Origin: Trichormus sp. M33_DOE_039
Lineage (GTDB): Bacteria > Cyanobacteriota > Cyanobacteriia > Cyanobacteriales > Nostocaceae
Direction of reading: 5' to 3'
Assembly: GCA_015296085.1 (NCBI GenBank)
Contig: DVDT01000098.1
Location: 1-64,000 of the forward strand
Length of the DNA stretch: 64,000 nt
Under the pieces are notes generated by a model, which was not told the DNA's origin, did no database searches, and worked only from the letters and a program-made list of their open reading frames with translations. The first letter of the stretch is position 1; each line of letters starts with the position of its first letter. Of the stretch, positions 1 through 64,000 are shown in pieces. The translations under genes were made by a program, and so were the position numbers.

Positions 1-141
1 TCGTTTTAGTTCGGAAATGCAACCTATATGCAGGTATTTAAATGCTTCAAAACTTCTAACATCTGAAAACAGCTTTTTATACCACTGGCAATATTCGTCC
101 ACGAATTTGATTGTTTTCATGGGTGAACGAGGCTCTACCAT
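1..141 (-). CDS. IS701-like transposase, N-terminal 47 residues (partial at window edge)
   Basis: Reading the minus strand from an ATG at 141 gives an open frame to base 1 (47 codons, no stop). It contains KFVDEYCQWYKKLF followed by RSFEAFKYLHIGCISELKR. This is the characteristic start of the cyanobacterial IS701-family transposase (DDE, IS4-like), in which a short N-terminal region precedes the nuclease core. The catalytic domain is outside the window, so activity cannot be judged. A second in-frame ATG lies at codon 8. The gene is too short within this window to appear as an ordinary full ORF, but the match to the family N-terminus is strong by eye. Confidence 0.75.
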   Translation of the reverse strand, partial: MVEPRSPMKTIKFVDEYCQWYKKLFSDVRSFEAFKYLHIGCISELKR

Positions 142-204
142 GCTCTGTGCTTATGTTCTACGTTTTTTACGTTCTTATACTACCGCGAAAGTGACAAAAC
201 AGGG
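1..204 (-). mobile_element. 5' end of an IS701-like insertion sequence, runs off the left edge
   Basis: Positions 1-141 on the minus strand encode the N-terminus of an IS701/IS4-like transposase. About 60 bases of non-coding IS end follow up to about 204. The next four bases, 205-208, are CTAA, which fits the YTAR target reported for IS701-type elements, and the sequence then continues in the reading frame of an interrupted Rpn/DUF2887-type gene. I infer that 204/205 is the element's boundary. The other end of the element lies outside the window, so the duplicated target and the terminal inverted repeat cannot be confirmed. Confidence 0.6.
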
Positions 205-245
205 CTAATCCCCCGATTAATGGAGAGGCATATCGGTTTGATTCG

Positions 246-1028
246 GTGGCAGTCAAAGAGCCTAAGTTTGAAATTGATGGGGTATTTTTACCGCCAGAGG
301 ATGAAAGTCCTGGTACTGTCTATTTCTGCGAAGTTCAATTCCAGAAAGATGAAAAGCTGTATGAAAGAGTATTTGCAGAATCCTCATTATATTTCTACCG
401 CAACCGTGAAAGATTTAGTGATTGGCAAGTAGTGATAATTTATCCGTCACGGAGTATTGAACAAAGTGACATTCATCCCCATCGAACTTTACTCAATGGC
501 AACCAAGTGTATCGGGTGTATTTGGATGAGTTGGGAAATATCCGTTCCTTGCCTTTGTGGGTAGCGGTGATGGTGTTAACTACTGTGGAAGAAGAACAAG
601 CACCCTCAGAAGCTAGGTATTTGTTGAGCCGAACTCGTGACGAATTATCGTCACCCGATAGTCATGCCATAATTGATATGGTGACAACAATTATGGCATA
701 TAGGTTTGAAAATTTAAGCCGTATGGAGATAGAGTCAATGTTGGACATCACACTGAAGGAAACCAGGGTTTATCAGGAAATTAAACAAGAAGGGCGAGAA
801 GAAGGACGAGAAGAGGGGCGAGAAGAAGGGCGAGAAGAAGGGCGGAAACAAGAGGCTGTTAATTTCGTGACTCGACAGTTAACAAAGCGGTTTGGAGAAC
901 TTCCCTTAGAAGTGCGTTCTTTGGTTTCGGATTTGTCTGTGGCGATTTTGGAAGAGTTGGGTGAAGCATTGCTGGATTTTACCAGCGTGGTTGATTTGGA
1001 AGCTTGGTTACAGGCGAGAATTAATTAA
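246..1028 (+). CDS. 5'-truncated Rpn/DUF2887-type PD-(D/E)XK protein
   Basis: The frame contains IDGVFLPP, then EVQFQKDEKLYERVFAESS, which is the D...ExQ core of the DUF2887 branch of the Rpn (recombination-promoting nuclease/YhgA-like) families. A DUF4351-like C-terminus follows after a short charged repeat of GREE units at about residues 182-200. The frame is open upstream of the GTG at 246 and already encodes family-like residues (NGEAYRFDS) back to about 205, where it meets the presumed IS boundary and then a TGA at 192. The usual start, about 40 residues further upstream, is missing. Translation from GTG 246 would lose part of the nuclease core, so this is probably a disrupted gene. I cannot exclude residual expression of the C-terminal part. 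Confidence 0.7.
   Translation: MAVKEPKFEIDGVFLPPEDESPGTVYFCEVQFQKDEKLYERVFAESSLYFYRNRERFSDWQVVIIYPSRSIEQSDIHPHRTLLNGNQVYRVYLDELGNIRSLPLWVAVMVLTTVEEEQAPSEARYLLSRTRDELSSPDSHAIIDMVTTIMAYRFENLSRMEIESMLDITLKETRVYQEIKQEGREEGREEGREEGREEGRKQEAVNFVTRQLTKRFGELPLEVRSLVSDLSVAILEELGEALLDFTSVVDLEAWLQARIN
789..846 (+). repeat. In-frame 12-bp tandem repeat (GREE units)
   Basis: About four to five near-identical 12-bp units encode GREE repeats in the 246-1028 gene. Such charged helical stretches before the DUF4351 tail are common in this protein family in cyanobacteria, and copy number is expected to vary by slippage without changing the frame. Confidence 0.8.
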
Positions 1029-1096
1029 TCTAGTTAGATGATTGAAAGCGATTTGAAGAGGGCTAAAGCCCTCCCTAAAAATTATACACCGCTCCA

Positions 1097-1375
1097 TTAG
1101 GATACTTTTGGTTGCTGCCATAGAATAAGTTTTAATGGTGAGCAATAGCAAGTTCCATGAGTAATTTCTGGTTCGTGTTCAGCTATCCAATCATAAATTT
1201 TTGCAGCTTTTGCTAAAGCTAGCTTTTCTGAACGATAAAGCTGAGGAGTAGGACAGTAAGCTTGGCCATTGATATGTATAGCTACAATGTGCCAATAGTC
1301 GCCGCCTTCACCCTCCGGTAAAACTTCTATAAACCCTTTACTGTAAGGCTCGATTATTCCTATGTTCATCAGCAA
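1097..1375 (-). CDS. Small hypothetical protein
   Basis: A 92-residue frame that I do not recognise. It is soluble-looking, with no signal peptide or membrane segment, and contains an aromatic-rich motif (GGDYWHIVAIHINGQ) and two cysteines near the C-terminus (GTCYCS). A second possible start is the ATG two codons in (1369). It is convergent with the truncated Rpn-type gene and separated from it by 68 bp. Composition and codon use look like real coding sequence, and similar short proteins are frequent in Nostocales, but no function can be given. Confidence 0.5.
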   Translation of the reverse strand: MLMNIGIIEPYSKGFIEVLPEGEGGDYWHIVAIHINGQAYCPTPQLYRSEKLALAKAAKIYDWIAEHEPEITHGTCYCSPLKLILWQQPKVS

Positions 1376-2002
1376 CCATCAAAACTTTCAACTAAGACCA
1401 CAACATTAGACACCAGCTATTCAAGTAAGTCAAAGCTGGAATCATCAGGGAATGCAATAGCAACCCCTGCTAATGATTTTGTGTTCCTAGCCAATGGAAA
1501 TCTGAATTATTGGTCACTTTTTTAGGGAAATTTGTCTGAATAAATGGGTTGCTGATTTTGACCCTACGCCAAATTATTGGGCTAATGCCCAGGATTAAGA
1601 TATGAAGCTGGTAGATGACATAGTTGTGTTTTTCCCCGATTCACTTAGTAACTCATAATTAATTAACAATTGCCAAGAATTTTACATCTGATATTTTTAA
1701 TTTTTAAGTACGTTGTGGAGAAAATTTACAAGTATGTAACAAACAATTAAGCAGTTAAAAAGAGTTAAATCTTACACGTTGCGTGCTGTAATTTCTTTAT
1801 TCTCCTGTGGTTTTGACCCTATCAATGAAGACTAGTCTGTAACCCTTGTACAGTGCATTATCCAAGAGCATCTATTGTGTCAAGGAATATTTACCCTATA
1901 AATCTTGATATGGCTTCGTTTAGCAACAAATTTCTGGACTTAAAGTAAAGTTTTGTTTTATCTGGGAATACTAAAGCTGAAACTATTAAGAATGAGCGCA
2001 AC
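1376..2002. other. Intergenic region, 627 bp
   Basis: No gene, RNA or repeat that I can support. It separates a leftward small gene from the rightward giant kinase gene, so it should hold promoters for both, but I see no convincing sigma-70 pair or regulator box. It is A+T-rich, as are other intergenic stretches here. Confidence 0.5.
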
Positions 2003-5000
2003 ATGATTAGTACTCTTGTCAATATTCCCGGATATCGCATAAATGAAGAACTTTATAACGGTTCTAGAACGCTAGTGTATCGAGGCTATCGAGAAACTGA
2101 TTCCTTACCAATAGTAATTAAACTGTTAAAAAATTCTTATCCCACCTTTAATGAACTCTTGTCGTTTCATAACCAGTATACCATTGTTAAAAATCTTAAC
2201 TCATCCCTAATTGTCCAAATTTATAGCCTAGAAATATACCAAAATGGTTATATATTAGTGATGGAAGATTTTGGGGGAATGTCTCTCAAAGAATGGCTAG
2301 TCAATGGCAAACAACAATCTCTACAGGAGTTTTTAGAAATTGCGATCGCACTATGCAATACCTTAAATATTCTATATCGAGAGCGGATTATTCATAAAGA
2401 TATTAAACCCAGCAATATATTAATTAACCCCGAAACCAAACAAGTTAAATTAATTGACTTTAGTATTGCATCTTTACTCCCAAGAGAGACACAAACACTT
2501 GTCAATCCTAATGTATTAGAAGGAACGCTAGCTTATATATCCCCAGAACAAACAGGCAGAATGAATCGGGGAATAGACTATCGCACAGATTTTTATTCTT
2601 TGGGTGTAACTTTCTACGAGTTACTGACAGGAGAATTGCCATTTACAGCAAGTGAGCCAATGGAATTAGTACATTGTCACATTGCTAAAACCGCACCCTT
2701 AGTACACGAAATTAATCCAGAAATTCCATCTGTACTATCAAAAATTGTCAGCAAATTAATGGCAAAAAATGCTGAAGATAGGTATCAAAGTGCATTAGGG
2801 CTAAAATGTGATTTAGAGAAGTGTTTACATCAGCTAAAAATTGGTGATCAGATAACTAGTTTTGAGATTGCACAGAAAGATATCTGCGATCGCTTCATTA
2901 TTCCCGATAAACTTTATGGTAGAGAAGCCGAAGTATCAACCCTCCTACAAGCATTTGAAAGAGTCAGTCTTGGTGCAACAGAAATGATGTTGGTGGCTGG
3001 GTTTTCGGGAATCGGGAAAACGGCGGTTGTCAATGAAGTTCATAAACCGATTGTGCGTCAACGAGGCTATTTTATCAAAGGCAAATTTGACCAATTTCAA
3101 CGGAATATTCCCTTCAGTGCGTTCGTGCAGGCATTCCGGGATTTAATTGCACAATTGTTAACAGAAAATGACGCACAAATTCAGCAATGGAAAAACAAAA
3201 TATTAGATGCTCTTGGAGAAAATGGGCAGGTAATTATTGAAGTTATTCCTGAGCTAGCAATAATTATTGGTCAACAACCGCAAGCAATAGAGTTATCAGG
3301 AACATCAGCACAAAACCGATTTAATTTATTATTCCAAAAATTTACTCAAGTTTTTACCAGCAGTGAACAACCTTTAGTGATTTTTTTAGATGATTTGCAA
3401 TGGGCAGATTCAGCATCACTAAAGTTAATACAGCTATTAATGGCTGATACAGGTCGTCTTTTTATCATTGGTGCTTACCGGGATAATGAAGTCTATCCTG
3501 GACATATATTCATGTTGACTCTGAGTGAAATTCAAAAAAAACCAGTAAAATTTCAAACAATTACTTTAACACCCTTAAGTCAATTACAAATAAATTATTT
3601 AGTTGCTGACACGCTTAAATGCAAAGAAAACTTGGCATCGAATCTTTCTGCATTGATTTATCAAAAAACTCATGGCAACCCGTTTTTTGCGACCCAATTT
3701 TTCAAAGCATTAAATCAAGATAGATTAATTCAATTTGACTTAGAATTAGGGTGTTGGCAATGTGACATTGCACAAGTCAAAACTCAAGCGGTTACAGATG
3801 ATGTTGTAAATTTTATGGTCTTGCAATTGCGAAAATTGCTGCCAACTACTCAAGAGATTTTGCAGATGGCAGCTTGTATTGGCAATCAATTTGATTTAGC
3901 AACTTTGGCAATTGTTTTAGAACAATCAGAAATTGAAACAGCTACAAATTTGTGGGAAGCATTGCAAGAAGGTTTGATTATACCAATTAGCGATGTTTAT
4001 AAGTTTTATCAGGGAGAAGAGCATCAGCAATTAGGATTGTCAAATATTCATAAACAATTAGCTAAATATAAATTTTTACATGATCGCGTTCAACAAGCTG
4101 CCTATTACCTGATTCCCGAAGACCAAAAACAGACGACACATTACCACATCGGACAACTGCTTCTGCAACAGATTTCGCCAGCAGCAAGAGAAGACCATAT
4201 TTTTGAAATTGTTAATCAATTAAATCACGGGACTGCTTTAATTAACCAACAAACACAACGAGATGAACTAGCACAACTTAATCTAATTGCCTGCCGCAAA
4301 GCCAAAAATTCTACCGCCTATCAAGCCGCGGGTGAATATGCCGCAATCGGATTGTCTCTGTTAGGAGAAAAAGCTTGGCAGCAACAATATGAAATGACCC
4401 TCACCTTCCATGAATTAGCTGCCGAAGTCGCTTCTTTGTGCGGCGAATTTGAAGTGATGGAACAGTTGATTAATACCGTGATCGCACAGGCAAATTCTTT
4501 GCTGGAAAAGGTCAATGTCTACTGTATTAGAATTCAGTCTTATGTATTCCAGAATAAACCTGTCGAAGCCATTGATATAGGACAGAAACTCCTGCAACAG
4601 TTTGGTGTCATGTTTGCCGAATCACTCACACCAGTAGATATTCAACAGTCAATTCAAGAGATTAAAGAACTGATTGGAGATAGAGAAATTGCAGATTTAG
4701 TTGATTTACCTGAAATGAAAGATCTGGAAATCCTGGCAATTATCCAGATTGCCAGTAGTCTCATTCCCCCAGCTTATAATTCCGGTTCTCTTTTGTGTCC
4801 ATTACTGATTGCGTTGTCAGTCAAATTATCCATTCAGCATGGAAATACAATAGCTTCTGCATTTAGTTACGCTAACTATGGCACAATTCTCTGCAATCTT
4901 TTACAAGATGTAGATACCGCCACAAAGTTTGGTCACTTGTCACTGCAAATCATCTCAAAATTTGATGCTAAAGCTATTAAACCAGAAGTGCTTTTAGTGC

Positions 5001-7456
5001 TAGGAGGTTTTATCCTGCACCGCAAATCTCACATTAAAGATATCCTGCCACTCTTGCAAGAGAGTTATGTGGCTAGTTTAGAAGTGGGTAGCACGAAGTT
5101 TGCTGGATACCATGCCCGTACCTTTTGTAACGCTTCTTTTTGGTGTAATCAGCCTCTTGCTACCTTAGAGCAGAATGCTCGTGCTTACTACAATGGTTTG
5201 ATGCAACTAAAGCAATTGGGACTAGCCAATCATTGTCGGCTTTCTTGGCAGTCTGCATTAAATTTGCAGGGGTTTGGGGAAAATCCCTGTATTCTATCTG
5301 GGGAAGCCGTACAAGAAACGGAAATTCTGCCGCAGCTAATGTCTGATAATGATTTGAGCGAGTTGTATGTGTTCTATTCATATAAGCTAATGCTCTGCTT
5401 CTTGTTTGGAGAAATTGAACAAGCTCAAAATTATGCTATTGAGTGCGGTCGCTATTTCATAGCTGCTAAGGGACTAGTATACGAACCTACGTTTTATTTC
5501 TATGATTCTTTGACTGCTCTAGCAGCTTTGAATTTGCAATTGGAAGTGGCATCAGAAGTATGGCAAAGGGTAGAGCATAACCAGACTCAGCTACAACAAC
5601 ATTGGGCGCGCTATGCTCCGATGAATTATCAGCATAAGATTGATTTGGTAGAAGCAGAAAAATGTCGAGTATTAGGAAAAAAGGCCGAAGCCATAGAGTT
5701 TTATGACAAAGCGATTTCTCTAGCCAAAGCTAACGAATATATGCAAGAAGAAGCACTTAGCAATGAGTTAGCTGCTAAATTTTACCTCGAATGGGGCAGA
5801 AAACGCATAGCTGGGGAATATATGACCGAAGCTTACTATGGTTATGCTCGTTGGGGAGCAAAAGCCAAAATCGCCGACTTAGAACGCCACTATCCCCAAT
5901 TACTTGCTCCCATATTGCAGCAAAAACGTTCTTCCCTTTCCTTTAGCGAAACTATCTTCGCCTTGGAGAGTTTTACCTCCACCAGTACCACCACATCCAC
6001 CAGTAGCAGTGTTTCTTATTCTTTGGATTTAGCTGCCATTCTGAAAGCTTCTCAAACTATCTCAGGGGAAATCGAACTGGAAAAACTCCTTTCGTCGTTG
6101 CTTTCTATCGTCATCGAAAATGCGGGAGCAGATAAGTGTGTATTAATGCTGATGGAATCAGAGCAATTACAGATTCGGGCATTAGCAAAGCTGGAGCTAG
6201 AGAACAAAGGAAATACCAAAGTTAATTTTTCTCCCAGGCTGACTAATCCACAACCTCTTGAAGAGTCTATTGATGTACCAATTGGCTTAATTAATACCGT
6301 TAAACGCAGCTTAGAACCAGCAGTCATTGTTGATGCTAGTGTCAATTTACAATTAATTGATGACTACTACATTCAGCAACAGCTACCCAAGAGTATTTTA
6401 TGTAGCCCGATTTTGCATCAAGGCAAATTGATGGGCATTTTATATCTAGAAAATAATTTAACCACAGGGGCGTTCACAAGCGATCGCGTAGAACTTCTCA
6501 ATTTGCTGTGCGCTCAAGCAGCGATTTCTTTAGAAAATGCCAAACTATTTCATGAAAGTAAACAAGCGGAACTTTCCTTACAGCAAAAATCGCTCTTATT
6601 AGAACAAGCATTACATAACTTACAAAACGCCCAATTACAAATTATCCAAAGTGAGAAAATGTCTGCTTTAGGAAACTTAGTTGCTGGGGTGGCTCACGAA
6701 ATGAATAATCCTTTGGGCTTCATTTTTGCCAGTCTCCAACAAACTAAACCTACTATTAATGATGTTGTTGAACACTTGCAATTGTATCAACAAACTTTCC
6801 CAAATGCCAGTGAGGAAATAATTGACCATGCTCAAGAAATTGATTTGGAATATATCTTAGATGACTTACCAAATGTCATTGATTCGATGACTATGGCGTG
6901 TGACAGACTCAAAAGTATCAGTACCAGTCTCCGCACCTTCTCTCGTGCTGACAAAGATTATAAAGTACCATTTAATATTCATCAAGGCATTGATAGTACT
7001 ATTCTCATTCTCAAACATCGTCTCAAGGCTAATGAACAACGTCCCGCTATTGAAGTAGTTACTAACTACGGAAACCTGCCTCAAATTGAATGTTTTCCTG
7101 GTCAATTAAATCAGGTATTTATGAATATTTTGGCAAACGCAATTGATGCCTTAGAAGAATCAAATTGCCAACAAAATTTTGAGGTAATCCAAGCTAATCC
7201 CAACCGCATTACTATCACAACTTCACTCGCAAATCATCTTGTTAAAATTGCCATTCTAGATAATGGTAAAGGGATGAGTGAAGAGGTAAAACAAAAAATA
7301 TTTGACCATTTATTCACTACGAAAGCTGTGGGTAAAGGAACTGGGTTAGGGCTGGCGATCGCCCGGCAAATAGTTGAGGAAACCCACGGTGGCAAATTGT
7401 ATTGTAATTCTGTCCTGAGCCAAGGGACAGAATTTATCATTGAAATTCCGATGTAA
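2003..7456 (+). CDS. Trifunctional Ser/Thr kinase - AAA ATPase - GAF - sensor histidine kinase
   Basis: This 1817-residue protein has the domain order of the cyanobacterial Hstk family. An N-terminal Hanks-type kinase (about 10-275) has the catalytic IHKDIKPSN loop near residue 130, an IDF in place of DFG, and SPEQ in place of APE. An AAA_16-type ATPase has Walker A GFSGIGKT near 332 and LDDLQWAD as the Walker B region. A long helical TPR-like middle (about 600-1300) follows. A GAF domain lies at about 1340-1515. The C-terminal histidine kinase has the phospho-acceptor in GVAHEMNNPL (about 1562), N box NILANAIDAL and G boxes DNGKGMS and GKGTGLGLA. No membrane segment is evident, so it is probably a cytoplasmic sensor. 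No response regulator gene lies beside it. Its histidine kinase core closely resembles that of the five-GAF kinase at 20838-24371. The signal is unknown. Confidence 0.93.
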   Translation: MISTLVNIPGYRINEELYNGSRTLVYRGYRETDSLPIVIKLLKNSYPTFNELLSFHNQYTIVKNLNSSLIVQIYSLEIYQNGYILVMEDFGGMSLKEWLVNGKQQSLQEFLEIAIALCNTLNILYRERIIHKDIKPSNILINPETKQVKLIDFSIASLLPRETQTLVNPNVLEGTLAYISPEQTGRMNRGIDYRTDFYSLGVTFYELLTGELPFTASEPMELVHCHIAKTAPLVHEINPEIPSVLSKIVSKLMAKNAEDRYQSALGLKCDLEKCLHQLKIGDQITSFEIAQKDICDRFIIPDKLYGREAEVSTLLQAFERVSLGATEMMLVAGFSGIGKTAVVNEVHKPIVRQRGYFIKGKFDQFQRNIPFSAFVQAFRDLIAQLLTENDAQIQQWKNKILDALGENGQVIIEVIPELAIIIGQQPQAIELSGTSAQNRFNLLFQKFTQVFTSSEQPLVIFLDDLQWADSASLKLIQLLMADTGRLFIIGAYRDNEVYPGHIFMLTLSEIQKKPVKFQTITLTPLSQLQINYLVADTLKCKENLASNLSALIYQKTHGNPFFATQFFKALNQDRLIQFDLELGCWQCDIAQVKTQAVTDDVVNFMVLQLRKLLPTTQEILQMAACIGNQFDLATLAIVLEQSEIETATNLWEALQEGLIIPISDVYKFYQGEEHQQLGLSNIHKQLAKYKFLHDRVQQAAYYLIPEDQKQTTHYHIGQLLLQQISPAAREDHIFEIVNQLNHGTALINQQTQRDELAQLNLIACRKAKNSTAYQAAGEYAAIGLSLLGEKAWQQQYEMTLTFHELAAEVASLCGEFEVMEQLINTVIAQANSLLEKVNVYCIRIQSYVFQNKPVEAIDIGQKLLQQFGVMFAESLTPVDIQQSIQEIKELIGDREIADLVDLPEMKDLEILAIIQIASSLIPPAYNSGSLLCPLLIALSVKLSIQHGNTIASAFSYANYGTILCNLLQDVDTATKFGHLSLQIISKFDAKAIKPEVLLVLGGFILHRKSHIKDILPLLQESYVASLEVGSTKFAGYHARTFCNASFWCNQPLATLEQNARAYYNGLMQLKQLGLANHCRLSWQSALNLQGFGENPCILSGEAVQETEILPQLMSDNDLSELYVFYSYKLMLCFLFGEIEQAQNYAIECGRYFIAAKGLVYEPTFYFYDSLTALAALNLQLEVASEVWQRVEHNQTQLQQHWARYAPMNYQHKIDLVEAEKCRVLGKKAEAIEFYDKAISLAKANEYMQEEALSNELAAKFYLEWGRKRIAGEYMTEAYYGYARWGAKAKIADLERHYPQLLAPILQQKRSSLSFSETIFALESFTSTSTTTSTSSSVSYSLDLAAILKASQTISGEIELEKLLSSLLSIVIENAGADKCVLMLMESEQLQIRALAKLELENKGNTKVNFSPRLTNPQPLEESIDVPIGLINTVKRSLEPAVIVDASVNLQLIDDYYIQQQLPKSILCSPILHQGKLMGILYLENNLTTGAFTSDRVELLNLLCAQAAISLENAKLFHESKQAELSLQQKSLLLEQALHNLQNAQLQIIQSEKMSALGNLVAGVAHEMNNPLGFIFASLQQTKPTINDVVEHLQLYQQTFPNASEEIIDHAQEIDLEYILDDLPNVIDSMTMACDRLKSISTSLRTFSRADKDYKVPFNIHQGIDSTILILKHRLKANEQRPAIEVVTNYGNLPQIECFPGQLNQVFMNILANAIDALEESNCQQNFEVIQANPNRITITTSLANHLVKIAILDNGKGMSEEVKQKIFDHLFTTKAVGKGTGLGLAIARQIVEETHGGKLYCNSVLSQGTEFIIEIPM

Positions 7457-7495
7457 GTAAAGCTGGGAGAGGGCAGGGGCAAGGGGAAAGAATGG

Positions 7496-7518
7496 AAGAG
7501 GGTTTCATCCCTCTTTTA
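7496..7518. terminator. Probable bidirectional terminator
   Basis: AAGAGGG, a 6-base loop and CCCTCTT form a perfect 7-bp stem followed by TT. It lies between the convergent ends of the giant kinase gene and the halogenase gene, so it could serve both strands. The T-tract is short, so efficiency is uncertain. Confidence 0.55.
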
Positions 7519-7521
7519 TTA

Positions 7522-9450
7522 CTAAGCAGGTAGCCAAGTGTGTAACCAACTGTCTCGGCGTTTGGTAAAGTCATGGAGCAAATCTGGTCGTGTTTCCCGT
7601 AAGCATTGCAGGGCTTGGTGTTGGGGCATAGCGGTGCTAGCCATACCTTGGAGAATTGCCATTTGGCGTTTCCAGGTGGCTGCATCTTCTACAGTTTCTA
7701 CAAAGCGGGTGGCTACTTTTTGTCCCATTAACAAGGTGTCATAAGAGTGATCGTCAGAGAAGAACTCTGGCGGATGCACTGTATAAAAGAGGGAATTGCG
7801 GTAAGACAGGGGCGCACGTTCCTGAAATAAGGCTATTCGTTCAGCTGCGCCAGAAATATCTGTGTCTTGATTGGCTGCTTGCCAAAAGGGCGTGGAGAGA
7901 CGGCGATTGAATTTGTAGTGAATGCCCAAAAACCAGCGCAGGGCATCCCAACGTTCGTTAATTTTACGGTTAAGTGTAGATTTAATTCCCTCATCCCGTT
8001 TTGAGGCTGGTAAGTTGTTCATTAGAAGTTCCAATTCCAGAACAATCATATGTAGGGCTGTTGATTCTAGCGGTTCGACAAAGGCGTAGGAATTACCGAT
8101 CGCCACAACGTTACCTTTCCAAAAATGCTCATGTCGTCCCGAACGAAATTTGACTACCCAAGGTTCACCCATTCCCGGATTTTTAGCCCGCATTTCTGCT
8201 AATGCTTGGTCAACGCTACAAAATGCGGAGGAAAATACATAGCCTCGATGGTCGGCATCTTCAAAGGGTATATTCCAGCACCAACCATTGTTCATGGTTT
8301 CCGCTAAGGTGTAAGGCTTAATAGTGCCGTTATGGGGGACAGTAGCAGCGATCGCCTGATCGGTGAAAAGTGTATCCTGGTAACTGACAAATTTTGAGCC
8401 AAGTTTCTGTTCTAGTAAGAAGGAACGGAAGCCAGAACAATCAATATATAAGTCGTAAGCTAGTTTGCGTCCATCTTCGGTGATTAAATGGGTGATGCTT
8501 TCACCATCGGGAGCAAGTTGAGCATCACAAATCTGCACATCTAGATGATCAATTCCGGCGGCGATCGCTTCTTCTTTTAAATAGCCAATGAATCGCCGAT
8601 TATCCAGATGATAAGCCCAGCGAATCAGGTGCAGTAAGGATAATGGCTTGCCATCACCCTGATCAAAAATGGGGGCGCGATCGCTATTCATTAACATCGC
8701 CCCCAAGGATTGATTGTTTAAAGTTGCATCATAGAGGAATGATTCTAGCAAGCGTCCGCGTTGAAACGGAAATGTAAAATTGTAATCATCGGGTAGTCCC
8801 CACTGAAATTTAATTCCCAGTTTCCAAGTAGGAGCAACCCGCCGATAAAAATCAACGATATCCAGCCCTAAAAATCGGGGACTGTGGAGAAACTTCACCA
8901 GTTCGGGAGTTGTGGCTTCTCCCACACCAATTACTGGGATAGCACTTGATTCTAGCAGTGTCACCTTAATATCTGGATGGAAAGCCCGAAACGCCAAAGC
9001 CGCCAAATATCCAGCCGTTCCACCACCTAAAATCCCCACTGTTTGGTAACTATCGGCGGCTGGACGGATTTTTGCTTGCAAAGGATTCGGCCAAATTCGA
9101 CCGATTTCCTCAGCCGCAGAGGCGATCGCATTTCGTTCCAACATTCCCAGAGGAGCATCTAATTGCGGTGTACACTGCTGACATTCAGCACTGGGCAATA
9201 GTCGCTTGACGATGCGATCGCCCTTGCTGTCAATTTTGACTACACTAGTGGCGCGGGTTGGCGTGGAATGAGCCAAAACTGCGATCGCTTCTTCCAAACA
9301 AGCCTGCACAATAGAAGGGGAAAGTGGGGGTGTGGGGGTGTGGGGGTGTGGGGGAAAGGAGGGGGGTTGACAGTTGTGGCAAGATCTCCTGTAATCCTGA
9401 TGGAATTTCTGCCAAGGTGACGATTCGACAACCAAAACAGGCTGTTGCAC
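7522..9450 (-). CDS. Flavin-dependent (tryptophan-type) halogenase, 3' part of a frameshifted E1-halogenase fusion
   Basis: In this 642-residue frame the authentic part begins just after a proline-rich repeat (about residue 45). Residues 50-95 complete the preceding E1-like domain and include the CQQC of its zinc tetracysteine site. The halogenase follows: FAD-binding GGGTAG (142-147), GVGEAT (175-180), GIKFQW with the expected catalytic lysine (K214), the GWCWNIP signature (389-395), and EPLEST (459-464) with the expected catalytic glutamate. Family members use reduced FAD, oxygen and chloride or bromide to chlorinate or brominate an indole or other aromatic ring; a separate flavin reductase is needed. 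Fusion to a leader-binding E1-like domain suggests the substrate is a peptide-bound residue rather than free tryptophan (inference). The upstream half is the overlapping frame at 9245-10165. Confidence 0.85.
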   Translation of the reverse strand: MQQPVLVVESSPWQKFHQDYRRSCHNCQPPSFPPHPHTPTPPLSPSIVQACLEEAIAVLAHSTPTRATSVVKIDSKGDRIVKRLLPSAECQQCTPQLDAPLGMLERNAIASAAEEIGRIWPNPLQAKIRPAADSYQTVGILGGGTAGYLAALAFRAFHPDIKVTLLESSAIPVIGVGEATTPELVKFLHSPRFLGLDIVDFYRRVAPTWKLGIKFQWGLPDDYNFTFPFQRGRLLESFLYDATLNNQSLGAMLMNSDRAPIFDQGDGKPLSLLHLIRWAYHLDNRRFIGYLKEEAIAAGIDHLDVQICDAQLAPDGESITHLITEDGRKLAYDLYIDCSGFRSFLLEQKLGSKFVSYQDTLFTDQAIAATVPHNGTIKPYTLAETMNNGWCWNIPFEDADHRGYVFSSAFCSVDQALAEMRAKNPGMGEPWVVKFRSGRHEHFWKGNVVAIGNSYAFVEPLESTALHMIVLELELLMNNLPASKRDEGIKSTLNRKINERWDALRWFLGIHYKFNRRLSTPFWQAANQDTDISGAAERIALFQERAPLSYRNSLFYTVHPPEFFSDDHSYDTLLMGQKVATRFVETVEDAATWKRQMAILQGMASTAMPQHQALQCLRETRPDLLHDFTKRRDSWLHTWLPA

Positions 9451-10165
9451 CCCGAATCACTGTCGGGCCAATGAGTGCGGTTTCTGGGGAAGCTGTGACA
9501 AATAAACACGGTGTGCCACTGGCTAAGGCTGATTGATTGATATCGAAAAGGGCTTGATAGGGTACACCTTCTAAAGCACAAATTACAAAGTCGAATTCTG
9601 AGAACATTTCACAGAGTCGAGAAACAGTCACAGCATCTAAATGGGGCGTGAGATTTTCCTCATAGCCGTTGAAAAGTATCCATTTTTGCTGGAGAGCGAG
9701 AAATTCTGGTGTTTGACAGGATGCAAAATCTGTGAGTGTGAAAGCTTGGCAGTTTTGCAACCCTGCGGTGGTAAAAGTTTGAGTGAGAGTAGCCAGTAAT
9801 TGGTGATTGCCTAAAATAGCGATCGCTTTTTGCCGGATGTGATGGGGGACTGTTGGCAATTGGAAGTTCTGATTTTGGGGTGTGGCTTCAGTTACCAATG
9901 CTTCCTCCAAAACGCGGAGTTTAATTAAAGCTGAGATGATCTCCTGTAGGTAGCGACGATTATACCTGTCGGAGAGTTCAGTATAAATCGCCTCAAGCGA
10001 TCGCACACCATCAATTAGCGTCACCAACTCCCGGATAGTATCAGGTTGAATACCTTCAAGGACGAATACGTCATTACCTACCCAACTACAAACCTCACCG
10101 GATGGGTTCAGAAGCAAATGAGCATTGGGGTTGATGCGAAGTATGGGGGAAAGATTGTTTATCAT
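9245..10165 (-). CDS. E1-like / TOMM leader-peptide-binding protein, 5' part of the frameshifted fusion
   Basis: The likely start is the ATG at 10165 (MINNLSPILRINPN); a start 11 codons further upstream would only add hydrophobic residues. The first 90 residues look like a winged-helix RRE (RiPP recognition element) of the TOMM cyclodehydratase C-type proteins. Next comes a Rossmann-like, ThiF/E1-derived domain (KAIAILGN..., FDFVICALEG) and CFGC, one half of a zinc tetracysteine. The other half, CQQC, is in a different frame downstream (7522-9450). The last 30 codons of this frame, after the 8-bp repeat at 9324-9354, look out of frame. So one gene of about 880 codons has been split by a frameshift. 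No YcaO partner is in the window, so the role is more likely leader binding for the fused halogenase than azoline formation. Confidence 0.75.
   Translation of the reverse strand: MINNLSPILRINPNAHLLLNPSGEVCSWVGNDVFVLEGIQPDTIRELVTLIDGVRSLEAIYTELSDRYNRRYLQEIISALIKLRVLEEALVTEATPQNQNFQLPTVPHHIRQKAIAILGNHQLLATLTQTFTTAGLQNCQAFTLTDFASCQTPEFLALQQKWILFNGYEENLTPHLDAVTVSRLCEMFSEFDFVICALEGVPYQALFDINQSALASGTPCLFVTASPETALIGPTVIRGATACFGCRIVTLAEIPSGLQEILPQLSTPLLSPTPPHPHTPTFPFYCAGLFGRSDRSFGSFHANPRH
9324..9354. repeat. 8-bp tandem repeat (TGTGGGGG) at a frameshift
   Basis: Nearly four copies of TGTGGGGG lie exactly where the coding frame changes between the E1-like and halogenase parts. Because the unit is 8 bp, gain or loss of one unit shifts the reading frame. 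The same unit occurs at 13752-13788 and in degenerate form at 51203-51240, so it belongs to a dispersed repeat family. Confidence 0.85.
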
Positions 10166-10363
10166 TAAACTAAGTAAAAATATCAGTATAAAAACCAAAA
10201 ATTAAAACTTTTTTACACTCAAATTAGGCTATGAAAATTGTTTGCCCCTAATCTTATCAGTAGATACTGTGCCTGCTTCTTAAATAAGTTAAAAATTTTT
10301 CCCTAACGGAAGGCAAATCGGATAGGATTTTTTGACAGTATTTTAGATACGGAAATAACAATA
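10166..10363. promoter_or_regulatory. Divergent promoter region of the peptide-modification locus
   Basis: This 198-bp A+T-rich gap separates the leftward E1-halogenase gene from the rightward MBL-LanB-MBL operon, so it must carry the start signals of both arms. No operator sequence is recognisable by eye. Confidence 0.45.
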
Positions 10364-12196
10364 ATGCGTGTCACTATCTGTGGTCATGCTGCTTTATATA
10401 TCGAAACTATTGATCAACGCATCTTGCTTGATCCCTGCTTCGCTGATGAACTAGTTGGTGGGACACTCACCTACTATCCTGGTCGTGTGTTTGAATTGGA
10501 TAAACTGCCCAACCTGACGGCTGTGGTGGTGACACATGGACACTTCGATCACTTTCATCGCCAAACCCTAGAAAAACTTTCTCGTGAACTGCCTATAATT
10601 ACTGCCGATGAGCCGGAACTAGTCACACAGCTCCACCAAATGGGATTTGCCGATGTGAGAGTTTGTCAACCTTGGGGTGCGATCGCACTCGGAGAAACTC
10701 ACTTACTCCCTACGCCTTCCGATCATGAAGAACCAGAGTTTGGTCTGGTGGTGCGGGATGCCACAGGTACATTTTGGCACATGGCAGACGCAGAAGTGAC
10801 AGTGGAAATTAGCGATCGCCTCACCCAAGTTTATGGTGCTATTGATCTGATTTCCACTAAGTATCAGCCAGTAGTCCGCGCTAGCATGGGCTATCAACAC
10901 GGTATGGGAGCAACGTTTGATCGGGAAGGGGTAGTTAGTTGGCTAGAAGCGGCTTGCGCCTGCAACCCTCGTGTAATCTTCCCTTACGCCTCTGGGCTTT
11001 GTTTTAGTGGTCGTCACGCCTGGTTTAATCGTTATGCGTTTCCCTTAAGCGCAGAGGAAACAGTGAGCTTGCTGCAACGTCGCCTTGGTTCACCAGAGAG
11101 AGCAACAACAGTGCGTCCAGGTGATGTAATTGAACTGCAAGCCGGACAACATCCCCAAAGACATGAACAAGCAGCCGATTTCGTCAAAGTGAAACCATCT
11201 GAGGCGTTACGTTGGGAACCGGTTGATCTCAGCACCCTCATGGGACTATCCACACCAGAAGCACGGCGTAGCCTGCAAGGAAAACTAGAGGTATTACTCA
11301 CCAGCAAGCTGTTACCCTGGCTCAGACACATAGTTAAACAGCCTGACACCATTTGGACAAAGTTTTCCTCAGAGCAAGTGGTTTGGCAATTGGTAATTCA
11401 CACTGGGGATGGTGAAAGGCTGAATTACGCCATTGATTTTCGCTCCCAGGATTTTGCTGTGATGTCTGGTGAACATCCAGAAGCCAATTTCTTTACTCAC
11501 ATTGCAGGACAAGCTTTAGACGAGGTGATGACTGACCAAAAACCAGGGCTAATTTTTTGGCTGGCTGGGGAGGTGCGTAGTTACGAAAAGGTGATTTGTA
11601 TCCGTAATGGTCGATTTGAGCCGCCGCAGTGGCCGAATAAACCAGAAGATTTCCCCTCAGATCCCTTAACTTACTATCTCCGTCGTGTTGGGACTGGAGA
11701 AATTGCTGTTGATCAAAATGATTTAGATAATATCCATCTCGAAAAAGTACCGACATCTCTAGAAAGTACCGATGATCTACAAATTCTGATGCGTCTGGGT
11801 GAAAACGACAGAGTAATCAGCAAAAAAGTCCTCTTGGCTTATTTAGCGGTGAAAGAAGCAGAACGTTTGGGTTTGAATATTTCTGATGCAGAAATTCAAG
11901 CCATGTCTGACTCATTTCGAGAGCAGTTTGATTTGCAAGATAGCGACGCGACAGAGGAATGGTTAAAAGCAGCCGGATTGAGTCTAGAAGCATACTCCGC
12001 CGTCATGCGAGATTTCACCGCCGTTCTGAAGTTGGAACAACATTATACAAGCGTGATTGAACCTTGGCTGGCTAATCATCGCCGTGTAGCTACAGCTCGT
12101 TATGCGCGATCGCGTCCTGACTCACTAAACAAAGTGAGTTCGACAAATGAAAAAACCCCTCTCCAAACCTCTCCCCTACAAGGAGAGAGGCTTTGA
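10364..12196 (+). CDS. MBL-fold metallohydrolase with C-terminal SurA/PpiC-like helical domain
   Basis: A 610-residue protein. The N-terminal 260 residues are a UlaG-like metallo-beta-lactamase fold with THGHFDHFH at 57-65, the metal-binding HxHxDH motif. A middle part (about 285-430, with LNYAIDFRSQDF and GLIFWLAGE) looks like an SCP2-type domain. A C-terminal helical domain (about 470-580) resembles the N-terminal helices of SurA/PpiC isomerases, a domain also seen in proteins linked to peptide maturation. The last roughly 20 residues are encoded by a dispersed repeat (12151 onwards) and are probably not functional. It is the first gene of a three-gene + strand operon with the LanB-like gene and a second MBL protein. 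The substrate is unknown; peptide or thioester hydrolysis is possible. Confidence 0.75.
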   Translation: MRVTICGHAALYIETIDQRILLDPCFADELVGGTLTYYPGRVFELDKLPNLTAVVVTHGHFDHFHRQTLEKLSRELPIITADEPELVTQLHQMGFADVRVCQPWGAIALGETHLLPTPSDHEEPEFGLVVRDATGTFWHMADAEVTVEISDRLTQVYGAIDLISTKYQPVVRASMGYQHGMGATFDREGVVSWLEAACACNPRVIFPYASGLCFSGRHAWFNRYAFPLSAEETVSLLQRRLGSPERATTVRPGDVIELQAGQHPQRHEQAADFVKVKPSEALRWEPVDLSTLMGLSTPEARRSLQGKLEVLLTSKLLPWLRHIVKQPDTIWTKFSSEQVVWQLVIHTGDGERLNYAIDFRSQDFAVMSGEHPEANFFTHIAGQALDEVMTDQKPGLIFWLAGEVRSYEKVICIRNGRFEPPQWPNKPEDFPSDPLTYYLRRVGTGEIAVDQNDLDNIHLEKVPTSLESTDDLQILMRLGENDRVISKKVLLAYLAVKEAERLGLNISDAEIQAMSDSFREQFDLQDSDATEEWLKAAGLSLEAYSAVMRDFTAVLKLEQHYTSVIEPWLANHRRVATARYARSRPDSLNKVSSTNEKTPLQTSPLQGERL

Positions 12197-12260
12197 AAGC
12201 TGGATTTTTTGTCGAAACATAGGCAGATTTAAGCCCCTTTTCGTATTGGAGAGGGGTTGA
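12151..12260. repeat. Dispersed palindromic repeat element
   Basis: CCCCTCTCC...CTACAAGGAGAGAGG followed by ...AGCCCC...GGAGAGGGG forms nested inverted arms. The same motif appears at 29939-30061 and 52424-52516. It provides the stop codon and 3' tail of the MBL gene ending at 12196 and fills most of the gap before the LanB-like gene. Confidence 0.75.
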
Positions 12261-12289
12261 GCAGAGGTTCATCGAATTCACGTTAAACA

Positions 12290-14629
12290 ATGAATAATCC
12301 GCAGAGATTTGAGTTTGCCCCTGCTGGTATTTTGCGGGCTGCGGCTTGGCCAATTGAAAGGATTCAGAGTTTTGGTAATCAAAAACTTGCAAAATTAGCA
12401 CTTGCAGCCAGCAGCAGCAACGATGCTCACACCTGGAAGGAATATACAACCGCCTATCAACAGGTACACGAACAAGAACGGGAACGACTGTGGCAAATTA
12501 CCGCAGGCGATTCTTGGTTTATGAAAGCCCTGGTGTTGTCGAATCCGTCTCTTGTCACAGAGGTACAGCGTGGATTAGCACTCAGACAAGGAAAACGGAC
12601 AAAAAAAATTCGGCATCTAGAAACAACAATGTATCGTTACCTAGCAAGGGCGGCGGGACGTACCACACCCTATGGTTTATGGGCTGGTGTGGGTTTAGTC
12701 GAGTTTGGCAAGACAGCACAGCAGAAATCCGCCAAGGCGCAGTATTCCTTTACACCAGATTTGCGTCCCTGGCAAACGATATTGAAAGCGATCGCCCAGC
12801 GTCCCCAATATCGTCAAACCTCCACTTGGCGATTAAACCCCACCTTAAAGCGGCTAGCAGATGGTTCTTGGCAATTTTGGGGACGAACGCCCAAGGGATT
12901 AGTCGAACAGCGTGAGATCGATTCCCAAGCAATTGTCGATATTCTCTTGGAGGAACTAACTACGCTAGAACTAGGAACATTAGATCAACTAGCTCAAACA
13001 GTAGCAGCCTCACCCCGTTGGAATTATGCGACCAAAATACAAGATATTCTGCATTTATTAATTGATGGGGGTGTGCTTGTAGGTGGGCTTGACTTACCCT
13101 ATCGATTTGCTAATCCGTGGGAAGCGTTAGCGGTAGTAGCTGACAAGCTAGTTGAGTCAGATCGTCATCTCTGGAATCAAGCTACTGAAAAAATACATCA
13201 CCTTTGTAATACTCTATCGATGCAACTTGAGATCATGTCTTTGGATGCGCTAGTAGAGTATCTCCAACAAGCAAAGGGATGTATTCAAAAACTTGCCCAA
13301 GATTTTGGTGTCGAACTCATACAGCTACCCGAACCAGTGCTGCACTGCGATTTGGGGCTACCGCTGCGAATCACCATTGATGAGGAGCAGCAAAATAGTT
13401 TACTGCAAACACTCCAAGACTATGAAGACTGCTGGATTCAAGGTCTTAGTCCCGCCTCAGCCCTGCGGATGGTGTTCCGTGAGCGACTGCAACAGGAATT
13501 TGCGGCAGGTGTTCCCCTCAGCGATCTCAAATCTAGCCTAGTTGGCGAAATGAGGACGGCTCATCGCCATTCCGCAGTTGTCACCCGGATAGCAGAGTGG
13601 GAAAGTTGGTTATCACACAATACAGAGGAAGTAGTTTTAGCAACTAGCAATTTGCCCAAGTCCTCTTTGTCTACAGCTCCTTGTGGTTGCTTGTTTGTGG
13701 GGTTATTTGCAGGAGACAAGAGACGGGAGGCAGAAAGTAATAGTTTTTCTTCCCCTACACCCCCACACCCCCACACCCCCACACCCCTAATTCATGGCGT
13801 TAGTGATGAGCCAGTACGATTCTTTGCCCGATTTAGTGAATTACTCAAGGGTGATAATGTACTGCATCCCTGGTTTCAAGAAAAGTTAAAAGATTTAGCA
13901 ACGCAACATCACATTCAGGTAGCAGAACTACAAACTCCCTTTGAGCGTAACCCCAATGTATTAGCTCGTCCCAACTTCGGGATGATGCCGATTGAGTTGT
14001 GGGGTGCAAGTGCTGATACACCATCCCTAGCTGATGCCAAAATTTTTATTGATTTCCAAACACAGCTACCTTTTTTGAAATTGCGATCGCTCCCCAAACC
14101 AGTGGTAGTATTTTGGTTTTCTCTGGGAGCGATCGCATCTAGCGACCCCATCTGTGAACAGTTACTTTGGACTACATTTCAAGATAACCCGATGGCGATT
14201 TTTCGCGCTGCCACACAGCCGATGCAGATGGAACTCACTGCACCCCGCTTTACTCCGCGTGTACGACTACCACAAAATGCTATTTTACGTCCACGTCGGA
14301 CAGTTTTGAGTGGGCAGACTTTAGCAGAACTAGCCCAATTGCCTGCAATGGAGCGTTTTGCTAAATGGCAGCAATTAGCGGCTGAATATAGCTGGCCGAT
14401 ACTGCTCAATCTGCAAATTGCGGGACAACATTCGCTCCTAGTACATCGAGATAGTCCCTTAGCCCTGGAATCCTTTTTCAAAAAAGACTTGCAAGCACAA
14501 ACCCCCTGGCTCATCGTTGAAGAATTAGTCAATCAACCCTGGCTAGTTGACTCCCAAGGAGAACATTACATGGCAGAACTAGCATTACCATTTACCCGCG
14601 CTCAACATGGATGGAGGGAATTGGTATGA
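12290..14629 (+). CDS. LanB-type protein without elimination domain (peptide aminoacyl-tRNA ligase-like)
   Basis: A 779-residue protein of the lantibiotic dehydratase N-terminal (glutamylation) family. RTTPYGLWAGVGL at 124-136 is the conserved R-x-TPFGL-F-A-G motif, and LRPRRTVLS and related blocks follow towards the C-terminus. It ends without a SpaB_C elimination domain, which in full LanB enzymes adds about 300 residues. Stand-alone proteins of this shape use aminoacyl-tRNA either to glutamylate Ser/Thr (split LanB) or to add an amino acid to a peptide C-terminus (PEARL enzymes). No separate elimination protein is visible nearby, which favours the PEARL interpretation (inference). An 8-bp repeat insertion (about residues 488-500, PTPPHPHTPTP) sits in frame in the middle. 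It overlaps the next gene by ATGA. Confidence 0.8.
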   Translation: MNNPQRFEFAPAGILRAAAWPIERIQSFGNQKLAKLALAASSSNDAHTWKEYTTAYQQVHEQERERLWQITAGDSWFMKALVLSNPSLVTEVQRGLALRQGKRTKKIRHLETTMYRYLARAAGRTTPYGLWAGVGLVEFGKTAQQKSAKAQYSFTPDLRPWQTILKAIAQRPQYRQTSTWRLNPTLKRLADGSWQFWGRTPKGLVEQREIDSQAIVDILLEELTTLELGTLDQLAQTVAASPRWNYATKIQDILHLLIDGGVLVGGLDLPYRFANPWEALAVVADKLVESDRHLWNQATEKIHHLCNTLSMQLEIMSLDALVEYLQQAKGCIQKLAQDFGVELIQLPEPVLHCDLGLPLRITIDEEQQNSLLQTLQDYEDCWIQGLSPASALRMVFRERLQQEFAAGVPLSDLKSSLVGEMRTAHRHSAVVTRIAEWESWLSHNTEEVVLATSNLPKSSLSTAPCGCLFVGLFAGDKRREAESNSFSSPTPPHPHTPTPLIHGVSDEPVRFFARFSELLKGDNVLHPWFQEKLKDLATQHHIQVAELQTPFERNPNVLARPNFGMMPIELWGASADTPSLADAKIFIDFQTQLPFLKLRSLPKPVVVFWFSLGAIASSDPICEQLLWTTFQDNPMAIFRAATQPMQMELTAPRFTPRVRLPQNAILRPRRTVLSGQTLAELAQLPAMERFAKWQQLAAEYSWPILLNLQIAGQHSLLVHRDSPLALESFFKKDLQAQTPWLIVEELVNQPWLVDSQGEHYMAELALPFTRAQHGWRELV
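13752..13788. repeat. 8-bp tandem repeat (CCCCCACA) inside the LanB-like gene
   Basis: About four units of the same 8-mer as at 9324-9354, in the opposite orientation. Here the frame stays open through it and encodes a Pro/His/Thr-rich linker. A change of one unit would shift the frame. Confidence 0.85.
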
Positions 14630-16131
14630 CACGTCGCAGATTAAGCAACAAAATTGGCTTTCAACTGATATATCAGGACGAAACAACATTCGGTAGTGCT
14701 GTTACAGGCAAATGTGACACTACGATCAGACGCTACTGCAACAGCATCATGGCACACCGCCAGCAATATGGACTCTCAGATGTAGTAGCGCACTCACGGG
14801 AATTGCTGGCGGCGACAATGACTCCCGGTGGTTTAGCAGATTTGTATGAGCGTCCTGGTGTACTGCGGGAAGATTGGCTTTACCCTGATACTAAAGCGGT
14901 GCAACCTGTAGCACTGCAAATAGAACGCAATATTGGTGAAAGGGTGGTCATTCTCGAATTATCTCCCCATCTCTTGTCCGATTTAGCTTTGTATTTAGGA
15001 GAATGGCAACAAGGGAGTGCTGCACCCACTACCAGCATTGCCCGTGAGTTATGGAATATATTAAATGACTATGGCGCACTGGTAGAAGCGACATTACCTG
15101 AACCATCTGTATTAGGTCATGCTACCTTTGTTGGTCACTCAACGCTGCGTCTGTGTGATGGTAAATCTAGCATCCTGTTTGATCCTTTCTTATTACCTAA
15201 GTCTGAAGTTTATCCGCCCAACTACCAGCCCCTGAGCCTAGAAGAACTAGGACAACCCCATGCCGTATTTATCACCCATTCCCATCCTGATCATTTCGAT
15301 TTAGGAACATTACTCAGAATTGGTGCTGACACGCCAATCTTTGTTCCAGAAGTGCAGCGCGAATCTGTATTAGCAATTGACATGGCTTTACGGTTACGTC
15401 AGTTAGGGTTTAACAATGTTCACACCCTCTGCTGGTTTAACGAACGGCAGATTGGGGGAATGCGAGTTATCGCCCTGCCATTCTACGGAGAACAGCCCAG
15501 CGTTGGGGAGGTACTACATCCAGAAATTCGCAATCAGGGCAATACCTATTTGGTAGAGTATGACCATCACCGTGTGGCACTAACAACCGATTCTGGCAGT
15601 GATTGCTTAGGGAATGTCAAAGGACTAGCAGACACAGCCAAAGATCATTATGGTTCTATTGATACTCTGTTTGGCGGCTATCGGGGTTTTGGACTCTATC
15701 CAATTCAGTATTTATTTTCCTCAGTTGCCCGATATCTGCCTTTTGTACCTGAGAAGATTTGGCAAGTTAGACAAAAAATGATGTGCGATGCCGATGATGT
15801 GATTGATGTCGCTGAAATCTGGAATGCTAAACGAATTGTACCGTACTCAGATGGTGGTGCGCCCTGGTTCTGGCAACGTGGGCTTGGCCCTTGCCTGGAT
15901 GGCTCACAAGCGCACATTATGGCAGTTGACCCCACACCAGAGTATGTTTGTCAAGTTGCAAATCAGCGTTCTGGGACTCGCAAAGATGGAGCGATCGCAT
16001 CTCCCGTATCGATTTGCTTGCTGCGCCCTGGAGATTCTTTAATATTTGCAGAAGAAGCAGATAAGTTAATAGTTGAAAATCAATCTTGGCCTTATGATAA
16101 TTTCTCAGCCTCTCAAAACACAAAATTTTAA
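14626..16131 (+). CDS. Second MBL-fold metallohydrolase of the peptide locus
   Basis: I chose the ATG at 14626 because it overlaps the upstream stop codon as ATGA and has GGAGGGA about 8 bases upstream; an in-frame ATG at 14611 is also possible. The protein has 501 residues. The first 160 or so are not recognised. They are followed by a UlaG-like beta-lactamase fold with ITHSHPDHFD (HxHxDH at about 218-223) and later metal-ligand candidates (TTDSGSD, PYSDGGAPW). It is translationally coupled to the LanB-like gene and so is very likely part of the same pathway. Two different MBL proteins in one peptide locus are unusual; one may cleave the modified product from its carrier peptide, but that is inference. 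Confidence 0.75.
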   Translation: MTRRRLSNKIGFQLIYQDETTFGSAVTGKCDTTIRRYCNSIMAHRQQYGLSDVVAHSRELLAATMTPGGLADLYERPGVLREDWLYPDTKAVQPVALQIERNIGERVVILELSPHLLSDLALYLGEWQQGSAAPTTSIARELWNILNDYGALVEATLPEPSVLGHATFVGHSTLRLCDGKSSILFDPFLLPKSEVYPPNYQPLSLEELGQPHAVFITHSHPDHFDLGTLLRIGADTPIFVPEVQRESVLAIDMALRLRQLGFNNVHTLCWFNERQIGGMRVIALPFYGEQPSVGEVLHPEIRNQGNTYLVEYDHHRVALTTDSGSDCLGNVKGLADTAKDHYGSIDTLFGGYRGFGLYPIQYLFSSVARYLPFVPEKIWQVRQKMMCDADDVIDVAEIWNAKRIVPYSDGGAPWFWQRGLGPCLDGSQAHIMAVDPTPEYVCQVANQRSGTRKDGAIASPVSICLLRPGDSLIFAEEADKLIVENQSWPYDNFSASQNTKF

Positions 16132-16252
16132 TATATAAAAGAGAAAAATATGATTAATAAGTTAAGATACCAATTTAAAAAACAATTTTAAAATATTAAT
16201 GCACAAAACCAAATTGCGAAAATAAATTCACAAACTAAAACCCAAAATTATA

Positions 16253-16486
16253 TTACCTATTAGGTAGTAAATAAAAACCACGAATACCCCCACCAGCAGT
16301 AGTCTCTGGTGTGCCTCTATTTGGTGCAATAAAGGGTTGACCAGGTTTTGGTTGTGAGATTTTTGGCACAGATGTTACACCAAATTGAGATGCTGTACTT
16401 GCTTTTGTGGATATACCATAAATTAGAGATAATCCTATCAAAATAGACACTGATGTAACACTTAAAATTTGATTCACCCTATTCAT
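16253..16486 (-). CDS. Small secreted protein with a DUF928-like motif
   Basis: With the start at ATG 16486 (AAGGG upstream) the product has 77 residues. It has a clear Sec signal peptide (about 1-30, VTSVSILIGLSLIYGIS) and a Pro/Gly-rich remainder with RGTPETTAGGGIRG near the end. That motif resembles the beginning of DUF928, a family of secreted cyanobacterial proteins, so this may be a truncated relative. It lies downstream of the transporter gene on the same strand. A signal peptide argues against it being the RiPP precursor of this locus, though it is the only small gene between the biosynthetic and transport genes. Confidence 0.55.
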   Translation of the reverse strand: MNRVNQILSVTSVSILIGLSLIYGISTKASTASQFGVTSVPKISQPKPGQPFIAPNRGTPETTAGGGIRGFYLLPNR

Positions 16487-16668
16487 AATATTATCAACCC
16501 TTGCTATTAATAAACACAAAACCATGTTGCAGAGATGCAAGATATTGCTCCCCACATGAGTGCATATTTCGTATGAGTGAAAATTGCTATATATTTAAAC
16601 TCACCAGATAGACAAGGTTTTACGCAAAAGCCAGCTAACAGTCATCAGTCAACATTTTTCCCAAATCC

Positions 16669-19326
16669 CTAAACCATCTGTCTCGCCATCAAATCAGCAA
16701 ACAACCCTTTCTCTTTCATTAAGTCCTCAAACTTGCCTTGCTGGACAACTCGACCGGCTTCAATTACATAGATTTTATCGGCGTTGCGAATAGTGCTGAG
16801 GCGATGAGCAATGACTATACGCGTTACTCCTAAATTGTCTAAGCTCTCACTGACTATAGCTTGGGTACGATTATCTAAAGCACTCGTAGCTTCATCAAAA
16901 ATCAGAATTCTCGGTTTTAATACCAAAGCACGGGCTATTAATAATCGCTGTCTTTGTCCACCAGACAGATTTGTCCCACCCTCAGAAATGACTGTGTGCA
17001 TCTCCATTGGCATTAATTGAATGTCATCAGCAAACCCGGCCATGCGTGCAGCTTCCCAGGCTTCTTCCATTGTCACTAATGCGCCGCTAGAAATATTTTC
17101 AAAAATTGACGCGCTATTAATCCGCCCATTTTGCAAGACAACACCAATTTGCCGCCGTACCGCAGATATATCTAACCCGGATAAGTCCTGACCATCGTAG
17201 TAAATTGTCCCGTCTTTTGGTGTTTCAAATCCCAACAACAGCCTGATAATCGTAGATTTACCGCTACCAGAAGGCCCTACTAAGGCGATAAATTCTCCAG
17301 TTTCGGCTTGAATTGTCACATCATCTAAATTCAGGGGGCCGTCTTCTCGATAACGGAAGGTGACGTGATCAACTTTGATTTTACCTGTTAATCGTCCTGG
17401 ATCGCTTTTGCTGAGGTCAATTTCTGGTTGAGCCTGAAAAATAGGCTTGGCTCGCTCCCAAAAAATGCTGATATCTAATATGCTGACTATGGTATTACTG
17501 AGTTGTGCTGCTCCAGCAATAAATATGGTAAAGGCTGAGTTAAATGCTAAAAATGTCCCTGTAGATAATCCTGCATTGCTTGGAGTAGAGTTTTGGGTAA
17601 TTAACGTCACTGCCAACCAAAAGATAATCATTGAGCTAACGGTTGGCATGACAGTATTAAATATAGCTAAGATATCTTCGATTAATTCTGTACTTAATTT
17701 GAGTTTTAGCTGCTGACTATACTTTTTTGCCCAATAAGCAAAGGCGCGTTCTTCTGCACTGGCAATTCGGAGTTTTGACACGCCAGCAACCATCTGTACT
17801 GTGAAACCAAAAATATTACCTTCGATTTCTTCTAGAGACCTCAACTTTTGGCGGGTGAGTATACCAGAGACAGCAGTAAAGATAATCGTCGCCAACGCTA
17901 CTGCTACTACCACTAAAGCCAAGCTAGAACTGTAGACAAATAACAATCCTAAGTTCAGCAGAGAGAAAAAACTGGTGAAAATTGTCCGTAAAATTGTATC
18001 GCTGAGTTTCTGACGGATTTGGGTGATAGCGGAAACACGAGATTGTAAATCCCCAATGGAATACTGACGAAAAAAAGATACCCGCAGATTAAATAATCTA
18101 TCCCAAAGGGCGGCTTGGGAATCTAAACTAGCTTTGCTTTCTAATCTTAAGCTGGCAAATCCTTGAGCAGTTTGAAAAATCATCGTGCCGAAGCTGGCTG
18201 CTAAAAGACCTAAGCCGATCTGCACTAATAAGCCTCGGTCGGCATCGGGAATGGCAGAATCAATAAGAATGGCAGTGGCAAAAGGAGTTAACATCCCTAA
18301 CAAGGAAGCGACTATACCTGTGAGGAGGATAATCAACAGTTCTTTGATTTGTCCTTGGAAGGCAAACTGTAGTAGATCGGTTGCAGTTAAATTCTGGTCG
18401 GGGAGGGGACGATAAAATACATAGGCGAAGGGAGATAATGTTCTATTAGTATTATTATTTACAGGGATACGAGTGTGATTTTCTGGGTCGAAAATTTCAT
18501 ATTTTCCTGAACCTACTTGCAGGACTGCTACTGGGCGATTGTCTTTATGTGTATATGCCAATAATGGCCCAGTATCTTTTTGCCACCATTTATCATTGAG
18601 TAATACCCGCCGTATCCGAATACGCGATGCACGCGCGATCGCCTCTAATGGTTCTTTAATCCGGTTCATGTCTTCAGAACGTGCTGGAGGCAAAATCTTG
18701 ATTCCTAAGGCCTTCCCTACTGCGCCTGCGGCAATTAACAAGGGTGTCCCGGCTTGAAAAAGTTCCGCTTTTTGGGGTTTGAGGACTGATGCTAAATTAC
18801 CTAAAGCACTAACTGTCACCTGAGAGTTTAGTTGTTCCCGTGCTTGGAATTGCTGCCATTTGGCAGCTAACTCTGCCTGTTCTATCTGCATGAGAATTTG
18901 GCAGAAATCACCATGCAATTCATTTAGCGTTACTTGGATGCTGTCCCAATTACTCAGCTTTTCAGCATGGGAGAACACAGGGGGAATTATCCATCTATCC
19001 CCCACACAATTACAGATGTTTTTTTCCCAAGTTTGCACCAACCCTAGAAAATTTGCGGCTTCATCTTGACTCCAATTATCTGTAGTTAGTTGCCACAGTA
19101 CAGTCTCTTCCATAGCTATAGCCAAGATTTTATGCGTCTTAGCAGCTATGCCAAACAATGCTTCCCCGGTGTTGACGGTGAACAGATAACGCCGTATCCC
19201 CTCAATCCCTTGGTGGATGGGAATAGCAAATAGTGCGATCGCACCCGATTCAATCTGCCAAACTGTTTGAGGGTCGTCTAAGATCAGGGACTGATTACCT
19301 GTAAGCAGTAACTGAGAATCATTCAT
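16669..19326 (-). CDS. NHLM-type bacteriocin/peptide export ABC transporter (permease-ATPase)
   Basis: An 885-residue protein. The first 330 or so residues form the NHLM-specific soluble N-terminal region. An ABC transmembrane domain follows (about 340-620, with several strongly hydrophobic helices such as LLIILLTGIVASLLGMLT). The ATPase domain comes last, with Walker A GPSGSGKST (about 684), signature LSGGQRQR (about 789), Walker B LIFDEATSALD and the H-loop IAHRLST. There is no N-terminal C39 peptidase, so this corresponds to the peptidase-free subunit; the peptidase-bearing partner is not in the window. Transporters of this family export ribosomal peptides with nitrile-hydratase-like or Nif11-like leaders. 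It faces the MBL-LanB-MBL operon tail to tail. Confidence 0.88.
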   Translation of the reverse strand: MNDSQLLLTGNQSLILDDPQTVWQIESGAIALFAIPIHQGIEGIRRYLFTVNTGEALFGIAAKTHKILAIAMEETVLWQLTTDNWSQDEAANFLGLVQTWEKNICNCVGDRWIIPPVFSHAEKLSNWDSIQVTLNELHGDFCQILMQIEQAELAAKWQQFQAREQLNSQVTVSALGNLASVLKPQKAELFQAGTPLLIAAGAVGKALGIKILPPARSEDMNRIKEPLEAIARASRIRIRRVLLNDKWWQKDTGPLLAYTHKDNRPVAVLQVGSGKYEIFDPENHTRIPVNNNTNRTLSPFAYVFYRPLPDQNLTATDLLQFAFQGQIKELLIILLTGIVASLLGMLTPFATAILIDSAIPDADRGLLVQIGLGLLAASFGTMIFQTAQGFASLRLESKASLDSQAALWDRLFNLRVSFFRQYSIGDLQSRVSAITQIRQKLSDTILRTIFTSFFSLLNLGLLFVYSSSLALVVVAVALATIIFTAVSGILTRQKLRSLEEIEGNIFGFTVQMVAGVSKLRIASAEERAFAYWAKKYSQQLKLKLSTELIEDILAIFNTVMPTVSSMIIFWLAVTLITQNSTPSNAGLSTGTFLAFNSAFTIFIAGAAQLSNTIVSILDISIFWERAKPIFQAQPEIDLSKSDPGRLTGKIKVDHVTFRYREDGPLNLDDVTIQAETGEFIALVGPSGSGKSTIIRLLLGFETPKDGTIYYDGQDLSGLDISAVRRQIGVVLQNGRINSASIFENISSGALVTMEEAWEAARMAGFADDIQLMPMEMHTVISEGGTNLSGGQRQRLLIARALVLKPRILIFDEATSALDNRTQAIVSESLDNLGVTRIVIAHRLSTIRNADKIYVIEAGRVVQQGKFEDLMKEKGLFADLMARQMV

Positions 19327-19651
19327 CTGAGCCAGAGTTGTAGATTTTCACGTTATAAATTCATACTGGCTTGAGTTTATCCTAGGTTATACCATCGTCG
19401 ATCTTTATTAATGGCAACAAACAGAGATAAGCTGGTTATTATACAGTTTTTTGGTGGTAATGGGTCAGCAGTATTATTTATAGATATTGTGAATAAATTT
19501 AACCGAGGATGGGCAACAACTATAAAACAAAATTTTAACGCTATAAAATCATATTGCTGATTTTATAGAATAGTTGAATAAAAAAAAATTACTTGCTAAA
19601 CTGAAAAATCTCTGAAAAAATTTGAGATTACCAGATACTTCATCAGCAGCA
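19327..19651. other. Intergenic region between transporter and NusG-like gene, about 325 bp
   Basis: A+T-rich and divergent, so it should contain the transporter promoter. A Gly/Asp-rich antisense frame overlaps its right part but looks like a shadow of the + strand gene. No precursor-peptide gene with a recognisable leader is seen here. Confidence 0.4.
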
Positions 19652-19969
19652 ATGCCGCCAAATATGCCACCATTAACACCTGTAGAATCATCATCATCAA
19701 CACCTATTAGTAGTAATTGGTACTTACTCAGTGTTCGTTCCAAAAAACGGGACTCATTTTTGAAATATCTCAATATTGCTATGACTCAAAATAATCTCAA
19801 AGAAGTAATATTAGAGGTAAAAATTCCGCAGGATGCAGTTTATGAAGATATAGTTTTACTAAATTTAAGCAACTTTAATACTGCAAATTCTCAACTACAA
19901 AAAATTGATCATTTTCAAAGCCTTCAACGGAAACCACTAACCCTAGAACAAGTTAGTCGAATGATCTAG
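19652..19969 (+). CDS. Small NusG N-terminal-like cyanobacterial protein
   Basis: A product of about 105 residues. After a Pro/Ser-rich head the sequence SSNWYLLSVRSKKRDSFLKYL begins like a NusG NGN domain (WYxxxVxSxxE). The segment VILEVKIPQDAVYEDIVLLNL and a conserved-looking tail (QRKPLTLEQVSRMI) follow, but there is no KOW domain. I believe it is a conserved cyanobacterial family, without a known function. The start is uncertain: TTG at 19622 is in frame, ATG at 19652 and 19664 are alternatives, and none has a strong ribosome-binding site. Confidence 0.6.
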   Translation: MPPNMPPLTPVESSSSTPISSNWYLLSVRSKKRDSFLKYLNIAMTQNNLKEVILEVKIPQDAVYEDIVLLNLSNFNTANSQLQKIDHFQSLQRKPLTLEQVSRMI

Positions 19970-20183
19970 AACTCCGATTTGATTTTGAAAACATCAGTAA
20001 CATCAATTCAATATCAGCAAGCTAAGGCTGATTTGTAAGATCTGAAATTTATGGAAGAGAGTAGCTGAAAATCTGAGGTGATGTTGTTGATTTGCATCTG
20101 GGATTTCTGGATTAAATGTCTAAGCACGGGAGAGAAAAACGATTTTGACCGTAAGTTTTAATAGTACAAGTGATAAGGGTATT

Positions 20184-20738
20184 TTATTTTGTGTCCAGGG
20201 CGATCGCTATCTCACTTTCATGATGCCAATCTGATCGGTTCATGCGATAAACGCAGCAGTCATCATCACCAAATCTTCGAGACTCAACAAATTTAAACCC
20301 AAGACGTTCATAGAAGCGGTGGACACGGGTATTACTCGCCAGTGGATCGACAAGTACAGCCGTCACCAGCGGGTCAGCAAAACATCGAGCAAATGCAAGC
20401 TGCATCATTTCCGTTCCATAACCTTTACCCAAATCAGTCTCTTCCCCAATCCAAATATCGATAGCACGAAGATTCGTCGGAACATCGCCCCAGTAGTGAC
20501 TATCTTCATTTGCTGGATCAATGATCTGAATAAATCCAATGGGACGACCATCAATTTCAGCAATCAACTGCTCTCTCCATTCGGGGGTGCGGTCAAGTTC
20601 TACTTCCCAACCCCAGTCATCATTAGGATCGGATTCAATTACATGCGGTTGCTCATCCCAATGTCGCAGTAGATCTAAATCAGCGGAAGTAGCAGGGCGG
20701 AGTTTTATCCCGATCGCAGGTGGCGGGGTATAGTTCAT
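20184..20738 (-). CDS. GNAT acetyltransferase of the AAC(6')/IucB-like group
   Basis: 184 residues of the GNAT fold. The segment IDIWIGEETDLGKGYGTEMM contains the acetyl-CoA-binding Q/RxxGxG-type loop, and DPLASNTRVHRFYERLGFKFV is the classic C-terminal motif of the Acetyltransf_8 group that includes aminoglycoside 6'-N-acetyltransferases. Chromosomal members in environmental bacteria often have other substrates, so resistance activity is not implied. It is a single gene with its own start, near the end of the five-GAF kinase gene on the same strand. Confidence 0.8.
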   Translation of the reverse strand: MNYTPPPAIGIKLRPATSADLDLLRHWDEQPHVIESDPNDDWGWEVELDRTPEWREQLIAEIDGRPIGFIQIIDPANEDSHYWGDVPTNLRAIDIWIGEETDLGKGYGTEMMQLAFARCFADPLVTAVLVDPLASNTRVHRFYERLGFKFVESRRFGDDDCCVYRMNRSDWHHESEIAIALDTK

Positions 20739-20837
20739 CTAGTTCTCCTCTGTTTTCGGTGATCCATTGGACAAGGCAATGAATATTAAACCTCTGGCAC
20801 GAACTATTGTATACTATATGTAGTACAAATATTACAA

Positions 20838-23800
20838 TTATTCCCTATGACTACAGGGAATTTCAATTAAAAATTCCGTTCCTTCTCCTGGCTTCGATAA
20901 ACATTGGATTTGACCGTGGTGTTTTTCCACAACTATCTGGTAACTGATAGATAAACCTAGACCTGTCCCTTTACCTGCATCTTTTGTCGTGAAGAAGGGA
21001 TCAAAAATATTTGAGCTGATTTCTTTTGGTATGCCAAAACCATTATCAGCTATCTTAATAAGAATATTGTGATTAGTAACTTTCGTACTAATCCAAATAA
21101 TTAAGGGTACTATGGGACAAGTTTTTGATAATTCTAAGTTTTTCCGCCAGATAGTTGTAAACTTTTCTTCTAATGCGTCAATGCTATTACATAAAATATT
21201 CATAAATACTTGGTTGAGTTGTGCAGCATAGCATTCAATTAAAGGTAATTGTCCATATTCTTTGATAATTTCAATAGCTGGACGGTGATTATTATCTTTG
21301 AGACGATGCCCCAAAATTAGTAAAGTGCTATCCAATCCTTCATGAATATCTACTGCTTTCAATTCAGTTTCGTCAGTACGAGAGAAAGTCTTCAAAGACA
21401 GTACAATTTGGCGAATCCTTTCTGCACCTATTTTCATTGAATCTATTGTTTTTGGGAAGTCTTCAATGATAAATTCTAACTCCATGCTTTCTATTTCTTT
21501 TTGTATATCTGGAAATTGGGATTCATTTTGACGATAAAGCTGTAATATCTTCAAAATTGCTTGAGTATATTCACTCAAGTGAATCAGATTACCAAAAATA
21601 AAACTGACAGGATTATTAATTTCATGGGCAACTCCAGCAAGTAATTGTCCTAAGCCTGCCATTTTCTCTCCCTGAATTAGTCGAGCTTGGGTTTGTTTTA
21701 ATTCATGCACAGCCTGAGTTAGTTCTAGAGTTTGACGTTTGGTTTGTTCTAGTAACTCAGCTTGCTGAATGGCAATTCCCAGTTGCACCCCTACTTGAGC
21801 TAATAAATTAATTTCTTCGTCTTTCCAATAGCGGGGTTGTGAGTTTTGATAAGCCACCAATAGCCCCCATAGTTGTTCTCCTTGGCGAATGGGAACAAAA
21901 GTTTCATTGCGGGGCAATTTATCATCTTCGTCTGTATCTTCAAAAGTTTCTAAAAATATTGGTTGAATTTGTGTAAGAGGTTTCCAGCCATCTTTGAAGG
22001 AGTCAGCTACAAATTTACCGCTCCAGTCAGAGTTAAAACGATATATAGCGACTCGTTCTACTTCTAACAATTCGCGTACAGCTTGAGTAGTAGTTCTAAA
22101 AATAGTTTTAATATCAAGAGATTGACGAATTTTATCAATAGTTGCAGCCAGTAGTTTTTGCCGTTCCATTGCTTTTTCGCGTTCGTTAGCTTTTGCTAAC
22201 TGGACGGCTTGGATTTGAACTTGCTTTAAATAGGAATCCTGTTTTAAGGCGACTCCTAATTGTTCAGCTATTTGGCTGACAAATTCAATTTCTGAGATCT
22301 GCCAGTGACGAGGGGCTTGACATTGGTGAATGCACAACAACCCCCAAAGTTCACCTGCTTTTAAAAGTGGTGCAACTAGATTAGCGCGCACATGAAATCG
22401 TTCTAAAATTTGGATGTAGCAGACGGGAAAACCTTCTTGATAAATGTCAGCGATCGCATTCACTCGACCTAGAGTGTAAAGTGATGCAAAGCTTTCGCCA
22501 AAGCAGTGGTCATAAACTTTTTCTGCTATTGCCGAATTCAAGCCATCAGCTACATCCTCATAAACAAATTCCCCTTCCCAATCCGTTTGCTTGTCAAAAC
22601 GGAAAACTCCCACTCGGTCAGCTTGTAGCAGTTGTCTTACCTCGTTGACAGAAGTTTGAAAAATGACCTCTAAATCTAAAGATTCCCGAATTCGGGTAAT
22701 AACGCTAGTTAATGTCTTTTGTTGTTCTGCTTGGTATTGAGCCGCTAATAAAAGTTGGTTGTGTTGTAGGGCTACTCCCAAGTTTTCTGCAACTTGACTG
22801 ACAAATTCAATTTCCGAAACTTGCCAATTTCTGGGGTGGTTGCATTGGTGAACACACAATAATCCCCACAGATTACCTTGTTTCAGTAGTGGTACTACTA
22901 AATTAGCTCTGACTTGCAACTTACCTAGAATCTCAGCATGACACTCACTTAACCCCGCGGCGTAGATATCGGCCACAGCCTGTACCCGACCTTGTTGATA
23001 ATGGACTGCAAATTGTTTCCCAAAACAGTGGTCATAGACTTTAGCGGCTATTACTGAGTCACAATTAATAGCAACATCTTCAGAAATAAATTCTCCTGCC
23101 CAGTCTTTTTGAGGATCAAATTGGAAAATTGCTACTCTGTCGGCTTGTAGCATTTGCCTGACCTCGGTAACAGTAGTCTGAAAGATAGTTTCTAAATCTA
23201 GAGATTTGCGAATCCGAGTAATTACACCAGTTAAGGTCTTTTGTTGCTCTGCTTGGTAGTGAGCTTGTGCCAATAATTCATGGTGGCGCAATGCTACACC
23301 AATTTGCGTGCCAATTTTACTTAAAGATTCAACTTCGTAAGGTTGCCACTGTCTCGGACTAGAATTTTGGTATGCAGCGATGACTCCCCAGAGTTGATCA
23401 CCTTGAAGAATCGGAGCAGTAGCAAAAGCTTTTGCCTGAAATTGTTCTAATAAAACAATGTGACAATCTGTTAATCCCGCTTGATAAACGTCGTTAGCTG
23501 TAAAAGTCTCATTGTGAGCGTAACGTCCCCCTTGAGTTTTTTGTAAATAAGTGTCATTAATTACAGGTTGAACATCGACCAAAGGTGTCCACCCTTCAGC
23601 ATAAGATTCAGCCACAAAGTTACCACTCCAATCGGGATTAAAACGAAATATTGCCACGCGGTCAACTTTTAACAGTTGTCTGATTTCTTGAGTAGTGGTT
23701 TGAAAGATGGTTTCAATATCCAAAGATGGACGAATTTGATCAACAATTTGAGAAATTACTTGATCGCGTTGAGCAGCTTGCGCTAATTTTGCGGCTTGTA

Positions 23801-24371
23801 ATTGGACTTCTTGGAGATGCTTGGCTTGTTGAATAGTAATAGTTAAATGGTCAGCAATTTGGCGAATAAATTCAATTTCTAATTCTTGCCATTGGCGAGA
23901 TTCTCTACACTGATGAATACAAATTAATCCCCATAGTGCCTGATCTCTTAACAAAGGGACAATTAGGTTAGCACGTACTTGAAATTTACTGAGAATTGTT
24001 ACATGACAATCACTTAGCCCAGTATCGTAAATATCTGCAACTGCTTGTACTCTTCCCTGTTGATAATAAGCTGCAAATTGTTCACCAAAACAGTGGTCAT
24101 GCACTTTTGCTGACATAGCTGATAACCAATCTGGGGCAACATCTTCAGCAATAAATTCTCCTGCCCAGTCTTGTTCAGGATAAAATTGAAAAATGGCAAC
24201 TCGGTCAGTATTTAACAACTCACGTACTTCTTGAACAGTAATTTTTAGAATAGTTTCTAAGTCTAGAGAGTTGCGAATTCTACCAATTACTCTTGCTAAG
24301 GTTTTTTGCTGCTCTAATTGCTCTTGTAATTGAGTGCTGGATAATAAAAGGTGATTTGTAGGCAATTCCAT
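20838..24371 (-). CDS. Five-GAF sensor histidine kinase with cyanobacteriochrome-like GAF domains
   Basis: I prefer the ATG at 24371 (1177 residues) over the TTG at 24416. Five GAF domains lie at about 35-185, 205-370, 390-550, 560-720 and 735-875, followed by a histidine kinase with H916 in [12 protein letters not shown] box [10 protein letters not shown] and G2 [12 protein letters not shown]1, 2 and 3 keep the Cys-His pair used for bilin attachment in cyanobacteriochromes (C122, C303, C477). GAF2 also has DWSGNFVAE and a block close to the red/green type. GAF4 has Cys-Tyr instead (C651). GAF5 lacks the Cys-His helix altogether. It may therefore be a photoreceptor kinase (inference). No PAS or membrane segment is seen and no response regulator is adjacent. 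Confidence 0.88.
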
Positions 24372-24903
24372 AACAGTAAATTTTGTAGATTTGAAGACAG
24401 ATATTTTTACACCCAATTTTTCTGAATGAGAACAAGCCTAAAAATAAGAATTAATTTAAATTGGGCTGAGGAACAAAAGTCAACCTTACATCTTAGACAA
24501 AGTGATAATTATGGTCTCAAAAACACGGTTTTTAGCGGCTCTGACAAAATTACAATCTGAACATTTTTATAGTACCCATTTTTGGCTAGTAATACACAGA
24601 AAACCTGCTTGAAAGTTGAGGCATTAATTGCTGTAAGAGTCAGTATATTCGTGATTTGACAGGTACTAACCATCACCTAAATTAATAATTACTGTATATT
24701 TTGTTTGATTTTGGCAATGGTGGAGGTAGTGATAGAACGATTAAATATTCAGGCGTTGCATGACAGTGAGATGCAGGGGAGAAATTTGATCTTTAAATAA
24801 TGTGACAATTTAAACACCCCAACGACTAGGCAAGAAGTCAAAGCGCGAGTATAAAAGAGAAACAATACACAAAACTCGCACTGTAGATTGACAGAGAACG
24901 AAC
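24372..24903. other. Divergent intergenic region, about 530 bp
   Basis: It separates the leftward five-GAF kinase gene from a rightward membrane-protein gene, so it should contain both promoters. I see no clear operator, RNA gene or repeat. Confidence 0.4.
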
Positions 24904-26322
24904 ATGGCACGCCGCTACTCTCCTGAAGACAATCAGCCTACTGTTGGTTTAATTAAGGGTGTTTCTTCTGAATCTCAACCCCGCACAAAAAAGAGGATGA
25001 AGTTGTCTTCAATGATAGCGATCGCTATTCTTCTAACAGGTGCTGGGTTAGTTTTATCTGCTACCTGGATAGGTGTGCTGTTAATTTTCCATCCTGAACA
25101 GGCGGGTTGGTTAAATAACTTCTTACCACAATGGGCGCAACTCCCCCTGGGTTATAGCGAACGACCCCAAACTATCCGCCAAATTCGCGATAGTTTGAGT
25201 CAGAAACAACAAATCGCCGGGGACACCATAGCTTTAGATGATGCCGAGAACTCACTTCTTCTGCCAGTGTTGCGCCTGCGTCCCAACTGTCAATCTAATT
25301 GTCAAGAAATCGTAGAACTCCGGGTTTATCAATTAGAGGAATTAAAGTACCAAGCCCAGCCAGAAAAATTTTATCGTCTTACTGATAACCTCCCCATCGT
25401 TGGGACAGAAGAATCCTTTGCCCTTGCACCCCTAGTTGATACCACATCAGAAAATCAAGATATCAGCCATTCCCTACCCTTAACTGAAATCCAATCCTTA
25501 GAAGGCGAGACATCAACACCAGGATTTTGGGTTTATTTACGGGGTCAGCGTCAACAAGGCACTCATGCGATCGCCTACGGTCAAGTTATCTACTACAATC
25601 CAGAACGGGCTAACCTACAACAAATGCTGTCTTGGACAAGTCCCAACGGTCAACTACCTAAATGGCAACAGGTAACTGGTGATAGTGCCAAAGAACTAGT
25701 AATTGATCAAACCATTGGTTTAGAACCACAGTTGCAGGTTTACCAAATCAAAGCTATCAGGTTGTACCTGAAACCCATTCAACTAGAAGCAATTAACCTC
25801 CAACCAGCAGCCATCAAAGATCAAGCTTATCAAGATGCCTTGATTGCTGCCCGTAGTGGTTTGTGGACACCCGCGCTAGAAAAGTTGCAACTCATCAAAA
25901 AACAACGTCGGAAAAGTTTACCAGCTACAGCACAAGCACAATTAGACTTAATTCGTCTCCACTCGCAACTAACTAAAACCCAAGCCGATAAAACTTGGGC
26001 TTCTCCCAGCCAACAAGTCCTAGCAGATTTAATAGATGGTCGTTGGGAAAAAGCTTTACAAGTGTTTCAAGAATCCCCACAAAACGCCCAAGAAATCGCC
26101 ACCCTGTTAAAAGCCGACAAAGGACGGTTATGGAAGCGAGTCCTAGCAGCACTCAAAACCAATCCCAATCAGCCAGAAATTCAAACTTGGGGCGCGCTCA
26201 TCTTAGCAGTACAACAGGGAGAAGAACAGGCAAACACTTGGTTACAGCAACAACCAACCATGAAGACCGCCACGCTTAATAATATTCAAAGTTTATTGAA
26301 ACAATTGAGTGCTGAGTCCTGA
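24904..26322 (+). CDS. Conserved cyanobacterial membrane-anchored protein of unknown function
   Basis: 472 residues: a basic N-terminal head (about 1-32), one transmembrane helix (about 35-62, SSMIAIAILLTGAGLVLSA), then a large, probably periplasmic part. It contains LRPNCQSNCQEIVELRVYQL and FWVYLRGQRQQGTHAIAYGQVIYY, and the C-terminal 170 residues are helical and TPR-like. I recognise the overall type from Nostocales genomes but know no function. The gene starts about 45 bp after an A+T-rich stretch and is followed by a PPOX-fold gene on the same strand after 65 bp. Confidence 0.65.
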   Translation: MARRYSPEDNQPTVGLIKGVSSESQPRTKKRMKLSSMIAIAILLTGAGLVLSATWIGVLLIFHPEQAGWLNNFLPQWAQLPLGYSERPQTIRQIRDSLSQKQQIAGDTIALDDAENSLLLPVLRLRPNCQSNCQEIVELRVYQLEELKYQAQPEKFYRLTDNLPIVGTEESFALAPLVDTTSENQDISHSLPLTEIQSLEGETSTPGFWVYLRGQRQQGTHAIAYGQVIYYNPERANLQQMLSWTSPNGQLPKWQQVTGDSAKELVIDQTIGLEPQLQVYQIKAIRLYLKPIQLEAINLQPAAIKDQAYQDALIAARSGLWTPALEKLQLIKKQRRKSLPATAQAQLDLIRLHSQLTKTQADKTWASPSQQVLADLIDGRWEKALQVFQESPQNAQEIATLLKADKGRLWKRVLAALKTNPNQPEIQTWGALILAVQQGEEQANTWLQQQPTMKTATLNNIQSLLKQLSAES

Positions 26323-26332
26323 CTCAACACTC
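26307..26332 (+). terminator. Hairpin overlapping the stop codon of the membrane-protein gene
   Basis: GAGTG-CT-GAGT-CCTG-ACTC-AA-CACTC can fold into an interrupted stem. It includes the TGA stop (26320-26322) and is followed by a weak T-rich stretch, so it may be only a partial terminator. Confidence 0.35.
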
Positions 26333-26387
26333 TAGATTGGTTTATTTGTAAAATAGCCGTAGTTTTGCTACTCTCAAAACCACCTTT

Positions 26388-26942
26388 ATGGCTAAAGTTT
26401 TCGACTGCATTACCTCACAACTGCAAGACTTTATTGCAGCCCAAAAAATATTTTTTGTTGGTTCTGCACCCCTAAGTCCTGACGGTCATGTGAATCTATC
26501 ACCCAAGGGATTAGATTGTTTGCGGCTACTGTCTCCCCATCAGGTAGCTTATCTAGATTTAACTGGCAGTGGAAACGAAACATCCGCCCATCTAGAAGAA
26601 AACGGACGGATTACTTTGATGTTCTGCGCCTTTGAAGAACCTCCTTGTATATTACGTCTCTACGGACGAGGAACAACAATCTTACCCAATTCCCCTGAAT
26701 GGAACTCTCTATACTCATTGTTTTCCCCAATGCCTGGCACTCGTCAAATTATTGTTGTTGATGTGCAACGTGTGCAGACATCTTGCGGTTTTGGTGTACC
26801 ACTTTATGAATATCAAGGTCAACGCCCAACGCTGGTTAATTGGGCAGATAAAAAGGGAGAACAGGGAGTGAAAGACTATCAAAAACAGAAAAACGTGGTC
26901 AGTATTGACGGTTTAGCAACTCCCCTGAGTAAATTACCCTAG
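26388..26942 (+). CDS. Pyridoxamine 5'-phosphate oxidase-fold (PPOX/FMN-binding) protein
   Basis: 184 residues with the split-barrel FMN-binding pattern of the PPOX class: KIFFVGSAPLSPDGHVNLSPKG at the N-terminus, YLDLTGSGNETSAHLEENGRITLMFCAF in the middle and CGFGVPLYEY near the end. Members are usually FMN- or F420-type oxidoreductases of unknown substrate rather than true PdxH. It is probably cytoplasmic. It may be co-transcribed with the upstream membrane-protein gene but is followed by a convergent dehydrogenase gene only 9 bp away. Confidence 0.8.
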   Translation: MAKVFDCITSQLQDFIAAQKIFFVGSAPLSPDGHVNLSPKGLDCLRLLSPHQVAYLDLTGSGNETSAHLEENGRITLMFCAFEEPPCILRLYGRGTTILPNSPEWNSLYSLFSPMPGTRQIIVVDVQRVQTSCGFGVPLYEYQGQRPTLVNWADKKGEQGVKDYQKQKNVVSIDGLATPLSKLP

Positions 26943-26951
26943 CTAGACGAG

Positions 26952-28148
26952 TTACGATTGACCACTGAATTTCCTCGCCACATTAGCTCGATGTTGTGCA
27001 AGTTCCACCGCGGCTTGGCGTGGTAGTATTCCTGTTGCAGCTGCTGTTTCTAAAACTAGTGCAGTGTTATGACGAATTTTCTCAGCCACAGTAGGTAAAG
27101 CATCAGCTTGAGTACCACCCCCATACTCTACAGCCGCACAAATCACACCACCTGCATTAGCGATAAAATCAGGAACTACAAGCATCTGGCGTTCATGACA
27201 TTTTCTTTCTGCGTCTTCCGTCAGGGGAATATTAGCCCCAGAAATGATCAGCCGAGTGTGCAAGCGGTTGACATTATCTGTATGGATAATATCGGGTCTA
27301 GCAGCTGGTATCCAAATGTCACATTCGATATCAATTACTGCATCCCGGTGGAATTTTTCCCCGTGGGGATAGTCGATCACACTTTTGCCAGATTCTTTCA
27401 TGGCAATCAGTTCGTGAACATTAATGCCCTGTGGGTTGAATAAAGTTCCTTGGGAATCTGCGGCTGCAATTAATATTGCACCTTCAGCAGTTAAAAAACG
27501 GGCTGCGTGTTTGCCGACTGAACCAAACCCTTGAATTACAATCCGCGCCCCATGTAAATCCAGGTTACAGAATTTACTAGCGACTTCTGCACAAACACTA
27601 ATGCCAAAGCCAGTAGCACCAATCTCATCAAGGGGGATACCGCCCATTGTTCTGGGTAGTCCCACCGCCCGGCCGGTTTCTTGTTTAATCCAAGCCATGC
27701 ACTGTTCATTAGTTCCCATATCGGGGCCGGGAATGTACTCAGTGATGTCTTTAATGGCACGAGCAAAGGTGCGAATTAAGCGTTCTTTGATTGGTAAAGG
27801 TAATTTAGGATCAGCTAAGATTGCAGATTTACCGCCACCGTGGGGTAACTCAGCCACCGCATTTTTTAAAGTCATGGCTCGTGCGAGGCGAAAGACTTCT
27901 GTTGTGGTGACATCAACAGCCATGCGAACACCACCAATAGCTGGGCCGCAAACAGTGTTATCAACAACAACGATCGCTTTTAATTGAGTTATGGGTTCAT
28001 AAATATGGATAATTTTCGAGGGGCCAAGATCATCAGCAAATTGGAAGATACTTTCTTGAGGTTCTGTTATTTCAATATTGAAAGAGTCTGGTAACTCAGT
28101 TACTAGTTGTTTTGACTGTGGATAATTTTCGGAGATTGTAGACATCAT
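26952..28148 (-). CDS. Glu/Leu/Phe/Val dehydrogenase (ScyB-class amino-acid dehydrogenase)
   Basis: 398 residues. The N-terminal dimerisation/substrate domain has GGVRMAVDV, LTLKNA-type and AELPHGGGKSAI lysine motifs and PGPDMGTNE with the catalytic aspartate. The Rossmann domain has GFGSVGKHAARFL and a C-terminal ISGANIPL/VVPDFIANAGGVICAAVE block. This family interconverts amino acids and 2-oxo acids with NAD(P). It lies 42 bp downstream of a thiamine-diphosphate 2-oxoacid enzyme on the same strand, giving an operon with the same enzyme classes as scytonemin ScyB/ScyA. Here no ScyC or other scytonemin gene follows, so a separate 2-oxo acid pathway is more likely. Substrate specificity cannot be read by eye. 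Confidence 0.87.
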   Translation of the reverse strand: MMSTISENYPQSKQLVTELPDSFNIEITEPQESIFQFADDLGPSKIIHIYEPITQLKAIVVVDNTVCGPAIGGVRMAVDVTTTEVFRLARAMTLKNAVAELPHGGGKSAILADPKLPLPIKERLIRTFARAIKDITEYIPGPDMGTNEQCMAWIKQETGRAVGLPRTMGGIPLDEIGATGFGISVCAEVASKFCNLDLHGARIVIQGFGSVGKHAARFLTAEGAILIAAADSQGTLFNPQGINVHELIAMKESGKSVIDYPHGEKFHRDAVIDIECDIWIPAARPDIIHTDNVNRLHTRLIISGANIPLTEDAERKCHERQMLVVPDFIANAGGVICAAVEYGGGTQADALPTVAEKIRHNTALVLETAAATGILPRQAAVELAQHRANVARKFSGQS

Positions 28149-28190
28149 TTTGGCTATTCTCCTTGATATTGTTGAATATATTGCACTGAC

Positions 28191-29813
28191 TCACCCCTTC
28201 AAGGTTTTGGCAAACAGTGTGCTTAAGTGTTGCAAAGCTGGTGAAATATCGTCTGGGAGGAGGCGCACATCTAGAATGCTAAAGGTATCGCTGTCTCTGG
28301 CTGCGTGTAGAGCCTGTTGTAATTGCGTACCAGTTTCAATCACAAAGCCGTTACCGCCTAGGACTTGGGCAAATTGGGCATAGTCAATGGTAGGAATGTT
28401 GACAAAGGCTGCATCCCGATGACCCATTGCTCGCAGGGAGGCGAAAGAACCATTATTAATGATGATGACAATGGGATTTAACCCCAAGCGTTTAGCTGTG
28501 AGTAATTCCATCCCTGTCATTTGGAAAGCACCATCCCCAACTAAAGCGATCGCTCTCCGAAATGGATCGGCTAATTGTGCGCCAATCACACCAGGAACAC
28601 CAAACCCCATGCTGGCGTAGAATGCAGGACACAAAAATGATGTACCTTCCTGGGTTTGAATATCATCAGCAGCAAATAAGGTATCTCCCACATCTGTTAG
28701 TAGTAGAGTGTTGCTGTCAATAAACTGGTTGAGTTCGTAGAGTAACCCACTCATGGAAATTTGCCCCTGGGATGGCGTGACACGGGGTTTCATGCTCATG
28801 GTGTTAGCTACCCTGTGAGGTAAATCTAGGCTACTAGACAAAGCATTAATGAAATCCTCAAACCTCACATTGGGGTATTCATGACGCTTAATGGCAATTC
28901 GTTCGGAAGTCGCATAAACAGTATGACTTGGGTGAAGATGGGCGGTAAACATCCCTAAATTAATATCGCTCATGAACACACCCAACATCAGCACACAGTC
29001 TGATTCTTCCACGACTTGCCGCACATAGGCATCACCAGCTTCACCGTTGTAGATGCCTATATATTGGGGATGACCTTCAGGAAAAACTGACTTACCTAGC
29101 ATTGTGGCGCAAACAGGCACACCTAATTTCTCTGCCAGTGCTATAACTTGCGGTTGCAAACCAAAGCGGTGTACTTCTGCACAAGTCAGAATTACAGGTG
29201 ATTGAGCTTGGTGCAGCATTTCAAGGGTTTCGGCTAGGGCTTCTGTCAGGGTATCTGTATCAGTGCGCTTGATGGGTGAGTTATGGTGTTCGGCTTCGTC
29301 AATCTCTGCATAAACCATATCACGAGGAATTTCTAGGTAGACGGGACGCTTGAAGGTCATGGCGTAGTCTAGGGCGCGATGAATTTTGGCATCGGCGGTT
29401 TTGGGGTCATTGAGGGTGGTAGCGTAGACGGTAACTTCTTCGTAAACGCGCCGTTGCGTCTCAAAGGTTTTCACTTTATGGTGTAGCAAGTGATGTTGCT
29501 GCCGTTCCTGAACCCCTGGTGAACCACTCAAAATCACTAAGGGCGATTTCTCAGCATAAGCACCTGCAACGGCGTTGACCATATTTAAGCCGCCTACACT
29601 GTAGGTAACTACGGCTAAACCTAAGCCGCGAATGCGAGAATAAGCGTCAGCCGCAAAGCCAACACAGGGTTCGTGTGTCATGACAATGGGTTTAATCTGG
29701 CTGGCGGCTAAGGCATCAAATAGTGTTAGAGCAAAGTCTCCAGGGATGCCAAAGGCGTGTTGTATACCTTGTTTGTATAAGATATCGAAGATATGCGGTG
29801 CTAGTTGAGGCAT
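28191..29813 (-). CDS. Thiamine-diphosphate 2-oxoacid decarboxylase (indolepyruvate/pyruvate decarboxylase-like)
   Basis: 540 residues with the three-domain ThDP fold. GIPGDFALTLFDAL and a glutamate in MTHEPCVGFAADAYSR form the Pyr domain, a central Rossmann-like domain follows, and the PP domain carries GDGAFQMTGMELLTAKRLGLNP...NNGSFASLR, the GDG-N ThDP/Mg site. GLNMVNAVAGAYAE is typical of the pyruvate/indolepyruvate decarboxylase branch. It is the first gene of the operon with the dehydrogenase at 26952-28148; together they could take an amino acid to a 2-oxo acid and then to an aldehyde or acyloin. A ScyA-like carboligase role is an alternative. The neighbouring repeat element lies upstream. 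Confidence 0.85.
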   Translation of the reverse strand: MPQLAPHIFDILYKQGIQHAFGIPGDFALTLFDALAASQIKPIVMTHEPCVGFAADAYSRIRGLGLAVVTYSVGGLNMVNAVAGAYAEKSPLVILSGSPGVQERQQHHLLHHKVKTFETQRRVYEEVTVYATTLNDPKTADAKIHRALDYAMTFKRPVYLEIPRDMVYAEIDEAEHHNSPIKRTDTDTLTEALAETLEMLHQAQSPVILTCAEVHRFGLQPQVIALAEKLGVPVCATMLGKSVFPEGHPQYIGIYNGEAGDAYVRQVVEESDCVLMLGVFMSDINLGMFTAHLHPSHTVYATSERIAIKRHEYPNVRFEDFINALSSSLDLPHRVANTMSMKPRVTPSQGQISMSGLLYELNQFIDSNTLLLTDVGDTLFAADDIQTQEGTSFLCPAFYASMGFGVPGVIGAQLADPFRRAIALVGDGAFQMTGMELLTAKRLGLNPIVIIINNGSFASLRAMGHRDAAFVNIPTIDYAQFAQVLGGNGFVIETGTQLQQALHAARDSDTFSILDVRLLPDDISPALQHLSTLFAKTLKG

Positions 29814-30153
29814 TGTGATTTACCTCCCCAGAAATTATTTATTTAAGGTTTTTGAAACGCAAAGCAGCGTGGAGGAAAGCAGAGGAGTTTTGTTAGGGTT
29901 TGGGAAAAAAATTTCTATTTTTAACTAATTTCATGCGATGTGCAACTTATTTTTGAAGCCCCTCTCCAAACCTCTTTCCTGCAAGGAGAGAGGCTTTGAT
30001 TCATGCTCCCCTTCCCTACAAGGGAAGGGGTTGGGGGTTAGGTTTGAGAGAAAGTTGCACACGGCGTAATTTCTTACACTTCTATTGTGAATGATGAGCA
30101 AGAGAAACAGTTACTTGTGACAAAAAACATAACTTTCTCTCCCCTGTCACCTG
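29814..30153. other. Intergenic region holding a palindromic repeat element
   Basis: 340 bp. It contains the repeat at 29939-30061, a short stretch like the CGCAAAG...GCGTGGAGG repeat family (about 29856-29885) and a CCCCTGTCACCTGTCACC motif (about 30142-30160) that recurs in Nostoc genomes. The promoter of the decarboxylase operon should be at its left end. Confidence 0.5.
29939..30061. repeat. Nested palindromic repeat bounded by perfect 10-bp inverted repeats
   Basis: TGTGCAACTT (29939-29948) and AAGTTGCACA (30052-30061) are perfect inverted copies. They enclose two further palindromic blocks (CCTCTCC...GGAGAGAGG and CCCCTTCCCTACAAGGGAAGGGG). The inner blocks match the repeats at 12151-12260 and 52424-52516. 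This looks like a complete non-coding element. Confidence 0.75.
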
Positions 30154-31881
30154 TCACCTTCTATTCTCTGGTCGGATACTACGATATTTGTCGGTGCGAA
30201 TATTGGTGATCACTGTTTCAATCTGGCTTTTTGCTGCGCCTAAAGTAGCTAGGAGATGTGCGCCTAATTCTAAGGCGGCTTCAAATTCTGGTTGGACGAC
30301 TTCCTTTGCTCCCATGTGTGTGAGGATGTCAATTTCATGATCGTGGTGCGATCGCACAATCACATCCAATTTAGGGGCGATCGCTAATGCCCGTTTGAGT
30401 AGTAATCTGGAACTAGCAGGATCAGGTAAGGCGATCGCTAGGGCTTTGGCAGTTTCTAAATGGGTTTTCTCTAGGACTAACTCGGAATCAGCATCGCCAA
30501 AAATGTAGGGGATGCGCTGCATTTTCAATCTTTGAATGGCGGCTTCACTGTTTTCAATGACTAAGACTACATATCCCTGATTGAGCAAAATATTGACAAT
30601 TACTTGCCCAACTCTTCCGTAACCTGCAACTACAACATGACTACTAATGGTTTCTGGAATTGAAAGAATGTTAGGTTCGGTAAATTTTCGCAGTGATTTG
30701 GCAAAAAACGGTATCTGGGTGAGACTTTCTAGCAACTGCGGTGCAAGATTCAGTGATATGGGTGTCAGAACTAGTGTAATTGCTGTGGTTTCTAATAATA
30801 GAAGATAAGTCCTTTCAGGAATAAGTTGGAGTTGTAAACCAGCTAAAGCTAAGACAAAAGAAAACTCTCCAATCTGATTAATCCCCAAACTCGTCAGGAT
30901 GGTAGTTTTGAGGGAATAGCCAAATTTTAAAATGATGGGCATCACCACAATTGCCTTACCTACCATGACTAGAGTTACTAGTCCTAAAACTAGCCCTAAA
31001 TTTTGGATGAGTGCGACTGGATCAATCAGCATGCCAATGGAAGCAAAAAACAGACAAGCAAAGGTATCTCTTAAAGGTAAAATTTTGGCGAGGGCGTGAT
31101 CTGCATGGTCAATTTCTGAAACCATTAACCCAGCTACAAATGCCCCCATTTCGATGGAAAGACCCAGTTTAGCTGTCACTAAAGCCACACCCAAACATAA
31201 AGCAATGACAGTCAGGACAAATAACTCTGTGCTTTCCGTAGCTGCCACGTTACTAATTAACCTCGGTACTATCCAACGACCGGAGGCGATCGCTAATGCT
31301 AAAAATAGCAAAACTTTTAGCAAAGAAATACCTAACACCCAAACAAGTCTTTCCGGTTGGTTGAGAGCAGGTAAAAAAGCTAACATTAAACCCAAAGCTA
31401 AGTCCTGAGCAATTAAAATGGCCAGCATCACTTGACCGTGGAGTGTATTTGTTTCACCTCGTTCTGTCAAAGTTTTCAAGACTACTGCTGTGGAGGACAG
31501 GGAAAGAACCACCCCTAAAAAAATGCCTTGTGTCAAGTTCTCCACCCAGCCCAAAGTAATCGTTAAAAATGCCACCAAAGCTGTAGTTAGCCCAATTTGC
31601 AATAGGCTACCCTGAATAGCAATATCCTTGACCCGCTTCAACTCTGTTAAAGAAAATTCCACACCTAGGGCAAACAACAAAAAAGCTACACCAATTGATG
31701 CTAGAGATTGAATCCGCGGTACATCACTTAATAGCTTTAAGCCATAAGGCCCTAAAGCCAATCCCGTCACTAAATAACCCAGCAAAACAGGTTGTCGCAG
31801 TCGATTAGCTAAGTATCCTCCTAATGCTGAAGCCCCTAGAACAGTTGTGAAGTCCAGAATCAAGCCATGTTCTGCTGCCAT
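30154..31881 (-). CDS. CPA2-family cation/proton antiporter with RCK (TrkA-N) domain
   Basis: 575 residues. About 12-13 transmembrane helices fill residues 1-390, including VTGLALGPYGLKLL and LSLSSTAVVLKTL, typical of the Na+/H+ exchanger domain of KefB/NapA-like CPA2 proteins. A cytosolic RCK_N domain follows at about 410-535, with VVAGYGRVGQVIVNILL (nucleotide-binding GxGxxG) and FGDADSELVL. There is no obvious RCK_C. It probably exports K+ or Na+ in exchange for protons under nucleotide or redox control. It appears monocistronic, with a 340-bp gap downstream and a 589-bp gap upstream. Confidence 0.9.
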   Translation of the reverse strand: MAAEHGLILDFTTVLGASALGGYLANRLRQPVLLGYLVTGLALGPYGLKLLSDVPRIQSLASIGVAFLLFALGVEFSLTELKRVKDIAIQGSLLQIGLTTALVAFLTITLGWVENLTQGIFLGVVLSLSSTAVVLKTLTERGETNTLHGQVMLAILIAQDLALGLMLAFLPALNQPERLVWVLGISLLKVLLFLALAIASGRWIVPRLISNVAATESTELFVLTVIALCLGVALVTAKLGLSIEMGAFVAGLMVSEIDHADHALAKILPLRDTFACLFFASIGMLIDPVALIQNLGLVLGLVTLVMVGKAIVVMPIILKFGYSLKTTILTSLGINQIGEFSFVLALAGLQLQLIPERTYLLLLETTAITLVLTPISLNLAPQLLESLTQIPFFAKSLRKFTEPNILSIPETISSHVVVAGYGRVGQVIVNILLNQGYVVLVIENSEAAIQRLKMQRIPYIFGDADSELVLEKTHLETAKALAIALPDPASSRLLLKRALAIAPKLDVIVRSHHDHEIDILTHMGAKEVVQPEFEAALELGAHLLATLGAAKSQIETVITNIRTDKYRSIRPENRR

Positions 31882-32470
31882 ATTTCTTTGAGGTTAATTA
31901 ACTAGTCAGTCTTGAAAATCTCTTCGCGTAAGTTCTGTTGTTACTGCATCTTTTTAATTTCAGCGTAAATGCAAACGTGAACTCATGGGCAGCATCACTT
32001 CAGACTGATTACACCAATGTCATGCCAACAGTTTTTTCTAAGGTTACTTTGACCCTAGTTGCAGTTAAACTAACACTATCCTTGGTAATAGATAGCGGAT
32101 TTTTTATTAATTAAAATAAATTAACGATTTCTGAGGAAAAGTCCCTTTTCTTATCGATGAGACACTCTGCGATCGCTTCGCTGCTATGTTATGCACACAA
32201 AATATAGAAATCAAGGTATAGGTATCTAGTTAATTCATCATTAACTCGCATTTATCCCTCAATATCGCTGAGTATCTCACAATCCAATCTAGCCTTGCCT
32301 CTATATCAAAAGTTAGGCTAAAAAATCATGCTTGGTAGTGAGATACTTGACTAAGTTGGGGACATATCTTAAAAGGTAAACTCACTATGAAGTAGTGGCT
32401 AGAAAGGAAAAAAAGAAAAGCCAAAAGATTCGTTTCTTTTGACTTTATCAACGTCATACGCCCATTTATA
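31882..32470. other. Intergenic region, 589 bp
   Basis: It carries the promoter region of the antiporter gene at its left end and the terminator of the glutathione transferase gene at its right end. A HIP1 octamer is present near 32170. I see no gene or RNA. Confidence 0.45.
32407..32444 (-). terminator. Rho-independent terminator of the glutathione transferase gene
   Basis: On the minus strand, AGTCAAAAG-loop-CTTTTGGCT makes a 9-bp stem with one G-T pair, followed directly by TTTTCTTTTTTT. It lies 27 bp past the gene's stop codon, the expected position. Confidence 0.75.
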
Positions 32471-33124
32471 CTAAAATTCGTACTGAGGAATAACTGCTTC
32501 TTCATTTTTAGCTGCTGCTATCCATTCTTGCACTGTTGGTAGTGCTAAAATTGTGTCTACATAACTTTGACAAACAGCATTCAATTGCACATCATAAGTT
32601 ACAAATCGCAGGACAACAGGGGCAAAAAAAGCATCTGCAATGGTAAATTGACCAAGCAAAAAACTGCCATCAAATCCAAATTTCTGACGTGCTTCTTGCC
32701 AAATAGCCATAATCCGGTCAATATCTTGTTGTACGCTAGGTGTTAAGCCTTTACCTGGATATTTAGCGCGGCAATTCATGGGCATATTTTGGCGGAGATT
32801 GAGAAATCCTGAGTGCATTTCTGCACTAATCGAACGAGCAAATGCTCTTGCTGTTTGATTACTCGGCCACCAGTGTAATGAGGGAAATAGTTCAGCTAGG
32901 TATTCACAAATAGCTAGAGAATCCCATACTATTTGATGATCATGCAGTAGTACAGGCACTTTTGCAGAAGGTGAATATTGGCGAATCTGATCTGCCGATT
33001 CGGTGCTGCCAAGTATAATTTGAGTTTCATGAAACTGCAACCCTAGCTGCTTCATCGCCAACCAAGGACGGAGTGACCAAGATGAATAATTCTTATTACC
33101 AATTACCAGAGTGAGTGCTGTCAT
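32471..33124 (-). CDS. Glutathione S-transferase family protein
   Basis: I set the start at ATG 33124, giving 217 residues that begin TALTLVIGNKNYSSWSLRPW. This is the usual N-terminus of the bacterial group with a thioredoxin-fold domain and a serine-rich active-site loop (YSSWS). The N-terminal domain has PSAKVPVL followed by WDSLAICEYL (glutathione-binding E/S). The C-terminal helical domain has FLLGQFTIADAFFAPV with the conserved N-capping/aspartate motif. The role may be detoxification or glutathionyl transfer, substrate unknown. The start overlaps the small upstream gene by 29 bp, suggesting translational coupling, and a strong terminator follows. Confidence 0.85.
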   Translation of the reverse strand: MTALTLVIGNKNYSSWSLRPWLAMKQLGLQFHETQIILGSTESADQIRQYSPSAKVPVLLHDHQIVWDSLAICEYLAELFPSLHWWPSNQTARAFARSISAEMHSGFLNLRQNMPMNCRAKYPGKGLTPSVQQDIDRIMAIWQEARQKFGFDGSFLLGQFTIADAFFAPVVLRFVTYDVQLNAVCQSYVDTILALPTVQEWIAAAKNEEAVIPQYEF

Positions 33125-33425
33125 ATGTTTGGTATCTATAAGTCTGTTCAATCCACATCCGAATATCCACTTCTGAACCCGAAGCAAAAGACTGACCTGT
33201 TGCACGGTCATAGGCTTGCCAGTATTTATTCCCATGACGGTCAACCTTTTGATTAACCTGAATTTCGTTGGGATCTGGCAGCACGATTTTTGCTATTTTT
33301 TGCCAAATTCTTTGTATAAATTCCTGAACAAATTTGTGTCTAAATATTATCTTAGTGGGTGTTTCTATGCCTTTAGATTGTAGACACCTGATATCATCTT
33401 GCATAAGATTATTCCTGATTCTCAT
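33096..33425 (-). CDS. Small conserved cyanobacterial protein of unknown function
   Basis: 109 residues; internal starts exist. The C-terminal half (VDRHGNKYWQAYDRATGQSF then SEVDIRMWIEQTYR) matches a family I have seen in many cyanobacterial genomes as short proteins of about 70-80 residues, so the true start may be downstream of the first ATG. It overlaps the glutathione transferase start and is divergent from the LysR gene. Confidence 0.65.
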   Translation of the reverse strand: MRIRNNLMQDDIRCLQSKGIETPTKIIFRHKFVQEFIQRIWQKIAKIVLPDPNEIQVNQKVDRHGNKYWQAYDRATGQSFASGSEVDIRMWIEQTYRYQTYDSTHSGNW

Positions 33426-33614
33426 TCAGTAGATATCACTTTAACAACGTCTCTATTGGTAATCAAATCATGACTTGTATAGCTTCCATAAATGATATTT
33501 ATAGAAGTAAAAAGGTATCAGAATCAAGAATATAGAAGAGCGTAAAATTTTCTTAAATTATTCTGAAACAAGCATTAAGTCAATTACTGTATAAATTAAA
33601 CTTACCAATTGTCC

Positions 33615-34505
33615 ATGAAAATTTCCCAACTTCGCGCCGTAGTTGCAGTAGCGGAGCGCGGCAATTTTAGTGAAGCAGCGTTAGAATTACAGCTTACCCA
33701 ACCGGCGATTAGTCATGCGATCGCTACTTTAGAAGAAGAATTAGGTGTACCATTATTTGCTAGAGGTCGTTATGGTGCAGTTTTGACACCTGCGGGGGAG
33801 CGAATTTTACATCATGCGCGTCAGGCCATACAGCATCTAGAGATGATGCAACAGGAAGCTAACCTACACCGGGGGTTACATGGTGGTCATGTGCGCATAG
33901 CTTCCTTTCGGAGTGTAGCAACTCATTTATTACCAAAAGCGATCGCGCAGTTTCATGACCAATTCCCAGACATTGCTGTTACTATTATCGAAGGTCTTTC
34001 TTATTTAGAAGTAGAACAATGTTTGCGGGAAGGACGAGCTGATTTAGGCATTACCTATCTACCCACCAGCGATGAATTTGAAGCCTGGGAAATGGTTCGC
34101 GATGAGTATGTAGCATTACTCCCACCAAAGGCACATATTAGCGGGTTAAAAATTACTTGGGAAGATATAAACGCATATTCACCAGTCATGCTTGCTTGCT
34201 TACCTTGTGGACGATCTTTACATCATCACTTAAAGCAAGAAGCACCCTTCATCAACACTACCAGCAATATTCAAGAAGATTCAACTATTGTTAGCTTAGT
34301 AAATCAAGGATTAAGCGCAGCCATTCTACCTCGTCTAGCAGCAGTACCAATTCCTTCAGAAGTGCAAGTCTATAGCTTACCTCAGCCATTAGAAAGGGTG
34401 ATGGGAGTGGCTGTCTTATCTCATTCTTTACATATTCCAGCAGTGTTTAAATTTCTAGAGATGCTCAAAGAATTCGATTTTTACACTTTGGCTAAATCTA
34501 CCTAG
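33615..34505 (+). CDS. LysR-family transcriptional regulator
   Basis: 296 residues from ATG 33615 (a TTG at 33609 is less likely). The N-terminal winged helix is clear (MKISQLRAVVAVAERGNFSEAALELQLTQPAISHAIATLEEELGVPLFAR), and the effector-binding domain spans about 90-290. It is divergent from the small-protein/glutathione transferase pair, with 189 bp between. Since LysR regulators often act on the divergent gene, that pair is the natural candidate target (inference). Confidence 0.9.
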   Translation: MKISQLRAVVAVAERGNFSEAALELQLTQPAISHAIATLEEELGVPLFARGRYGAVLTPAGERILHHARQAIQHLEMMQQEANLHRGLHGGHVRIASFRSVATHLLPKAIAQFHDQFPDIAVTIIEGLSYLEVEQCLREGRADLGITYLPTSDEFEAWEMVRDEYVALLPPKAHISGLKITWEDINAYSPVMLACLPCGRSLHHHLKQEAPFINTTSNIQEDSTIVSLVNQGLSAAILPRLAAVPIPSEVQVYSLPQPLERVMGVAVLSHSLHIPAVFKFLEMLKEFDFYTLAKST

Positions 34506-34641
34506 CTGAATTCGGCATCGAGTAAATTTAGATTAGGGTGTTTCATAGCTTGTTCCTAAAGCATGAGAAGATTAATGATGTGTTAGGTTGTAATATGATG
34601 TCAAATTGAAAATTCAACTATTGACTTATCTATTCTTACTC

Positions 34642-35052
34642 ATGAGCTATCAAGTTGTTTATCAATTAACAGAAAAACAAACTGCTGAATTAGTCGATTT
34701 ATATCAAAAGGAATTTTGGAGTAAAAACCGCAAATACCCAGACGTAATTAGAATGCTAGCTGCGTCAGATATCAATATTGGTCTAATAGATGAAAATCAG
34801 CAATTGATTGGTTTTACTCGTGTCCTGACTGATTTTGTTTACAGAGCAACTATCTATGATGTAATTATCAAAGATGCCCATAGAAAGAAGGGCTTAGGTG
34901 CTAAATTGATGGATGCAGTGCTATCTCATCCTCAACTCAGCACAGTTGAAAATATAGCTCTTTATTGTTTACCAGAGATGATACCGTTTTATGAGCGTTG
35001 GGGCTTCAAAACAAATGTCAATAACTTAGATTTGATGTTTAGATATAGCTAA
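34642..35052 (+). CDS. GNAT family N-acetyltransferase
   Basis: 136 residues from ATG 34642; the open frame extends 36 bases upstream to another possible start. DVIIKDAHRKKGLGAKLMDAVLSHP is the acetyl-CoA-binding motif A, and IPFYERWGFKT is the C-terminal motif B. Its compact form resembles small GNATs that acetylate amines or protein N-termini. Substrate unknown, probably cytoplasmic. It stands alone, downstream of the LysR gene. Confidence 0.82.
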   Translation: MSYQVVYQLTEKQTAELVDLYQKEFWSKNRKYPDVIRMLAASDINIGLIDENQQLIGFTRVLTDFVYRATIYDVIIKDAHRKKGLGAKLMDAVLSHPQLSTVENIALYCLPEMIPFYERWGFKTNVNNLDLMFRYS

Positions 35053-35171
35053 TTATTTGTAAGCTAGGCAGTGAGGAGAAAGAAAATTGTTAAATCTACA
35101 GCCATAATTTAGTTCAGCAATGTCAGCTAAACTCAAAGATTTTTCTTTCAAGCCCAAATACAAAATTGATA

Positions 35172-36122
35172 TTACCTTGGGACTGGGACTTGATTCATCA
35201 CAGATGCAATTACGGAATCGATTTGTAAACCATCCAGCATAGCTTCAGGTTTGAGAATCAAACGATGGCGCAATAGAGGTGATGCAACTGCTTTGATATC
35301 ATCTGGAGTCACAAAATCTCGTCCAGCTAACCACGCCGCCGCTTGAGCAGTCTGTAACCAAGCACCAGCAGCACGGGGAGACGCACCCAAGGCTAAATCA
35401 ACAGACTGACGCGATGCTCTCACTAACGCTAACAAGTAGTCAATAATCACCTCTGATACCTTCACACCTTTTACTGCTTGTCGAGCTTGTAAGATTTCTT
35501 CTACTGTTGTGATTGCTTGCAAACGGTTAATATCTAAGCGTTTCCCAGCAAAACCAGCCTGACGATTTAATAACATTTGCTTTTCGGCGGCTTGGTCTGG
35601 ATAATCTACCACTAGTTTGAATAAAAATCGGTCTAGTTGTGCTTCTGGTAAAGGATAAGTCCCCTCAAATTCTAGAGGGTTTTGTGTGGCAATCACCCAA
35701 AATAAATCCGGCAATGGTAAGCTTTCACCGTCTAAAGTCACTTGCATTTCTTCCATTGCTTCTAACAAAGCGGCTTGAGTCTTGGGGGGAGTACGGTTAA
35801 TTTCGTCAGCTAGTAGAACTTCGGTAAAAACTGGCCCCTTTTTCAAAGTGAAACTGCGACTATTTAAGTCAAAAATATTTGTCCCAGTAATATCTGAAGG
35901 TAAAACATCTGGTGTTAACTGCACACGGCGAAACTCTGCTTGAATAAGCTGCGCTAATACTTTGACGAGGAGAGTCTTACCAGTTCCTGGTACACCTTCT
36001 AAAATGATGTGTCCACCAGATAATAGTGCAACGAGTAGTTGCTGTACTAGGCTGGCTTGTCCGACGATGATTTGGTTAAGTTTTTCGCCAAGGTGAATTA
36101 AGACTGGACGGGTTTCGCTCAT
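35172..36122 (-). CDS. MoxR family AAA+ ATPase
   Basis: 316 residues from ATG 36122. Walker A GVPGTGKTLL (about 40), Walker B LLADEINR (about 105), sensor 1 ATQNP and the C-terminal lid are all present, as is the AAA_3/MoxR motif EGTYPLPEAQLDRFLFK. MoxR ATPases act as chaperones, often for metal-dependent or vWA-domain proteins. In cyanobacteria this gene usually sits next to DUF4350 and DUF4129 genes. Here those lie 3 kb away (39111-40792) on the same strand, with two lectin-like genes between on the other strand. Confidence 0.9.
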   Translation of the reverse strand: MSETRPVLIHLGEKLNQIIVGQASLVQQLLVALLSGGHIILEGVPGTGKTLLVKVLAQLIQAEFRRVQLTPDVLPSDITGTNIFDLNSRSFTLKKGPVFTEVLLADEINRTPPKTQAALLEAMEEMQVTLDGESLPLPDLFWVIATQNPLEFEGTYPLPEAQLDRFLFKLVVDYPDQAAEKQMLLNRQAGFAGKRLDINRLQAITTVEEILQARQAVKGVKVSEVIIDYLLALVRASRQSVDLALGASPRAAGAWLQTAQAAAWLAGRDFVTPDDIKAVASPLLRHRLILKPEAMLDGLQIDSVIASVMNQVPVPR

Positions 36123-36785
36123 AAGTTTTAGTGAAGAAAGGGGAAAAGGGGAAAGGGAAGTTATACTTACCAAACCGAATGTAAAAATTGCAGTTACAAT
36201 TATGGCTGCTGTTAGGTCAGTATATTGTGTAACTTTGCATAAATTATGAATCAATTAAATACAAACAGTAGAAACACGATCAATTAGATGTAGCTGTTCT
36301 GTGCAAAGGAGTAACCTGAAGCATTTTTGTGTTGGTAAGCAGACAGGGGAAACGCATCTAAATTTTGACCAAGTGGTAAGTAGAGGTGTCTTCTAAATAG
36401 TACATATAAACTATATAGCTAGTTATATCTACCGCAATACTCCCTCTACGCTCAAAAATGATATTCTCCCTTTTTATGTTTTAAATGTCTTAAATGTCTT
36501 AACTATCTCTTGTTATTTTTCAAGTAATTCTTTAATTCTCTTAACTGTCCTTGCATTTTTAATAATAAACCTGGAATATATCTACAAGATTTAAAGCAAT
36601 TTCCGCTCACATATTTATCTATTTCTCGACCAATCATATCCAACAGATATCATTGAAACCCTGCAATATTGTTTGCCTCAAACTAACATTTTGTGGCGAA
36701 TTATTGTGCTGATTTAGTTTTGCAGTGGCAAAGAGTGAGCAAGCTTTATTCATGTTCAAAATTAAGTAAGTTCAGGATTTAAAAC
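36123..36785. other. Divergent intergenic region, 663 bp
   Basis: It carries the promoters of MoxR (leftward) and the ricin-type lectin gene (rightward). A short direct repeat (TTAAATGTC twice) occurs at about 36481-36500. No gene is evident. Confidence 0.4.
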
Positions 36786-37676
36786 ATGGTAACTACACCT
36801 TTACCAACAACATCAACTACCAATGGAACCAGCAGTACACAAGTAACTACCGTCACCACAGTTGCTAAAATTGCGTCAGGTAAAACTAAGCCAGGTGCAA
36901 CCAATTGGCAAGTAAATGGTGGTAGTGGGATTTTGGTAGATGTTGACACTAGTACTGCTGGATTTAGCAGAACACCAATCTACGTTACCTCAATTGGTGG
37001 CGATGCCTGGCATTGGGGAACCACTGGAGGTAGTTCTGTTTACAACGCCACAGAAAAAGGCTTTCGTATAGAGATCAGGTTTGAAGGAGACTTCTCTTCG
37101 GGCGCAGCTCTTACACCAGAAAAAGCTAATGAGTATAAATGGCATGTCAATTGGATTGCTATTGAGCCTTGGTTGGAAGAAGGACAATTATCTAGCACTC
37201 AAACATCTTCTACTGCTACTACAACAACCCCAGCATCTACAGTTCCATCTGTTGGAAAATACTACTATCTAATTGCTAAACACAGCAATAAAGCTTTAGA
37301 TGTCCAAGCTGCTAGTACTGCTGATGGAGGTAATGTCCAACAATACACCAAAAATTCAGTACCTCAGCAACACTGGCAATTACAAGATGCTGGTGGTGGC
37401 TATTACTACCTCGTCGCCAAACATAGCGGCAAAGCTTTAAATGTAGTAGGTGGTAGTCAGGATGATGGAGCCAATGCCACACAATGGTCAAAGCAAGATC
37501 GCGATTACTTCAAATGGCAATTACAAGATGCTGGTGATGGCTATTTCTACCTCATCGCCAAACATAGTGGCAAAGCTTTAGATGTCTATAATCTTTCTAC
37601 TGCTGATGCAGGCAATGTCCTCCAATGGACTAAAAACGGAAAGGATAACCAAAAATGGAAATTTGTTCCAGTGTAG
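36786..37676 (+). CDS. Lectin-like protein: H-type-lectin-like N-terminus plus ricin B beta-trefoil
   Basis: 296 residues with no signal peptide. Residues about 25-135 form an all-beta domain (GFSRTPIYVTSIGGDAWHW, GFRIEIRF, WHVNWIAIEP) that resembles an H-type lectin sandwich. After a Ser/Thr linker, residues about 155-296 carry three repeats of the ricin B pattern (YYLIAKHSNKALDVQ / YYLVAKHSGKALNVV / FYLIAKHSGKALDVY, each with a QxW), a carbohydrate-binding beta-trefoil. It may be a cytoplasmic or non-classically exported lectin, possibly with an anti-predator role, but that is inference. The next gene on the same strand is a second lectin-like protein. Confidence 0.82.
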   Translation: MVTTPLPTTSTTNGTSSTQVTTVTTVAKIASGKTKPGATNWQVNGGSGILVDVDTSTAGFSRTPIYVTSIGGDAWHWGTTGGSSVYNATEKGFRIEIRFEGDFSSGAALTPEKANEYKWHVNWIAIEPWLEEGQLSSTQTSSTATTTTPASTVPSVGKYYYLIAKHSNKALDVQAASTADGGNVQQYTKNSVPQQHWQLQDAGGGYYYLVAKHSGKALNVVGGSQDDGANATQWSKQDRDYFKWQLQDAGDGYFYLIAKHSGKALDVYNLSTADAGNVLQWTKNGKDNQKWKFVPV

Positions 37677-37998
37677 TTAACTTCTCAACAAGGTGTTAAC
37701 AGAGGGATGATGAAATGCCATGTTCGCTAAATGTTTAGTCTTCCGCGTTTGTTAAGTCTAGACATTAGCGACAGGCAACATCATCCTGCAAATTTAGCAG
37801 CAAGAATCACAGTTTGTCTGTCTGTATGTGAGCTTGGGAGACTTGGGATTTCCTCTATGATTGGGAAACGAGGTTTGGAGAAGGTTAGCACTTAGCAAAT
37901 ATAATTCTCGGCTACGTAGGCAAAGCCTATGTAGGCTTACGAAAGCCAATTTACTCATTTCTAAAATTACAAATATTTTACACACAACAAAGGAAGCT
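37677..37998. other. Intergenic region between the two lectin-like genes, about 320 bp
   Basis: It contains a perfect palindrome, CTACGTAGGC-AAA-GCCTATGTAG (one internal mismatch), at 37912-37934, part of a repeat type common in Nostoc. A ribosome-binding site AGGAAG lies 3 bases before the next ATG at 37999. Confidence 0.5.
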
Positions 37999-38943
37999 AT
38001 GGATTTACAGAGTCATCAAAACTTAGAACAACGTGTTGGGATTATTGATGTTTTAGACGCAGATCGTCAAAGCAACACTTGGCATAACATAACATTCGAT
38101 GTGCCTTTTGCTGAAGACAAGAAAGTGGTGATTGTGCCTATGGTTCAAACCTACAACGGCTTTGAGACACCGGGCTTGAGAATTCAAAACGTGAGCCGTT
38201 TGGGTTTTGACATCCGCATAGATGAAGTCATCGGTACTAACAATAATCTATCTGATGGATATCATGTACCTGAAGTTGTCGGCTGGATTGCCTATGGATT
38301 TGTTCCCGTAACAGCAGATCAATTACCACAACTAGATTATCAACCAAAATTAGCAGAAGCGACATACACTCGCGCACAAGAAGCATCATACACTCCCGCC
38401 ACCGTAGAGCCAGCAACACAAGAAGCATCATACACTCCCGCATCAGTAGAGCCAGCAACACAAGAAGCATCATACACTCCCGCCACCGTAGAACCAGCAA
38501 CACAAGAAGCATCATACACTCCGGCATCAGTAGAGCCGGCAAGGCAAGAAGCTATATACGCTCCCGCCACCGTAGAACCAGCAACACAAGAAGCATCATA
38601 CACTCCGGCATCAGTAGAACCAGCAACACAGGGAGATGTGTACACTCCGGCACAAGAAGCATCATATACTTCTGCATCTGGGGAAGCTACGTACAATAAT
38701 TCAATGTCAGGGGAAGCAACAGCCACTCCCGTACAAGAAGCAACATACACTCCTGCATTTGGGGATGGGGAATTAACATATACTCGTACACCTGAAGAAA
38801 TTGCTTACATTCCAGCACCTGGTGAATTAGCATACACTTCCACACCGAAGGAAGCCACATATACTTCTGGACAAGATGGATATTATACTGCCAACATCTG
38901 GCAAACAGATGGGGAATCTACATATACTGTCAGTGTCTGGTAG
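37999..38943 (+). CDS. H-type lectin domain protein with long tandem-repeat tail
   Basis: 314 residues from ATG 37999 (AGGAAG just upstream). Residues 1-105 match an H-type lectin domain: WHNITFDVPFAEDKKVVIVPMVQT, LRIQNVSRLGFDIRI and YHVPEVVGWIAYG. The remaining two thirds are a low-complexity repeat region: six 14-residue units of EASYTPATVEPATQ/EASYTPASVEPATQ type (38380-38631), then degenerate YTPA/YTxG units, ending in TYTVSVW. There is no signal peptide. The repeat tail could be a flexible stalk or surface-adhesive segment (inference). Confidence 0.8.
   Translation: MDLQSHQNLEQRVGIIDVLDADRQSNTWHNITFDVPFAEDKKVVIVPMVQTYNGFETPGLRIQNVSRLGFDIRIDEVIGTNNNLSDGYHVPEVVGWIAYGFVPVTADQLPQLDYQPKLAEATYTRAQEASYTPATVEPATQEASYTPASVEPATQEASYTPATVEPATQEASYTPASVEPARQEAIYAPATVEPATQEASYTPASVEPATQGDVYTPAQEASYTSASGEATYNNSMSGEATATPVQEATYTPAFGDGELTYTRTPEEIAYIPAPGELAYTSTPKEATYTSGQDGYYTANIWQTDGESTYTVSVW
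38380..38631 (+). repeat. Six in-frame 42-bp tandem repeats
   Basis: Six 42-bp units encode 14-residue repeats. Units 1, 3 and 5 read ATVE and units 2, 4 and 6 read ASVE, so there is a higher-order 84-bp period repeated three times, pointing to expansion by duplication of a two-unit block. Confidence 0.9.
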
Positions 38944-39110
38944 CAGCATAAACTCTAATATTTTGGGAAGCCGCATACATCTAGCTAATTAAGTCGCTGA
39001 GGAAAAGTAGTAATAACATGGGTAACTACGATTAACCAAATCTGGCGGTCGCTAACAAAATACAGAATACAATCATTGAAAAGAGAACAGGTATTAGGGA
39101 ATAGAATCTT

Positions 39111-40184
39111 TTACCTCAATGTTCGCCATTTTGCTAGCCAGTTAACTAAGTCTCGCTGACTGACACGACGTTTGCGTGCTTGTAACTTTAACGCTGTGTC
39201 TAACTCTACTGGGTTTTTACCAGTTTTTTCGACCCAAAGGTCTAGCAACGTTTGATGTTCTAGAGGTACTGAACCTAAACCTAAAGCTTTTTGAAGTTGT
39301 AATTGTTCCTCTTTCCCAACCATTTCAACTACAAAGTCGCTAGATTCGGCTTTTTGTAATACCCCGGCTAAAGCTTGGATGTATGCTTCACTGTTGTCTA
39401 TGACTCGTGTCTCTAAAGCTAGTGGTTGACCAAAACGGCGATTTTGCGACCAAATCAGGACTAACAGTAAAATCCCCACCTGTACTAGTACGGCTAATAG
39501 TGGAGTTTGCGCCAAATAATCAATTAAGTTTCCTTCTCCTTCTGTTTCTTTGACATCGGTATCTTTATAGCCGTGAATGTATTCGTCTACGAATATTTGG
39601 TTGCCTTTCTGCTCTACTAAACTGGCTAGATATTTAAAATTATCTATGTCGTCTTGGTAAGCATTGGCGGCTATGTAGGGAGTTGTAGAAAAAAATACTT
39701 TACCTTGTTTGTGAGTTTCTTGCCAAACTATTGCCCCAAACTGATCGCCTAGAGAAATTTGTTCTTGTTTCGCTTTTTGATTACGTCTACGGGTGGCAAT
39801 TTTAACTTCCCCGACTGATGATAGTTGCAAGGTATTAAAAGCTGATGGACTAACTCGCGATCGCACACCTAAAATTACCAAGTTATTCCCTTTCTCTAAC
39901 CACTCTTGCTCATCAGGTAAAATATCTAGTGGTCTGAGATAGCTGTTGATCCTCAGCAGGGTAGCTGGTTTTTTGGGTTTGAGATCCTCTAGAGGTTTTT
40001 GCCAGCGTTCAATGGGAATTCCCCGATCCTGCATATAAGTGTACCAAGCACCGTAGCCATTGGGCGCGCGGTTATAGGTCGAACCAATGTAAAGTTTGGT
40101 AGTGGGAGCAGCCAGAAAACTGAAGATCACTATAACTATAATGACGATCGCAGCCAGCCAAGTATTACGTTTTGAGCGGTTCAT
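39111..40184 (-). CDS. DUF4350-domain membrane protein
   Basis: 357 residues from ATG 40184, which overlaps the stop of the upstream DUF4129 gene as ATGA. An N-terminal transmembrane helix (WLAAIVIIVIVIFSFLA) is followed by an extracytoplasmic DUF4350 domain (NGYGAWYTYMQDRGIPIERW), and a second helix lies near residues 232-255. A cytoplasmic C-terminal tail of about 100 residues ends at the stop. This family accompanies MoxR ATPases and DUF4129 proteins; the function is unknown but they are thought to act together at the membrane. Confidence 0.8.
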   Translation of the reverse strand: MNRSKRNTWLAAIVIIVIVIFSFLAAPTTKLYIGSTYNRAPNGYGAWYTYMQDRGIPIERWQKPLEDLKPKKPATLLRINSYLRPLDILPDEQEWLEKGNNLVILGVRSRVSPSAFNTLQLSSVGEVKIATRRRNQKAKQEQISLGDQFGAIVWQETHKQGKVFFSTTPYIAANAYQDDIDNFKYLASLVEQKGNQIFVDEYIHGYKDTDVKETEGEGNLIDYLAQTPLLAVLVQVGILLLVLIWSQNRRFGQPLALETRVIDNSEAYIQALAGVLQKAESSDFVVEMVGKEEQLQLQKALGLGSVPLEHQTLLDLWVEKTGKNPVELDTALKLQARKRRVSQRDLVNWLAKWRTLR

Positions 40185-40792
40185 TTTTCTGTAATCTCCT
40201 GATAAGCTTGGCGACACTGTTGATAATTTTCTGGTAACATCTGGGCATTACCAAAACACAATTGTTCGTGAGTTGTGATTAAAGTTTCGTAGGGTTGCAG
40301 GGGTGTTTGATTACCTAGTTTGAGCAATTGCAGATATTCTGCGTCGGTACGACTGGGTTGATGCAGGAGAGTTTTGGTATCGTGCAAGTGTTGCAAAATC
40401 GCTAAATAAACACAACGACAAGCTTCACGGTAGTTACCCTGACGATACAATTGTTGCGATCGCTCTAACAAAGTTGTCACAGATAGGTTTTCGCTAGACA
40501 TTTTTGACCTAGCATTCCCAGCATCGCTATTATTCGCCAACCACGCATATATATAAGGATTAAATTCTCGCCATAAACGCCAAATCACTACAGCTACAAA
40601 TAAAACGACGACTAACCAAAACAAAAAATTTAACAAATTAGCCAACCAAGGACTGAGTTTCCAGTCAGGAGATATTTCTGGCAGAACGTTGTCGAAGCGG
40701 TAAAACTCGTATTCTAACCATTCTCCGATTCTTTGTTGAAACTGGGAAAGTTGCCAATCCCAGCTAGTTTTTGCAAAAGTTTCTGTAGACAT
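40181..40792 (-). CDS. DUF4129-domain membrane protein
   Basis: 203 residues from ATG 40792 (an ATG 48 bases upstream is in frame). A single transmembrane segment (about 58-80, FLFWLVVVLFVAVVIWRL) separates a short N-terminal region from a cytoplasmic C-terminal DUF4129 domain (YREACRCVYLAILQHLHD, RTDAEYLQLL). It is coupled by a 4-bp overlap to the DUF4350 gene. The partner MoxR gene normally adjacent is at 35172-36122. Confidence 0.78.
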   Translation of the reverse strand: MSTETFAKTSWDWQLSQFQQRIGEWLEYEFYRFDNVLPEISPDWKLSPWLANLLNFLFWLVVVLFVAVVIWRLWREFNPYIYAWLANNSDAGNARSKMSSENLSVTTLLERSQQLYRQGNYREACRCVYLAILQHLHDTKTLLHQPSRTDAEYLQLLKLGNQTPLQPYETLITTHEQLCFGNAQMLPENYQQCRQAYQEITEK

Positions 40793-41036
40793 AAAAAATA
40801 GACTTAGAAATATAGGTGATAGCTTACAGGTTATAGCCAAACAATTTTGGGTTTCTTGCGTAACAAATCACAAGATTTTTTCGTAGTTTTACCTTAAGTA
40901 GAAATTAAATAATCAAGTTTTCTGTGTGATTTGACAGAACTTAATACTTGGTTGACGAGATCACAGTTTAAAATCCATCATGTTGACGAGCGTAAAAAAA
41001 ATCACCATAAGTGTAACTCAAAGTGGAGGTTTTTAC

Positions 41037-41690
41037 ATGATGCAACAGAGATGGACAACTAGATACAGATGCACTCAGCTACTTTGGAGTTTCCTGCTAG
41101 TGCTGGCAATTTGGTGTTTTCCCCAAGTTGCTTTGGCAGATAATCAACAGGAGATCAACTCAATTCTGAAGACACGAGAAGTAGCCCTAGAAGCCATTAA
41201 CAACCGTGATTTTTCCAAAATTCAACCGTACTTACACCCGAGTTTTACGATTACCACAGTTGACAACCAAGTTTTTCACCAAGTACCTGAATTTGAAGAG
41301 TATTGGAATCAGCAGTTTTCTAGTTCGATTCAAAGTATCAAAATGAATCTCCCAGGTGAAACTGTGAGAACGTTTTTATCTCCAGAGATAGTTGTTTCTT
41401 CAGGAGAGGCGATCGCTACTTTCTCTTTTAAAGATGGCAAAGCCGCCGATATGGGGATGCGTTGGACAGCAGTGTTGCAGAAACTCCAAGATCAATGGAC
41501 AATTCAATCGCTGCATTTCTCCTCTAACCTCTTAGATAATCCCGTCTTGAATGCAACTAAAAGACTAGTATGGACTATAGCTATTGCCTCAGCAGTAGGT
41601 GGTTTTCTGATCACAACGTTCGTATTACGTCGTCAGCCAAACAAAGAACCAGAACAGCCTAGTCAAGAACCACAAGCACAGAAAAACTAA
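41037..41690 (+). CDS. NTF2/SnoaL-like secreted or membrane-anchored protein
   Basis: I prefer ATG 41037 (GGAGG 7 bases upstream), giving 217 residues; an ATG at 40980 is in frame. A Sec-type signal sequence (LLWSFLLVLAIWCFPQVALA) is followed by an NTF2-like domain (about 35-160: EINSILKTREVALEAINNRDF, MRWTAVLQKLQDQWTIQSLHFS). A C-terminal transmembrane helix and a short polar tail complete it. It is probably a periplasmic domain anchored by the C-terminal helix. It ends 1 bp before the glycosyltransferase gene, so the two form an operon. Confidence 0.72.
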   Translation: MMQQRWTTRYRCTQLLWSFLLVLAIWCFPQVALADNQQEINSILKTREVALEAINNRDFSKIQPYLHPSFTITTVDNQVFHQVPEFEEYWNQQFSSSIQSIKMNLPGETVRTFLSPEIVVSSGEAIATFSFKDGKAADMGMRWTAVLQKLQDQWTIQSLHFSSNLLDNPVLNATKRLVWTIAIASAVGGFLITTFVLRRQPNKEPEQPSQEPQAQKN

Positions 41691-41691
41691 C

Positions 41692-42969
41692 ATGGGAAAC
41701 ACCAATCAGCCAATTTCTACTCGCCGTTTTCAGGCAACCCTAGTAGTAATGCTGGTTTGGGGTACTGTCAGTTTGCTACACTGGCAACCGGAAACACGGT
41801 GGTTCATGGTGGGGTTAACGGCGGTTTTTAGTATCCAAACCATCCGAATGCTGATAGCTAAACCAGCCACATCAGTTATTACCAGTCCCTCTGAACCGCC
41901 AAAAATCTCAATTTTAGTCCCAGCTAAAAATGAAAGTTCCGTCTTGAGTGATTTAGTTCATAGCTTACGCCAATTGGATTATCCTAGCGATCGCCTAGAT
42001 ATTTGGATAGTTGATGATGGCAGTACCGATGCTACCCCTGAAATATTAAGGGAATTACAAACCCAATTTCCAGCACTCCAAGTTTATAGTCGAGAATCAC
42101 AGGGTGCGAAATCAGGCGCGTTAAATGCAGTTTTCCCTTACACCCAAGGAGAAATCATCTTAATTTGTGATGCTGATGCTTTGCTACCTGTGAATTTTCT
42201 ACAACAAACAGTCCCATTATTCCAAAAATCAAGTCTTGGTGCAGTGCAAACGCGAAAAGCAATTACGAATGCAGATATAAACTTTTTGACTCGTTGCCAA
42301 CAAATGGAAATGTGTTGTGATAGCTTTTTGCAAACCCATCGCCTTGCTGTCGGGGGGATGTCTGAGTTACGGGGGAATGGGATGTTAGTAAGGCGAGATA
42401 TATTAGATAAATGTCAGGGGTGGAACGAGAATACTATTACTGATGATTTAGACTTGTGCTTTAGGATTTATTTAGCCGGATTTGAAATTGAATTTTTACC
42501 CAATCCAGCTATCCAAGAAGAAGGTGTAACTAATTGGAGAAATCTTTGGCAGCAACGCCGCCGCTGGGCTGAAGGTGGCTATCAGCGTTACCTGGATTAT
42601 TTTCCGCAAATTTTCACTTTGGGTTTGGTAAAAGAAATAGATTTAATATTATTTTTTCTCTTGCAGTTTATCCTACCCATAGGACTAATTCCTGATTTAG
42701 TTTGGACAATATTCTACAGAGATACCCCAGTTTTATTACCACTGCAAACCCTACTCAGTATTATTTTAACAGTAGCTTTCATGGCTGGACTTTATCAACA
42801 TCAAAATTTACGTGGTTTGTCCTTACTGTGGGCAACAATTCAAGGTTCTATTTATATGGTGCATTGGATTCCGGTAATGATTGTGACAACTTTTCAGATG
42901 TGTGTGCAGAGTAGGCGATCACCTTGGGTAAAAACTGAACATCAAGGTGTAAATTATGACAAAAAATAA
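41692..42969 (+). CDS. Family 2 membrane glycosyltransferase
   Basis: 425 residues. Two helices at the N-terminus (about 14-50) are followed by a GT2 catalytic domain with ILVPAKNESS, WIVDDGSTD, ICDADALL (DxD), ITDDLDLC and the QQRRRW processivity motif, and then further C-terminal helices. It probably transfers sugars from nucleotide-sugar to a polysaccharide or lipid at the inner membrane. It is coupled to the NTF2-like gene. The true product is unknown. Confidence 0.85.
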   Translation: MGNTNQPISTRRFQATLVVMLVWGTVSLLHWQPETRWFMVGLTAVFSIQTIRMLIAKPATSVITSPSEPPKISILVPAKNESSVLSDLVHSLRQLDYPSDRLDIWIVDDGSTDATPEILRELQTQFPALQVYSRESQGAKSGALNAVFPYTQGEIILICDADALLPVNFLQQTVPLFQKSSLGAVQTRKAITNADINFLTRCQQMEMCCDSFLQTHRLAVGGMSELRGNGMLVRRDILDKCQGWNENTITDDLDLCFRIYLAGFEIEFLPNPAIQEEGVTNWRNLWQQRRRWAEGGYQRYLDYFPQIFTLGLVKEIDLILFFLLQFILPIGLIPDLVWTIFYRDTPVLLPLQTLLSIILTVAFMAGLYQHQNLRGLSLLWATIQGSIYMVHWIPVMIVTTFQMCVQSRRSPWVKTEHQGVNYDKK

Positions 42970-42984
42970 GGTTAAAATCTGAAT

Positions 42985-43419
42985 ATGCCTGCAAAAGATA
43001 TTTATCATGATGCTGTTAAGAATGCCTTAATTAAAGAAGGTTGGATAATTACTGATGACCCCCTACATTTAAAATGGGGTCAAAAAGATATGTATGTAGA
43101 TTTAGGAGCAAAACAACTTTTAGCTGCCGAACAAGGAACTAGAAAAATAGCCGTAGAAATCAAAAGTTTTGTCAGCCCTTCAGAAATGGCAGACCTCAAA
43201 GATGCACTCGGTGGATTTATTATGTATCGTGCTGTTATCAGCCGCCTAGAACCTGATAGAGTATTATATCTGGGAGTGCGTGATAGTGTATTCACCGCTT
43301 TATTTGAAGAACCAATTGGTACACTTTTAATAGAAACAGAAAATTTAAATTTACTTGTATTCAATCCTGAAACTGAGAGGATAACTCAATGGATACCGGA
43401 GATAATTATCGTCGCATAG
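42985..43419 (+). CDS. xisH: XisH family protein
   Basis: 144 residues. It begins MPAKDIYHDAVKNALIKEGW and contains KDMYVDLG and KIAVEIKSF (D39, E58, K60), a PD-(D/E)XK-like core, and ends with FNPETERITQWIPEI. XisH is one of the proteins required for excision of the fdxN element in Anabaena, together with XisF and XisI. Extra xisH-xisI pairs are scattered over Nostocales genomes without an element and may be a mobile pair of their own. It overlaps xisI by 31 bp, showing translational coupling. Confidence 0.92.
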   Translation: MPAKDIYHDAVKNALIKEGWIITDDPLHLKWGQKDMYVDLGAKQLLAAEQGTRKIAVEIKSFVSPSEMADLKDALGGFIMYRAVISRLEPDRVLYLGVRDSVFTALFEEPIGTLLIETENLNLLVFNPETERITQWIPEIIIVA

Positions 43420-43724
43420 TTAAAGATGTTTTAGTAGCATATACACAAATTCCTTATTCCTATGCGAATATTGAATGTAAAACAGTATTTGATAGAGAAA
43501 ATGACAGATATTTACTGATCACTCTTGGTTGGGATGGTGCTAAAAGAATTCATGGTTGCTTAGTTCATATTGACATTATTGATGGCAAAATTTGGGTACA
43601 ACGGGATGATACAGAAGATGGTGTTACCTACGAATTAGAAGCTGCTGGAATTCCTAAAAATAAAATTGTTTTAGGATTTCACCCACAAAATGTTAGACCA
43701 CACACGGGCTATGCTGTTACATAA
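43389..43724 (+). CDS. xisI: XisI family protein
   Basis: 111 residues: MDTGDNYRRIVKDVLVAYTQIPYS, FDRENDRYLLITLGWDGAKRIHGCLVHIDI, and the C-terminal block GIPKNKIVLGFHPQNVRPHTGYAV that marks XisI. In the fdxN excision system XisI works with XisH to control XisF. It overlaps the end of xisH. No xisF recombinase or element border is seen in this window. Confidence 0.92.
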   Translation: MDTGDNYRRIVKDVLVAYTQIPYSYANIECKTVFDRENDRYLLITLGWDGAKRIHGCLVHIDIIDGKIWVQRDDTEDGVTYELEAAGIPKNKIVLGFHPQNVRPHTGYAVT

Positions 43725-43765
43725 GTTGAATAAATGAAATTGCAACAATAAGTAATAAATTAGAT

Positions 43766-44246
43766 ATGGCTGCCAGTACTAAACACACCTATCCATGCTT
43801 ATTTTGCAGTGACAACACTAGAGTCCGCACGGAAGAACATATTATTCAACACGGCTTAAAAAATTCCCGGTGGACTTTAGATACAGATGTTTGTTGTCAT
43901 TGTAATAGTATATTTTCTGTTCACTTGATACAAAACTGATAGATTTTGTTCGTATGCCAATGATAAACATATCTTACAGAAACATAAATTTTCATTACCT
44001 GGATATCACACTGTGATACTGGGTAATATGGAGAGAATACCAACAGTTTTGATATTCTTATATGAACAACTATTTGCACTAATTAGGCTAACTGACGACA
44101 TAAATTTCATAGGTGAGAAAGAACTTTATGCTGCTCTTATAGATTATCGATCTGGTTCACATCAAGTTCTGAGTTTGCAGAACGATCCTATTAGTTTCTA
44201 TCAACACTTTTATGGACATGATTCAGAACCAATAACAACCAGGTAA
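43766..44246 (+). pseudogene. Degraded HNH-endonuclease-like gene
   Basis: From ATG 43766 a 57-residue frame reads like the start of an HNH-5 type nuclease: CLFCSDNTRVRTEEHIIQHGL with a CxxC-EEH motif, then CCHCNSIFS. It stops at 43939. A second frame, open from about 43940 to 44246 (FCSYANDKHILQK... LGNMERIPTVLIFLYEQLFAL), continues in a shifted register with no good start of its own. I read this as one gene broken by a frameshift. It follows xisHI on the same strand. The assignment of the second half to the same gene is inference. Confidence 0.5.
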
Positions 44247-44258
44247 GAACAAAAAATC

Positions 44259-45965
44259 ATGTTAGATTTATTGATTCAAAATGGGTTAATTTTTGATGGT
44301 TTAGGATCTGCACCTGTGCGGGGAGATGTCGGGATTCAAAATGGACAGATTGTCTCAATTGCACCTTCGTTAAATATCCCAGCACGGGAAGTGGTTGACG
44401 CTGCTGGGCTGTGGATGACACCAGGATTTATTGATATTCATACTCACTATGATTTAGAGTTAGAAATTGCACCAGGGCTGAGTGAATCAGTGCGTCATGG
44501 TGTGACTAGCGTGGTCATTGGTAATTGTAGTTTGTCGATCGCGATCGGTGAACCGCAAATGTTGGCAGATATTTTTCAAAGGGTGGAGACGCTTTCCCAT
44601 CGTTTAATTGCCAAATGGCTGCAAACATCGGTTTCTTGGCAGACTCCAGCCGAATATTTACAGCATTTGCAACAGCTACCCCTTGGCCCGAATATTGCGC
44701 CTTTGCTGGGACATAGTGCTTTACGTGCGGAAGTGATGGGATTAGAACGCAGTTTAAAGGTTCAACCTAGCAAATTTGAGTTAAAGATTATGCAGCGCAT
44801 TGCAGCAGATGCTTTAGATGCAGGATTTGTGGGTGTTTCTATCGATATGTTTCCTTGGCATCGGATGAGTGGAGAATGGCGGGGTGTGACCATTCCTTCA
44901 CAACACGCCAAGTTAAAAGAATATGCGATGTTGGCGGATTTGTGTAGAAGGCGCGATCGCGTTTTTCAAGTCACCCCCAATTTACAACGGTTGGCTTCCT
45001 TTGTTGATATTCTCCGTATGGGTGTAGGTATAGGTAAACGTCCACTCAGACTAACTGTACTCTCGGCTTTAGATGCTGTCCATAATCGCCACCTCTGGAA
45101 AATATTTTCTCCGATTCTGTACATCTGGAATCATTTGTTGGGGGGTAATGTCCGCTTTCAAACCCTAACTGAACCCTTCACAATTTACTCAGATGGCCCT
45201 GTCACACCCTTATTTGAAGACTTTTCCACAGGCGCGCAACTCAATGGCTGTGATTCCCGACAAGAAAGACAAAAACTTTGGCAATCTCTTGCTTTTCGCT
45301 GCCAGTTCCGCCAAGAATGGCTGAAGGGAAAACATAAATCATTTCATCGTGACTTAAATTTGATTACCGTTGTGCAGTGTCCCCAAAGCAGTTGGGAAGG
45401 CTTGAGTTTCGCTGAAATTGCCCGTCAACAGCAACAAGAACCGATAGATTTTTTTATCCAAGCGTTACAGGAATACGACACAGATTTACGTTGGGTAGCG
45501 ACAGGGGCAAACGATCGCCTAAAACCCCGTTTAGCGTTAATGCAGCACCCTTACATTCTCCCAGGATTTACGGATGCTGGTGCGCACGTTCGTAATCTTG
45601 GCTACTATGATGGGGCTTTGTCTTTACTCAAACAAGCAGTTACCAGCAAGTTTATGTCACCAGAGGCGGCGATTTGTCGCGTCACGGGAGAACCCGCCCA
45701 ATGGTTCCGCCTGGATACAGGAGTCCTCAAAGTTGGTGCAAAAGCCGATATAGTTTTACTTGATCCTCATGCTTTAAATCAGCCCATCAGCCCCCAAGTG
45801 GAAATTTTAGATCCCGTTTTGGATGGTGAACCCCGAATGGTGAAGCGTGATTCTGAGGGGATTGTGGCAGCGGTGTATATTAATGGGGTGCGGGTGGTTA
45901 GTCAAGGTAAAGTGGGCGATCGCTTAGGACGTGAAAAATTGGGAAGCGTTTTGTCCCCATCTTAA
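44259..45965 (+). CDS. N-acyl-D-amino-acid deacylase-like amidohydrolase
   Basis: 568 residues. It has the amidohydrolase start LLIQNGLIFDGLGSAPVRGDVGIQNG and the metal site PGFIDIHTHYDLEL. GHSALR and PGFTDAGAHVRN provide further ligands, and a C-terminal block GVLKVGAKADIVLLDP closes the beta-sandwich typical of the D-aminoacylase/dihydroorotase branch. It hydrolyses N-acyl-D-amino acids or a related amide in known homologues. The middle (about 330-370) includes a long segment with HRDLNLITVVQCPQSS, as in family members of this larger size. Probably cytoplasmic; next is a phosphatase with its own regulatory site. Confidence 0.85.
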   Translation: MLDLLIQNGLIFDGLGSAPVRGDVGIQNGQIVSIAPSLNIPAREVVDAAGLWMTPGFIDIHTHYDLELEIAPGLSESVRHGVTSVVIGNCSLSIAIGEPQMLADIFQRVETLSHRLIAKWLQTSVSWQTPAEYLQHLQQLPLGPNIAPLLGHSALRAEVMGLERSLKVQPSKFELKIMQRIAADALDAGFVGVSIDMFPWHRMSGEWRGVTIPSQHAKLKEYAMLADLCRRRDRVFQVTPNLQRLASFVDILRMGVGIGKRPLRLTVLSALDAVHNRHLWKIFSPILYIWNHLLGGNVRFQTLTEPFTIYSDGPVTPLFEDFSTGAQLNGCDSRQERQKLWQSLAFRCQFRQEWLKGKHKSFHRDLNLITVVQCPQSSWEGLSFAEIARQQQQEPIDFFIQALQEYDTDLRWVATGANDRLKPRLALMQHPYILPGFTDAGAHVRNLGYYDGALSLLKQAVTSKFMSPEAAICRVTGEPAQWFRLDTGVLKVGAKADIVLLDPHALNQPISPQVEILDPVLDGEPRMVKRDSEGIVAAVYINGVRVVSQGKVGDRLGREKLGSVLSPS

Positions 45966-45989
45966 TAGTTATCGATTACCCATATCTTC

Positions 45990-46019
45990 CTTAACCCAGA
46001 CTTAATCTTCAATTAACTT
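45990..46019 (+). promoter_or_regulatory. PHO box (three 8-bp direct repeats)
   Basis: CTTAACCC-AGA-CTTAATCT-TCA-ATTAACTT: three copies of the YTTAAYYT-type octamer separated by exactly 3 bases, the arrangement reported for PhoB (SphR)-binding sites in cyanobacteria. It lies 118 bp before the ATG of the PhoD-type phosphatase gene. Confidence 0.85.
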
Positions 46020-46136
46020 TGATAGCACATTATTCAACCTTGTTGTTTTATCATCAAGAATAATGTCTCATCTTCTGGTTCGCATTCAAGAGCTAGTTTA
46101 CACCAGAAAAGCATGATCATATTTTGATAGAAATTT

Positions 46137-47852
46137 ATGGGAAACCGATTTAGTAGACGAGATTTTTTAAAGTATTCGCTAGCTACTAATGTTGTTATAT
46201 GGACAAGTGAAGCCATTGCTAGCAATCTGAATATCAGTTCTCAGGAAATGCAAATATTTGAGATTGCCGCTGCTTCTGCAAGTTCAATAACTATATTTCC
46301 ACAAAGTGTAAGTGCTGGAGATCCTCAACCTCATGGTATTACTTTATGGACTCGTATCATATCTCAATCAGAAGTTGCTCAGGTCGCCTTTGAAGTTGCT
46401 TCTGATGCAGCTTTTAGGCAAGTAGTTTTACAAGGGTTGGCAAATACTAATAGTAATTGTGATTACACCGTTAAGATTATATTAGAATCAACTGTTTTAC
46501 AACCTTATACAAATTATTACTATCGTTTTATATTTAATAAATCTGTTAGTCCTATTGGTCGTTTCAAAACCTTACCTACTAATGAAGATCAGACATTAGA
46601 TAAAATAAGATTTGCTTACATTAACTGCCATGACTATATTAATGGCTATTACAATGCCTATGATGTTTTAGCCAAAGAGAATATAGATTTTGTTGTATTT
46701 TTAGGTGACTATATTTATGAGACAGTAAATGATACTACTTCCCAAAGAATAATCCGCTCTCTGACTCTTCCTAGTGGTGAGTTAGTCGCATCAACATTAG
46801 AAGACTATCGCTTCCTTTATCAAACTTATAATTCTGAGCCAAAGCTACAAAAATTGCGAGAAAAATTTGCCTTCATTACTATTTGGGACGATCATGAATT
46901 TGCAAACGACTGCTTTCAAGCAAATGCTCCTGATCAATTCCCTTTCTATAAACCCGAATTAAGGCAAGCAGCCACCCAAGCTTGGGCTGAGTATACACCT
47001 ACCAGCATACCCATTGATATTAACAACAAAAACTTTGACTCATTACAAATTTACCGCACATTTAAGTTTGGAAATTTGCTTGAGCTGGTGTTGACAGATG
47101 AGCGTTTATATCGTGATGAACCTCCAGCTTGTGATCAAAGTGTTACACAACAGCAACGTTATGAAACTAGTCAACGTTACCTTGTATCCGATAATCCCCA
47201 AAAGAACGAAACTCAACGAACCATGCTAGGACAACAACAGCGTGACTGGTTCATCCAAAAAATTTGCAATTCTTCCTGTGTTTGGAAGATATGGGGTAAT
47301 GCAGTGATGACAATGCAATTAAAAATTATGTCAGTTTTTGCAACCCTATTTTTAGGGGAGAGAACTCCAGATTTGTTTGTTAACCTTGACCAATGGGATG
47401 GTTATCCTGCAGAGCGTGCTTTACTATTTAAAACCATAAAAGAAGCTCAAGTCAAAAATTTCGTAACTATTACTGGTGATCTGCATACATTTGTTGCCGG
47501 ATATCAAAAATTAGACTTTGATGATCAAAGTGATCAACCTATGGGTGTAGAGTTTGTAGTTGGTTCAATTACAGCTTCTAATCTGGCAGAAAGAATTGCT
47601 TTGAACTCATTTAATATCCCCTTACCTCCCATTGAAACAGTTACGACATTAATTCAAGCTAGTAATCCACACATTTACTATTTTAACTCCAATACCCACG
47701 GCTACAATATAGTAGAATTAACGCCAGAAGCTTTAATTTGTACTTTCAAGGTGGTCAATGATATTACAAAAATAGGGGGTAGAGTTTCTACTCTCAAAGT
47801 TTTTCGTGTTCCCCGTGATCAAGTACTAATTGAAGATATAACACTTGGTTAA
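46137..47852 (+). CDS. phoD: PhoD-type alkaline phosphatase/phosphodiesterase, Tat-exported
   Basis: 571 residues. It starts with a twin-arginine signal, RFSRRDFLKYSLATN. It has the PhoD N-terminal domain (PHGITLWTRI) and metal-site motifs FLGDYIYE, WDDHEFANDC, DERLYR and TGDLHTFVAG. PhoD is an extracellular Ca/Fe-dependent phosphatase that cleaves phosphomonoesters and diesters to supply phosphate. A PHO box upstream indicates control by the phosphate two-component system. It is a single gene, followed 17 bp later by a convergent DUF1400 gene. Confidence 0.92.
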   Translation: MGNRFSRRDFLKYSLATNVVIWTSEAIASNLNISSQEMQIFEIAAASASSITIFPQSVSAGDPQPHGITLWTRIISQSEVAQVAFEVASDAAFRQVVLQGLANTNSNCDYTVKIILESTVLQPYTNYYYRFIFNKSVSPIGRFKTLPTNEDQTLDKIRFAYINCHDYINGYYNAYDVLAKENIDFVVFLGDYIYETVNDTTSQRIIRSLTLPSGELVASTLEDYRFLYQTYNSEPKLQKLREKFAFITIWDDHEFANDCFQANAPDQFPFYKPELRQAATQAWAEYTPTSIPIDINNKNFDSLQIYRTFKFGNLLELVLTDERLYRDEPPACDQSVTQQQRYETSQRYLVSDNPQKNETQRTMLGQQQRDWFIQKICNSSCVWKIWGNAVMTMQLKIMSVFATLFLGERTPDLFVNLDQWDGYPAERALLFKTIKEAQVKNFVTITGDLHTFVAGYQKLDFDDQSDQPMGVEFVVGSITASNLAERIALNSFNIPLPPIETVTTLIQASNPHIYYFNSNTHGYNIVELTPEALICTFKVVNDITKIGGRVSTLKVFRVPRDQVLIEDITLG

Positions 47853-47869
47853 TAACTTTGGCTCAATCA

Positions 47870-48454
47870 CTATTGGGGAATTATATATTTACAAGTTTCA
47901 TTAATGTTGGTATCTTCGTTCAACAAACCTGCTTTGTTTAACATTTCTAAAGCTATTGGTAAATTTACAACTATGCGATCGCTGGGATAAGCTTCTAAAA
48001 AAGAGATAATTCCTAACCCTTGTGGCGCTTTTGTTCCTAGAATCATCGCAGAACGTAGTGCTTGAATACCGGAATCATCAGGACGGGCGATCGCTGGAGC
48101 TAGAAAACTTAGTACTCTTTCCCCAGTTTCTGAGTTTACTAGCTTATCCATAGCTACAATACTTAAAGGTATTTTGGTCTGAAGTGCCTTTAGTAATCTC
48201 TGTTGTTGTTTTTGACTTAAGTAACGTAAAAAAGAGGCTAAATCAGAAGAAACCTGCTGTGTTTCTGCATATTGACGTATATCTCTTACCGTAACTGATT
48301 GCTCAAATAATCCATATCTAAAAACAATTTTCTCTGCTGCTAGACTACAAGATGAATGAAAAATACTAATAAAAGCTAAAAAAATTGAACAATTAGATGT
48401 ACAGGAAATGAGATAACATAAATATTTTATAATTGGGGATTGTAAAGTAGCCAT
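47870..48454 (-). CDS. DUF1400 secreted protein (alpha/beta-hydrolase N-terminal type)
   Basis: 194 residues. A Sec signal peptide (about 1-40, with CSLAAEKIVFRYG at the mature start) is followed by the whole DUF1400 domain: EQSVTVRDIRQYAETQQVSSDLASFLRYLS, LQTKIPLSI and QGLGIISFLEAYPSDRIVVNL. This domain usually precedes an alpha/beta hydrolase in cyanobacteria, but here it stands alone. Function unknown; likely periplasmic. Confidence 0.85.
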   Translation of the reverse strand: MATLQSPIIKYLCYLISCTSNCSIFLAFISIFHSSCSLAAEKIVFRYGLFEQSVTVRDIRQYAETQQVSSDLASFLRYLSQKQQQRLLKALQTKIPLSIVAMDKLVNSETGERVLSFLAPAIARPDDSGIQALRSAMILGTKAPQGLGIISFLEAYPSDRIVVNLPIALEMLNKAGLLNEDTNINETCKYIIPQ

Positions 48455-48899
48455 TTAAGTAGAACAGGGTAAATAATTAAAGGTTTGTAGTGAGAACTAA
48501 AGTTCTCAAAAAAGGACTAAAGTCCTTACTACGAATTGAATCCTAGTATTTTTATATAACTTAACATGGTTTGGGTTTTTCAAGTCCTTCTACTTATATT
48601 TTTTGTTAGCTCTTTGTACTAAATGTACCATTAATAAGGAGGTAGTTTCTACAAATGATATGGATTAAAAGCGATTGAGTACGGCAACGGTTCGGGAAAT
48701 GAAGAAAATTGTTCTGGGATTTTGTAGGAATGGATAAACTGAATGAGTTGACATTAGAGGTAGGGGGAAAACGACATCCAAAGGTTATTAGTTAACCACA
48801 AGCAATTCTTGCTGTGATTAAACCTAGCTGTTATCTATAGCGTGATTTCTCCGACAAGCTGCGACGCATCTAAACATAAAATTTTCAAATATCTTTTTT
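48455..48899. other. Intergenic region with a palindromic repeat, 445 bp
   Basis: It contains the GTAGTGAG...CTTACTAC repeat (48487-48532). The rest shows no gene that I can support. It lies between the leftward DUF1400 gene and the rightward oxygenase locus, so the main promoter of that locus may be here. Confidence 0.45.
48487..48532. repeat. Dispersed palindromic repeat (GTAGT...ACTAC type)
   Basis: GTAGTGAG and CTTACTAC border two inner palindromes, AGAACTaaAGTTCT and AGGACTaaAGTCCT. This is a well-known repeat form in Nostoc/Anabaena genomes and could fold into a double hairpin. Confidence 0.75.
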
Positions 48900-49319
48900 A
48901 TGATTGACATCAATTCTAATCCTCAACAAAAATTTAGAAATCGCATTAACCATCAAATTCTGGATCATCCTTTTACAGATTATTGGGATATTTTTGTTCT
49001 TAAACATCAGCATCCCGTGAATATTTTTCTACATATCGTCGGAATATGCTTTTTTTACGGCTTACTATTTTCTGTGTGGCAGTTGCAAAATTTTTGGTTA
49101 CTCTTGGGTCTACCGTTAACGCAGTTAATTGGATTAATTGGACATTTTTTATTTGAGCGTAGCCATATTGATTTGCAAGATGCTGTATTTTCTTGGCGAG
49201 CTTCTTACTGTTTAGGTAGAATGTTAATCAGGGTTTTGATGGGGAAATATCAAGATGATATTCATCAAAAACAAGAAATATTAAAAAATTATCAGTCTAC
49301 TGATTATGCAAATATTTAA
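48900..49319 (+). CDS. Mpo1/DUF962-like membrane protein
   Basis: 139 residues. HPVNIFLHIVGICFFYG is the first His-containing helix motif (HPxNxxxHxxG) and LIGHFLFERSH the second (GHxxFE), with about three transmembrane helices. Yeast Mpo1 is an Fe-dependent dioxygenase of 2-hydroxy fatty acids, and DUF962 proteins share these histidines. It is the first gene of the oxygenase locus and overlaps the first Rieske gene by 14 bp. Activity on a fatty-acid-like compound would fit the locus but is inference. Confidence 0.75.
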   Translation: MIDINSNPQQKFRNRINHQILDHPFTDYWDIFVLKHQHPVNIFLHIVGICFFYGLLFSVWQLQNFWLLLGLPLTQLIGLIGHFLFERSHIDLQDAVFSWRASYCLGRMLIRVLMGKYQDDIHQKQEILKNYQSTDYANI

Positions 49320-50319
49320 TAACTGGAATATTGTTGCTAAGGGTTGGTACATTGCCGCTTCTAGTCGTGAATTACCTCAAACCACAGCAAAATCTATAGA
49401 AATTTGCGGACAGAAAATAGTCATTTTTCGCGGTGAAGATGGGCAAGTGCGTGCTTTAGATGCTTACTGTCCACATCTGGGAACAGATTTAGGTATTGGT
49501 CATGTTGATGGGAATTGGATTCGCTGTGCTTTTCATCATTGGGCATTTGACGCTACAGGGATATGCCAAAATATTCCCTGTCAAACAGAGATTCCAGCTA
49601 AAGCTAAAGTCCAAGCTTATGCAACGACTGAAAAGTATGGCTTTATCTGGATTTATCCTGATGCTGAAGCACCGGAAGGTGTAGCTGATTTTGATGAATT
49701 GCTGGGTAAAGAAATTGTCACCCAAGCTGATGCCCCATTTGAAAGAAGTTGCCATCACCATATTTGTATGATGAATGGGATTGACGCGCAGCATTTAAGA
49801 ACAATTCATCATTTAGATATCAAAATGGATTTGTCCCTACACCGCAATCAATTAGGGACACAAATTGACTTTACAATGAGGGGAAATTTCCCTAAATCAA
49901 CATGGAGAGAACGCTTAGGTCAAATATTTTTGGGTACTACTTATGAGTATTCTATGCGTTACGCTCATGGTTGTATCGGCTTGTTAACAATGATGAAAAA
50001 TGTCAAACTTTTTCCGCCATTGCACATGATATATGCTTACACTCCTATAGCCCCTGGAAGAACGCGTATTCAACCGATTTATGTGACAGAAAAACGCCAA
50101 GGGATTGTGGGATATCTTATCAGTCAGTTTTTGCTATTTTGTACTCGCTTGGCTTACTATATGCTCAGAGATGAAGATGGTAAAATTTACGACAATATTC
50201 AATTTCATCCTAAGTTACTGCTGAGTATTGATCAGCCTTTAGCAAAGTATATGGAGTATGTGAATCAACTAGAAAGGTCTCGATGGTCAACTCCTTTGGA
50301 GAATTCAAATTTAAGTTAA
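49306..50319 (+). CDS. Rieske non-haem iron oxygenase 1 (KshA/DAF-36-like)
   Basis: 337 residues. Its Rieske domain binds [2Fe-2S] through CPHLG (C55, H57) and CAFHHW (C74, H77). The C-terminal domain has NGIDAQHLRTIHHLD, the D-H-H mononuclear iron site. The form resembles single-component-terminal oxygenases acting on steroids and other hydrophobic compounds (KshA, cholesterol 7-desaturase). It needs electrons from a ferredoxin; one is encoded in this locus (54746-55036). It overlaps the upstream Mpo1-like gene. Confidence 0.85.
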   Translation: MQIFNNWNIVAKGWYIAASSRELPQTTAKSIEICGQKIVIFRGEDGQVRALDAYCPHLGTDLGIGHVDGNWIRCAFHHWAFDATGICQNIPCQTEIPAKAKVQAYATTEKYGFIWIYPDAEAPEGVADFDELLGKEIVTQADAPFERSCHHHICMMNGIDAQHLRTIHHLDIKMDLSLHRNQLGTQIDFTMRGNFPKSTWRERLGQIFLGTTYEYSMRYAHGCIGLLTMMKNVKLFPPLHMIYAYTPIAPGRTRIQPIYVTEKRQGIVGYLISQFLLFCTRLAYYMLRDEDGKIYDNIQFHPKLLLSIDQPLAKYMEYVNQLERSRWSTPLENSNLS

Positions 50320-50476
50320 TAAAAGTTAATTATTTGTATGCAATTTGTGGGAATGCTGGAAGTCTTTGATGTATCCATTCTCGCATCTGTCACATTACAC
50401 CGTAATTTCACCATTTGGCTTTATAAAGTGTTAATTATAAACATCCCATTAAAAAAGTTTAGGTAATTGCCGAATA

Positions 50477-51301
50477 ATGAAAAGTTGGCTAATTCCTGTT
50501 CAAAAGTTGCAACCAAGCGATCGCATCGCCATGTATGCGTTACTGACAAATCATTTTCAAGGCGTTACTTGGGAAGGATTCCAGGCTGATCTAGAACGCA
50601 AAAACTGGGTGTTGCTTTTGAGAGAAGAAATCACAAACACTCTCAAAGGGTTTTCTACCCTAATGTTGCGTCAGACAAATTTTGCAGGAGAACGCATTAG
50701 TGTAGTCTATTCCGGCGATACGATTGTTGATCCTAGTGCTTGGTCGAGTACCACCCTACCACGTACTTGGATAGCAGCTGTAAATTTTCTGCGCCAATAC
50801 TATGGGAACAATAAACTGTACTGGCTGTTGATTTGTTCTGGTTTTCGTACCTACCGCTTTCTCCCGACCTTTTGGCAAGAGTTCTATCCCCGCTATGATG
50901 TAGCCACACCCGCAGATGTTGCGAGTCTAATAACAAATCTGGCACAGGAATACTACGGTGACTCTTATCAAGAAACAACCGGACTCGTCCGCTTCCCCAA
51001 TCCTCAAATTTTGCGTGAGGGTTTAATTGAAATTCCCACAGGAAGACAGACTAACCCTCATATCAAATTTTTTGAAGAAATTAACTCAGGCTATCGTCTA
51101 GGGGATGAATTGGTGTGTTTAACTGAAATCTGCTATGACAATCTGACCAACGCCGGACAACGGATGTGGCAATCAGAATCGTTGTTAGAATTTGTCCAAG
51201 ATAGGGGTGTAAGGGTATGGGGGTGTAGGGGTGTAGGGGAAGAAAGAATTTTTTATTTATGGCGGGTGGCGCGCTACTTTCAAGTCACTAGACACAATTA
51301 A
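50477..51301 (+). CDS. GNAT-like protein with repeat-derived C-terminus
   Basis: 274 residues. GVTWEGFQADLERKNWVLLLR, LRQTNFAGERISVVYSGDTIVDP and WIAAVNFLRQYYGNNKLYWLL recall the N-terminal part of GNAT-fold acyltransferase families seen in metabolite clusters. The usual Q/RxxGxG motif is not obvious, so the assignment is tentative. From about residue 242 the coding sequence runs through the TGTAGGGG-type repeat (51203-51240), so the tail is probably not conserved. It lies between two Rieske genes on the same strand, and a role in the same pathway is likely from context. Confidence 0.6.
   Translation: MKSWLIPVQKLQPSDRIAMYALLTNHFQGVTWEGFQADLERKNWVLLLREEITNTLKGFSTLMLRQTNFAGERISVVYSGDTIVDPSAWSSTTLPRTWIAAVNFLRQYYGNNKLYWLLICSGFRTYRFLPTFWQEFYPRYDVATPADVASLITNLAQEYYGDSYQETTGLVRFPNPQILREGLIEIPTGRQTNPHIKFFEEINSGYRLGDELVCLTEICYDNLTNAGQRMWQSESLLEFVQDRGVRVWGCRGVGEERIFYLWRVARYFQVTRHN
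51203..51240. repeat. Degenerate copy of the 8-bp tandem repeat
   Basis: GGGGTGTA/GGGGGTGT units inside the 3' end of the GNAT-like gene, related to the repeats at 9324-9354 and 13752-13788. Confidence 0.7.
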
Positions 51302-51325
51302 TTACACACGTTTTTTCCTTTTCCT

Positions 51326-51375
51326 AGTCCCCAATCTCCAGCCCCCAATCCCCAATCTCCAGTCCCCAATCCCAA
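51326..51375. repeat. CCCCAATC-type tandem repeat before a start codon
   Basis: Several imperfect copies of CCCCAATCTCCAG/CCCCAATC fill the gap before the second Rieske gene and end 7 bases before its ATG (51382). They leave no room for a normal ribosome-binding site, so initiation may depend on upstream translation. Confidence 0.7.
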
Positions 51376-51381
51376 ACACTT

Positions 51382-52521
51382 ATGCTTTCTACCAACCAAA
51401 ATCCAAACTTTAACAATCCCAAACAATTTATTGCTGGATGGTATTGGACATTACCATCCCAAAAGTTAAAAGTTGGCAAGGTAAAAGCTATCACCCTACT
51501 GGGGAGAAACCTGGCAATTTATCGCGGAGTCAGTGGTCAAGTGGTGGCGGTAGATGCTTATTGCCCACATATGGGGGCGCATTTAGCCGAGGGTAAGGTA
51601 GAAGGTGATGGGATTCGCTGCTTCTTCCATAATTGGAAGTATAGCGATCGCGGCATTTGTGTAGACGTTCCTTCTCAGGGAAAACCATTGCCAGTCTGTA
51701 TCAAAACTTGGCAGACAACAGAGAAGTACGGCATGATTTGGGTGTGGGTGGGAGAAGCACAACCTACTGCGCTACCCTTTGTCCCAGAACTGGAACAGGT
51801 AGAGTGTGATTATATGTTGGGGACTCGGTTTGTGAAAAACTGCCATCCCAACGTGTTACTGATTAATGCGATCGATGCTCATCATTTTAATACAGTCCAC
51901 AATCTACCCTTAGAGATTGTATTTAATTGCCAAAACCTTAACACCAACGCTATTACCTTCAGCAATACTACACGAGGCGGTGATGATTCCTGGTTAATTC
52001 GCCTGATTCGTCCCCTATACCGCAATGAAGTTACTTATAGTATGTGTTACTGGTATGGCAGCACTGGTACTGTCACACTAGGGCCAGATTTTCTCCACTT
52101 CTATATTATTTTTGCGCTGCGAATGATGGAAGATGGCAAAACCGAAGGGCAAACAATCCTAGTTACTCCCAAACGGCGGGGATTTTTAGGATGGGTTGTC
52201 AATCGCGGGTTGCTGTGGTTAACTCAGCAGGTGGGTAATTACTTCGCTAAAGGCGATACACAGGTATTTCAGACGATTAATTTTGATTTGAAGACTCCCA
52301 CCAAAGCTGATAATTCTATTTTGCAATTTATCCAGCATGTTAATCACCAGCAAGCTTTAACTTGGGGAACATGGGAAACTGTTGCTGCAACAGAGATGCT
52401 AGAACATCGATTCAGTAATAAAAACCTAACCCCCCAACCCCCTTCCCTACAAGGGAATGGGGAGCAAAACAAAAACACCCCTCTCCTTGTAGGGGAGGGG
52501 ATGGGGGAGGGGTTCTTCTAG
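51382..52521 (+). CDS. Rieske non-haem iron oxygenase 2 (KshA/DAF-36-like)
   Basis: 379 residues. Rieske ligands are C61/H63 (CPHMG) and C80/H83 (CFFHNW), and the mononuclear iron site is in INAIDAHHFNTVHNL. It is closely related in layout to the Rieske oxygenase at 49306-50319, so the two may act in sequence or as different specificities. The last 35 or so residues (TPQPPSLQGNGEQ... onwards) come from a dispersed repeat. A CCCCAATC repeat lies directly upstream. Confidence 0.85.
   Translation: MLSTNQNPNFNNPKQFIAGWYWTLPSQKLKVGKVKAITLLGRNLAIYRGVSGQVVAVDAYCPHMGAHLAEGKVEGDGIRCFFHNWKYSDRGICVDVPSQGKPLPVCIKTWQTTEKYGMIWVWVGEAQPTALPFVPELEQVECDYMLGTRFVKNCHPNVLLINAIDAHHFNTVHNLPLEIVFNCQNLNTNAITFSNTTRGGDDSWLIRLIRPLYRNEVTYSMCYWYGSTGTVTLGPDFLHFYIIFALRMMEDGKTEGQTILVTPKRRGFLGWVVNRGLLWLTQQVGNYFAKGDTQVFQTINFDLKTPTKADNSILQFIQHVNHQQALTWGTWETVAATEMLEHRFSNKNLTPQPPSLQGNGEQNKNTPLLVGEGMGEGFF
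52424..52516. repeat. Dispersed palindromic repeat forming a gene's 3' end
   Basis: CCCCTTCCCTACAAGGGAATGGGG and CCCCTCTCCTTGTAGGGGAGGGG blocks, of the same family as 12151-12260 and 29939-30061. It encodes the tail of the second Rieske protein. Confidence 0.75.
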
Positions 52522-52552
52522 GAATACTCAAATTTTCAATGCACTAGTTAGC

Positions 52553-53467
52553 ATGATTAATACAACTTCAAAATATCAAGTTGCCGGACTTGACCTACCA
52601 CATATAGACTCAGATAACCGCTTGCGGCGCATACTCACCGCAACATTACCAAATCAAAGCGAAAATTCTGTACATCCTCAATACGATTATTGGGATTGGG
52701 AATTTTTTAATCTACATCAAGTCGAAATTTTTCAACAAGCCAGTGAAAGCGAACAGTCAGCGATACTTCGACTTCTCAATCGTGGATTGTTGACAGAATC
52801 CTATTTTATTGAGAAAGCAGGCGTTGGCTACATGGCCAAGATGGTAATGTTAGCAGAAACCATTGAAGAGCGAATGCTCTACGCTATGTTTACAGCCGAT
52901 GAAGCCACTCACCTGAGCCAAATCAGCGATTTTTTACCAGAATCAGCACAAACTCAAAGTGACGATCCATTTCTGCGGTTACTAGCAGAAGTCGTGGAAA
53001 GTGCAGATAAAACAGTATTGTTATTTGTGCTTCAGGTTGTATTAGAAGGATGGGGTTTGAGTCATTATCGCCGCTTGGCTAAATCATGTCATCATCCAGC
53101 CTTAGCAGAGTTATTCTCCTCTTTTCTCGACGCTGAAGCCCGCCATCACGGTACAGGAACAACATTATTTAGTCAAACCCTTGTCACCGCCGACAGTAAA
53201 ACAACCATCCTCGATGTGTTAACAAAATTTCTCTTCATGATACAAGTAGGGCCACAAAGCGTCCTATCAGCCATCGAACAAATAAAAGGACATCTGACGC
53301 GATCGCAAAAAATCCAAATCCTCGAACAACTAGATACAGAAACCCACAGTGGGACAAGATTACAAATACTGCGATCGCTCATGCAAAAAACCACCGCAGA
53401 TGTCATAGTTCAAACATTAGAAACACAAGGATCATTCACACCCCTCCCCCCTAACCAATGCGTCTAA
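52553..53467 (+). CDS. Ferritin-like non-haem diiron protein
   Basis: 304 residues, mostly helical. Candidate ligands fit the ferritin-like pattern: E102/E105/E106 region, EATH (E117, H120), E165 in LEGWGLSHYRRL, and EARHH (E195, H198). Such proteins oxidise or desaturate substrates with O2. Its last residues are low-complexity. It lies directly before a second diiron protein (53498), so the two may form a complex or successive steps. Start at ATG 52553, 31 bp after the second Rieske gene. Confidence 0.72.
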   Translation: MINTTSKYQVAGLDLPHIDSDNRLRRILTATLPNQSENSVHPQYDYWDWEFFNLHQVEIFQQASESEQSAILRLLNRGLLTESYFIEKAGVGYMAKMVMLAETIEERMLYAMFTADEATHLSQISDFLPESAQTQSDDPFLRLLAEVVESADKTVLLFVLQVVLEGWGLSHYRRLAKSCHHPALAELFSSFLDAEARHHGTGTTLFSQTLVTADSKTTILDVLTKFLFMIQVGPQSVLSAIEQIKGHLTRSQKIQILEQLDTETHSGTRLQILRSLMQKTTADVIVQTLETQGSFTPLPPNQCV

Positions 53468-53497
53468 ACCCTCTCTGCGCCTCTGCGTGAAACTTCT

Positions 53498-54739
53498 ATG
53501 GAAAAAACCACCCATCGCAAACTCCAAATTAACCACACCCGTAACAAACAGCAGGATCACACGGCTGTAATGGACGAAACAGCCGCCAAATTCCGCTACG
53601 AAGATTGTCAAAACGAATATTGGAATCCAGAAGAATTTTCCCTACTTTACGGTACACCCCTATGGGAACAATCCACCCCACAGCAAAGGATAATTTTAAA
53701 CCATCTTTACTGGGTAGCCTACTACTCACAAATAGTCTCCGCCGAGATTGCAACCATCTACTTTAATCAAACCAGTGCAGCCGGACTGTATGCTCAAGAA
53801 GACTTCCGCTTAATCTGCGATACCTTAGACTTAGAATCCTCCCAAGAAAGAGCGCATATCAACGCTTTCCGCACCATAGCCAAACAAGTTGAGCAAGCCT
53901 TATTTGGTAAACTCATCTTTACCTACCCCATGCGCGGCCCTTTTGCAGAAACGATGGTTTACGCAGATACTAACGCTCTGAAAACTTGGTGGAAAAAAAT
54001 TCAATTGCAATACTTCGGGCTGATATCTGCGAATAATACTTTTTTAGCTTGTCAGTATTTCACAGTCCGAGGAGTGCGGACGCTAAATGGTAAATTAGTA
54101 CAGCATAAACTCAGCAATTACTATCAGAAACATCCTCATCCAGATGTTGCACCGATTCCGGCGAAAATCTCTTATTATCACTTTTTAGATGAAAGTTTTC
54201 ACTTCAATAGTTCTACGATTATATCTCATGATGTGATTAACTGTCTTTCTGCGCCGACTGCATTTGAGCGATTAGTGGCTAATATGGGATTGCTGGGATG
54301 TCAGCGTGATCACTTTCATTTTTCGGCAGCGATTAACGGGATTTTTTGGTATGATCCGGCGTTGTATAGCAAGATTTATTATGTGCTGCGATCGCCTATT
54401 TTTAATATGGGTGATGCTGAGGCTAAGGAAATGATGCGTCGCTGTTTTACGGAGGAGTCTGAAGGATTGAATCGGAGTTTTTTAACTCATCAGGAGGCGA
54501 TGTCATCTTATAAGGTTTATGTGGAAAAGTTGGATTATCTTTGGCGGCGTAATCGGGAAATGTCTTTGATGGGGGGTAATTCGATTTCTCGATGTTTGGC
54601 GATGCAAAGGAGGTCTTTGAGGAGGTTTGAAGGTTATTTTGGTGAGGATTCAGAAGATTTTTTATCTCACGCAAAGGCGCATTCGCCCTTGGCGTTCCCG
54701 CAGGGTAGACGCAAAGAGGAAAGAAGGAGTTTAGTTTAA
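53498..54739 (+). CDS. AurF-like diiron oxygenase
   Basis: 413 residues. QIVSAEIATIYFNQ (E83), SSQERAHINAF (E117, H120) and LDESFHFNSSTIISHD supply an E...ExxH...ExxxH-like set of ligands as in the p-aminobenzoate N-oxygenase AurF group. N-oxygenation or hydroxylation of an amine or aromatic is possible. The C-terminal 20 residues (HSPLAFPQGRRKE) come from a CGCAAAGGCGC-type dispersed repeat and are not part of the fold. It is followed 6 bp later by a ferredoxin gene, which could supply its electrons. Confidence 0.7.
   Translation: MEKTTHRKLQINHTRNKQQDHTAVMDETAAKFRYEDCQNEYWNPEEFSLLYGTPLWEQSTPQQRIILNHLYWVAYYSQIVSAEIATIYFNQTSAAGLYAQEDFRLICDTLDLESSQERAHINAFRTIAKQVEQALFGKLIFTYPMRGPFAETMVYADTNALKTWWKKIQLQYFGLISANNTFLACQYFTVRGVRTLNGKLVQHKLSNYYQKHPHPDVAPIPAKISYYHFLDESFHFNSSTIISHDVINCLSAPTAFERLVANMGLLGCQRDHFHFSAAINGIFWYDPALYSKIYYVLRSPIFNMGDAEAKEMMRRCFTEESEGLNRSFLTHQEAMSSYKVYVEKLDYLWRRNREMSLMGGNSISRCLAMQRRSLRRFEGYFGEDSEDFLSHAKAHSPLAFPQGRRKEERRSLV
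54670..54722. repeat. CGCAAAGGCGC-type dispersed repeat at a gene's 3' end
   Basis: CACGCAAAGGCGCATTCGCCC...GACGCAAAGAGG resembles the CTCTGCGCCTCTGCGTGA stretch at 53470-53490 and the sequence near 29860. It encodes the tail of the AurF-like protein. Confidence 0.6.
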
Positions 54740-54745
54740 TTTATT

Positions 54746-55036
54746 ATGTCTAGTTTTTGTACTATTTCCTTTCCGGGAAGTGATTATGAATCTTTGGTTA
54801 TGGAATGTCATGAAAATTTATCTGAGCATTTGACGATTCAAAATTCACCTGTGTTGTTTGGTTGTCGGACTGGTATTTGCGGAACTTGTTTGGTTGAGGT
54901 GATTGGTGATATTCCTCCACCTCAGCCTGATGAACAGGAAATTTTAGATACATTAGCACCTAACATTGCAAATGCACGGTTGGCTTGTCAGTTACACCTG
55001 ACGCAAAATATAGAAATTCGTACAATAAAAAAATAA
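54746..55036 (+). CDS. Plant-type [2Fe-2S] ferredoxin
   Basis: 96 residues. The cluster ligands are C40, C45, C48 (CRTGICGTC) and C81 (LACQLHL), with the beta-grasp layout of the plant/cyanobacterial ferredoxin family. It starts 6 bp after the AurF-like gene and is likely the electron donor for the oxygenases of the locus (context inference). Confidence 0.9.
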   Translation: MSSFCTISFPGSDYESLVMECHENLSEHLTIQNSPVLFGCRTGICGTCLVEVIGDIPPPQPDEQEILDTLAPNIANARLACQLHLTQNIEIRTIKK

Positions 55037-55307
55037 AGGAAAAAGGGGAAGCCTGGCTTTTAGCAAAAAGATACGACATATTTCAATAAAAACACTGATT
55101 AAAATATTTAATTTATGAAATTTTCAGGAAAATTACCTGATTACAACAATTATTATGGTGAGTAAAATATAGCAAACATATCTCAATTTATTGATTTAAT
55201 TACACATGAATTGTGAATTTGCTACAGAATATGAATAAACAATACATTTCAAGGTAAATCTAGTTATCAAGTTATTAAAAAAGTAAAATTTTAAGATTTT
55301 ATTATTT

Positions 55308-55703
55308 ATGGGCATAATTTTGTTATTTATCTTAGGTATTTGGGGAGTCGTAAATTTTGTAGGTTTATGTTCGGTTGTAATCTCATTTATTTATTGCCGC
55401 ACTGTACCAGGATACCGCAGTATTGCAATTATAGGATCAGTTATCATACCAACCATACTTTTATTTTTAACTTTCTTGGATATCTCAAATAATAAGCCTG
55501 ATCCTAGTCCAACCTATGATATTCAGCTAATGGCAATTATCGTATGGTCTAGAACTTTTTTAGTTTGTTTTTTGGGTGGTTTGGTAACTACGGCAATTAC
55601 CTTCTTAAAACCCAATTATATTCGTCGTTACTCAGCACTTGGCTGGGGTTTTCTGATTTCATCCCTTGCGGCATTTGCATTTCTATTTATAAGATTTGGA
55701 TAG
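55308..55703 (+). CDS. Small hypothetical membrane protein
   Basis: 131 residues, with about four transmembrane helices (ILLFILGIWGVVNFVGL, SIAIIGSVIIPTILLFL, TFLVCFLGGLVTTAITFL, LGWGFLISSLAAFAFLFI). No family recognised. It lies between the ferredoxin and the third Rieske gene on the same strand, with 271- and 213-bp gaps, so it may be an insertion into the locus rather than a member. Confidence 0.6.
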   Translation: MGIILLFILGIWGVVNFVGLCSVVISFIYCRTVPGYRSIAIIGSVIIPTILLFLTFLDISNNKPDPSPTYDIQLMAIIVWSRTFLVCFLGGLVTTAITFLKPNYIRRYSALGWGFLISSLAAFAFLFIRFG

Positions 55704-55712
55704 GAATAAATT

Positions 55713-55906
55713 TTAGTTAAATGAAAGGCTCTCGCTCTTGTAAAAAATCAAGAAATTTTTCAATTCAGAAGATGTTTCTCGCTGTAAATAATCTAAAATA
55801 ATCTGAACTGATTGCCAGCGATATCTAATTTATAACTGTAATACTTGCTTTTGGAATTCTCTAGATACAGTAATGTAGTCATATTTAAGAAAATGCTTTA
55901 AAGAAA
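55713..55906 (-). pseudogene. Possible gene remnant with one in-frame stop
   Basis: A minus-strand frame of about 62 codons interrupted by a single TAA reads HFLKYDYITVSREFQKQ...YRWQSVQIILDYLQRETSSELKNFL. The residue pattern looks protein-like (amphipathic helices) rather than random. I do not recognise the family. It may be a decayed gene fragment between the membrane protein and the third Rieske gene. Confidence 0.3.
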
Positions 55907-55916
55907 ATCATCAACT

Positions 55917-56939
55917 ATGCAATTTGCCGACTTTTGGTATATTGTCGCACTCAGCGAACAGCTAAAACCTCACACAGTATTGGCGCGATCGCTTTTAGGC
56001 GAGTGGTTAGCAATATTTCGCGGTGAAGATGGACAACCTGTGGCGTTGCGCGATCGCTGTTTACATCGCAGTAGTCGTTTGTCGGCAGGGAAGGTCTGTC
56101 AGGGTGCTTTACAATGTCCCTATCATGGTTGGGTATACGATCACAATGGTCAGGTGATTGCTGTTCCGGCTGAGGGAGTTGACTTCCAACCTTCCCAGCA
56201 GCGTCTAGCCAAAGCTTACGCGACTAAGGAACAAGACGGATATGTATATGTGCGGTTAGCTGAAAACCCAAGCGTTGACTTTGAACCCTTTTCTACGCCT
56301 CACTATGGAGAAGCGGGTTGGGAGACGGTGCGGGTAATTAATCGGTTTGCGAATAACGTAACCAATTGTGCAGAAAATTTTATTGATATTCCCCATACAG
56401 CTTTTGTGCATCCTGGGGTGTTTCGGACTTCGCGCCAACAAAAGTTAGAGATGACTGTTGAACGTGAAAATGGTGCGGTGTTGGTGGAATATCGCAATGA
56501 AAACAGTAATTTGGGATGGTACACGCGGTTTTTAAATCCAGAAGGCGCGGAGATTAAACATAGCGATCGCTTTTATATGCCCAATATTACCTCGGTGGAA
56601 TATCAAATGGGGCGCACGCGCCATTTATTTATTACCAGTCAATCCATTCCCGAAACCGAAAATTCTACTTTGGTTTACACTGATGTGACTTATAACTACG
56701 GTATCTGGAATAAATTAGCCCGTCCGTTTATTTGGTGGACTGCTCAACATATTATCCGCCAAGATGTAGAAATTTTGACGATTCAGGGTGAAGTAATTGG
56801 TAAATACGGAACACAATTTGCTCATACTCCTGCTGACACAATTCATGTGTTTGTCGAGTCCATTAGAGCAGCTATCGCTCGTGGAGAAGACCCACGATTA
56901 TTGCCAAAACAATCTGTAAGAGTGACATTTTGGGTTTAA
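55917..56939 (+). CDS. Rieske non-haem iron oxygenase 3 (phenylpropionate-dioxygenase-like)
   Basis: 340 residues. Rieske ligands are CLHRS (C48, H50) and CPYHGW (C67, H70); the iron site is in ENFIDIPHTAFVHPG. It differs from the two other Rieske proteins here in its start (FADFWYIVALSEQLK), closer to the PaO/vanillate-type monooxygenases. It lies 6 bp before a fatty-acid-hydroxylase-family gene, so the two are co-translated. Confidence 0.85.
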   Translation: MQFADFWYIVALSEQLKPHTVLARSLLGEWLAIFRGEDGQPVALRDRCLHRSSRLSAGKVCQGALQCPYHGWVYDHNGQVIAVPAEGVDFQPSQQRLAKAYATKEQDGYVYVRLAENPSVDFEPFSTPHYGEAGWETVRVINRFANNVTNCAENFIDIPHTAFVHPGVFRTSRQQKLEMTVERENGAVLVEYRNENSNLGWYTRFLNPEGAEIKHSDRFYMPNITSVEYQMGRTRHLFITSQSIPETENSTLVYTDVTYNYGIWNKLARPFIWWTAQHIIRQDVEILTIQGEVIGKYGTQFAHTPADTIHVFVESIRAAIARGEDPRLLPKQSVRVTFWV

Positions 56940-56944
56940 TATAA

Positions 56945-57697
56945 GTGGATATACAAAACTTGATACAACTGATAGTTTTTGGTGCATTTATTAGCTTGTT
57001 TTGTTGGACAATTAGCAATCAATTTGGTCGCAATCAACTACAAATTAAAAGTCGTGAAGATTGGTTAATAGATACTTTGGGATTAACGATTCAAGGTATT
57101 TTAATTCCCTTCTTACAAGCAACTTTAGTTTACGGATTTTACCATTATTTATTACCAAATCAACAGGGATATTTAAAAGTATCGCCAATCTTATCTTTTC
57201 TTATCAGTTTCGTTTTAGTTGATTATTTATATTACTGGAATCATCGTTTATTACATACTAATTTTCTGTGGCAAGTTCATCAAGTCCACCACACAGTTAC
57301 ACAAATGGATGTCTTAGGTACTTCTCGTAACACCATCTGGACAAGTTTACTAATTATTTATCTATGGATACACACTTTATTTTTATATCTATTAGCTGAC
57401 CCCACAGGTTATTTACTAGGAGTCAGTTTGACCTCTGCCCTAGATTTATGGAGACATAGCCGCTTAATGATTTCTGCTAATCACTGGCTATATAAATTTA
57501 TCTCTCCCTGGTTAATCTTACCCCAGGATCATGCTTGGCATCATTGCAGTGAAAATTATCATTGCAACTATGGTGCTAATCTCAAAATTTGGGACAAATT
57601 ACATCACACCTATCATCAAAGCAATACCTTACCATCAGCCATAGGTATTCCCACTTCCTTAACTTTCACTCAAAAATTCTTATTTCCCTTTTCATGA
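56945..57697 (+). CDS. Sterol desaturase / fatty-acid hydroxylase superfamily protein
   Basis: 250 residues from GTG 56945. Several transmembrane helices and the three histidine boxes are present: WNHRLLH (H100, H104), VHQVHH (H112, H115, H116) and HAWHH (H196, H199, H200). Such membrane diiron enzymes hydroxylate or desaturate lipids, carotenoids or sterols. It overlaps the following acyltransferase gene by ATGA and follows the third Rieske gene by 6 bp. Confidence 0.85.
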   Translation: MDIQNLIQLIVFGAFISLFCWTISNQFGRNQLQIKSREDWLIDTLGLTIQGILIPFLQATLVYGFYHYLLPNQQGYLKVSPILSFLISFVLVDYLYYWNHRLLHTNFLWQVHQVHHTVTQMDVLGTSRNTIWTSLLIIYLWIHTLFLYLLADPTGYLLGVSLTSALDLWRHSRLMISANHWLYKFISPWLILPQDHAWHHCSENYHCNYGANLKIWDKLHHTYHQSNTLPSAIGIPTSLTFTQKFLFPFS

Positions 57698-58302
57698 CAG
57701 TTTTAAGTAAAATCCTCTTATTTTTCCCCACCTTGGTATTTATCATCACTGGGGCTGCAATCTTTTATTTTGTCCATTCACCCAGCATTTTCAGTCTTCT
57801 GGCTGTATTGTTTGGGATTTACGGTTTTCCTGTGGTCGTTTATCGCTGTCATCAATGGATTTATCCGGTGCAGGAGGGTATCAGTTATCTACAAGGTAAA
57901 GAATATAGTCCTTGGTGGGGTAGTCATCAAATCCAGTCGATTTATATTGCAATTCCAGCTTTAGAAGCAGTGCTGCGATTGATTCCAGGCTTATTCTCTA
58001 CTTGGTTGCGATTGTGGGGTGCGAAAGTGGGACGAGATGTTTACTGGACACCAGGATTAGAGATTGCTGATCGCGGTTTAATAGAAATAGGCGATCGCGT
58101 GGTCATTGGTCATCGTGTGGGGATATATTCCCATGTCATCAAACCCCGCAAGCAAGATTTAATGTTATACGTCAAAAAAGTGAAGATTGGTAGCAATGTG
58201 TTTGTTGGTGCTGGAAGTCACCTTGCGCCTGGTGTAGTGATTAATGACCATACCTTTATTGCAGCAGCCACAAACCTTTACCCTAACCAACAGGTGCAGT
58301 AA
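57694..58302 (+). CDS. Membrane-linked left-handed beta-helix acyltransferase
   Basis: 202 residues from ATG 57694, which overlaps the upstream stop as ATGA. Two N-terminal transmembrane helices (about 5-55) are followed by hexapeptide-repeat sequence (VYWTPGLEIADRGLIEIGDRVVIGHRVGIYSHV...IGSNVFVGAGSHLAPGVVI) typical of acetyl/acyltransferases of the CysE/LpxA fold. It may acylate the product of the locus. It is probably the last gene of the operon. Confidence 0.82.
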   Translation: MTVLSKILLFFPTLVFIITGAAIFYFVHSPSIFSLLAVLFGIYGFPVVVYRCHQWIYPVQEGISYLQGKEYSPWWGSHQIQSIYIAIPALEAVLRLIPGLFSTWLRLWGAKVGRDVYWTPGLEIADRGLIEIGDRVVIGHRVGIYSHVIKPRKQDLMLYVKKVKIGSNVFVGAGSHLAPGVVINDHTFIAAATNLYPNQQVQ

Positions 58303-58376
58303 TTCGTCAGTAGCTAAATTTACAAGCCATAATTGGTCAACGACTGTAAATATCCCCAAAATAAATTCTGCAAAAC

Positions 58377-58982
58377 ATGACGACCACTATTCACAATCTT
58401 GTGCAAACACTCTTGTCACAATGGCTGGAATCCGATGCAACACCAGATTCACCGATAGAAGGTGTCACCCCTGAATTTGCCAATTCTCTAGGAGTCCGTC
58501 CCGAAGAATTTACATTTGATTCCCTATTTCATGGGGATGAAACACCTGAGTGGATGTGGAAAGCCATCGAGTTTAATGAGGTTTTTGACGGACAATTCTT
58601 CTTTTATTTACCAACTGCATGGTCTCAGACACGACAAGAAAAGCTCAATGTCATCTTTGGTGATGCTACCGCCACTCGGCAATCGATTCTCCTGACCAAA
58701 AAGTCTTTTTGGCAACCGTATATAATTAACCTTTTGCAAGAGGTGAAAGTCATAGCGTTCGCTTATTACCCTCTGTACAGACCGCATTATCATCAATGGG
58801 TTTTCGTCATAGAAGACAACAATACAGGCTCTATGTGGACGTTTGGTATATATAGTTCTGGAGATTACCTTGTGATTGTTAAGGGAGATGCGCCGACAAT
58901 TTCTGACCTTAATCATCAACTTACTTCACTAATCAATTCCAATCCTTGGTATGGGTGGATTGAATCAGCTAAAGCTCGATAA
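58377..58982 (+). CDS. Hypothetical protein
   Basis: 201 residues, soluble, with no motif that I recognise. Aromatic-rich segments (FFFYLPTAW, YYPLYRPHYHQWVFVIED, NPWYGWIES) suggest a compact alpha/beta fold. It is on the same strand as the oxygenase locus, 74 bp after it; whether it belongs there is not clear. Confidence 0.55.
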   Translation: MTTTIHNLVQTLLSQWLESDATPDSPIEGVTPEFANSLGVRPEEFTFDSLFHGDETPEWMWKAIEFNEVFDGQFFFYLPTAWSQTRQEKLNVIFGDATATRQSILLTKKSFWQPYIINLLQEVKVIAFAYYPLYRPHYHQWVFVIEDNNTGSMWTFGIYSSGDYLVIVKGDAPTISDLNHQLTSLINSNPWYGWIESAKAR

Positions 58983-59031
58983 ACTGTATTTTTCCTCTAG
59001 GAAATCTTTGTATATTTTGCCGTTTCAACTT

Positions 59032-59358
59032 TCAGGAATTTCCAACTTCAATCACTTCACCCGGAGCAATTTTATTCAGCACATTACGAACATCTGGTAT
59101 CAAAGGAACTAAATCAGGAAGCCTATTGCTAGATGCCACAAGAACAATAACTGCGACTCCGGCCTGCTGTAAGTTTTGCTGATAACGCAAATTTTGATCT
59201 GTGGTGAGTAGAACCGTGAAGCCTTCTTGACTCATAAGGCGCAGCAACTCACCATTCTTTTTTCCTGACCATCCCATCTCGACAACTGTGCGTATTTCGT
59301 AATCTGCAAATTCTCGCTTTAAAGGTCGTGGCGCGCACTCATCAAGCAGGATTAGCAT
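59032..59358 (-). CDS. DUF5615 PIN-like protein (toxin of a toxin-antitoxin-like pair)
   Basis: 108 residues. ILLDECAPRPLKREF and LLTTDQNLRYQQNL are the acidic motifs of the PIN-like DUF5615 family, thought to act as ribonuclease toxins. Its start overlaps the end of the DUF433 gene by 17 bp, so translation is coupled and the partner is its likely antitoxin. Confidence 0.85.
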   Translation of the reverse strand: MLILLDECAPRPLKREFADYEIRTVVEMGWSGKKNGELLRLMSQEGFTVLLTTDQNLRYQQNLQQAGVAVIVLVASSNRLPDLVPLIPDVRNVLNKIAPGEVIEVGNS

Positions 59359-59566
59359 AGGCTGTCAGCATCTCTTTTGCTAATTCAAGGGCAGCGATCG
59401 CCTGATCACGACTAACACTGGGAAAATGATCTAAGAATTCATCTAGTGAATCACCTGCTTCGAGATAATCGAGCAAAGTTTTCATTGGCACACGAGTTCC
59501 AACAAAAACAGGAATTCCTCCCAGGATGTCAGGGTCACTATGAATAACAAGCTTTGCGGCTGTCAT
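59342..59566 (-). CDS. DUF433 antitoxin-like protein
   Basis: 74 residues. HSDPDILGGIPVFVGTRVPMKTLLDYLEAGDSLDEFLDHFPSV is the complete DUF433 domain, a winged-helix DNA-binding family. It is the first gene of a two-gene operon with the DUF5615 PIN-like toxin. It may repress its own promoter. Confidence 0.88.
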   Translation of the reverse strand: MTAAKLVIHSDPDILGGIPVFVGTRVPMKTLLDYLEAGDSLDEFLDHFPSVSRDQAIAALELAKEMLTAYANPA

Positions 59567-59641
59567 GTAAATTATCCAGTATAGCAGAAGTACCTCTCTG
59601 ATTTTAAGCTATAACTAACTGCTCAGAACTTCCTTTATTTT

Positions 59642-60409
59642 TTATCTTCGTCTTCCCTGAATGATTCTATTAATCCAATTTAACAAATCGTCTTTATCTA
59701 CTTTACCAAGTATGTAAGTGTCTTTTTGTACTCTTTCAAAAGCTCCTTTTGTAAGATATGTTGAAGTCACTAAAATACCCTTGCTTGCTTTATGCTCGTT
59801 ACGGGTATCTGCCAACTCTCTTATCACTTCTATTCCTACCCTGTTTCCAGGCTTATGATGTTTAGCTTGCCAAACAGCCTTAAACAATCCACTTTCTCCT
59901 AAATCCTTCGTTGCGATCAAATCTTTGCCACCATCATTATTTCCTGAGCCTAACTCAACTGAATACCCATCCTTTTCCAATAACTCTGCCACTAACTCTT
60001 CAAACTCGCGCCAGTGTAGAGATGTAATATCTATCCCGCCTTCAATTAACTTCTCAAGAACACCAAAGCTAGGTGATAGCTGAATGATTTCACTTCTGTT
60101 TTCAGGCAGTATTAGCTCTGATTGGCTGTAAATTTTTTTGCGCTTTGGAATGAGATACTCAACGAATCTACCATCATTCAATACATTTTCAATGTCTTGT
60201 ATTAACCGGATCTTTTCAGCAGGTTCAAGCCACCTGTCTATCTGTTCAAGTAATTCCTTGCTACCCAAATCGTTTTGAAAAGTAGACAATTCAACTGATG
60301 GAAATAGGTGGTTGTCTGTATCATATTTATCGAAGAAAAAGCCTATTGCTTGATCATAACCAAAAAGTATTGGCTCTCCATTTATGGACTGTGTAGATAC
60401 TTGTGGCAC
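59642..60409 (-). CDS. Mrr-type restriction endonuclease
   Basis: 255 residues. The first 115 or so are unassigned. The C-terminal Mrr_cat domain (about 125-250) has HWREFEELVAELL, GGKDLIATK (DGGxD core) and AVWQAKHH (Q-x-K), the PD-(D/E)XK active site. Mrr-like enzymes cut modified DNA. No methyltransferase is next to it, which fits a type IV role. Its neighbours are a toxin-antitoxin-like pair and a GH3 gene. Confidence 0.85.
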   Translation of the reverse strand: MPQVSTQSINGEPILFGYDQAIGFFFDKYDTDNHLFPSVELSTFQNDLGSKELLEQIDRWLEPAEKIRLIQDIENVLNDGRFVEYLIPKRKKIYSQSELILPENRSEIIQLSPSFGVLEKLIEGGIDITSLHWREFEELVAELLEKDGYSVELGSGNNDGGKDLIATKDLGESGLFKAVWQAKHHKPGNRVGIEVIRELADTRNEHKASKGILVTSTYLTKGAFERVQKDTYILGKVDKDDLLNWINRIIQGRRR

Positions 60410-60621
60410 AAATTCCGCTCAGTTTAGTTGAAATAACTTGGAAGCAAATTAGATATAGCATCTTTACCTATGTAGCACGCAATTTAAATATTTATGATGC
60501 GGAAAATTTTTGTGTACCATATTTAGCGGTTCACGAAGGCAGATGTTTACAAGCATATTAATAATATCAATAAATGTTATAAAAAATAATTTAGTATTTA
60601 AGGATACTGGTTTACTTTGGC

Positions 60622-62145
60622 ATGATGCGTCCAATTATTCAGCTTTTTGGGCAAATACTCGCACCCACTGCGCGACGGTTTCATCAATCATTGGATGACC
60701 CTGAATCAACGCAGACATCTGTGCAGAGGGAAATTTGCGATCGCCTAACTGCAACCCCATACGGCAAAGCCTTGGGAATTAATTCCCTCGCAGATTGGGA
60801 ACGTATACCGATTGTTGATTATGACGCACTTGCACCTTGGATTGGCAATCCCGAAAAACATCAAAAAGGTCAGTTAATTCCCCTCACACCCGAACCTATT
60901 TTGTTCTATGAAAAAACTTCTGGTAGTAGTGGGGCGGTAAAATGGATTCCTTACACGCAATCTTTGCGGCGATCATTTAATCAAATGTTTTGTGTTTGGG
61001 CGCATGATTTAATTGTAAATGGGCCGAAATTCTCCACAGGTAAGCTTTACGCCTGCATTTCGCCACAGTTAAATCAAACTAATTCTCCATCTTTACAGGA
61101 TGATTTAGATTATCTTGATGGTTGGTTACGGTGGTTTTTGCGTCCTTGGTTGGTGATGCCAAAGGGATTAAATAAATTACATGATGCCCAACAGTTTAAA
61201 CATCAGTTAGCTTTGGCATTATTACAAGCTGAAACACTAGAAATAATCTCAATTTGGAGTCCGAGTTTTTTACAAGTACATTTAAAATATATTCAAGAAA
61301 ATCACGAGTTATTGCAAAGAGAATTACAAGGAAAAATATCAGAACATCGTCTGCAACTATTGAGAGACAATATACCCTGGACGCAACTGTGGCCACATTT
61401 AAAGCTGATTTCTTGCTGGGATAGTGCTAACGCCGCCGACCAAGCGAAGGGATTGCGATCGCTCTTTCCCCATGTCTTAATTCAAGGTAAGGGACTGCTA
61501 GCAACTGAAGCACCGATGACGATTCCGTTAATTGCAGCGCAAGGATATGTTCCAGTTATAGATGAAGTGTTTTTCGAGTTTGAGGATGATGCTGGTTCTC
61601 TGTATAAATTACATGAACTCTGCATTGGTCAGGAATACACAATAATTTTGTCACAGAAAGGCGGATTGTATCGTTATCGTATCGGCGATCGCATTCGAGT
61701 AACGCATTCGTATCGCAATACTCCCTGTTTAGAATTTCTGGGACGATATCCAGCTATCAGTGATTTAGTCGGCGAAAAGCTGCAAGAGACTTTTGTGCAT
61801 CATGCTTTAAATAGCTTGAACTTGCAAGGAACTCAATTTAAAAGTTTAGTTCCCGTCGTTGATCCACCTCAGTATGTTCTCTTACTGGATACTGCACAGG
61901 AAACACCAGAAATTATTGCTCAAAAACTAGACGAGGCTTTATCTCAATCACATCATTATTATCGAGCGCGATCGCTTGGTCAACTGGCAACACCAAAAGT
62001 TTTTATCTCCCCACAAATGCCTGAACTTTTATCGTTGCATCGCGCCCACAATGGTAGTGTTTGGGGAGGTATTAAGCATCCTATTCTGGCAACATCACCC
62101 ATTAGCCGTGAACTTTTAGAAAAGCTTGGTTTACATGGATTGTGA
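60622..62145 (+). CDS. GH3 family acyl-acid amido synthetase
   Basis: 507 residues; start may be ATG 60622 or 60625. FYEKTSGSSGAVKWIPYT is the ATP/AMP-binding P-loop motif of GH3 enzymes, and YRYRIGDRIRV the second nucleotide motif. GH3 enzymes form an acyl-adenylate and join it to an amino acid. Bacterial GH3 proteins exist but are mostly uncharacterised; substrates cannot be predicted here. Probably cytoplasmic. Confidence 0.87.
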   Translation: MMRPIIQLFGQILAPTARRFHQSLDDPESTQTSVQREICDRLTATPYGKALGINSLADWERIPIVDYDALAPWIGNPEKHQKGQLIPLTPEPILFYEKTSGSSGAVKWIPYTQSLRRSFNQMFCVWAHDLIVNGPKFSTGKLYACISPQLNQTNSPSLQDDLDYLDGWLRWFLRPWLVMPKGLNKLHDAQQFKHQLALALLQAETLEIISIWSPSFLQVHLKYIQENHELLQRELQGKISEHRLQLLRDNIPWTQLWPHLKLISCWDSANAADQAKGLRSLFPHVLIQGKGLLATEAPMTIPLIAAQGYVPVIDEVFFEFEDDAGSLYKLHELCIGQEYTIILSQKGGLYRYRIGDRIRVTHSYRNTPCLEFLGRYPAISDLVGEKLQETFVHHALNSLNLQGTQFKSLVPVVDPPQYVLLLDTAQETPEIIAQKLDEALSQSHHYYRARSLGQLATPKVFISPQMPELLSLHRAHNGSVWGGIKHPILATSPISRELLEKLGLHGL

Positions 62146-62210
62146 TGAAAGATGAATTGAATTTAGATTAAATTCAATTCACCTTTCACCTTTTTAATTA
62201 TCTAAGAAAA

Positions 62211-62780
62211 CTACCTGCGATTGCGTTTTTCTGGAATGACTGCATAAGCATCAATCTCAAACAACATTTCATCCAGTGCTAGCCTAGGAACGGGTATCAG
62301 TGTATTTGCTGGTGGTTTAAAACCCCACAAAGCAGCTATTTCACGTCCTAAAGGAATCAATTTATCTTGAGTGTGATTTACTATTAGAACAGTAGTTTTT
62401 AATACATCTTCTGGCTTTGCTCCAGCTGCATCTAAGGCAAAGCGGAGGTTTTGAAAAGCCTTGACTAACTGTGGCTCAAATTCACTAGAAACCAAATTAC
62501 CCTGTAAATCTGAACCAAATTGGCCAGAAATATAGACTGTTCTGGTGTCTGGTGGGGTAATGGCAATATGACTATAGCCATTTTGGGGTGCATTATATAA
62601 AGTCGGCGGATTTATCAAGGTCACATCTTCGTCATCTTTGTTGTTTTTGGCGATCGCTTGATTTTGTGTTCCCACTGCCAAAGTCGTAGCTACCCCACTA
62701 CCACCAAGCCACAAAAGTGCATTTCTGCGTGAGAATTTTGTCACTAATGAATTGACAGTGCTAGTAATACGTTTATTCAT
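62211..62780 (-). CDS. Exported RidA/YjgF family protein
   Basis: 189 residues. An N-terminal signal with SRRNALLWLGGSGVATTLAVG (twin arginine, so possibly Tat) precedes the RidA domain: TVYISGQFGSDLQGNL, VVSSEFEPQLVKAFQNLRFALDAAGA and RLALDEMLFEIDAYAVIP. Classical RidA hydrolyses 2-aminoacrylate in the cytoplasm. An exported form is less usual and may have another role. It is convergent with the GH3 gene. Confidence 0.85.
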   Translation of the reverse strand: MNKRITSTVNSLVTKFSRRNALLWLGGSGVATTLAVGTQNQAIAKNNKDDEDVTLINPPTLYNAPQNGYSHIAITPPDTRTVYISGQFGSDLQGNLVSSEFEPQLVKAFQNLRFALDAAGAKPEDVLKTTVLIVNHTQDKLIPLGREIAALWGFKPPANTLIPVPRLALDEMLFEIDAYAVIPEKRNRR

Positions 62781-63816
62781 TGCAATCCCCTAAATATGAG
62801 TGCTTTTTTTGACTCTATCTAGTTGTATTATCTAGCTAATTTGAGTAAAAACACACTAGTAAAAACGCTTCTTTTGAATAAAATTATGCAATTTTTATTA
62901 GTTTAAAATACTGATAAAGTTGTGACAACTATGATTTTAGCTATCACCGATATATTATTGTTCATAGTATTTTGATTTCCTCATTCTTTAGTAACACTAA
63001 CGTTAACAGATATAAGTCAAACGTTAGCAAACTCCCGTTGCGCTTCTGGGGTGAATAGAAATTTGAAAAAAGCTGCTGAAATTTGACAAGTGTTTATCAA
63101 TGTTTTTGTCTATAACTAAGACTTGGCTATCTATAGAGATATTGCCTTAAAGTGCTTAACCTCAAATCTTGCGCCAAAATTCGCTAAGAACCAAATATAG
63201 TTGAAACATAGCACAATACAGCATTAAAAACTACCTTTTAGTGCAAACTTTTTACTTATAATATACGGTTTATCTATCGTAAATACGGATGATTTACAAG
63301 TGAAGTGGGTTATTTCCAAAGTTCCGAATATTGGAATCAAGAATAAGCGATCGCTTTTTTGCGCCAGGTGATAGGGGAAAGCAATTTTTATATTCGGTCT
63401 TATGAATCGCCGATATGAAAATCTGCCACCATCGATACTCAAAAAACCATCTAATATCAAGCTATGTGTTCATCGATTAACACGTAAAATGAAGCAAGAA
63501 ATTTGTCAACATTAATAAATTGAGAATGTTCCCTTCTGCCTAACTTAGAGGTTGTAGCAGGCTACTGCCATGCTGCTGCTGCCTTTGTTCAGGGCAACTA
63601 TCATCATTGTTCAACTCAATAATTAATGACTAATAACTGATGACGAAAAAGTATGTTTAACTGCTGATGAAACTGGTAGAATTGCCATATTTCCCATATA
63701 TCCGATAGGGAATGTGAAGTTTTTTCTTGTCAATTGCACAACATATCTGTAATTATTGTATATATATACAACTGTATTTACATCGATTAACCGTATATTC
63801 TCTAGGAGAATTTTGC
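62781..63816. other. Large intergenic region, 1036 bp
   Basis: It has no gene that I can support; a 78-codon minus-strand frame at 63224-63460 with a TTG start looks like chance. Of note are an inverted repeat CTAACGTT...AACGTTAG (62997-63004 and 63020-63027) and the palindrome at 63756-63771, possible regulatory sites. Confidence 0.5.
63756..63771. promoter_or_regulatory. 16-bp perfect palindrome upstream of the lipoprotein gene
   Basis: TTGTATATATATACAA is perfectly self-complementary and lies 46 bp before the ATG at 63817. It could be an operator or just an A+T-rich promoter core. Confidence 0.4.
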
Positions 63817-64000
63817 ATGAGTGTGTGGCAGCGACCTCTAAAAAAATTACAGATGATTGCTGAACAAAGAAGCCTGTTCAGATTTAGATTTAGTTCCGTC
63901 AAAGGCTTTGTTTCGCTGATGATAGTAGGGGCAATATTGAGTATTACCATTGCCGCCTGCTCTGGCGGCAATCAAACCAATACTGCTGGCGAAGCACCTA
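63817..64000 (+). CDS. Lipoprotein, possibly an ABC-transporter substrate-binding protein (partial at window edge)
   Basis: The start ATG 63817 has TAGGAGAA 8 bases upstream. The first 45 residues include an unusually long N-terminus (MSVWQRPLKKLQMIAEQRSL) before a hydrophobic helix (VKGFVSLMIVGAILSITIAAC) with a lipobox cysteine (IAAC-SGGNQ). The gene continues beyond 64000. The type and the low-complexity linker after the cysteine suggest a periplasmic lipoprotein, perhaps a solute-binding protein, but the mature domain is not visible. Confidence 0.75.
   Translation, partial: MSVWQRPLKKLQMIAEQRSLFRFRFSSVKGFVSLMIVGAILSITIAACSGGNQTNTAGEAP

Follow-up and report, generated by a model that had tools for sequence, protein, structure and literature searches.

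A two-part gene cluster for a putative halogenated Nif11-type RiPP in a Nostoc-type cyanobacterial genome

Gene content of the locus

The window analysed here, a stretch of 64,000 nt from a Nostoc-type genome, appears to contain between positions 7522 and 19326 about half of the gene set for a small chlorinated or brominated peptide, and all ORFs claimed for this region in the initial annotation are present where it placed them. On the minus strand, an ORF of 642 aa (7522-9450) encodes a halogenase (PF04820, E 1.5e-112) with the FAD motif GILGGGTAGY and both halogenase motifs that had been reported as intact (GIKFQW and WCWNIP, the latter as GWCWNIP). The N-terminal part of this ORF is the tail of an E1-like domain with the second of two CxxC pairs (CQQC). 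The RRE/E1-like front of the same ancestral gene, with the first pair (CFGC), is encoded on the same strand but in a different frame by a 317-aa ORF (9245-10198), the product of which is 68-72% identical to residues 3 to 275-281 of five fused ORFs. The E1/RRE-halogenase fusion that had been described is thus divided over two frames in the window, but it does exist in the relatives, since the gene is a single ORF of 880-896 codons in seven of seven related genomes, in which a leader-binding-type domain would be joined to the halogenase. Eight fusion genomes were considered: that of the window (G000), G338, G391, G434, G479, G498, G511 and FACHB-152. G391 is Nostoc sp. CMAA1605, as locus L022 falls inside L027, and G394, G395 and G396, the genomes behind loci L021, L023 and L024, were treated as one set of three genomes with G530, G479 and G511 on the basis of matching contig numbers and coordinates.

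Both the RRE and the E1 assignments are sub-threshold and point to a domain of the leader-binding type. The TOMM E1-like leader-binding model TIGR03882 scores 13.2 bits for the window protein and 13.0-29.9 bits in seven proteins, below its cut-off of 36.9, and the PqqD model matches weakly (E 0.015-0.12) in five of the seven proteins scanned. A profile of six fused relatives matches MccB (E 4.5e-5), and the two CxxC pairs are invariant among six aligned fusions. Active ThiF enzymes possess a Gly-rich ATP loop; because the fusion of L024 has ILGNHQLL at this position, we infer that the E1-like domain serves as a scaffold. The AlphaFold model of the fusion (from A9) is of low confidence, with a mean pLDDT of 38.4.

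When compared with solved structures, the fusion profile matches MibH (5uao) with 579.6 bits, the next best structure reaching 275.4 bits. MibH is also the top match, with 484 bits, of a second halogenase that usually accompanies the fused one in relatives, and is the best solved relative of both enzymes by a lead of about 200-300 bits. The fusion has PF04820, the FAD motif and GWCWNIP, as expected of a MibH-type enzyme, and the second halogenase contains GWCWQID where the usual motif ends in IP, and hence only part of WxWxIP. Likeness to MibH is insufficient to prove a peptide substrate, since Amm3, although it groups with MibH, has a small molecule as its substrate (PMC12424672). A search of the window genome found no second halogenase, so halogenation may be impaired in this strain. 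Neither an FMN dehydrogenase nor a flavin reductase conserved alongside the cluster was noticed. Beside an acidobacterial fusion (L025), no convincing precursor was present among the ORFs of 40-160 aa with Gly-Gly near their end between positions 7001 and 13500.

The plus strand encodes a glutamylation-type protein of 779 aa (12290-14629) that had been named LanB, an assignment borne out by PF04738 (Lant_dehydr_N, E 2.9e-26) and by matches of its profile to 9g04, MibB (5ehk) and NisB across a short N-terminal region. Two MBL-fold proteins are encoded on this strand as well. Their description as HxHxDH hydrolases is right with regard to fold and motifs (HGHFDH in MBL1 and HSHPDH in MBL2), but the hydrolase role is doubtful for MBL2, the closest solved relatives of which are di-iron monooxygenases. 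MBL1 (10364-12196) matches PF12706 (E 1.3e-13), and its C-terminal region resembles TIGR04500, a PpiC-related peptide maturation family (E 4.6e-9, 36 bits against a cut-off of 180). MBL2 (14611-16131) matches 8a90 (E 2.8e-11), CmlA (4jo0, E 2.1e-9) and the hydrolase 3rpc (E 2.5e-5), and its NCBIfam match, a generic metal-dependent hydrolase, scores 28.9 bits, far under the cut-off of 144. Its Glu294 is invariant in five sequences and aligns with a CmlA Glu (Asp in chain 5kil) that we take to be a ligand of the metal cluster. MBL2 is therefore likely a CmlA-type di-iron monooxygenase rather than a hydrolase; its AlphaFold model (from A8) is of low confidence, with a mean pLDDT of 29.6. The association of the halogenase with LanB and the MBL genes is kept in the relatives: LanB occurs in all eight fusion genomes and in none of five other TfuA genomes, and MBL1 and MBL2 adjoin LanB in the seven genomes whose locus was read.

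The NHLM ABC transporter (16669-19326, minus strand) was also correctly recognised and is an NHLM_micro_ABC2 export ATPase/permease devoid of a peptidase domain (TIGR03797, 1015.4 bits, cut-off 709). Its co-occurrence with the other genes is partial: ABC2 lies inside the stretches read of five of the eight fusion genomes (G000, G338, G391, G479 and G511) but is missing from those of G498, G434 and FACHB-152. Next to it, a small ORF (16253-16555, minus strand) resembles the N-termini of DUF928 proteins (31-34%), matches no family in Pfam or NCBIfam, and has homologues of 66% identity between MBL2 and ABC2 in L022/L027 and L026; it is perhaps a remnant. ABC2 is near other cluster genes in L026, L027, L053 and L056, and at these loci it accompanies CHASE2-cyclase and DUF928 genes. 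This, together with its absence from the stretches read of three genomes, could mean that ABC2 is part of a DUF928-CHASE2 operon and is close to the cluster by coincidence. We regard such a coincidence as unlikely, since the ABC2 block is located near ABC1, HlyD and cNMP NHLM genes as well as RiPP genes in G338, G479 and G511, and since ABC1 and ABC2 are both in the stretch read at three of four loci of a second TfuA-halogenase cluster type (see below). The C39-bearing ABC1 (TIGR03796) belongs to the cluster region of G338, G479 and G511, shares the contig of the cluster but is farther off in G391 and G434, and is found only elsewhere (contig C84) in G000; it was not seen near the G498 and FACHB-152 loci, and the 5 kb past ABC2 in the window contain no ABC1/HlyD gene.

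Precursor and partner genes on a second contig

No YcaO or precursor gene had been noticed at the locus, which holds for 7522-19326 but not for the genome. Both are found on contig C64, outside the window, and the precursor was missed because of the window and contig limits. The search elsewhere in the genome for a precursor with a Nif11 leader, which the initial annotation had proposed, was thus successful: C64 clusters a Nif11-type precursor with YcaO, TfuA, a LanB elimination-type protein and a Cupin_8/JmjC protein. The two halves of the cluster are on separate contigs in the window genome, and in G498 the precursor locus is more than 2 Mb away from LanB and the halogenase. The precursor core on C64, AAVREGSSTIMCCW, has 14 residues and ends in STIMCCW; T[IV]MCCW forms the C-terminus in 8/8 fusion genomes (further cores from fusion relatives are LASSTVKETVMCCW and LASSDSPKSTIMCCW). 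All eight precursors carry LSExELESVAGG directly before the core, as expected of a Nif11-like leader with a Gly-Gly site. The match to TIGR03798 (25.6 bits, E 1.1e-5) does not reach the curated cut-off of 32.3, and the precursor profile also weakly matches G039 (E 4e-4) and G131 (E 2e-4), at leader positions only. The adjacent ycaO and tfuA genes of C64 (L050, 1188-2831 and 3062-4270) match PF07812 and PF02624 above cut-off, their NCBIfam matches remaining below it (NF033432, 196.9 bits against 235.2; TIGR03266, 213.2 bits against 365). YcaO and TfuA are both present in every fusion genome. TfuA itself was detected in 13 of 217 Nostocaceae genomes, all eight fusion genomes among them (Fisher p 1.2e-11, with genomes treated as independent and kinship uncorrected); this set overlaps in part with the searches of 386-388 genomes. 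Gene set and co-occurrence thus support the earlier proposal of a halogenated-peptide pathway in cyanobacteria, which would be of the RiPP type.

The statement that LanB has no elimination domain is correct for the protein itself, but a separate PF14028/TIGR03891 protein is encoded on C64 (TIGR03891, 72.6 bits, cut-off 48.45). This elimination-type protein adjoins the precursor in seven of the eight fusion genomes; in G498 it was not seen near the precursor. Consistent with a split LanB, LanB matches residues 37-152 of 9g04 and the elimination (C) protein residues 791-881, the latter weakly (E 0.0038) and ranked under a spurious repeat-protein match. Six of six Nostoc genomes searched have a single PF14028 protein and hence no separate [4+2] enzyme was seen, although that single protein could be of the [4+2] type.

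In the initial interpretation, LanB was tentatively placed in a PEARL-type pathway. In such a pathway, a scaffold peptide is extended by the LanB-like protein with amino acids taken from aminoacyl-tRNA, these are modified by the halogenase, and a small molecule is released. PEARL pathways, of which the 3-thiaglutamate pathway is an example, likewise use a LanB that does not contain an elimination domain, and the same glutamylation fold is expected of a PEARL. In the ammosamide pathway, PEARLs are employed together with a MibH-like halogenase (PMC12424672). However, the separate elimination-type protein makes LanB part of a split dehydratase, so that the PEARL reading loses support, and both the genetically encoded terminal Trp and the YcaO-TfuA pair distinguish the cluster from PEARL pathways. 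The loci read showed no conspicuous releasing protease of the TldD/E type. A PEARL-type pathway is thus improbable.

The split gene and its repeat

The fusion gene is split in the window at a short repeat of the CCCCACA type (9325-9354, minus strand). With its 79 nt (1 mod 3), the linker of the window strain puts the RRE/E1 and halogenase halves out of frame; in the six relatives measured its length is 0 mod 3, and the ORF of the seventh (G434) is open. The same type of repeat is found within LanB (13752-13788, plus strand), in frame in the window strain; the frame is lost at this site in Nostoc sp. CMAA1605 (L027), whose LanB consists of two ORFs. Slippage at the repeat could in principle act as a switch that toggles the halogenase fusion in the window strain or LanB in CMAA1605, since for each of the two cluster sites there is one strain that has it out of frame and the exact 19-mer of the repeat occurs at only four sites in the 7.0-Mb genome, two of them inside the cluster. 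That count refers to one exact form of the repeat, the pattern of which is palindromic on reversal, so that a reversed control is uninformative. Such a switch is very improbable, because the repeat is absent from the fusion site in five of the eight fusion genomes (L021, L023, L024, G498 and G434) and the comparison involves one genome per species.

A further explanation regards the copy in the window as a remnant in decay, with the cluster split, the second halogenase deleted, the fusion frameshifted and nothing functional made. This is a serious contender to which we give somewhat less than an even chance. In its favour, the 1 mod 3 linker occurs in the window strain only, no second halogenase was detected in this genome, the precursor half sits on a different contig, and ABC1/HlyD is absent from the sequence just past ABC2. 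Against it, dN/dS between the window and seven relatives is 0.05-0.10 for the halogenase domain (intact pairs 0.04-0.10) and 0.17-0.24 for the E1 part (intact pairs 0.21-0.36), and these values show no sign of relaxed constraint, although simple Nei-Gojobori estimates with many dS values near or above 1 are rough. In addition, the reading frames of the precursor, YcaO, TfuA, LanB, MBL1 and MBL2 are open, the genome has another NHLM ABC1 on C84, and the frameshift may have arisen recently or reflect misassembly of the repeat. Lesions in three of the eight fusion genomes (G000, G391 and G498) suggest that the pathway is often lost. A plasmid origin was also considered and rejected: when the L024 fusion was compared by tblastn with 72,556 plasmid records, 90 of them matched but none over 80% of the query, the best match (43.7%) being to the halogenase part only.

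Proposed pathway and relation to known systems

The window probably represents the second half of a two-part cluster for a thioamidated and/or azoline-containing, dehydrated and Trp-halogenated Nif11 RiPP. What the sequences show directly are the gene set, the precursor, the co-occurrence, the conservation of the C-terminal residues and the split frame; every chemical step is deduced from them. In the proposed pathway, the RRE/E1-like domain, carried by the halogenase itself in relatives, would bind the Nif11 leader (LSEEEL, ending in VAGG). The invariant Thr of the core, and perhaps Ser, would then be dehydrated by LanB acting jointly with the separate elimination protein, while YcaO-TfuA would introduce backbone thioamide(s) and/or thiazolines, likeliest at the Cys-Cys beside the terminal Trp. 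The MibH-like halogenase, usually with the second halogenase, would halogenate the C-terminal Trp, possibly twice, and the CmlA-like MBL2 and the Cupin_8/JmjC proteins may perform hydroxylations. Finally, the NHLM exporter (C39-bearing ABC1, HlyD and ABC2) would cleave after Gly-Gly and export the product. The halogenation arm is incomplete in the window strain, where the fusion is split and a second halogenase was not found, so that the product may be halogen-free, or else be halogenated by the stand-alone halogenase polypeptide. More tentatively, and with the chances rather against it, the cluster may represent a new RiPP class of Nostocaceae, in which a leader-binding E1/RRE halogenase and a second halogenase dihalogenate an encoded Trp at the C-terminus, next to Cys residues that are thioamidated or cyclised, and in which a CmlA-type di-iron MBL oxygenase acts on a ribosomal peptide. 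Since the core has 14 residues, the predicted product can be checked by its mass.

In its logic, the cluster seems closest to the srp pathway (proteusin SrpE, YcaO SrpC and brominase SrpI), in which the leader is likewise long and contains L(X)4L and Gly-Gly, and which also has a YcaO that forms thiazolines and a flavin halogenase that brominates the C-terminal Trp of a core with a Cys run beside it (LCCCW in srp, MCCW in 8/8 precursors here; PMC10858898). It is nevertheless not filed as an srp member because of its Nif11-like leader, that of srp being an NHLP (proteusin) leader, and its E1/RRE-like domain. SrpI is described as devoid of an RRE and the srp cluster as encoding none (PMC10858898), whereas here the sub-threshold RRE/E1-like domain is fused to the halogenase in relatives. 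Further differences from srp are the usual second halogenase, TfuA, the split LanB, and the MBL and Cupin/JmjC proteins. MibH, the chlorinase of microbisporicin (NAI-107) and closest solved halogenase by sequence, has a chain of 541 aa aligned over residues 27-530, which leaves no room for an E1 domain, and it acts once the leader is removed (PMC10858898); no LanC was noticed in the cluster loci read here. The mpp system of Moorena (MppI brominase, MppE) shares a cyanobacterial Nif11 precursor with a brominated Trp, but it uses LanM instead of LanB, its gene list does not include TfuA, and its Trp is internal to the core (ACWRWSG) rather than terminal (PMC11791876). Split-LanB systems of thiopeptides and goadsporin likewise pair their split dehydratases with YcaO and with a leader-binding partner of the ThiF/E1-like type (PMC8120280), the present cluster differing in its Nif11 leader and in the fusion of the E1-like domain to a halogenase in relatives.

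The apparently novel feature is a halogenase that carries a leader-binding-type domain of its own and usually has a second halogenase next to it. Such a fusion would make leader-guided halogenation portable by design, and the cluster would tie YcaO-TfuA chemistry to Trp halogenation. In the open-licence literature, no paper describing the two in one cluster was found; the nearest is a sponge-metagenome survey with TfuA-like enzymes and halogenases among RiPP-cluster modifiers, not tied to one cluster (PMC9426513). Thioamidated RiPP clusters with TfuA-YcaO also pair these enzymes with Nif11-type precursors, and 18 unique TfuA clusters, some with Nif11-like precursors, are known from cyanobacteria in a study whose main text does not contain the word 'halogen' (PMC8120280). 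Compared with these, the cores here end in CCW, and halogenases, a split LanB and MBL proteins are added.

An MBL1-like gene (21-26% identical) is located near TfuA at five of five other TfuA loci. Four genomes (L106-L109) contain a second, unfused TfuA-halogenase cluster type, in which five of five Nif11-like precursor ORFs end in Trp; that of L107 matches Nif11 (PF07862, E 1.3e-8) and is the only one of these checked against Pfam. In contrast, the Nif11 ORF of the G492 TfuA locus, halogenase-free across the 19.9 kb read, ends in Glu. Both this ORF and the L106-L109 precursors come from a motif pattern or from ORF listing in one gap, so further precursors may have been missed, and the Trp counts are non-independent because both precursor groups belong to one bacterial family. 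The second cluster type also has a radical SAM protein and a 2OG oxygenase in L106, with ORFs of like size and placement in the others, and a FAD oxidase in L108, for which a like-sized, like-placed ORF is seen in L109 only.

Cluster organization and predicted enzymes

The locus is part of a Nif11 RiPP cluster whose halogenase carries a putative leader-binding domain, and a halogenase of this kind within such a cluster appears to be its novel feature; all chemistry discussed here is predicted from sequence. ORFs obtained by gene calling and identified by profile scans in the window (contig C52 bases 1-64000, from a 7.0-Mb genome of 116 contigs) comprise a halogenase (7522-9450, minus strand), an E1/RRE-like ORF (9245-10198, minus strand), the MBL-fold protein MBL1 (10364-12196), a glutamylation-type LanB (12290-14629), a second MBL-fold protein, MBL2 (14611-16131), and an NHLM_micro_ABC2 exporter (16669-19326, minus strand). 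Overall, the observation in the initial annotation is confirmed in part, and its interpretation as a halogenated RiPP-like locus is supported in part. The lack of a YcaO and a precursor gene, also noted there, holds within the window but reflects only the extent of the window, since both genes lie on contig C64 of the same genome. In relatives, the fused E1-halogenase gene is accompanied by genes for TfuA, YcaO, a small conserved ORF and a Lant_dehydr_C protein. On C64 these correspond to TfuA (1188-2831), YcaO (3062-4270), the precursor (4462-4824) and an elimination-type protein (5288-6151; TIGR03891 72.6 bits, exceeding the cut-off of 48.45), followed by a Cupin_8/JmjC protein (6249-7268).

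The small ORF encodes a precursor of Nif11 type (TIGR03798 at 25.6 bits, below the cut-off of 32.3), which in the window genome has the leader end LSEEELESVAGG and the core AAVREGSSTIMCCW. The motif T[IV]MCCW forms the precursor C-terminus in all eight fusion genomes, and the elimination-type and Cupin_8 proteins are each encoded beside it in seven; neither is found near the precursor of the eighth, G498. A 405-aa JmjC_2 (PF08007) protein is encoded beside TfuA in three relatives (L024 12428-13645, L054 9322-10539 and L110 13307-14524), two of which also contain the Cupin_8 protein. According to one RRE survey, RRE-JmjC fusions occur in fish and algae.

Among solved structures, the best relative of both the fusion halogenase (579.6 bits; next 275.4) and a second halogenase of the relatives, hal2 (484.4 bits; next 277.7), is MibH (5uao), a likeness to be read with caution, as Amm3 groups with MibH yet has a small-molecule substrate (PMC12424672). 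For the E1 region there is a match to MccB (E 4.5e-5), and in seven proteins it scores 13.0-29.9 bits against TIGR03882, under the cut-off. Because LanB matches the N-terminal part of the full-length LanB 9g04 (E 4.7e-6) and the elimination protein its C-terminal part (E 0.0038), the two are read as a putative split dehydratase. By its matches to solved chains, MBL2 is closer to the di-iron monooxygenases 8a90 (E 2.8e-11) and CmlA (E 2.1e-9) than to the hydrolase 3rpc (E 2.5e-5). Glu294, which is invariant in MBL2, lines up with a CmlA Glu that is Asp in chain 5kil; the NCBIfam match of MBL2, a generic metal-dependent hydrolase far under cut-off, counts against a monooxygenase. MBL1 is ambiguous (3rpc E 1.4e-6, 8a90 E 4.5e-5).

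The nearest published logic is that of srp, in which, within the core LCCCW, a YcaO turns Cys into thiazoline and SrpI brominates the C-terminal Trp in the absence of an RRE (PMC10858898). Compared with srp, the present cluster has an RRE/E1-like domain on its halogenase, a split LanB, TfuA, usually hal2, and oxygenase-like proteins. Cyanobacterial TfuA clusters and Nif11 precursors are reported in a thioamide-mining survey whose main text has no occurrence of 'halogen' (PMC8120280). The same holds for the main text of one RRE survey (PMC7470986); another has 'halogenase' once, in its reference list (PMC12710340), and neither survey yielded a halogenase fusion. Of three papers containing both 'TfuA' and 'halogenase', two use the terms in unrelated contexts; the third, on sponge RiPP clusters, lists both as modifying enzymes in a passage that does not tie them to one cluster (PMC9426513).

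Three genomes retain a short ORF that resembles a DUF928 N-terminus (16253-16555 in the window) and separates MBL2 from ABC2. A GNAT acetyltransferase (20184-20738; PF13523 over cut-off) resembles AAC(6') families, every match being far under the respective NCBIfam cut-off. Next to the cluster, a gene of 1817 aa (2003-7456) encodes a putative Ser/Thr kinase-histidine kinase, and a 61% identical counterpart lies near the cluster in a Nostoc MAG (L056 13940-19378).

The split fusion and its repeat

The E1/RRE-halogenase fusion described initially exists as one ORF of 880-896 codons in seven relatives (FACHB-152, L021; CMAA1605, L022/L027; N. calcicola, L023; Nostoc MAG, L024; G338; G498; and G434, where it is likewise open), but in the window the halogenase ORF and the E1 front stand in different frames, separated by a CCCCACA-type repeat. 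Linker length is 0 mod 3 in all six relatives measured, against 79 nt (1 mod 3) in the window. Of 217 genomes searched across the family, 7 have the full-length fusion, and the window genome has it in split form. Since dN/dS between the window strain and the seven relatives is low for both the halogenase (0.05-0.10; intact pairs 0.04-0.10) and E1 (0.17-0.24; intact pairs 0.21-0.36), the split is taken to be of recent origin, tolerated by the strain or an artefact of assembly. The repeat might act as a switch. It occurs at four sites in the window genome, two of them in neighbouring cluster genes (9325-9354 and 13752-13788), and both are out of frame, each in a different strain (the LanB site in CMAA1605); against a switch, the repeat is absent from the fusion site in five of the eight fusion genomes.

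The hal2 protein (500-501 aa, ~39% identical) overlaps the fusion start in six of the eight genomes, is truncated to 183 aa in G498 and was not found in the window genome. With hal2 missing, the fusion split and the cluster halves on separate contigs, the window strain may have lost halogenation or may depend for it on a stand-alone halogenase. An NHLM ABC1 gene lies elsewhere in this genome, on contig C84.

Distribution and a second TfuA-halogenase cluster type

TfuA occurs in 13 of the 217 family genomes, among them all eight with the fusion (Fisher p 1.2e-11, with genomes treated without correction for kinship). LanB is present in 8/8 fusion genomes and 0/5 other TfuA genomes; it is adjacent to MBL1 and MBL2, in the order MBL1-LanB-MBL2, in the seven genomes whose locus was examined, and lies on a different contig from the fusion in FACHB-152. 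No further strong case appeared in an order-wide sample (388 genomes, E up to 1e-100), nor for LanB and the precursor in phylum-wide samples (386 genomes each). A fused E1-halogenase of 899 aa stands alone in an acidobacterial MAG (L025 8993-11692): the 21.6 kb examined gave no LanB or MBL match, and no precursor is recognisable nearby. That genome carries other PF14028 and YcaO genes, on further contigs.

Four of the five fusion-less TfuA genomes (G388, G019, G404 and G454; L106-L109) contain an MBL1-like gene and, some 5 kb away from TfuA, a halogenase that is not fused. Scans identified radical SAM and 2OG-Fe(II) oxygenase genes in L106, to which ORFs of L107-L109 correspond by size and place only; L108 also has an FAD-binding oxidase-type gene. 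NHLM ABC genes lie within the examined stretch in three of the four loci. All five Nif11-like precursor ORFs of this type end in Trp (CSQW, CGQW or GPW). In the fifth, G492, TfuA and an MBL1-like gene are present, the 19.9 kb examined contain no halogenase, and a nearby Nif11 ORF ends in ...IHIVVE. As the Trp-ended precursors occur with a halogenase and the Glu-ended one without, a C-terminal Trp goes with a halogenase in this small set of related genomes.
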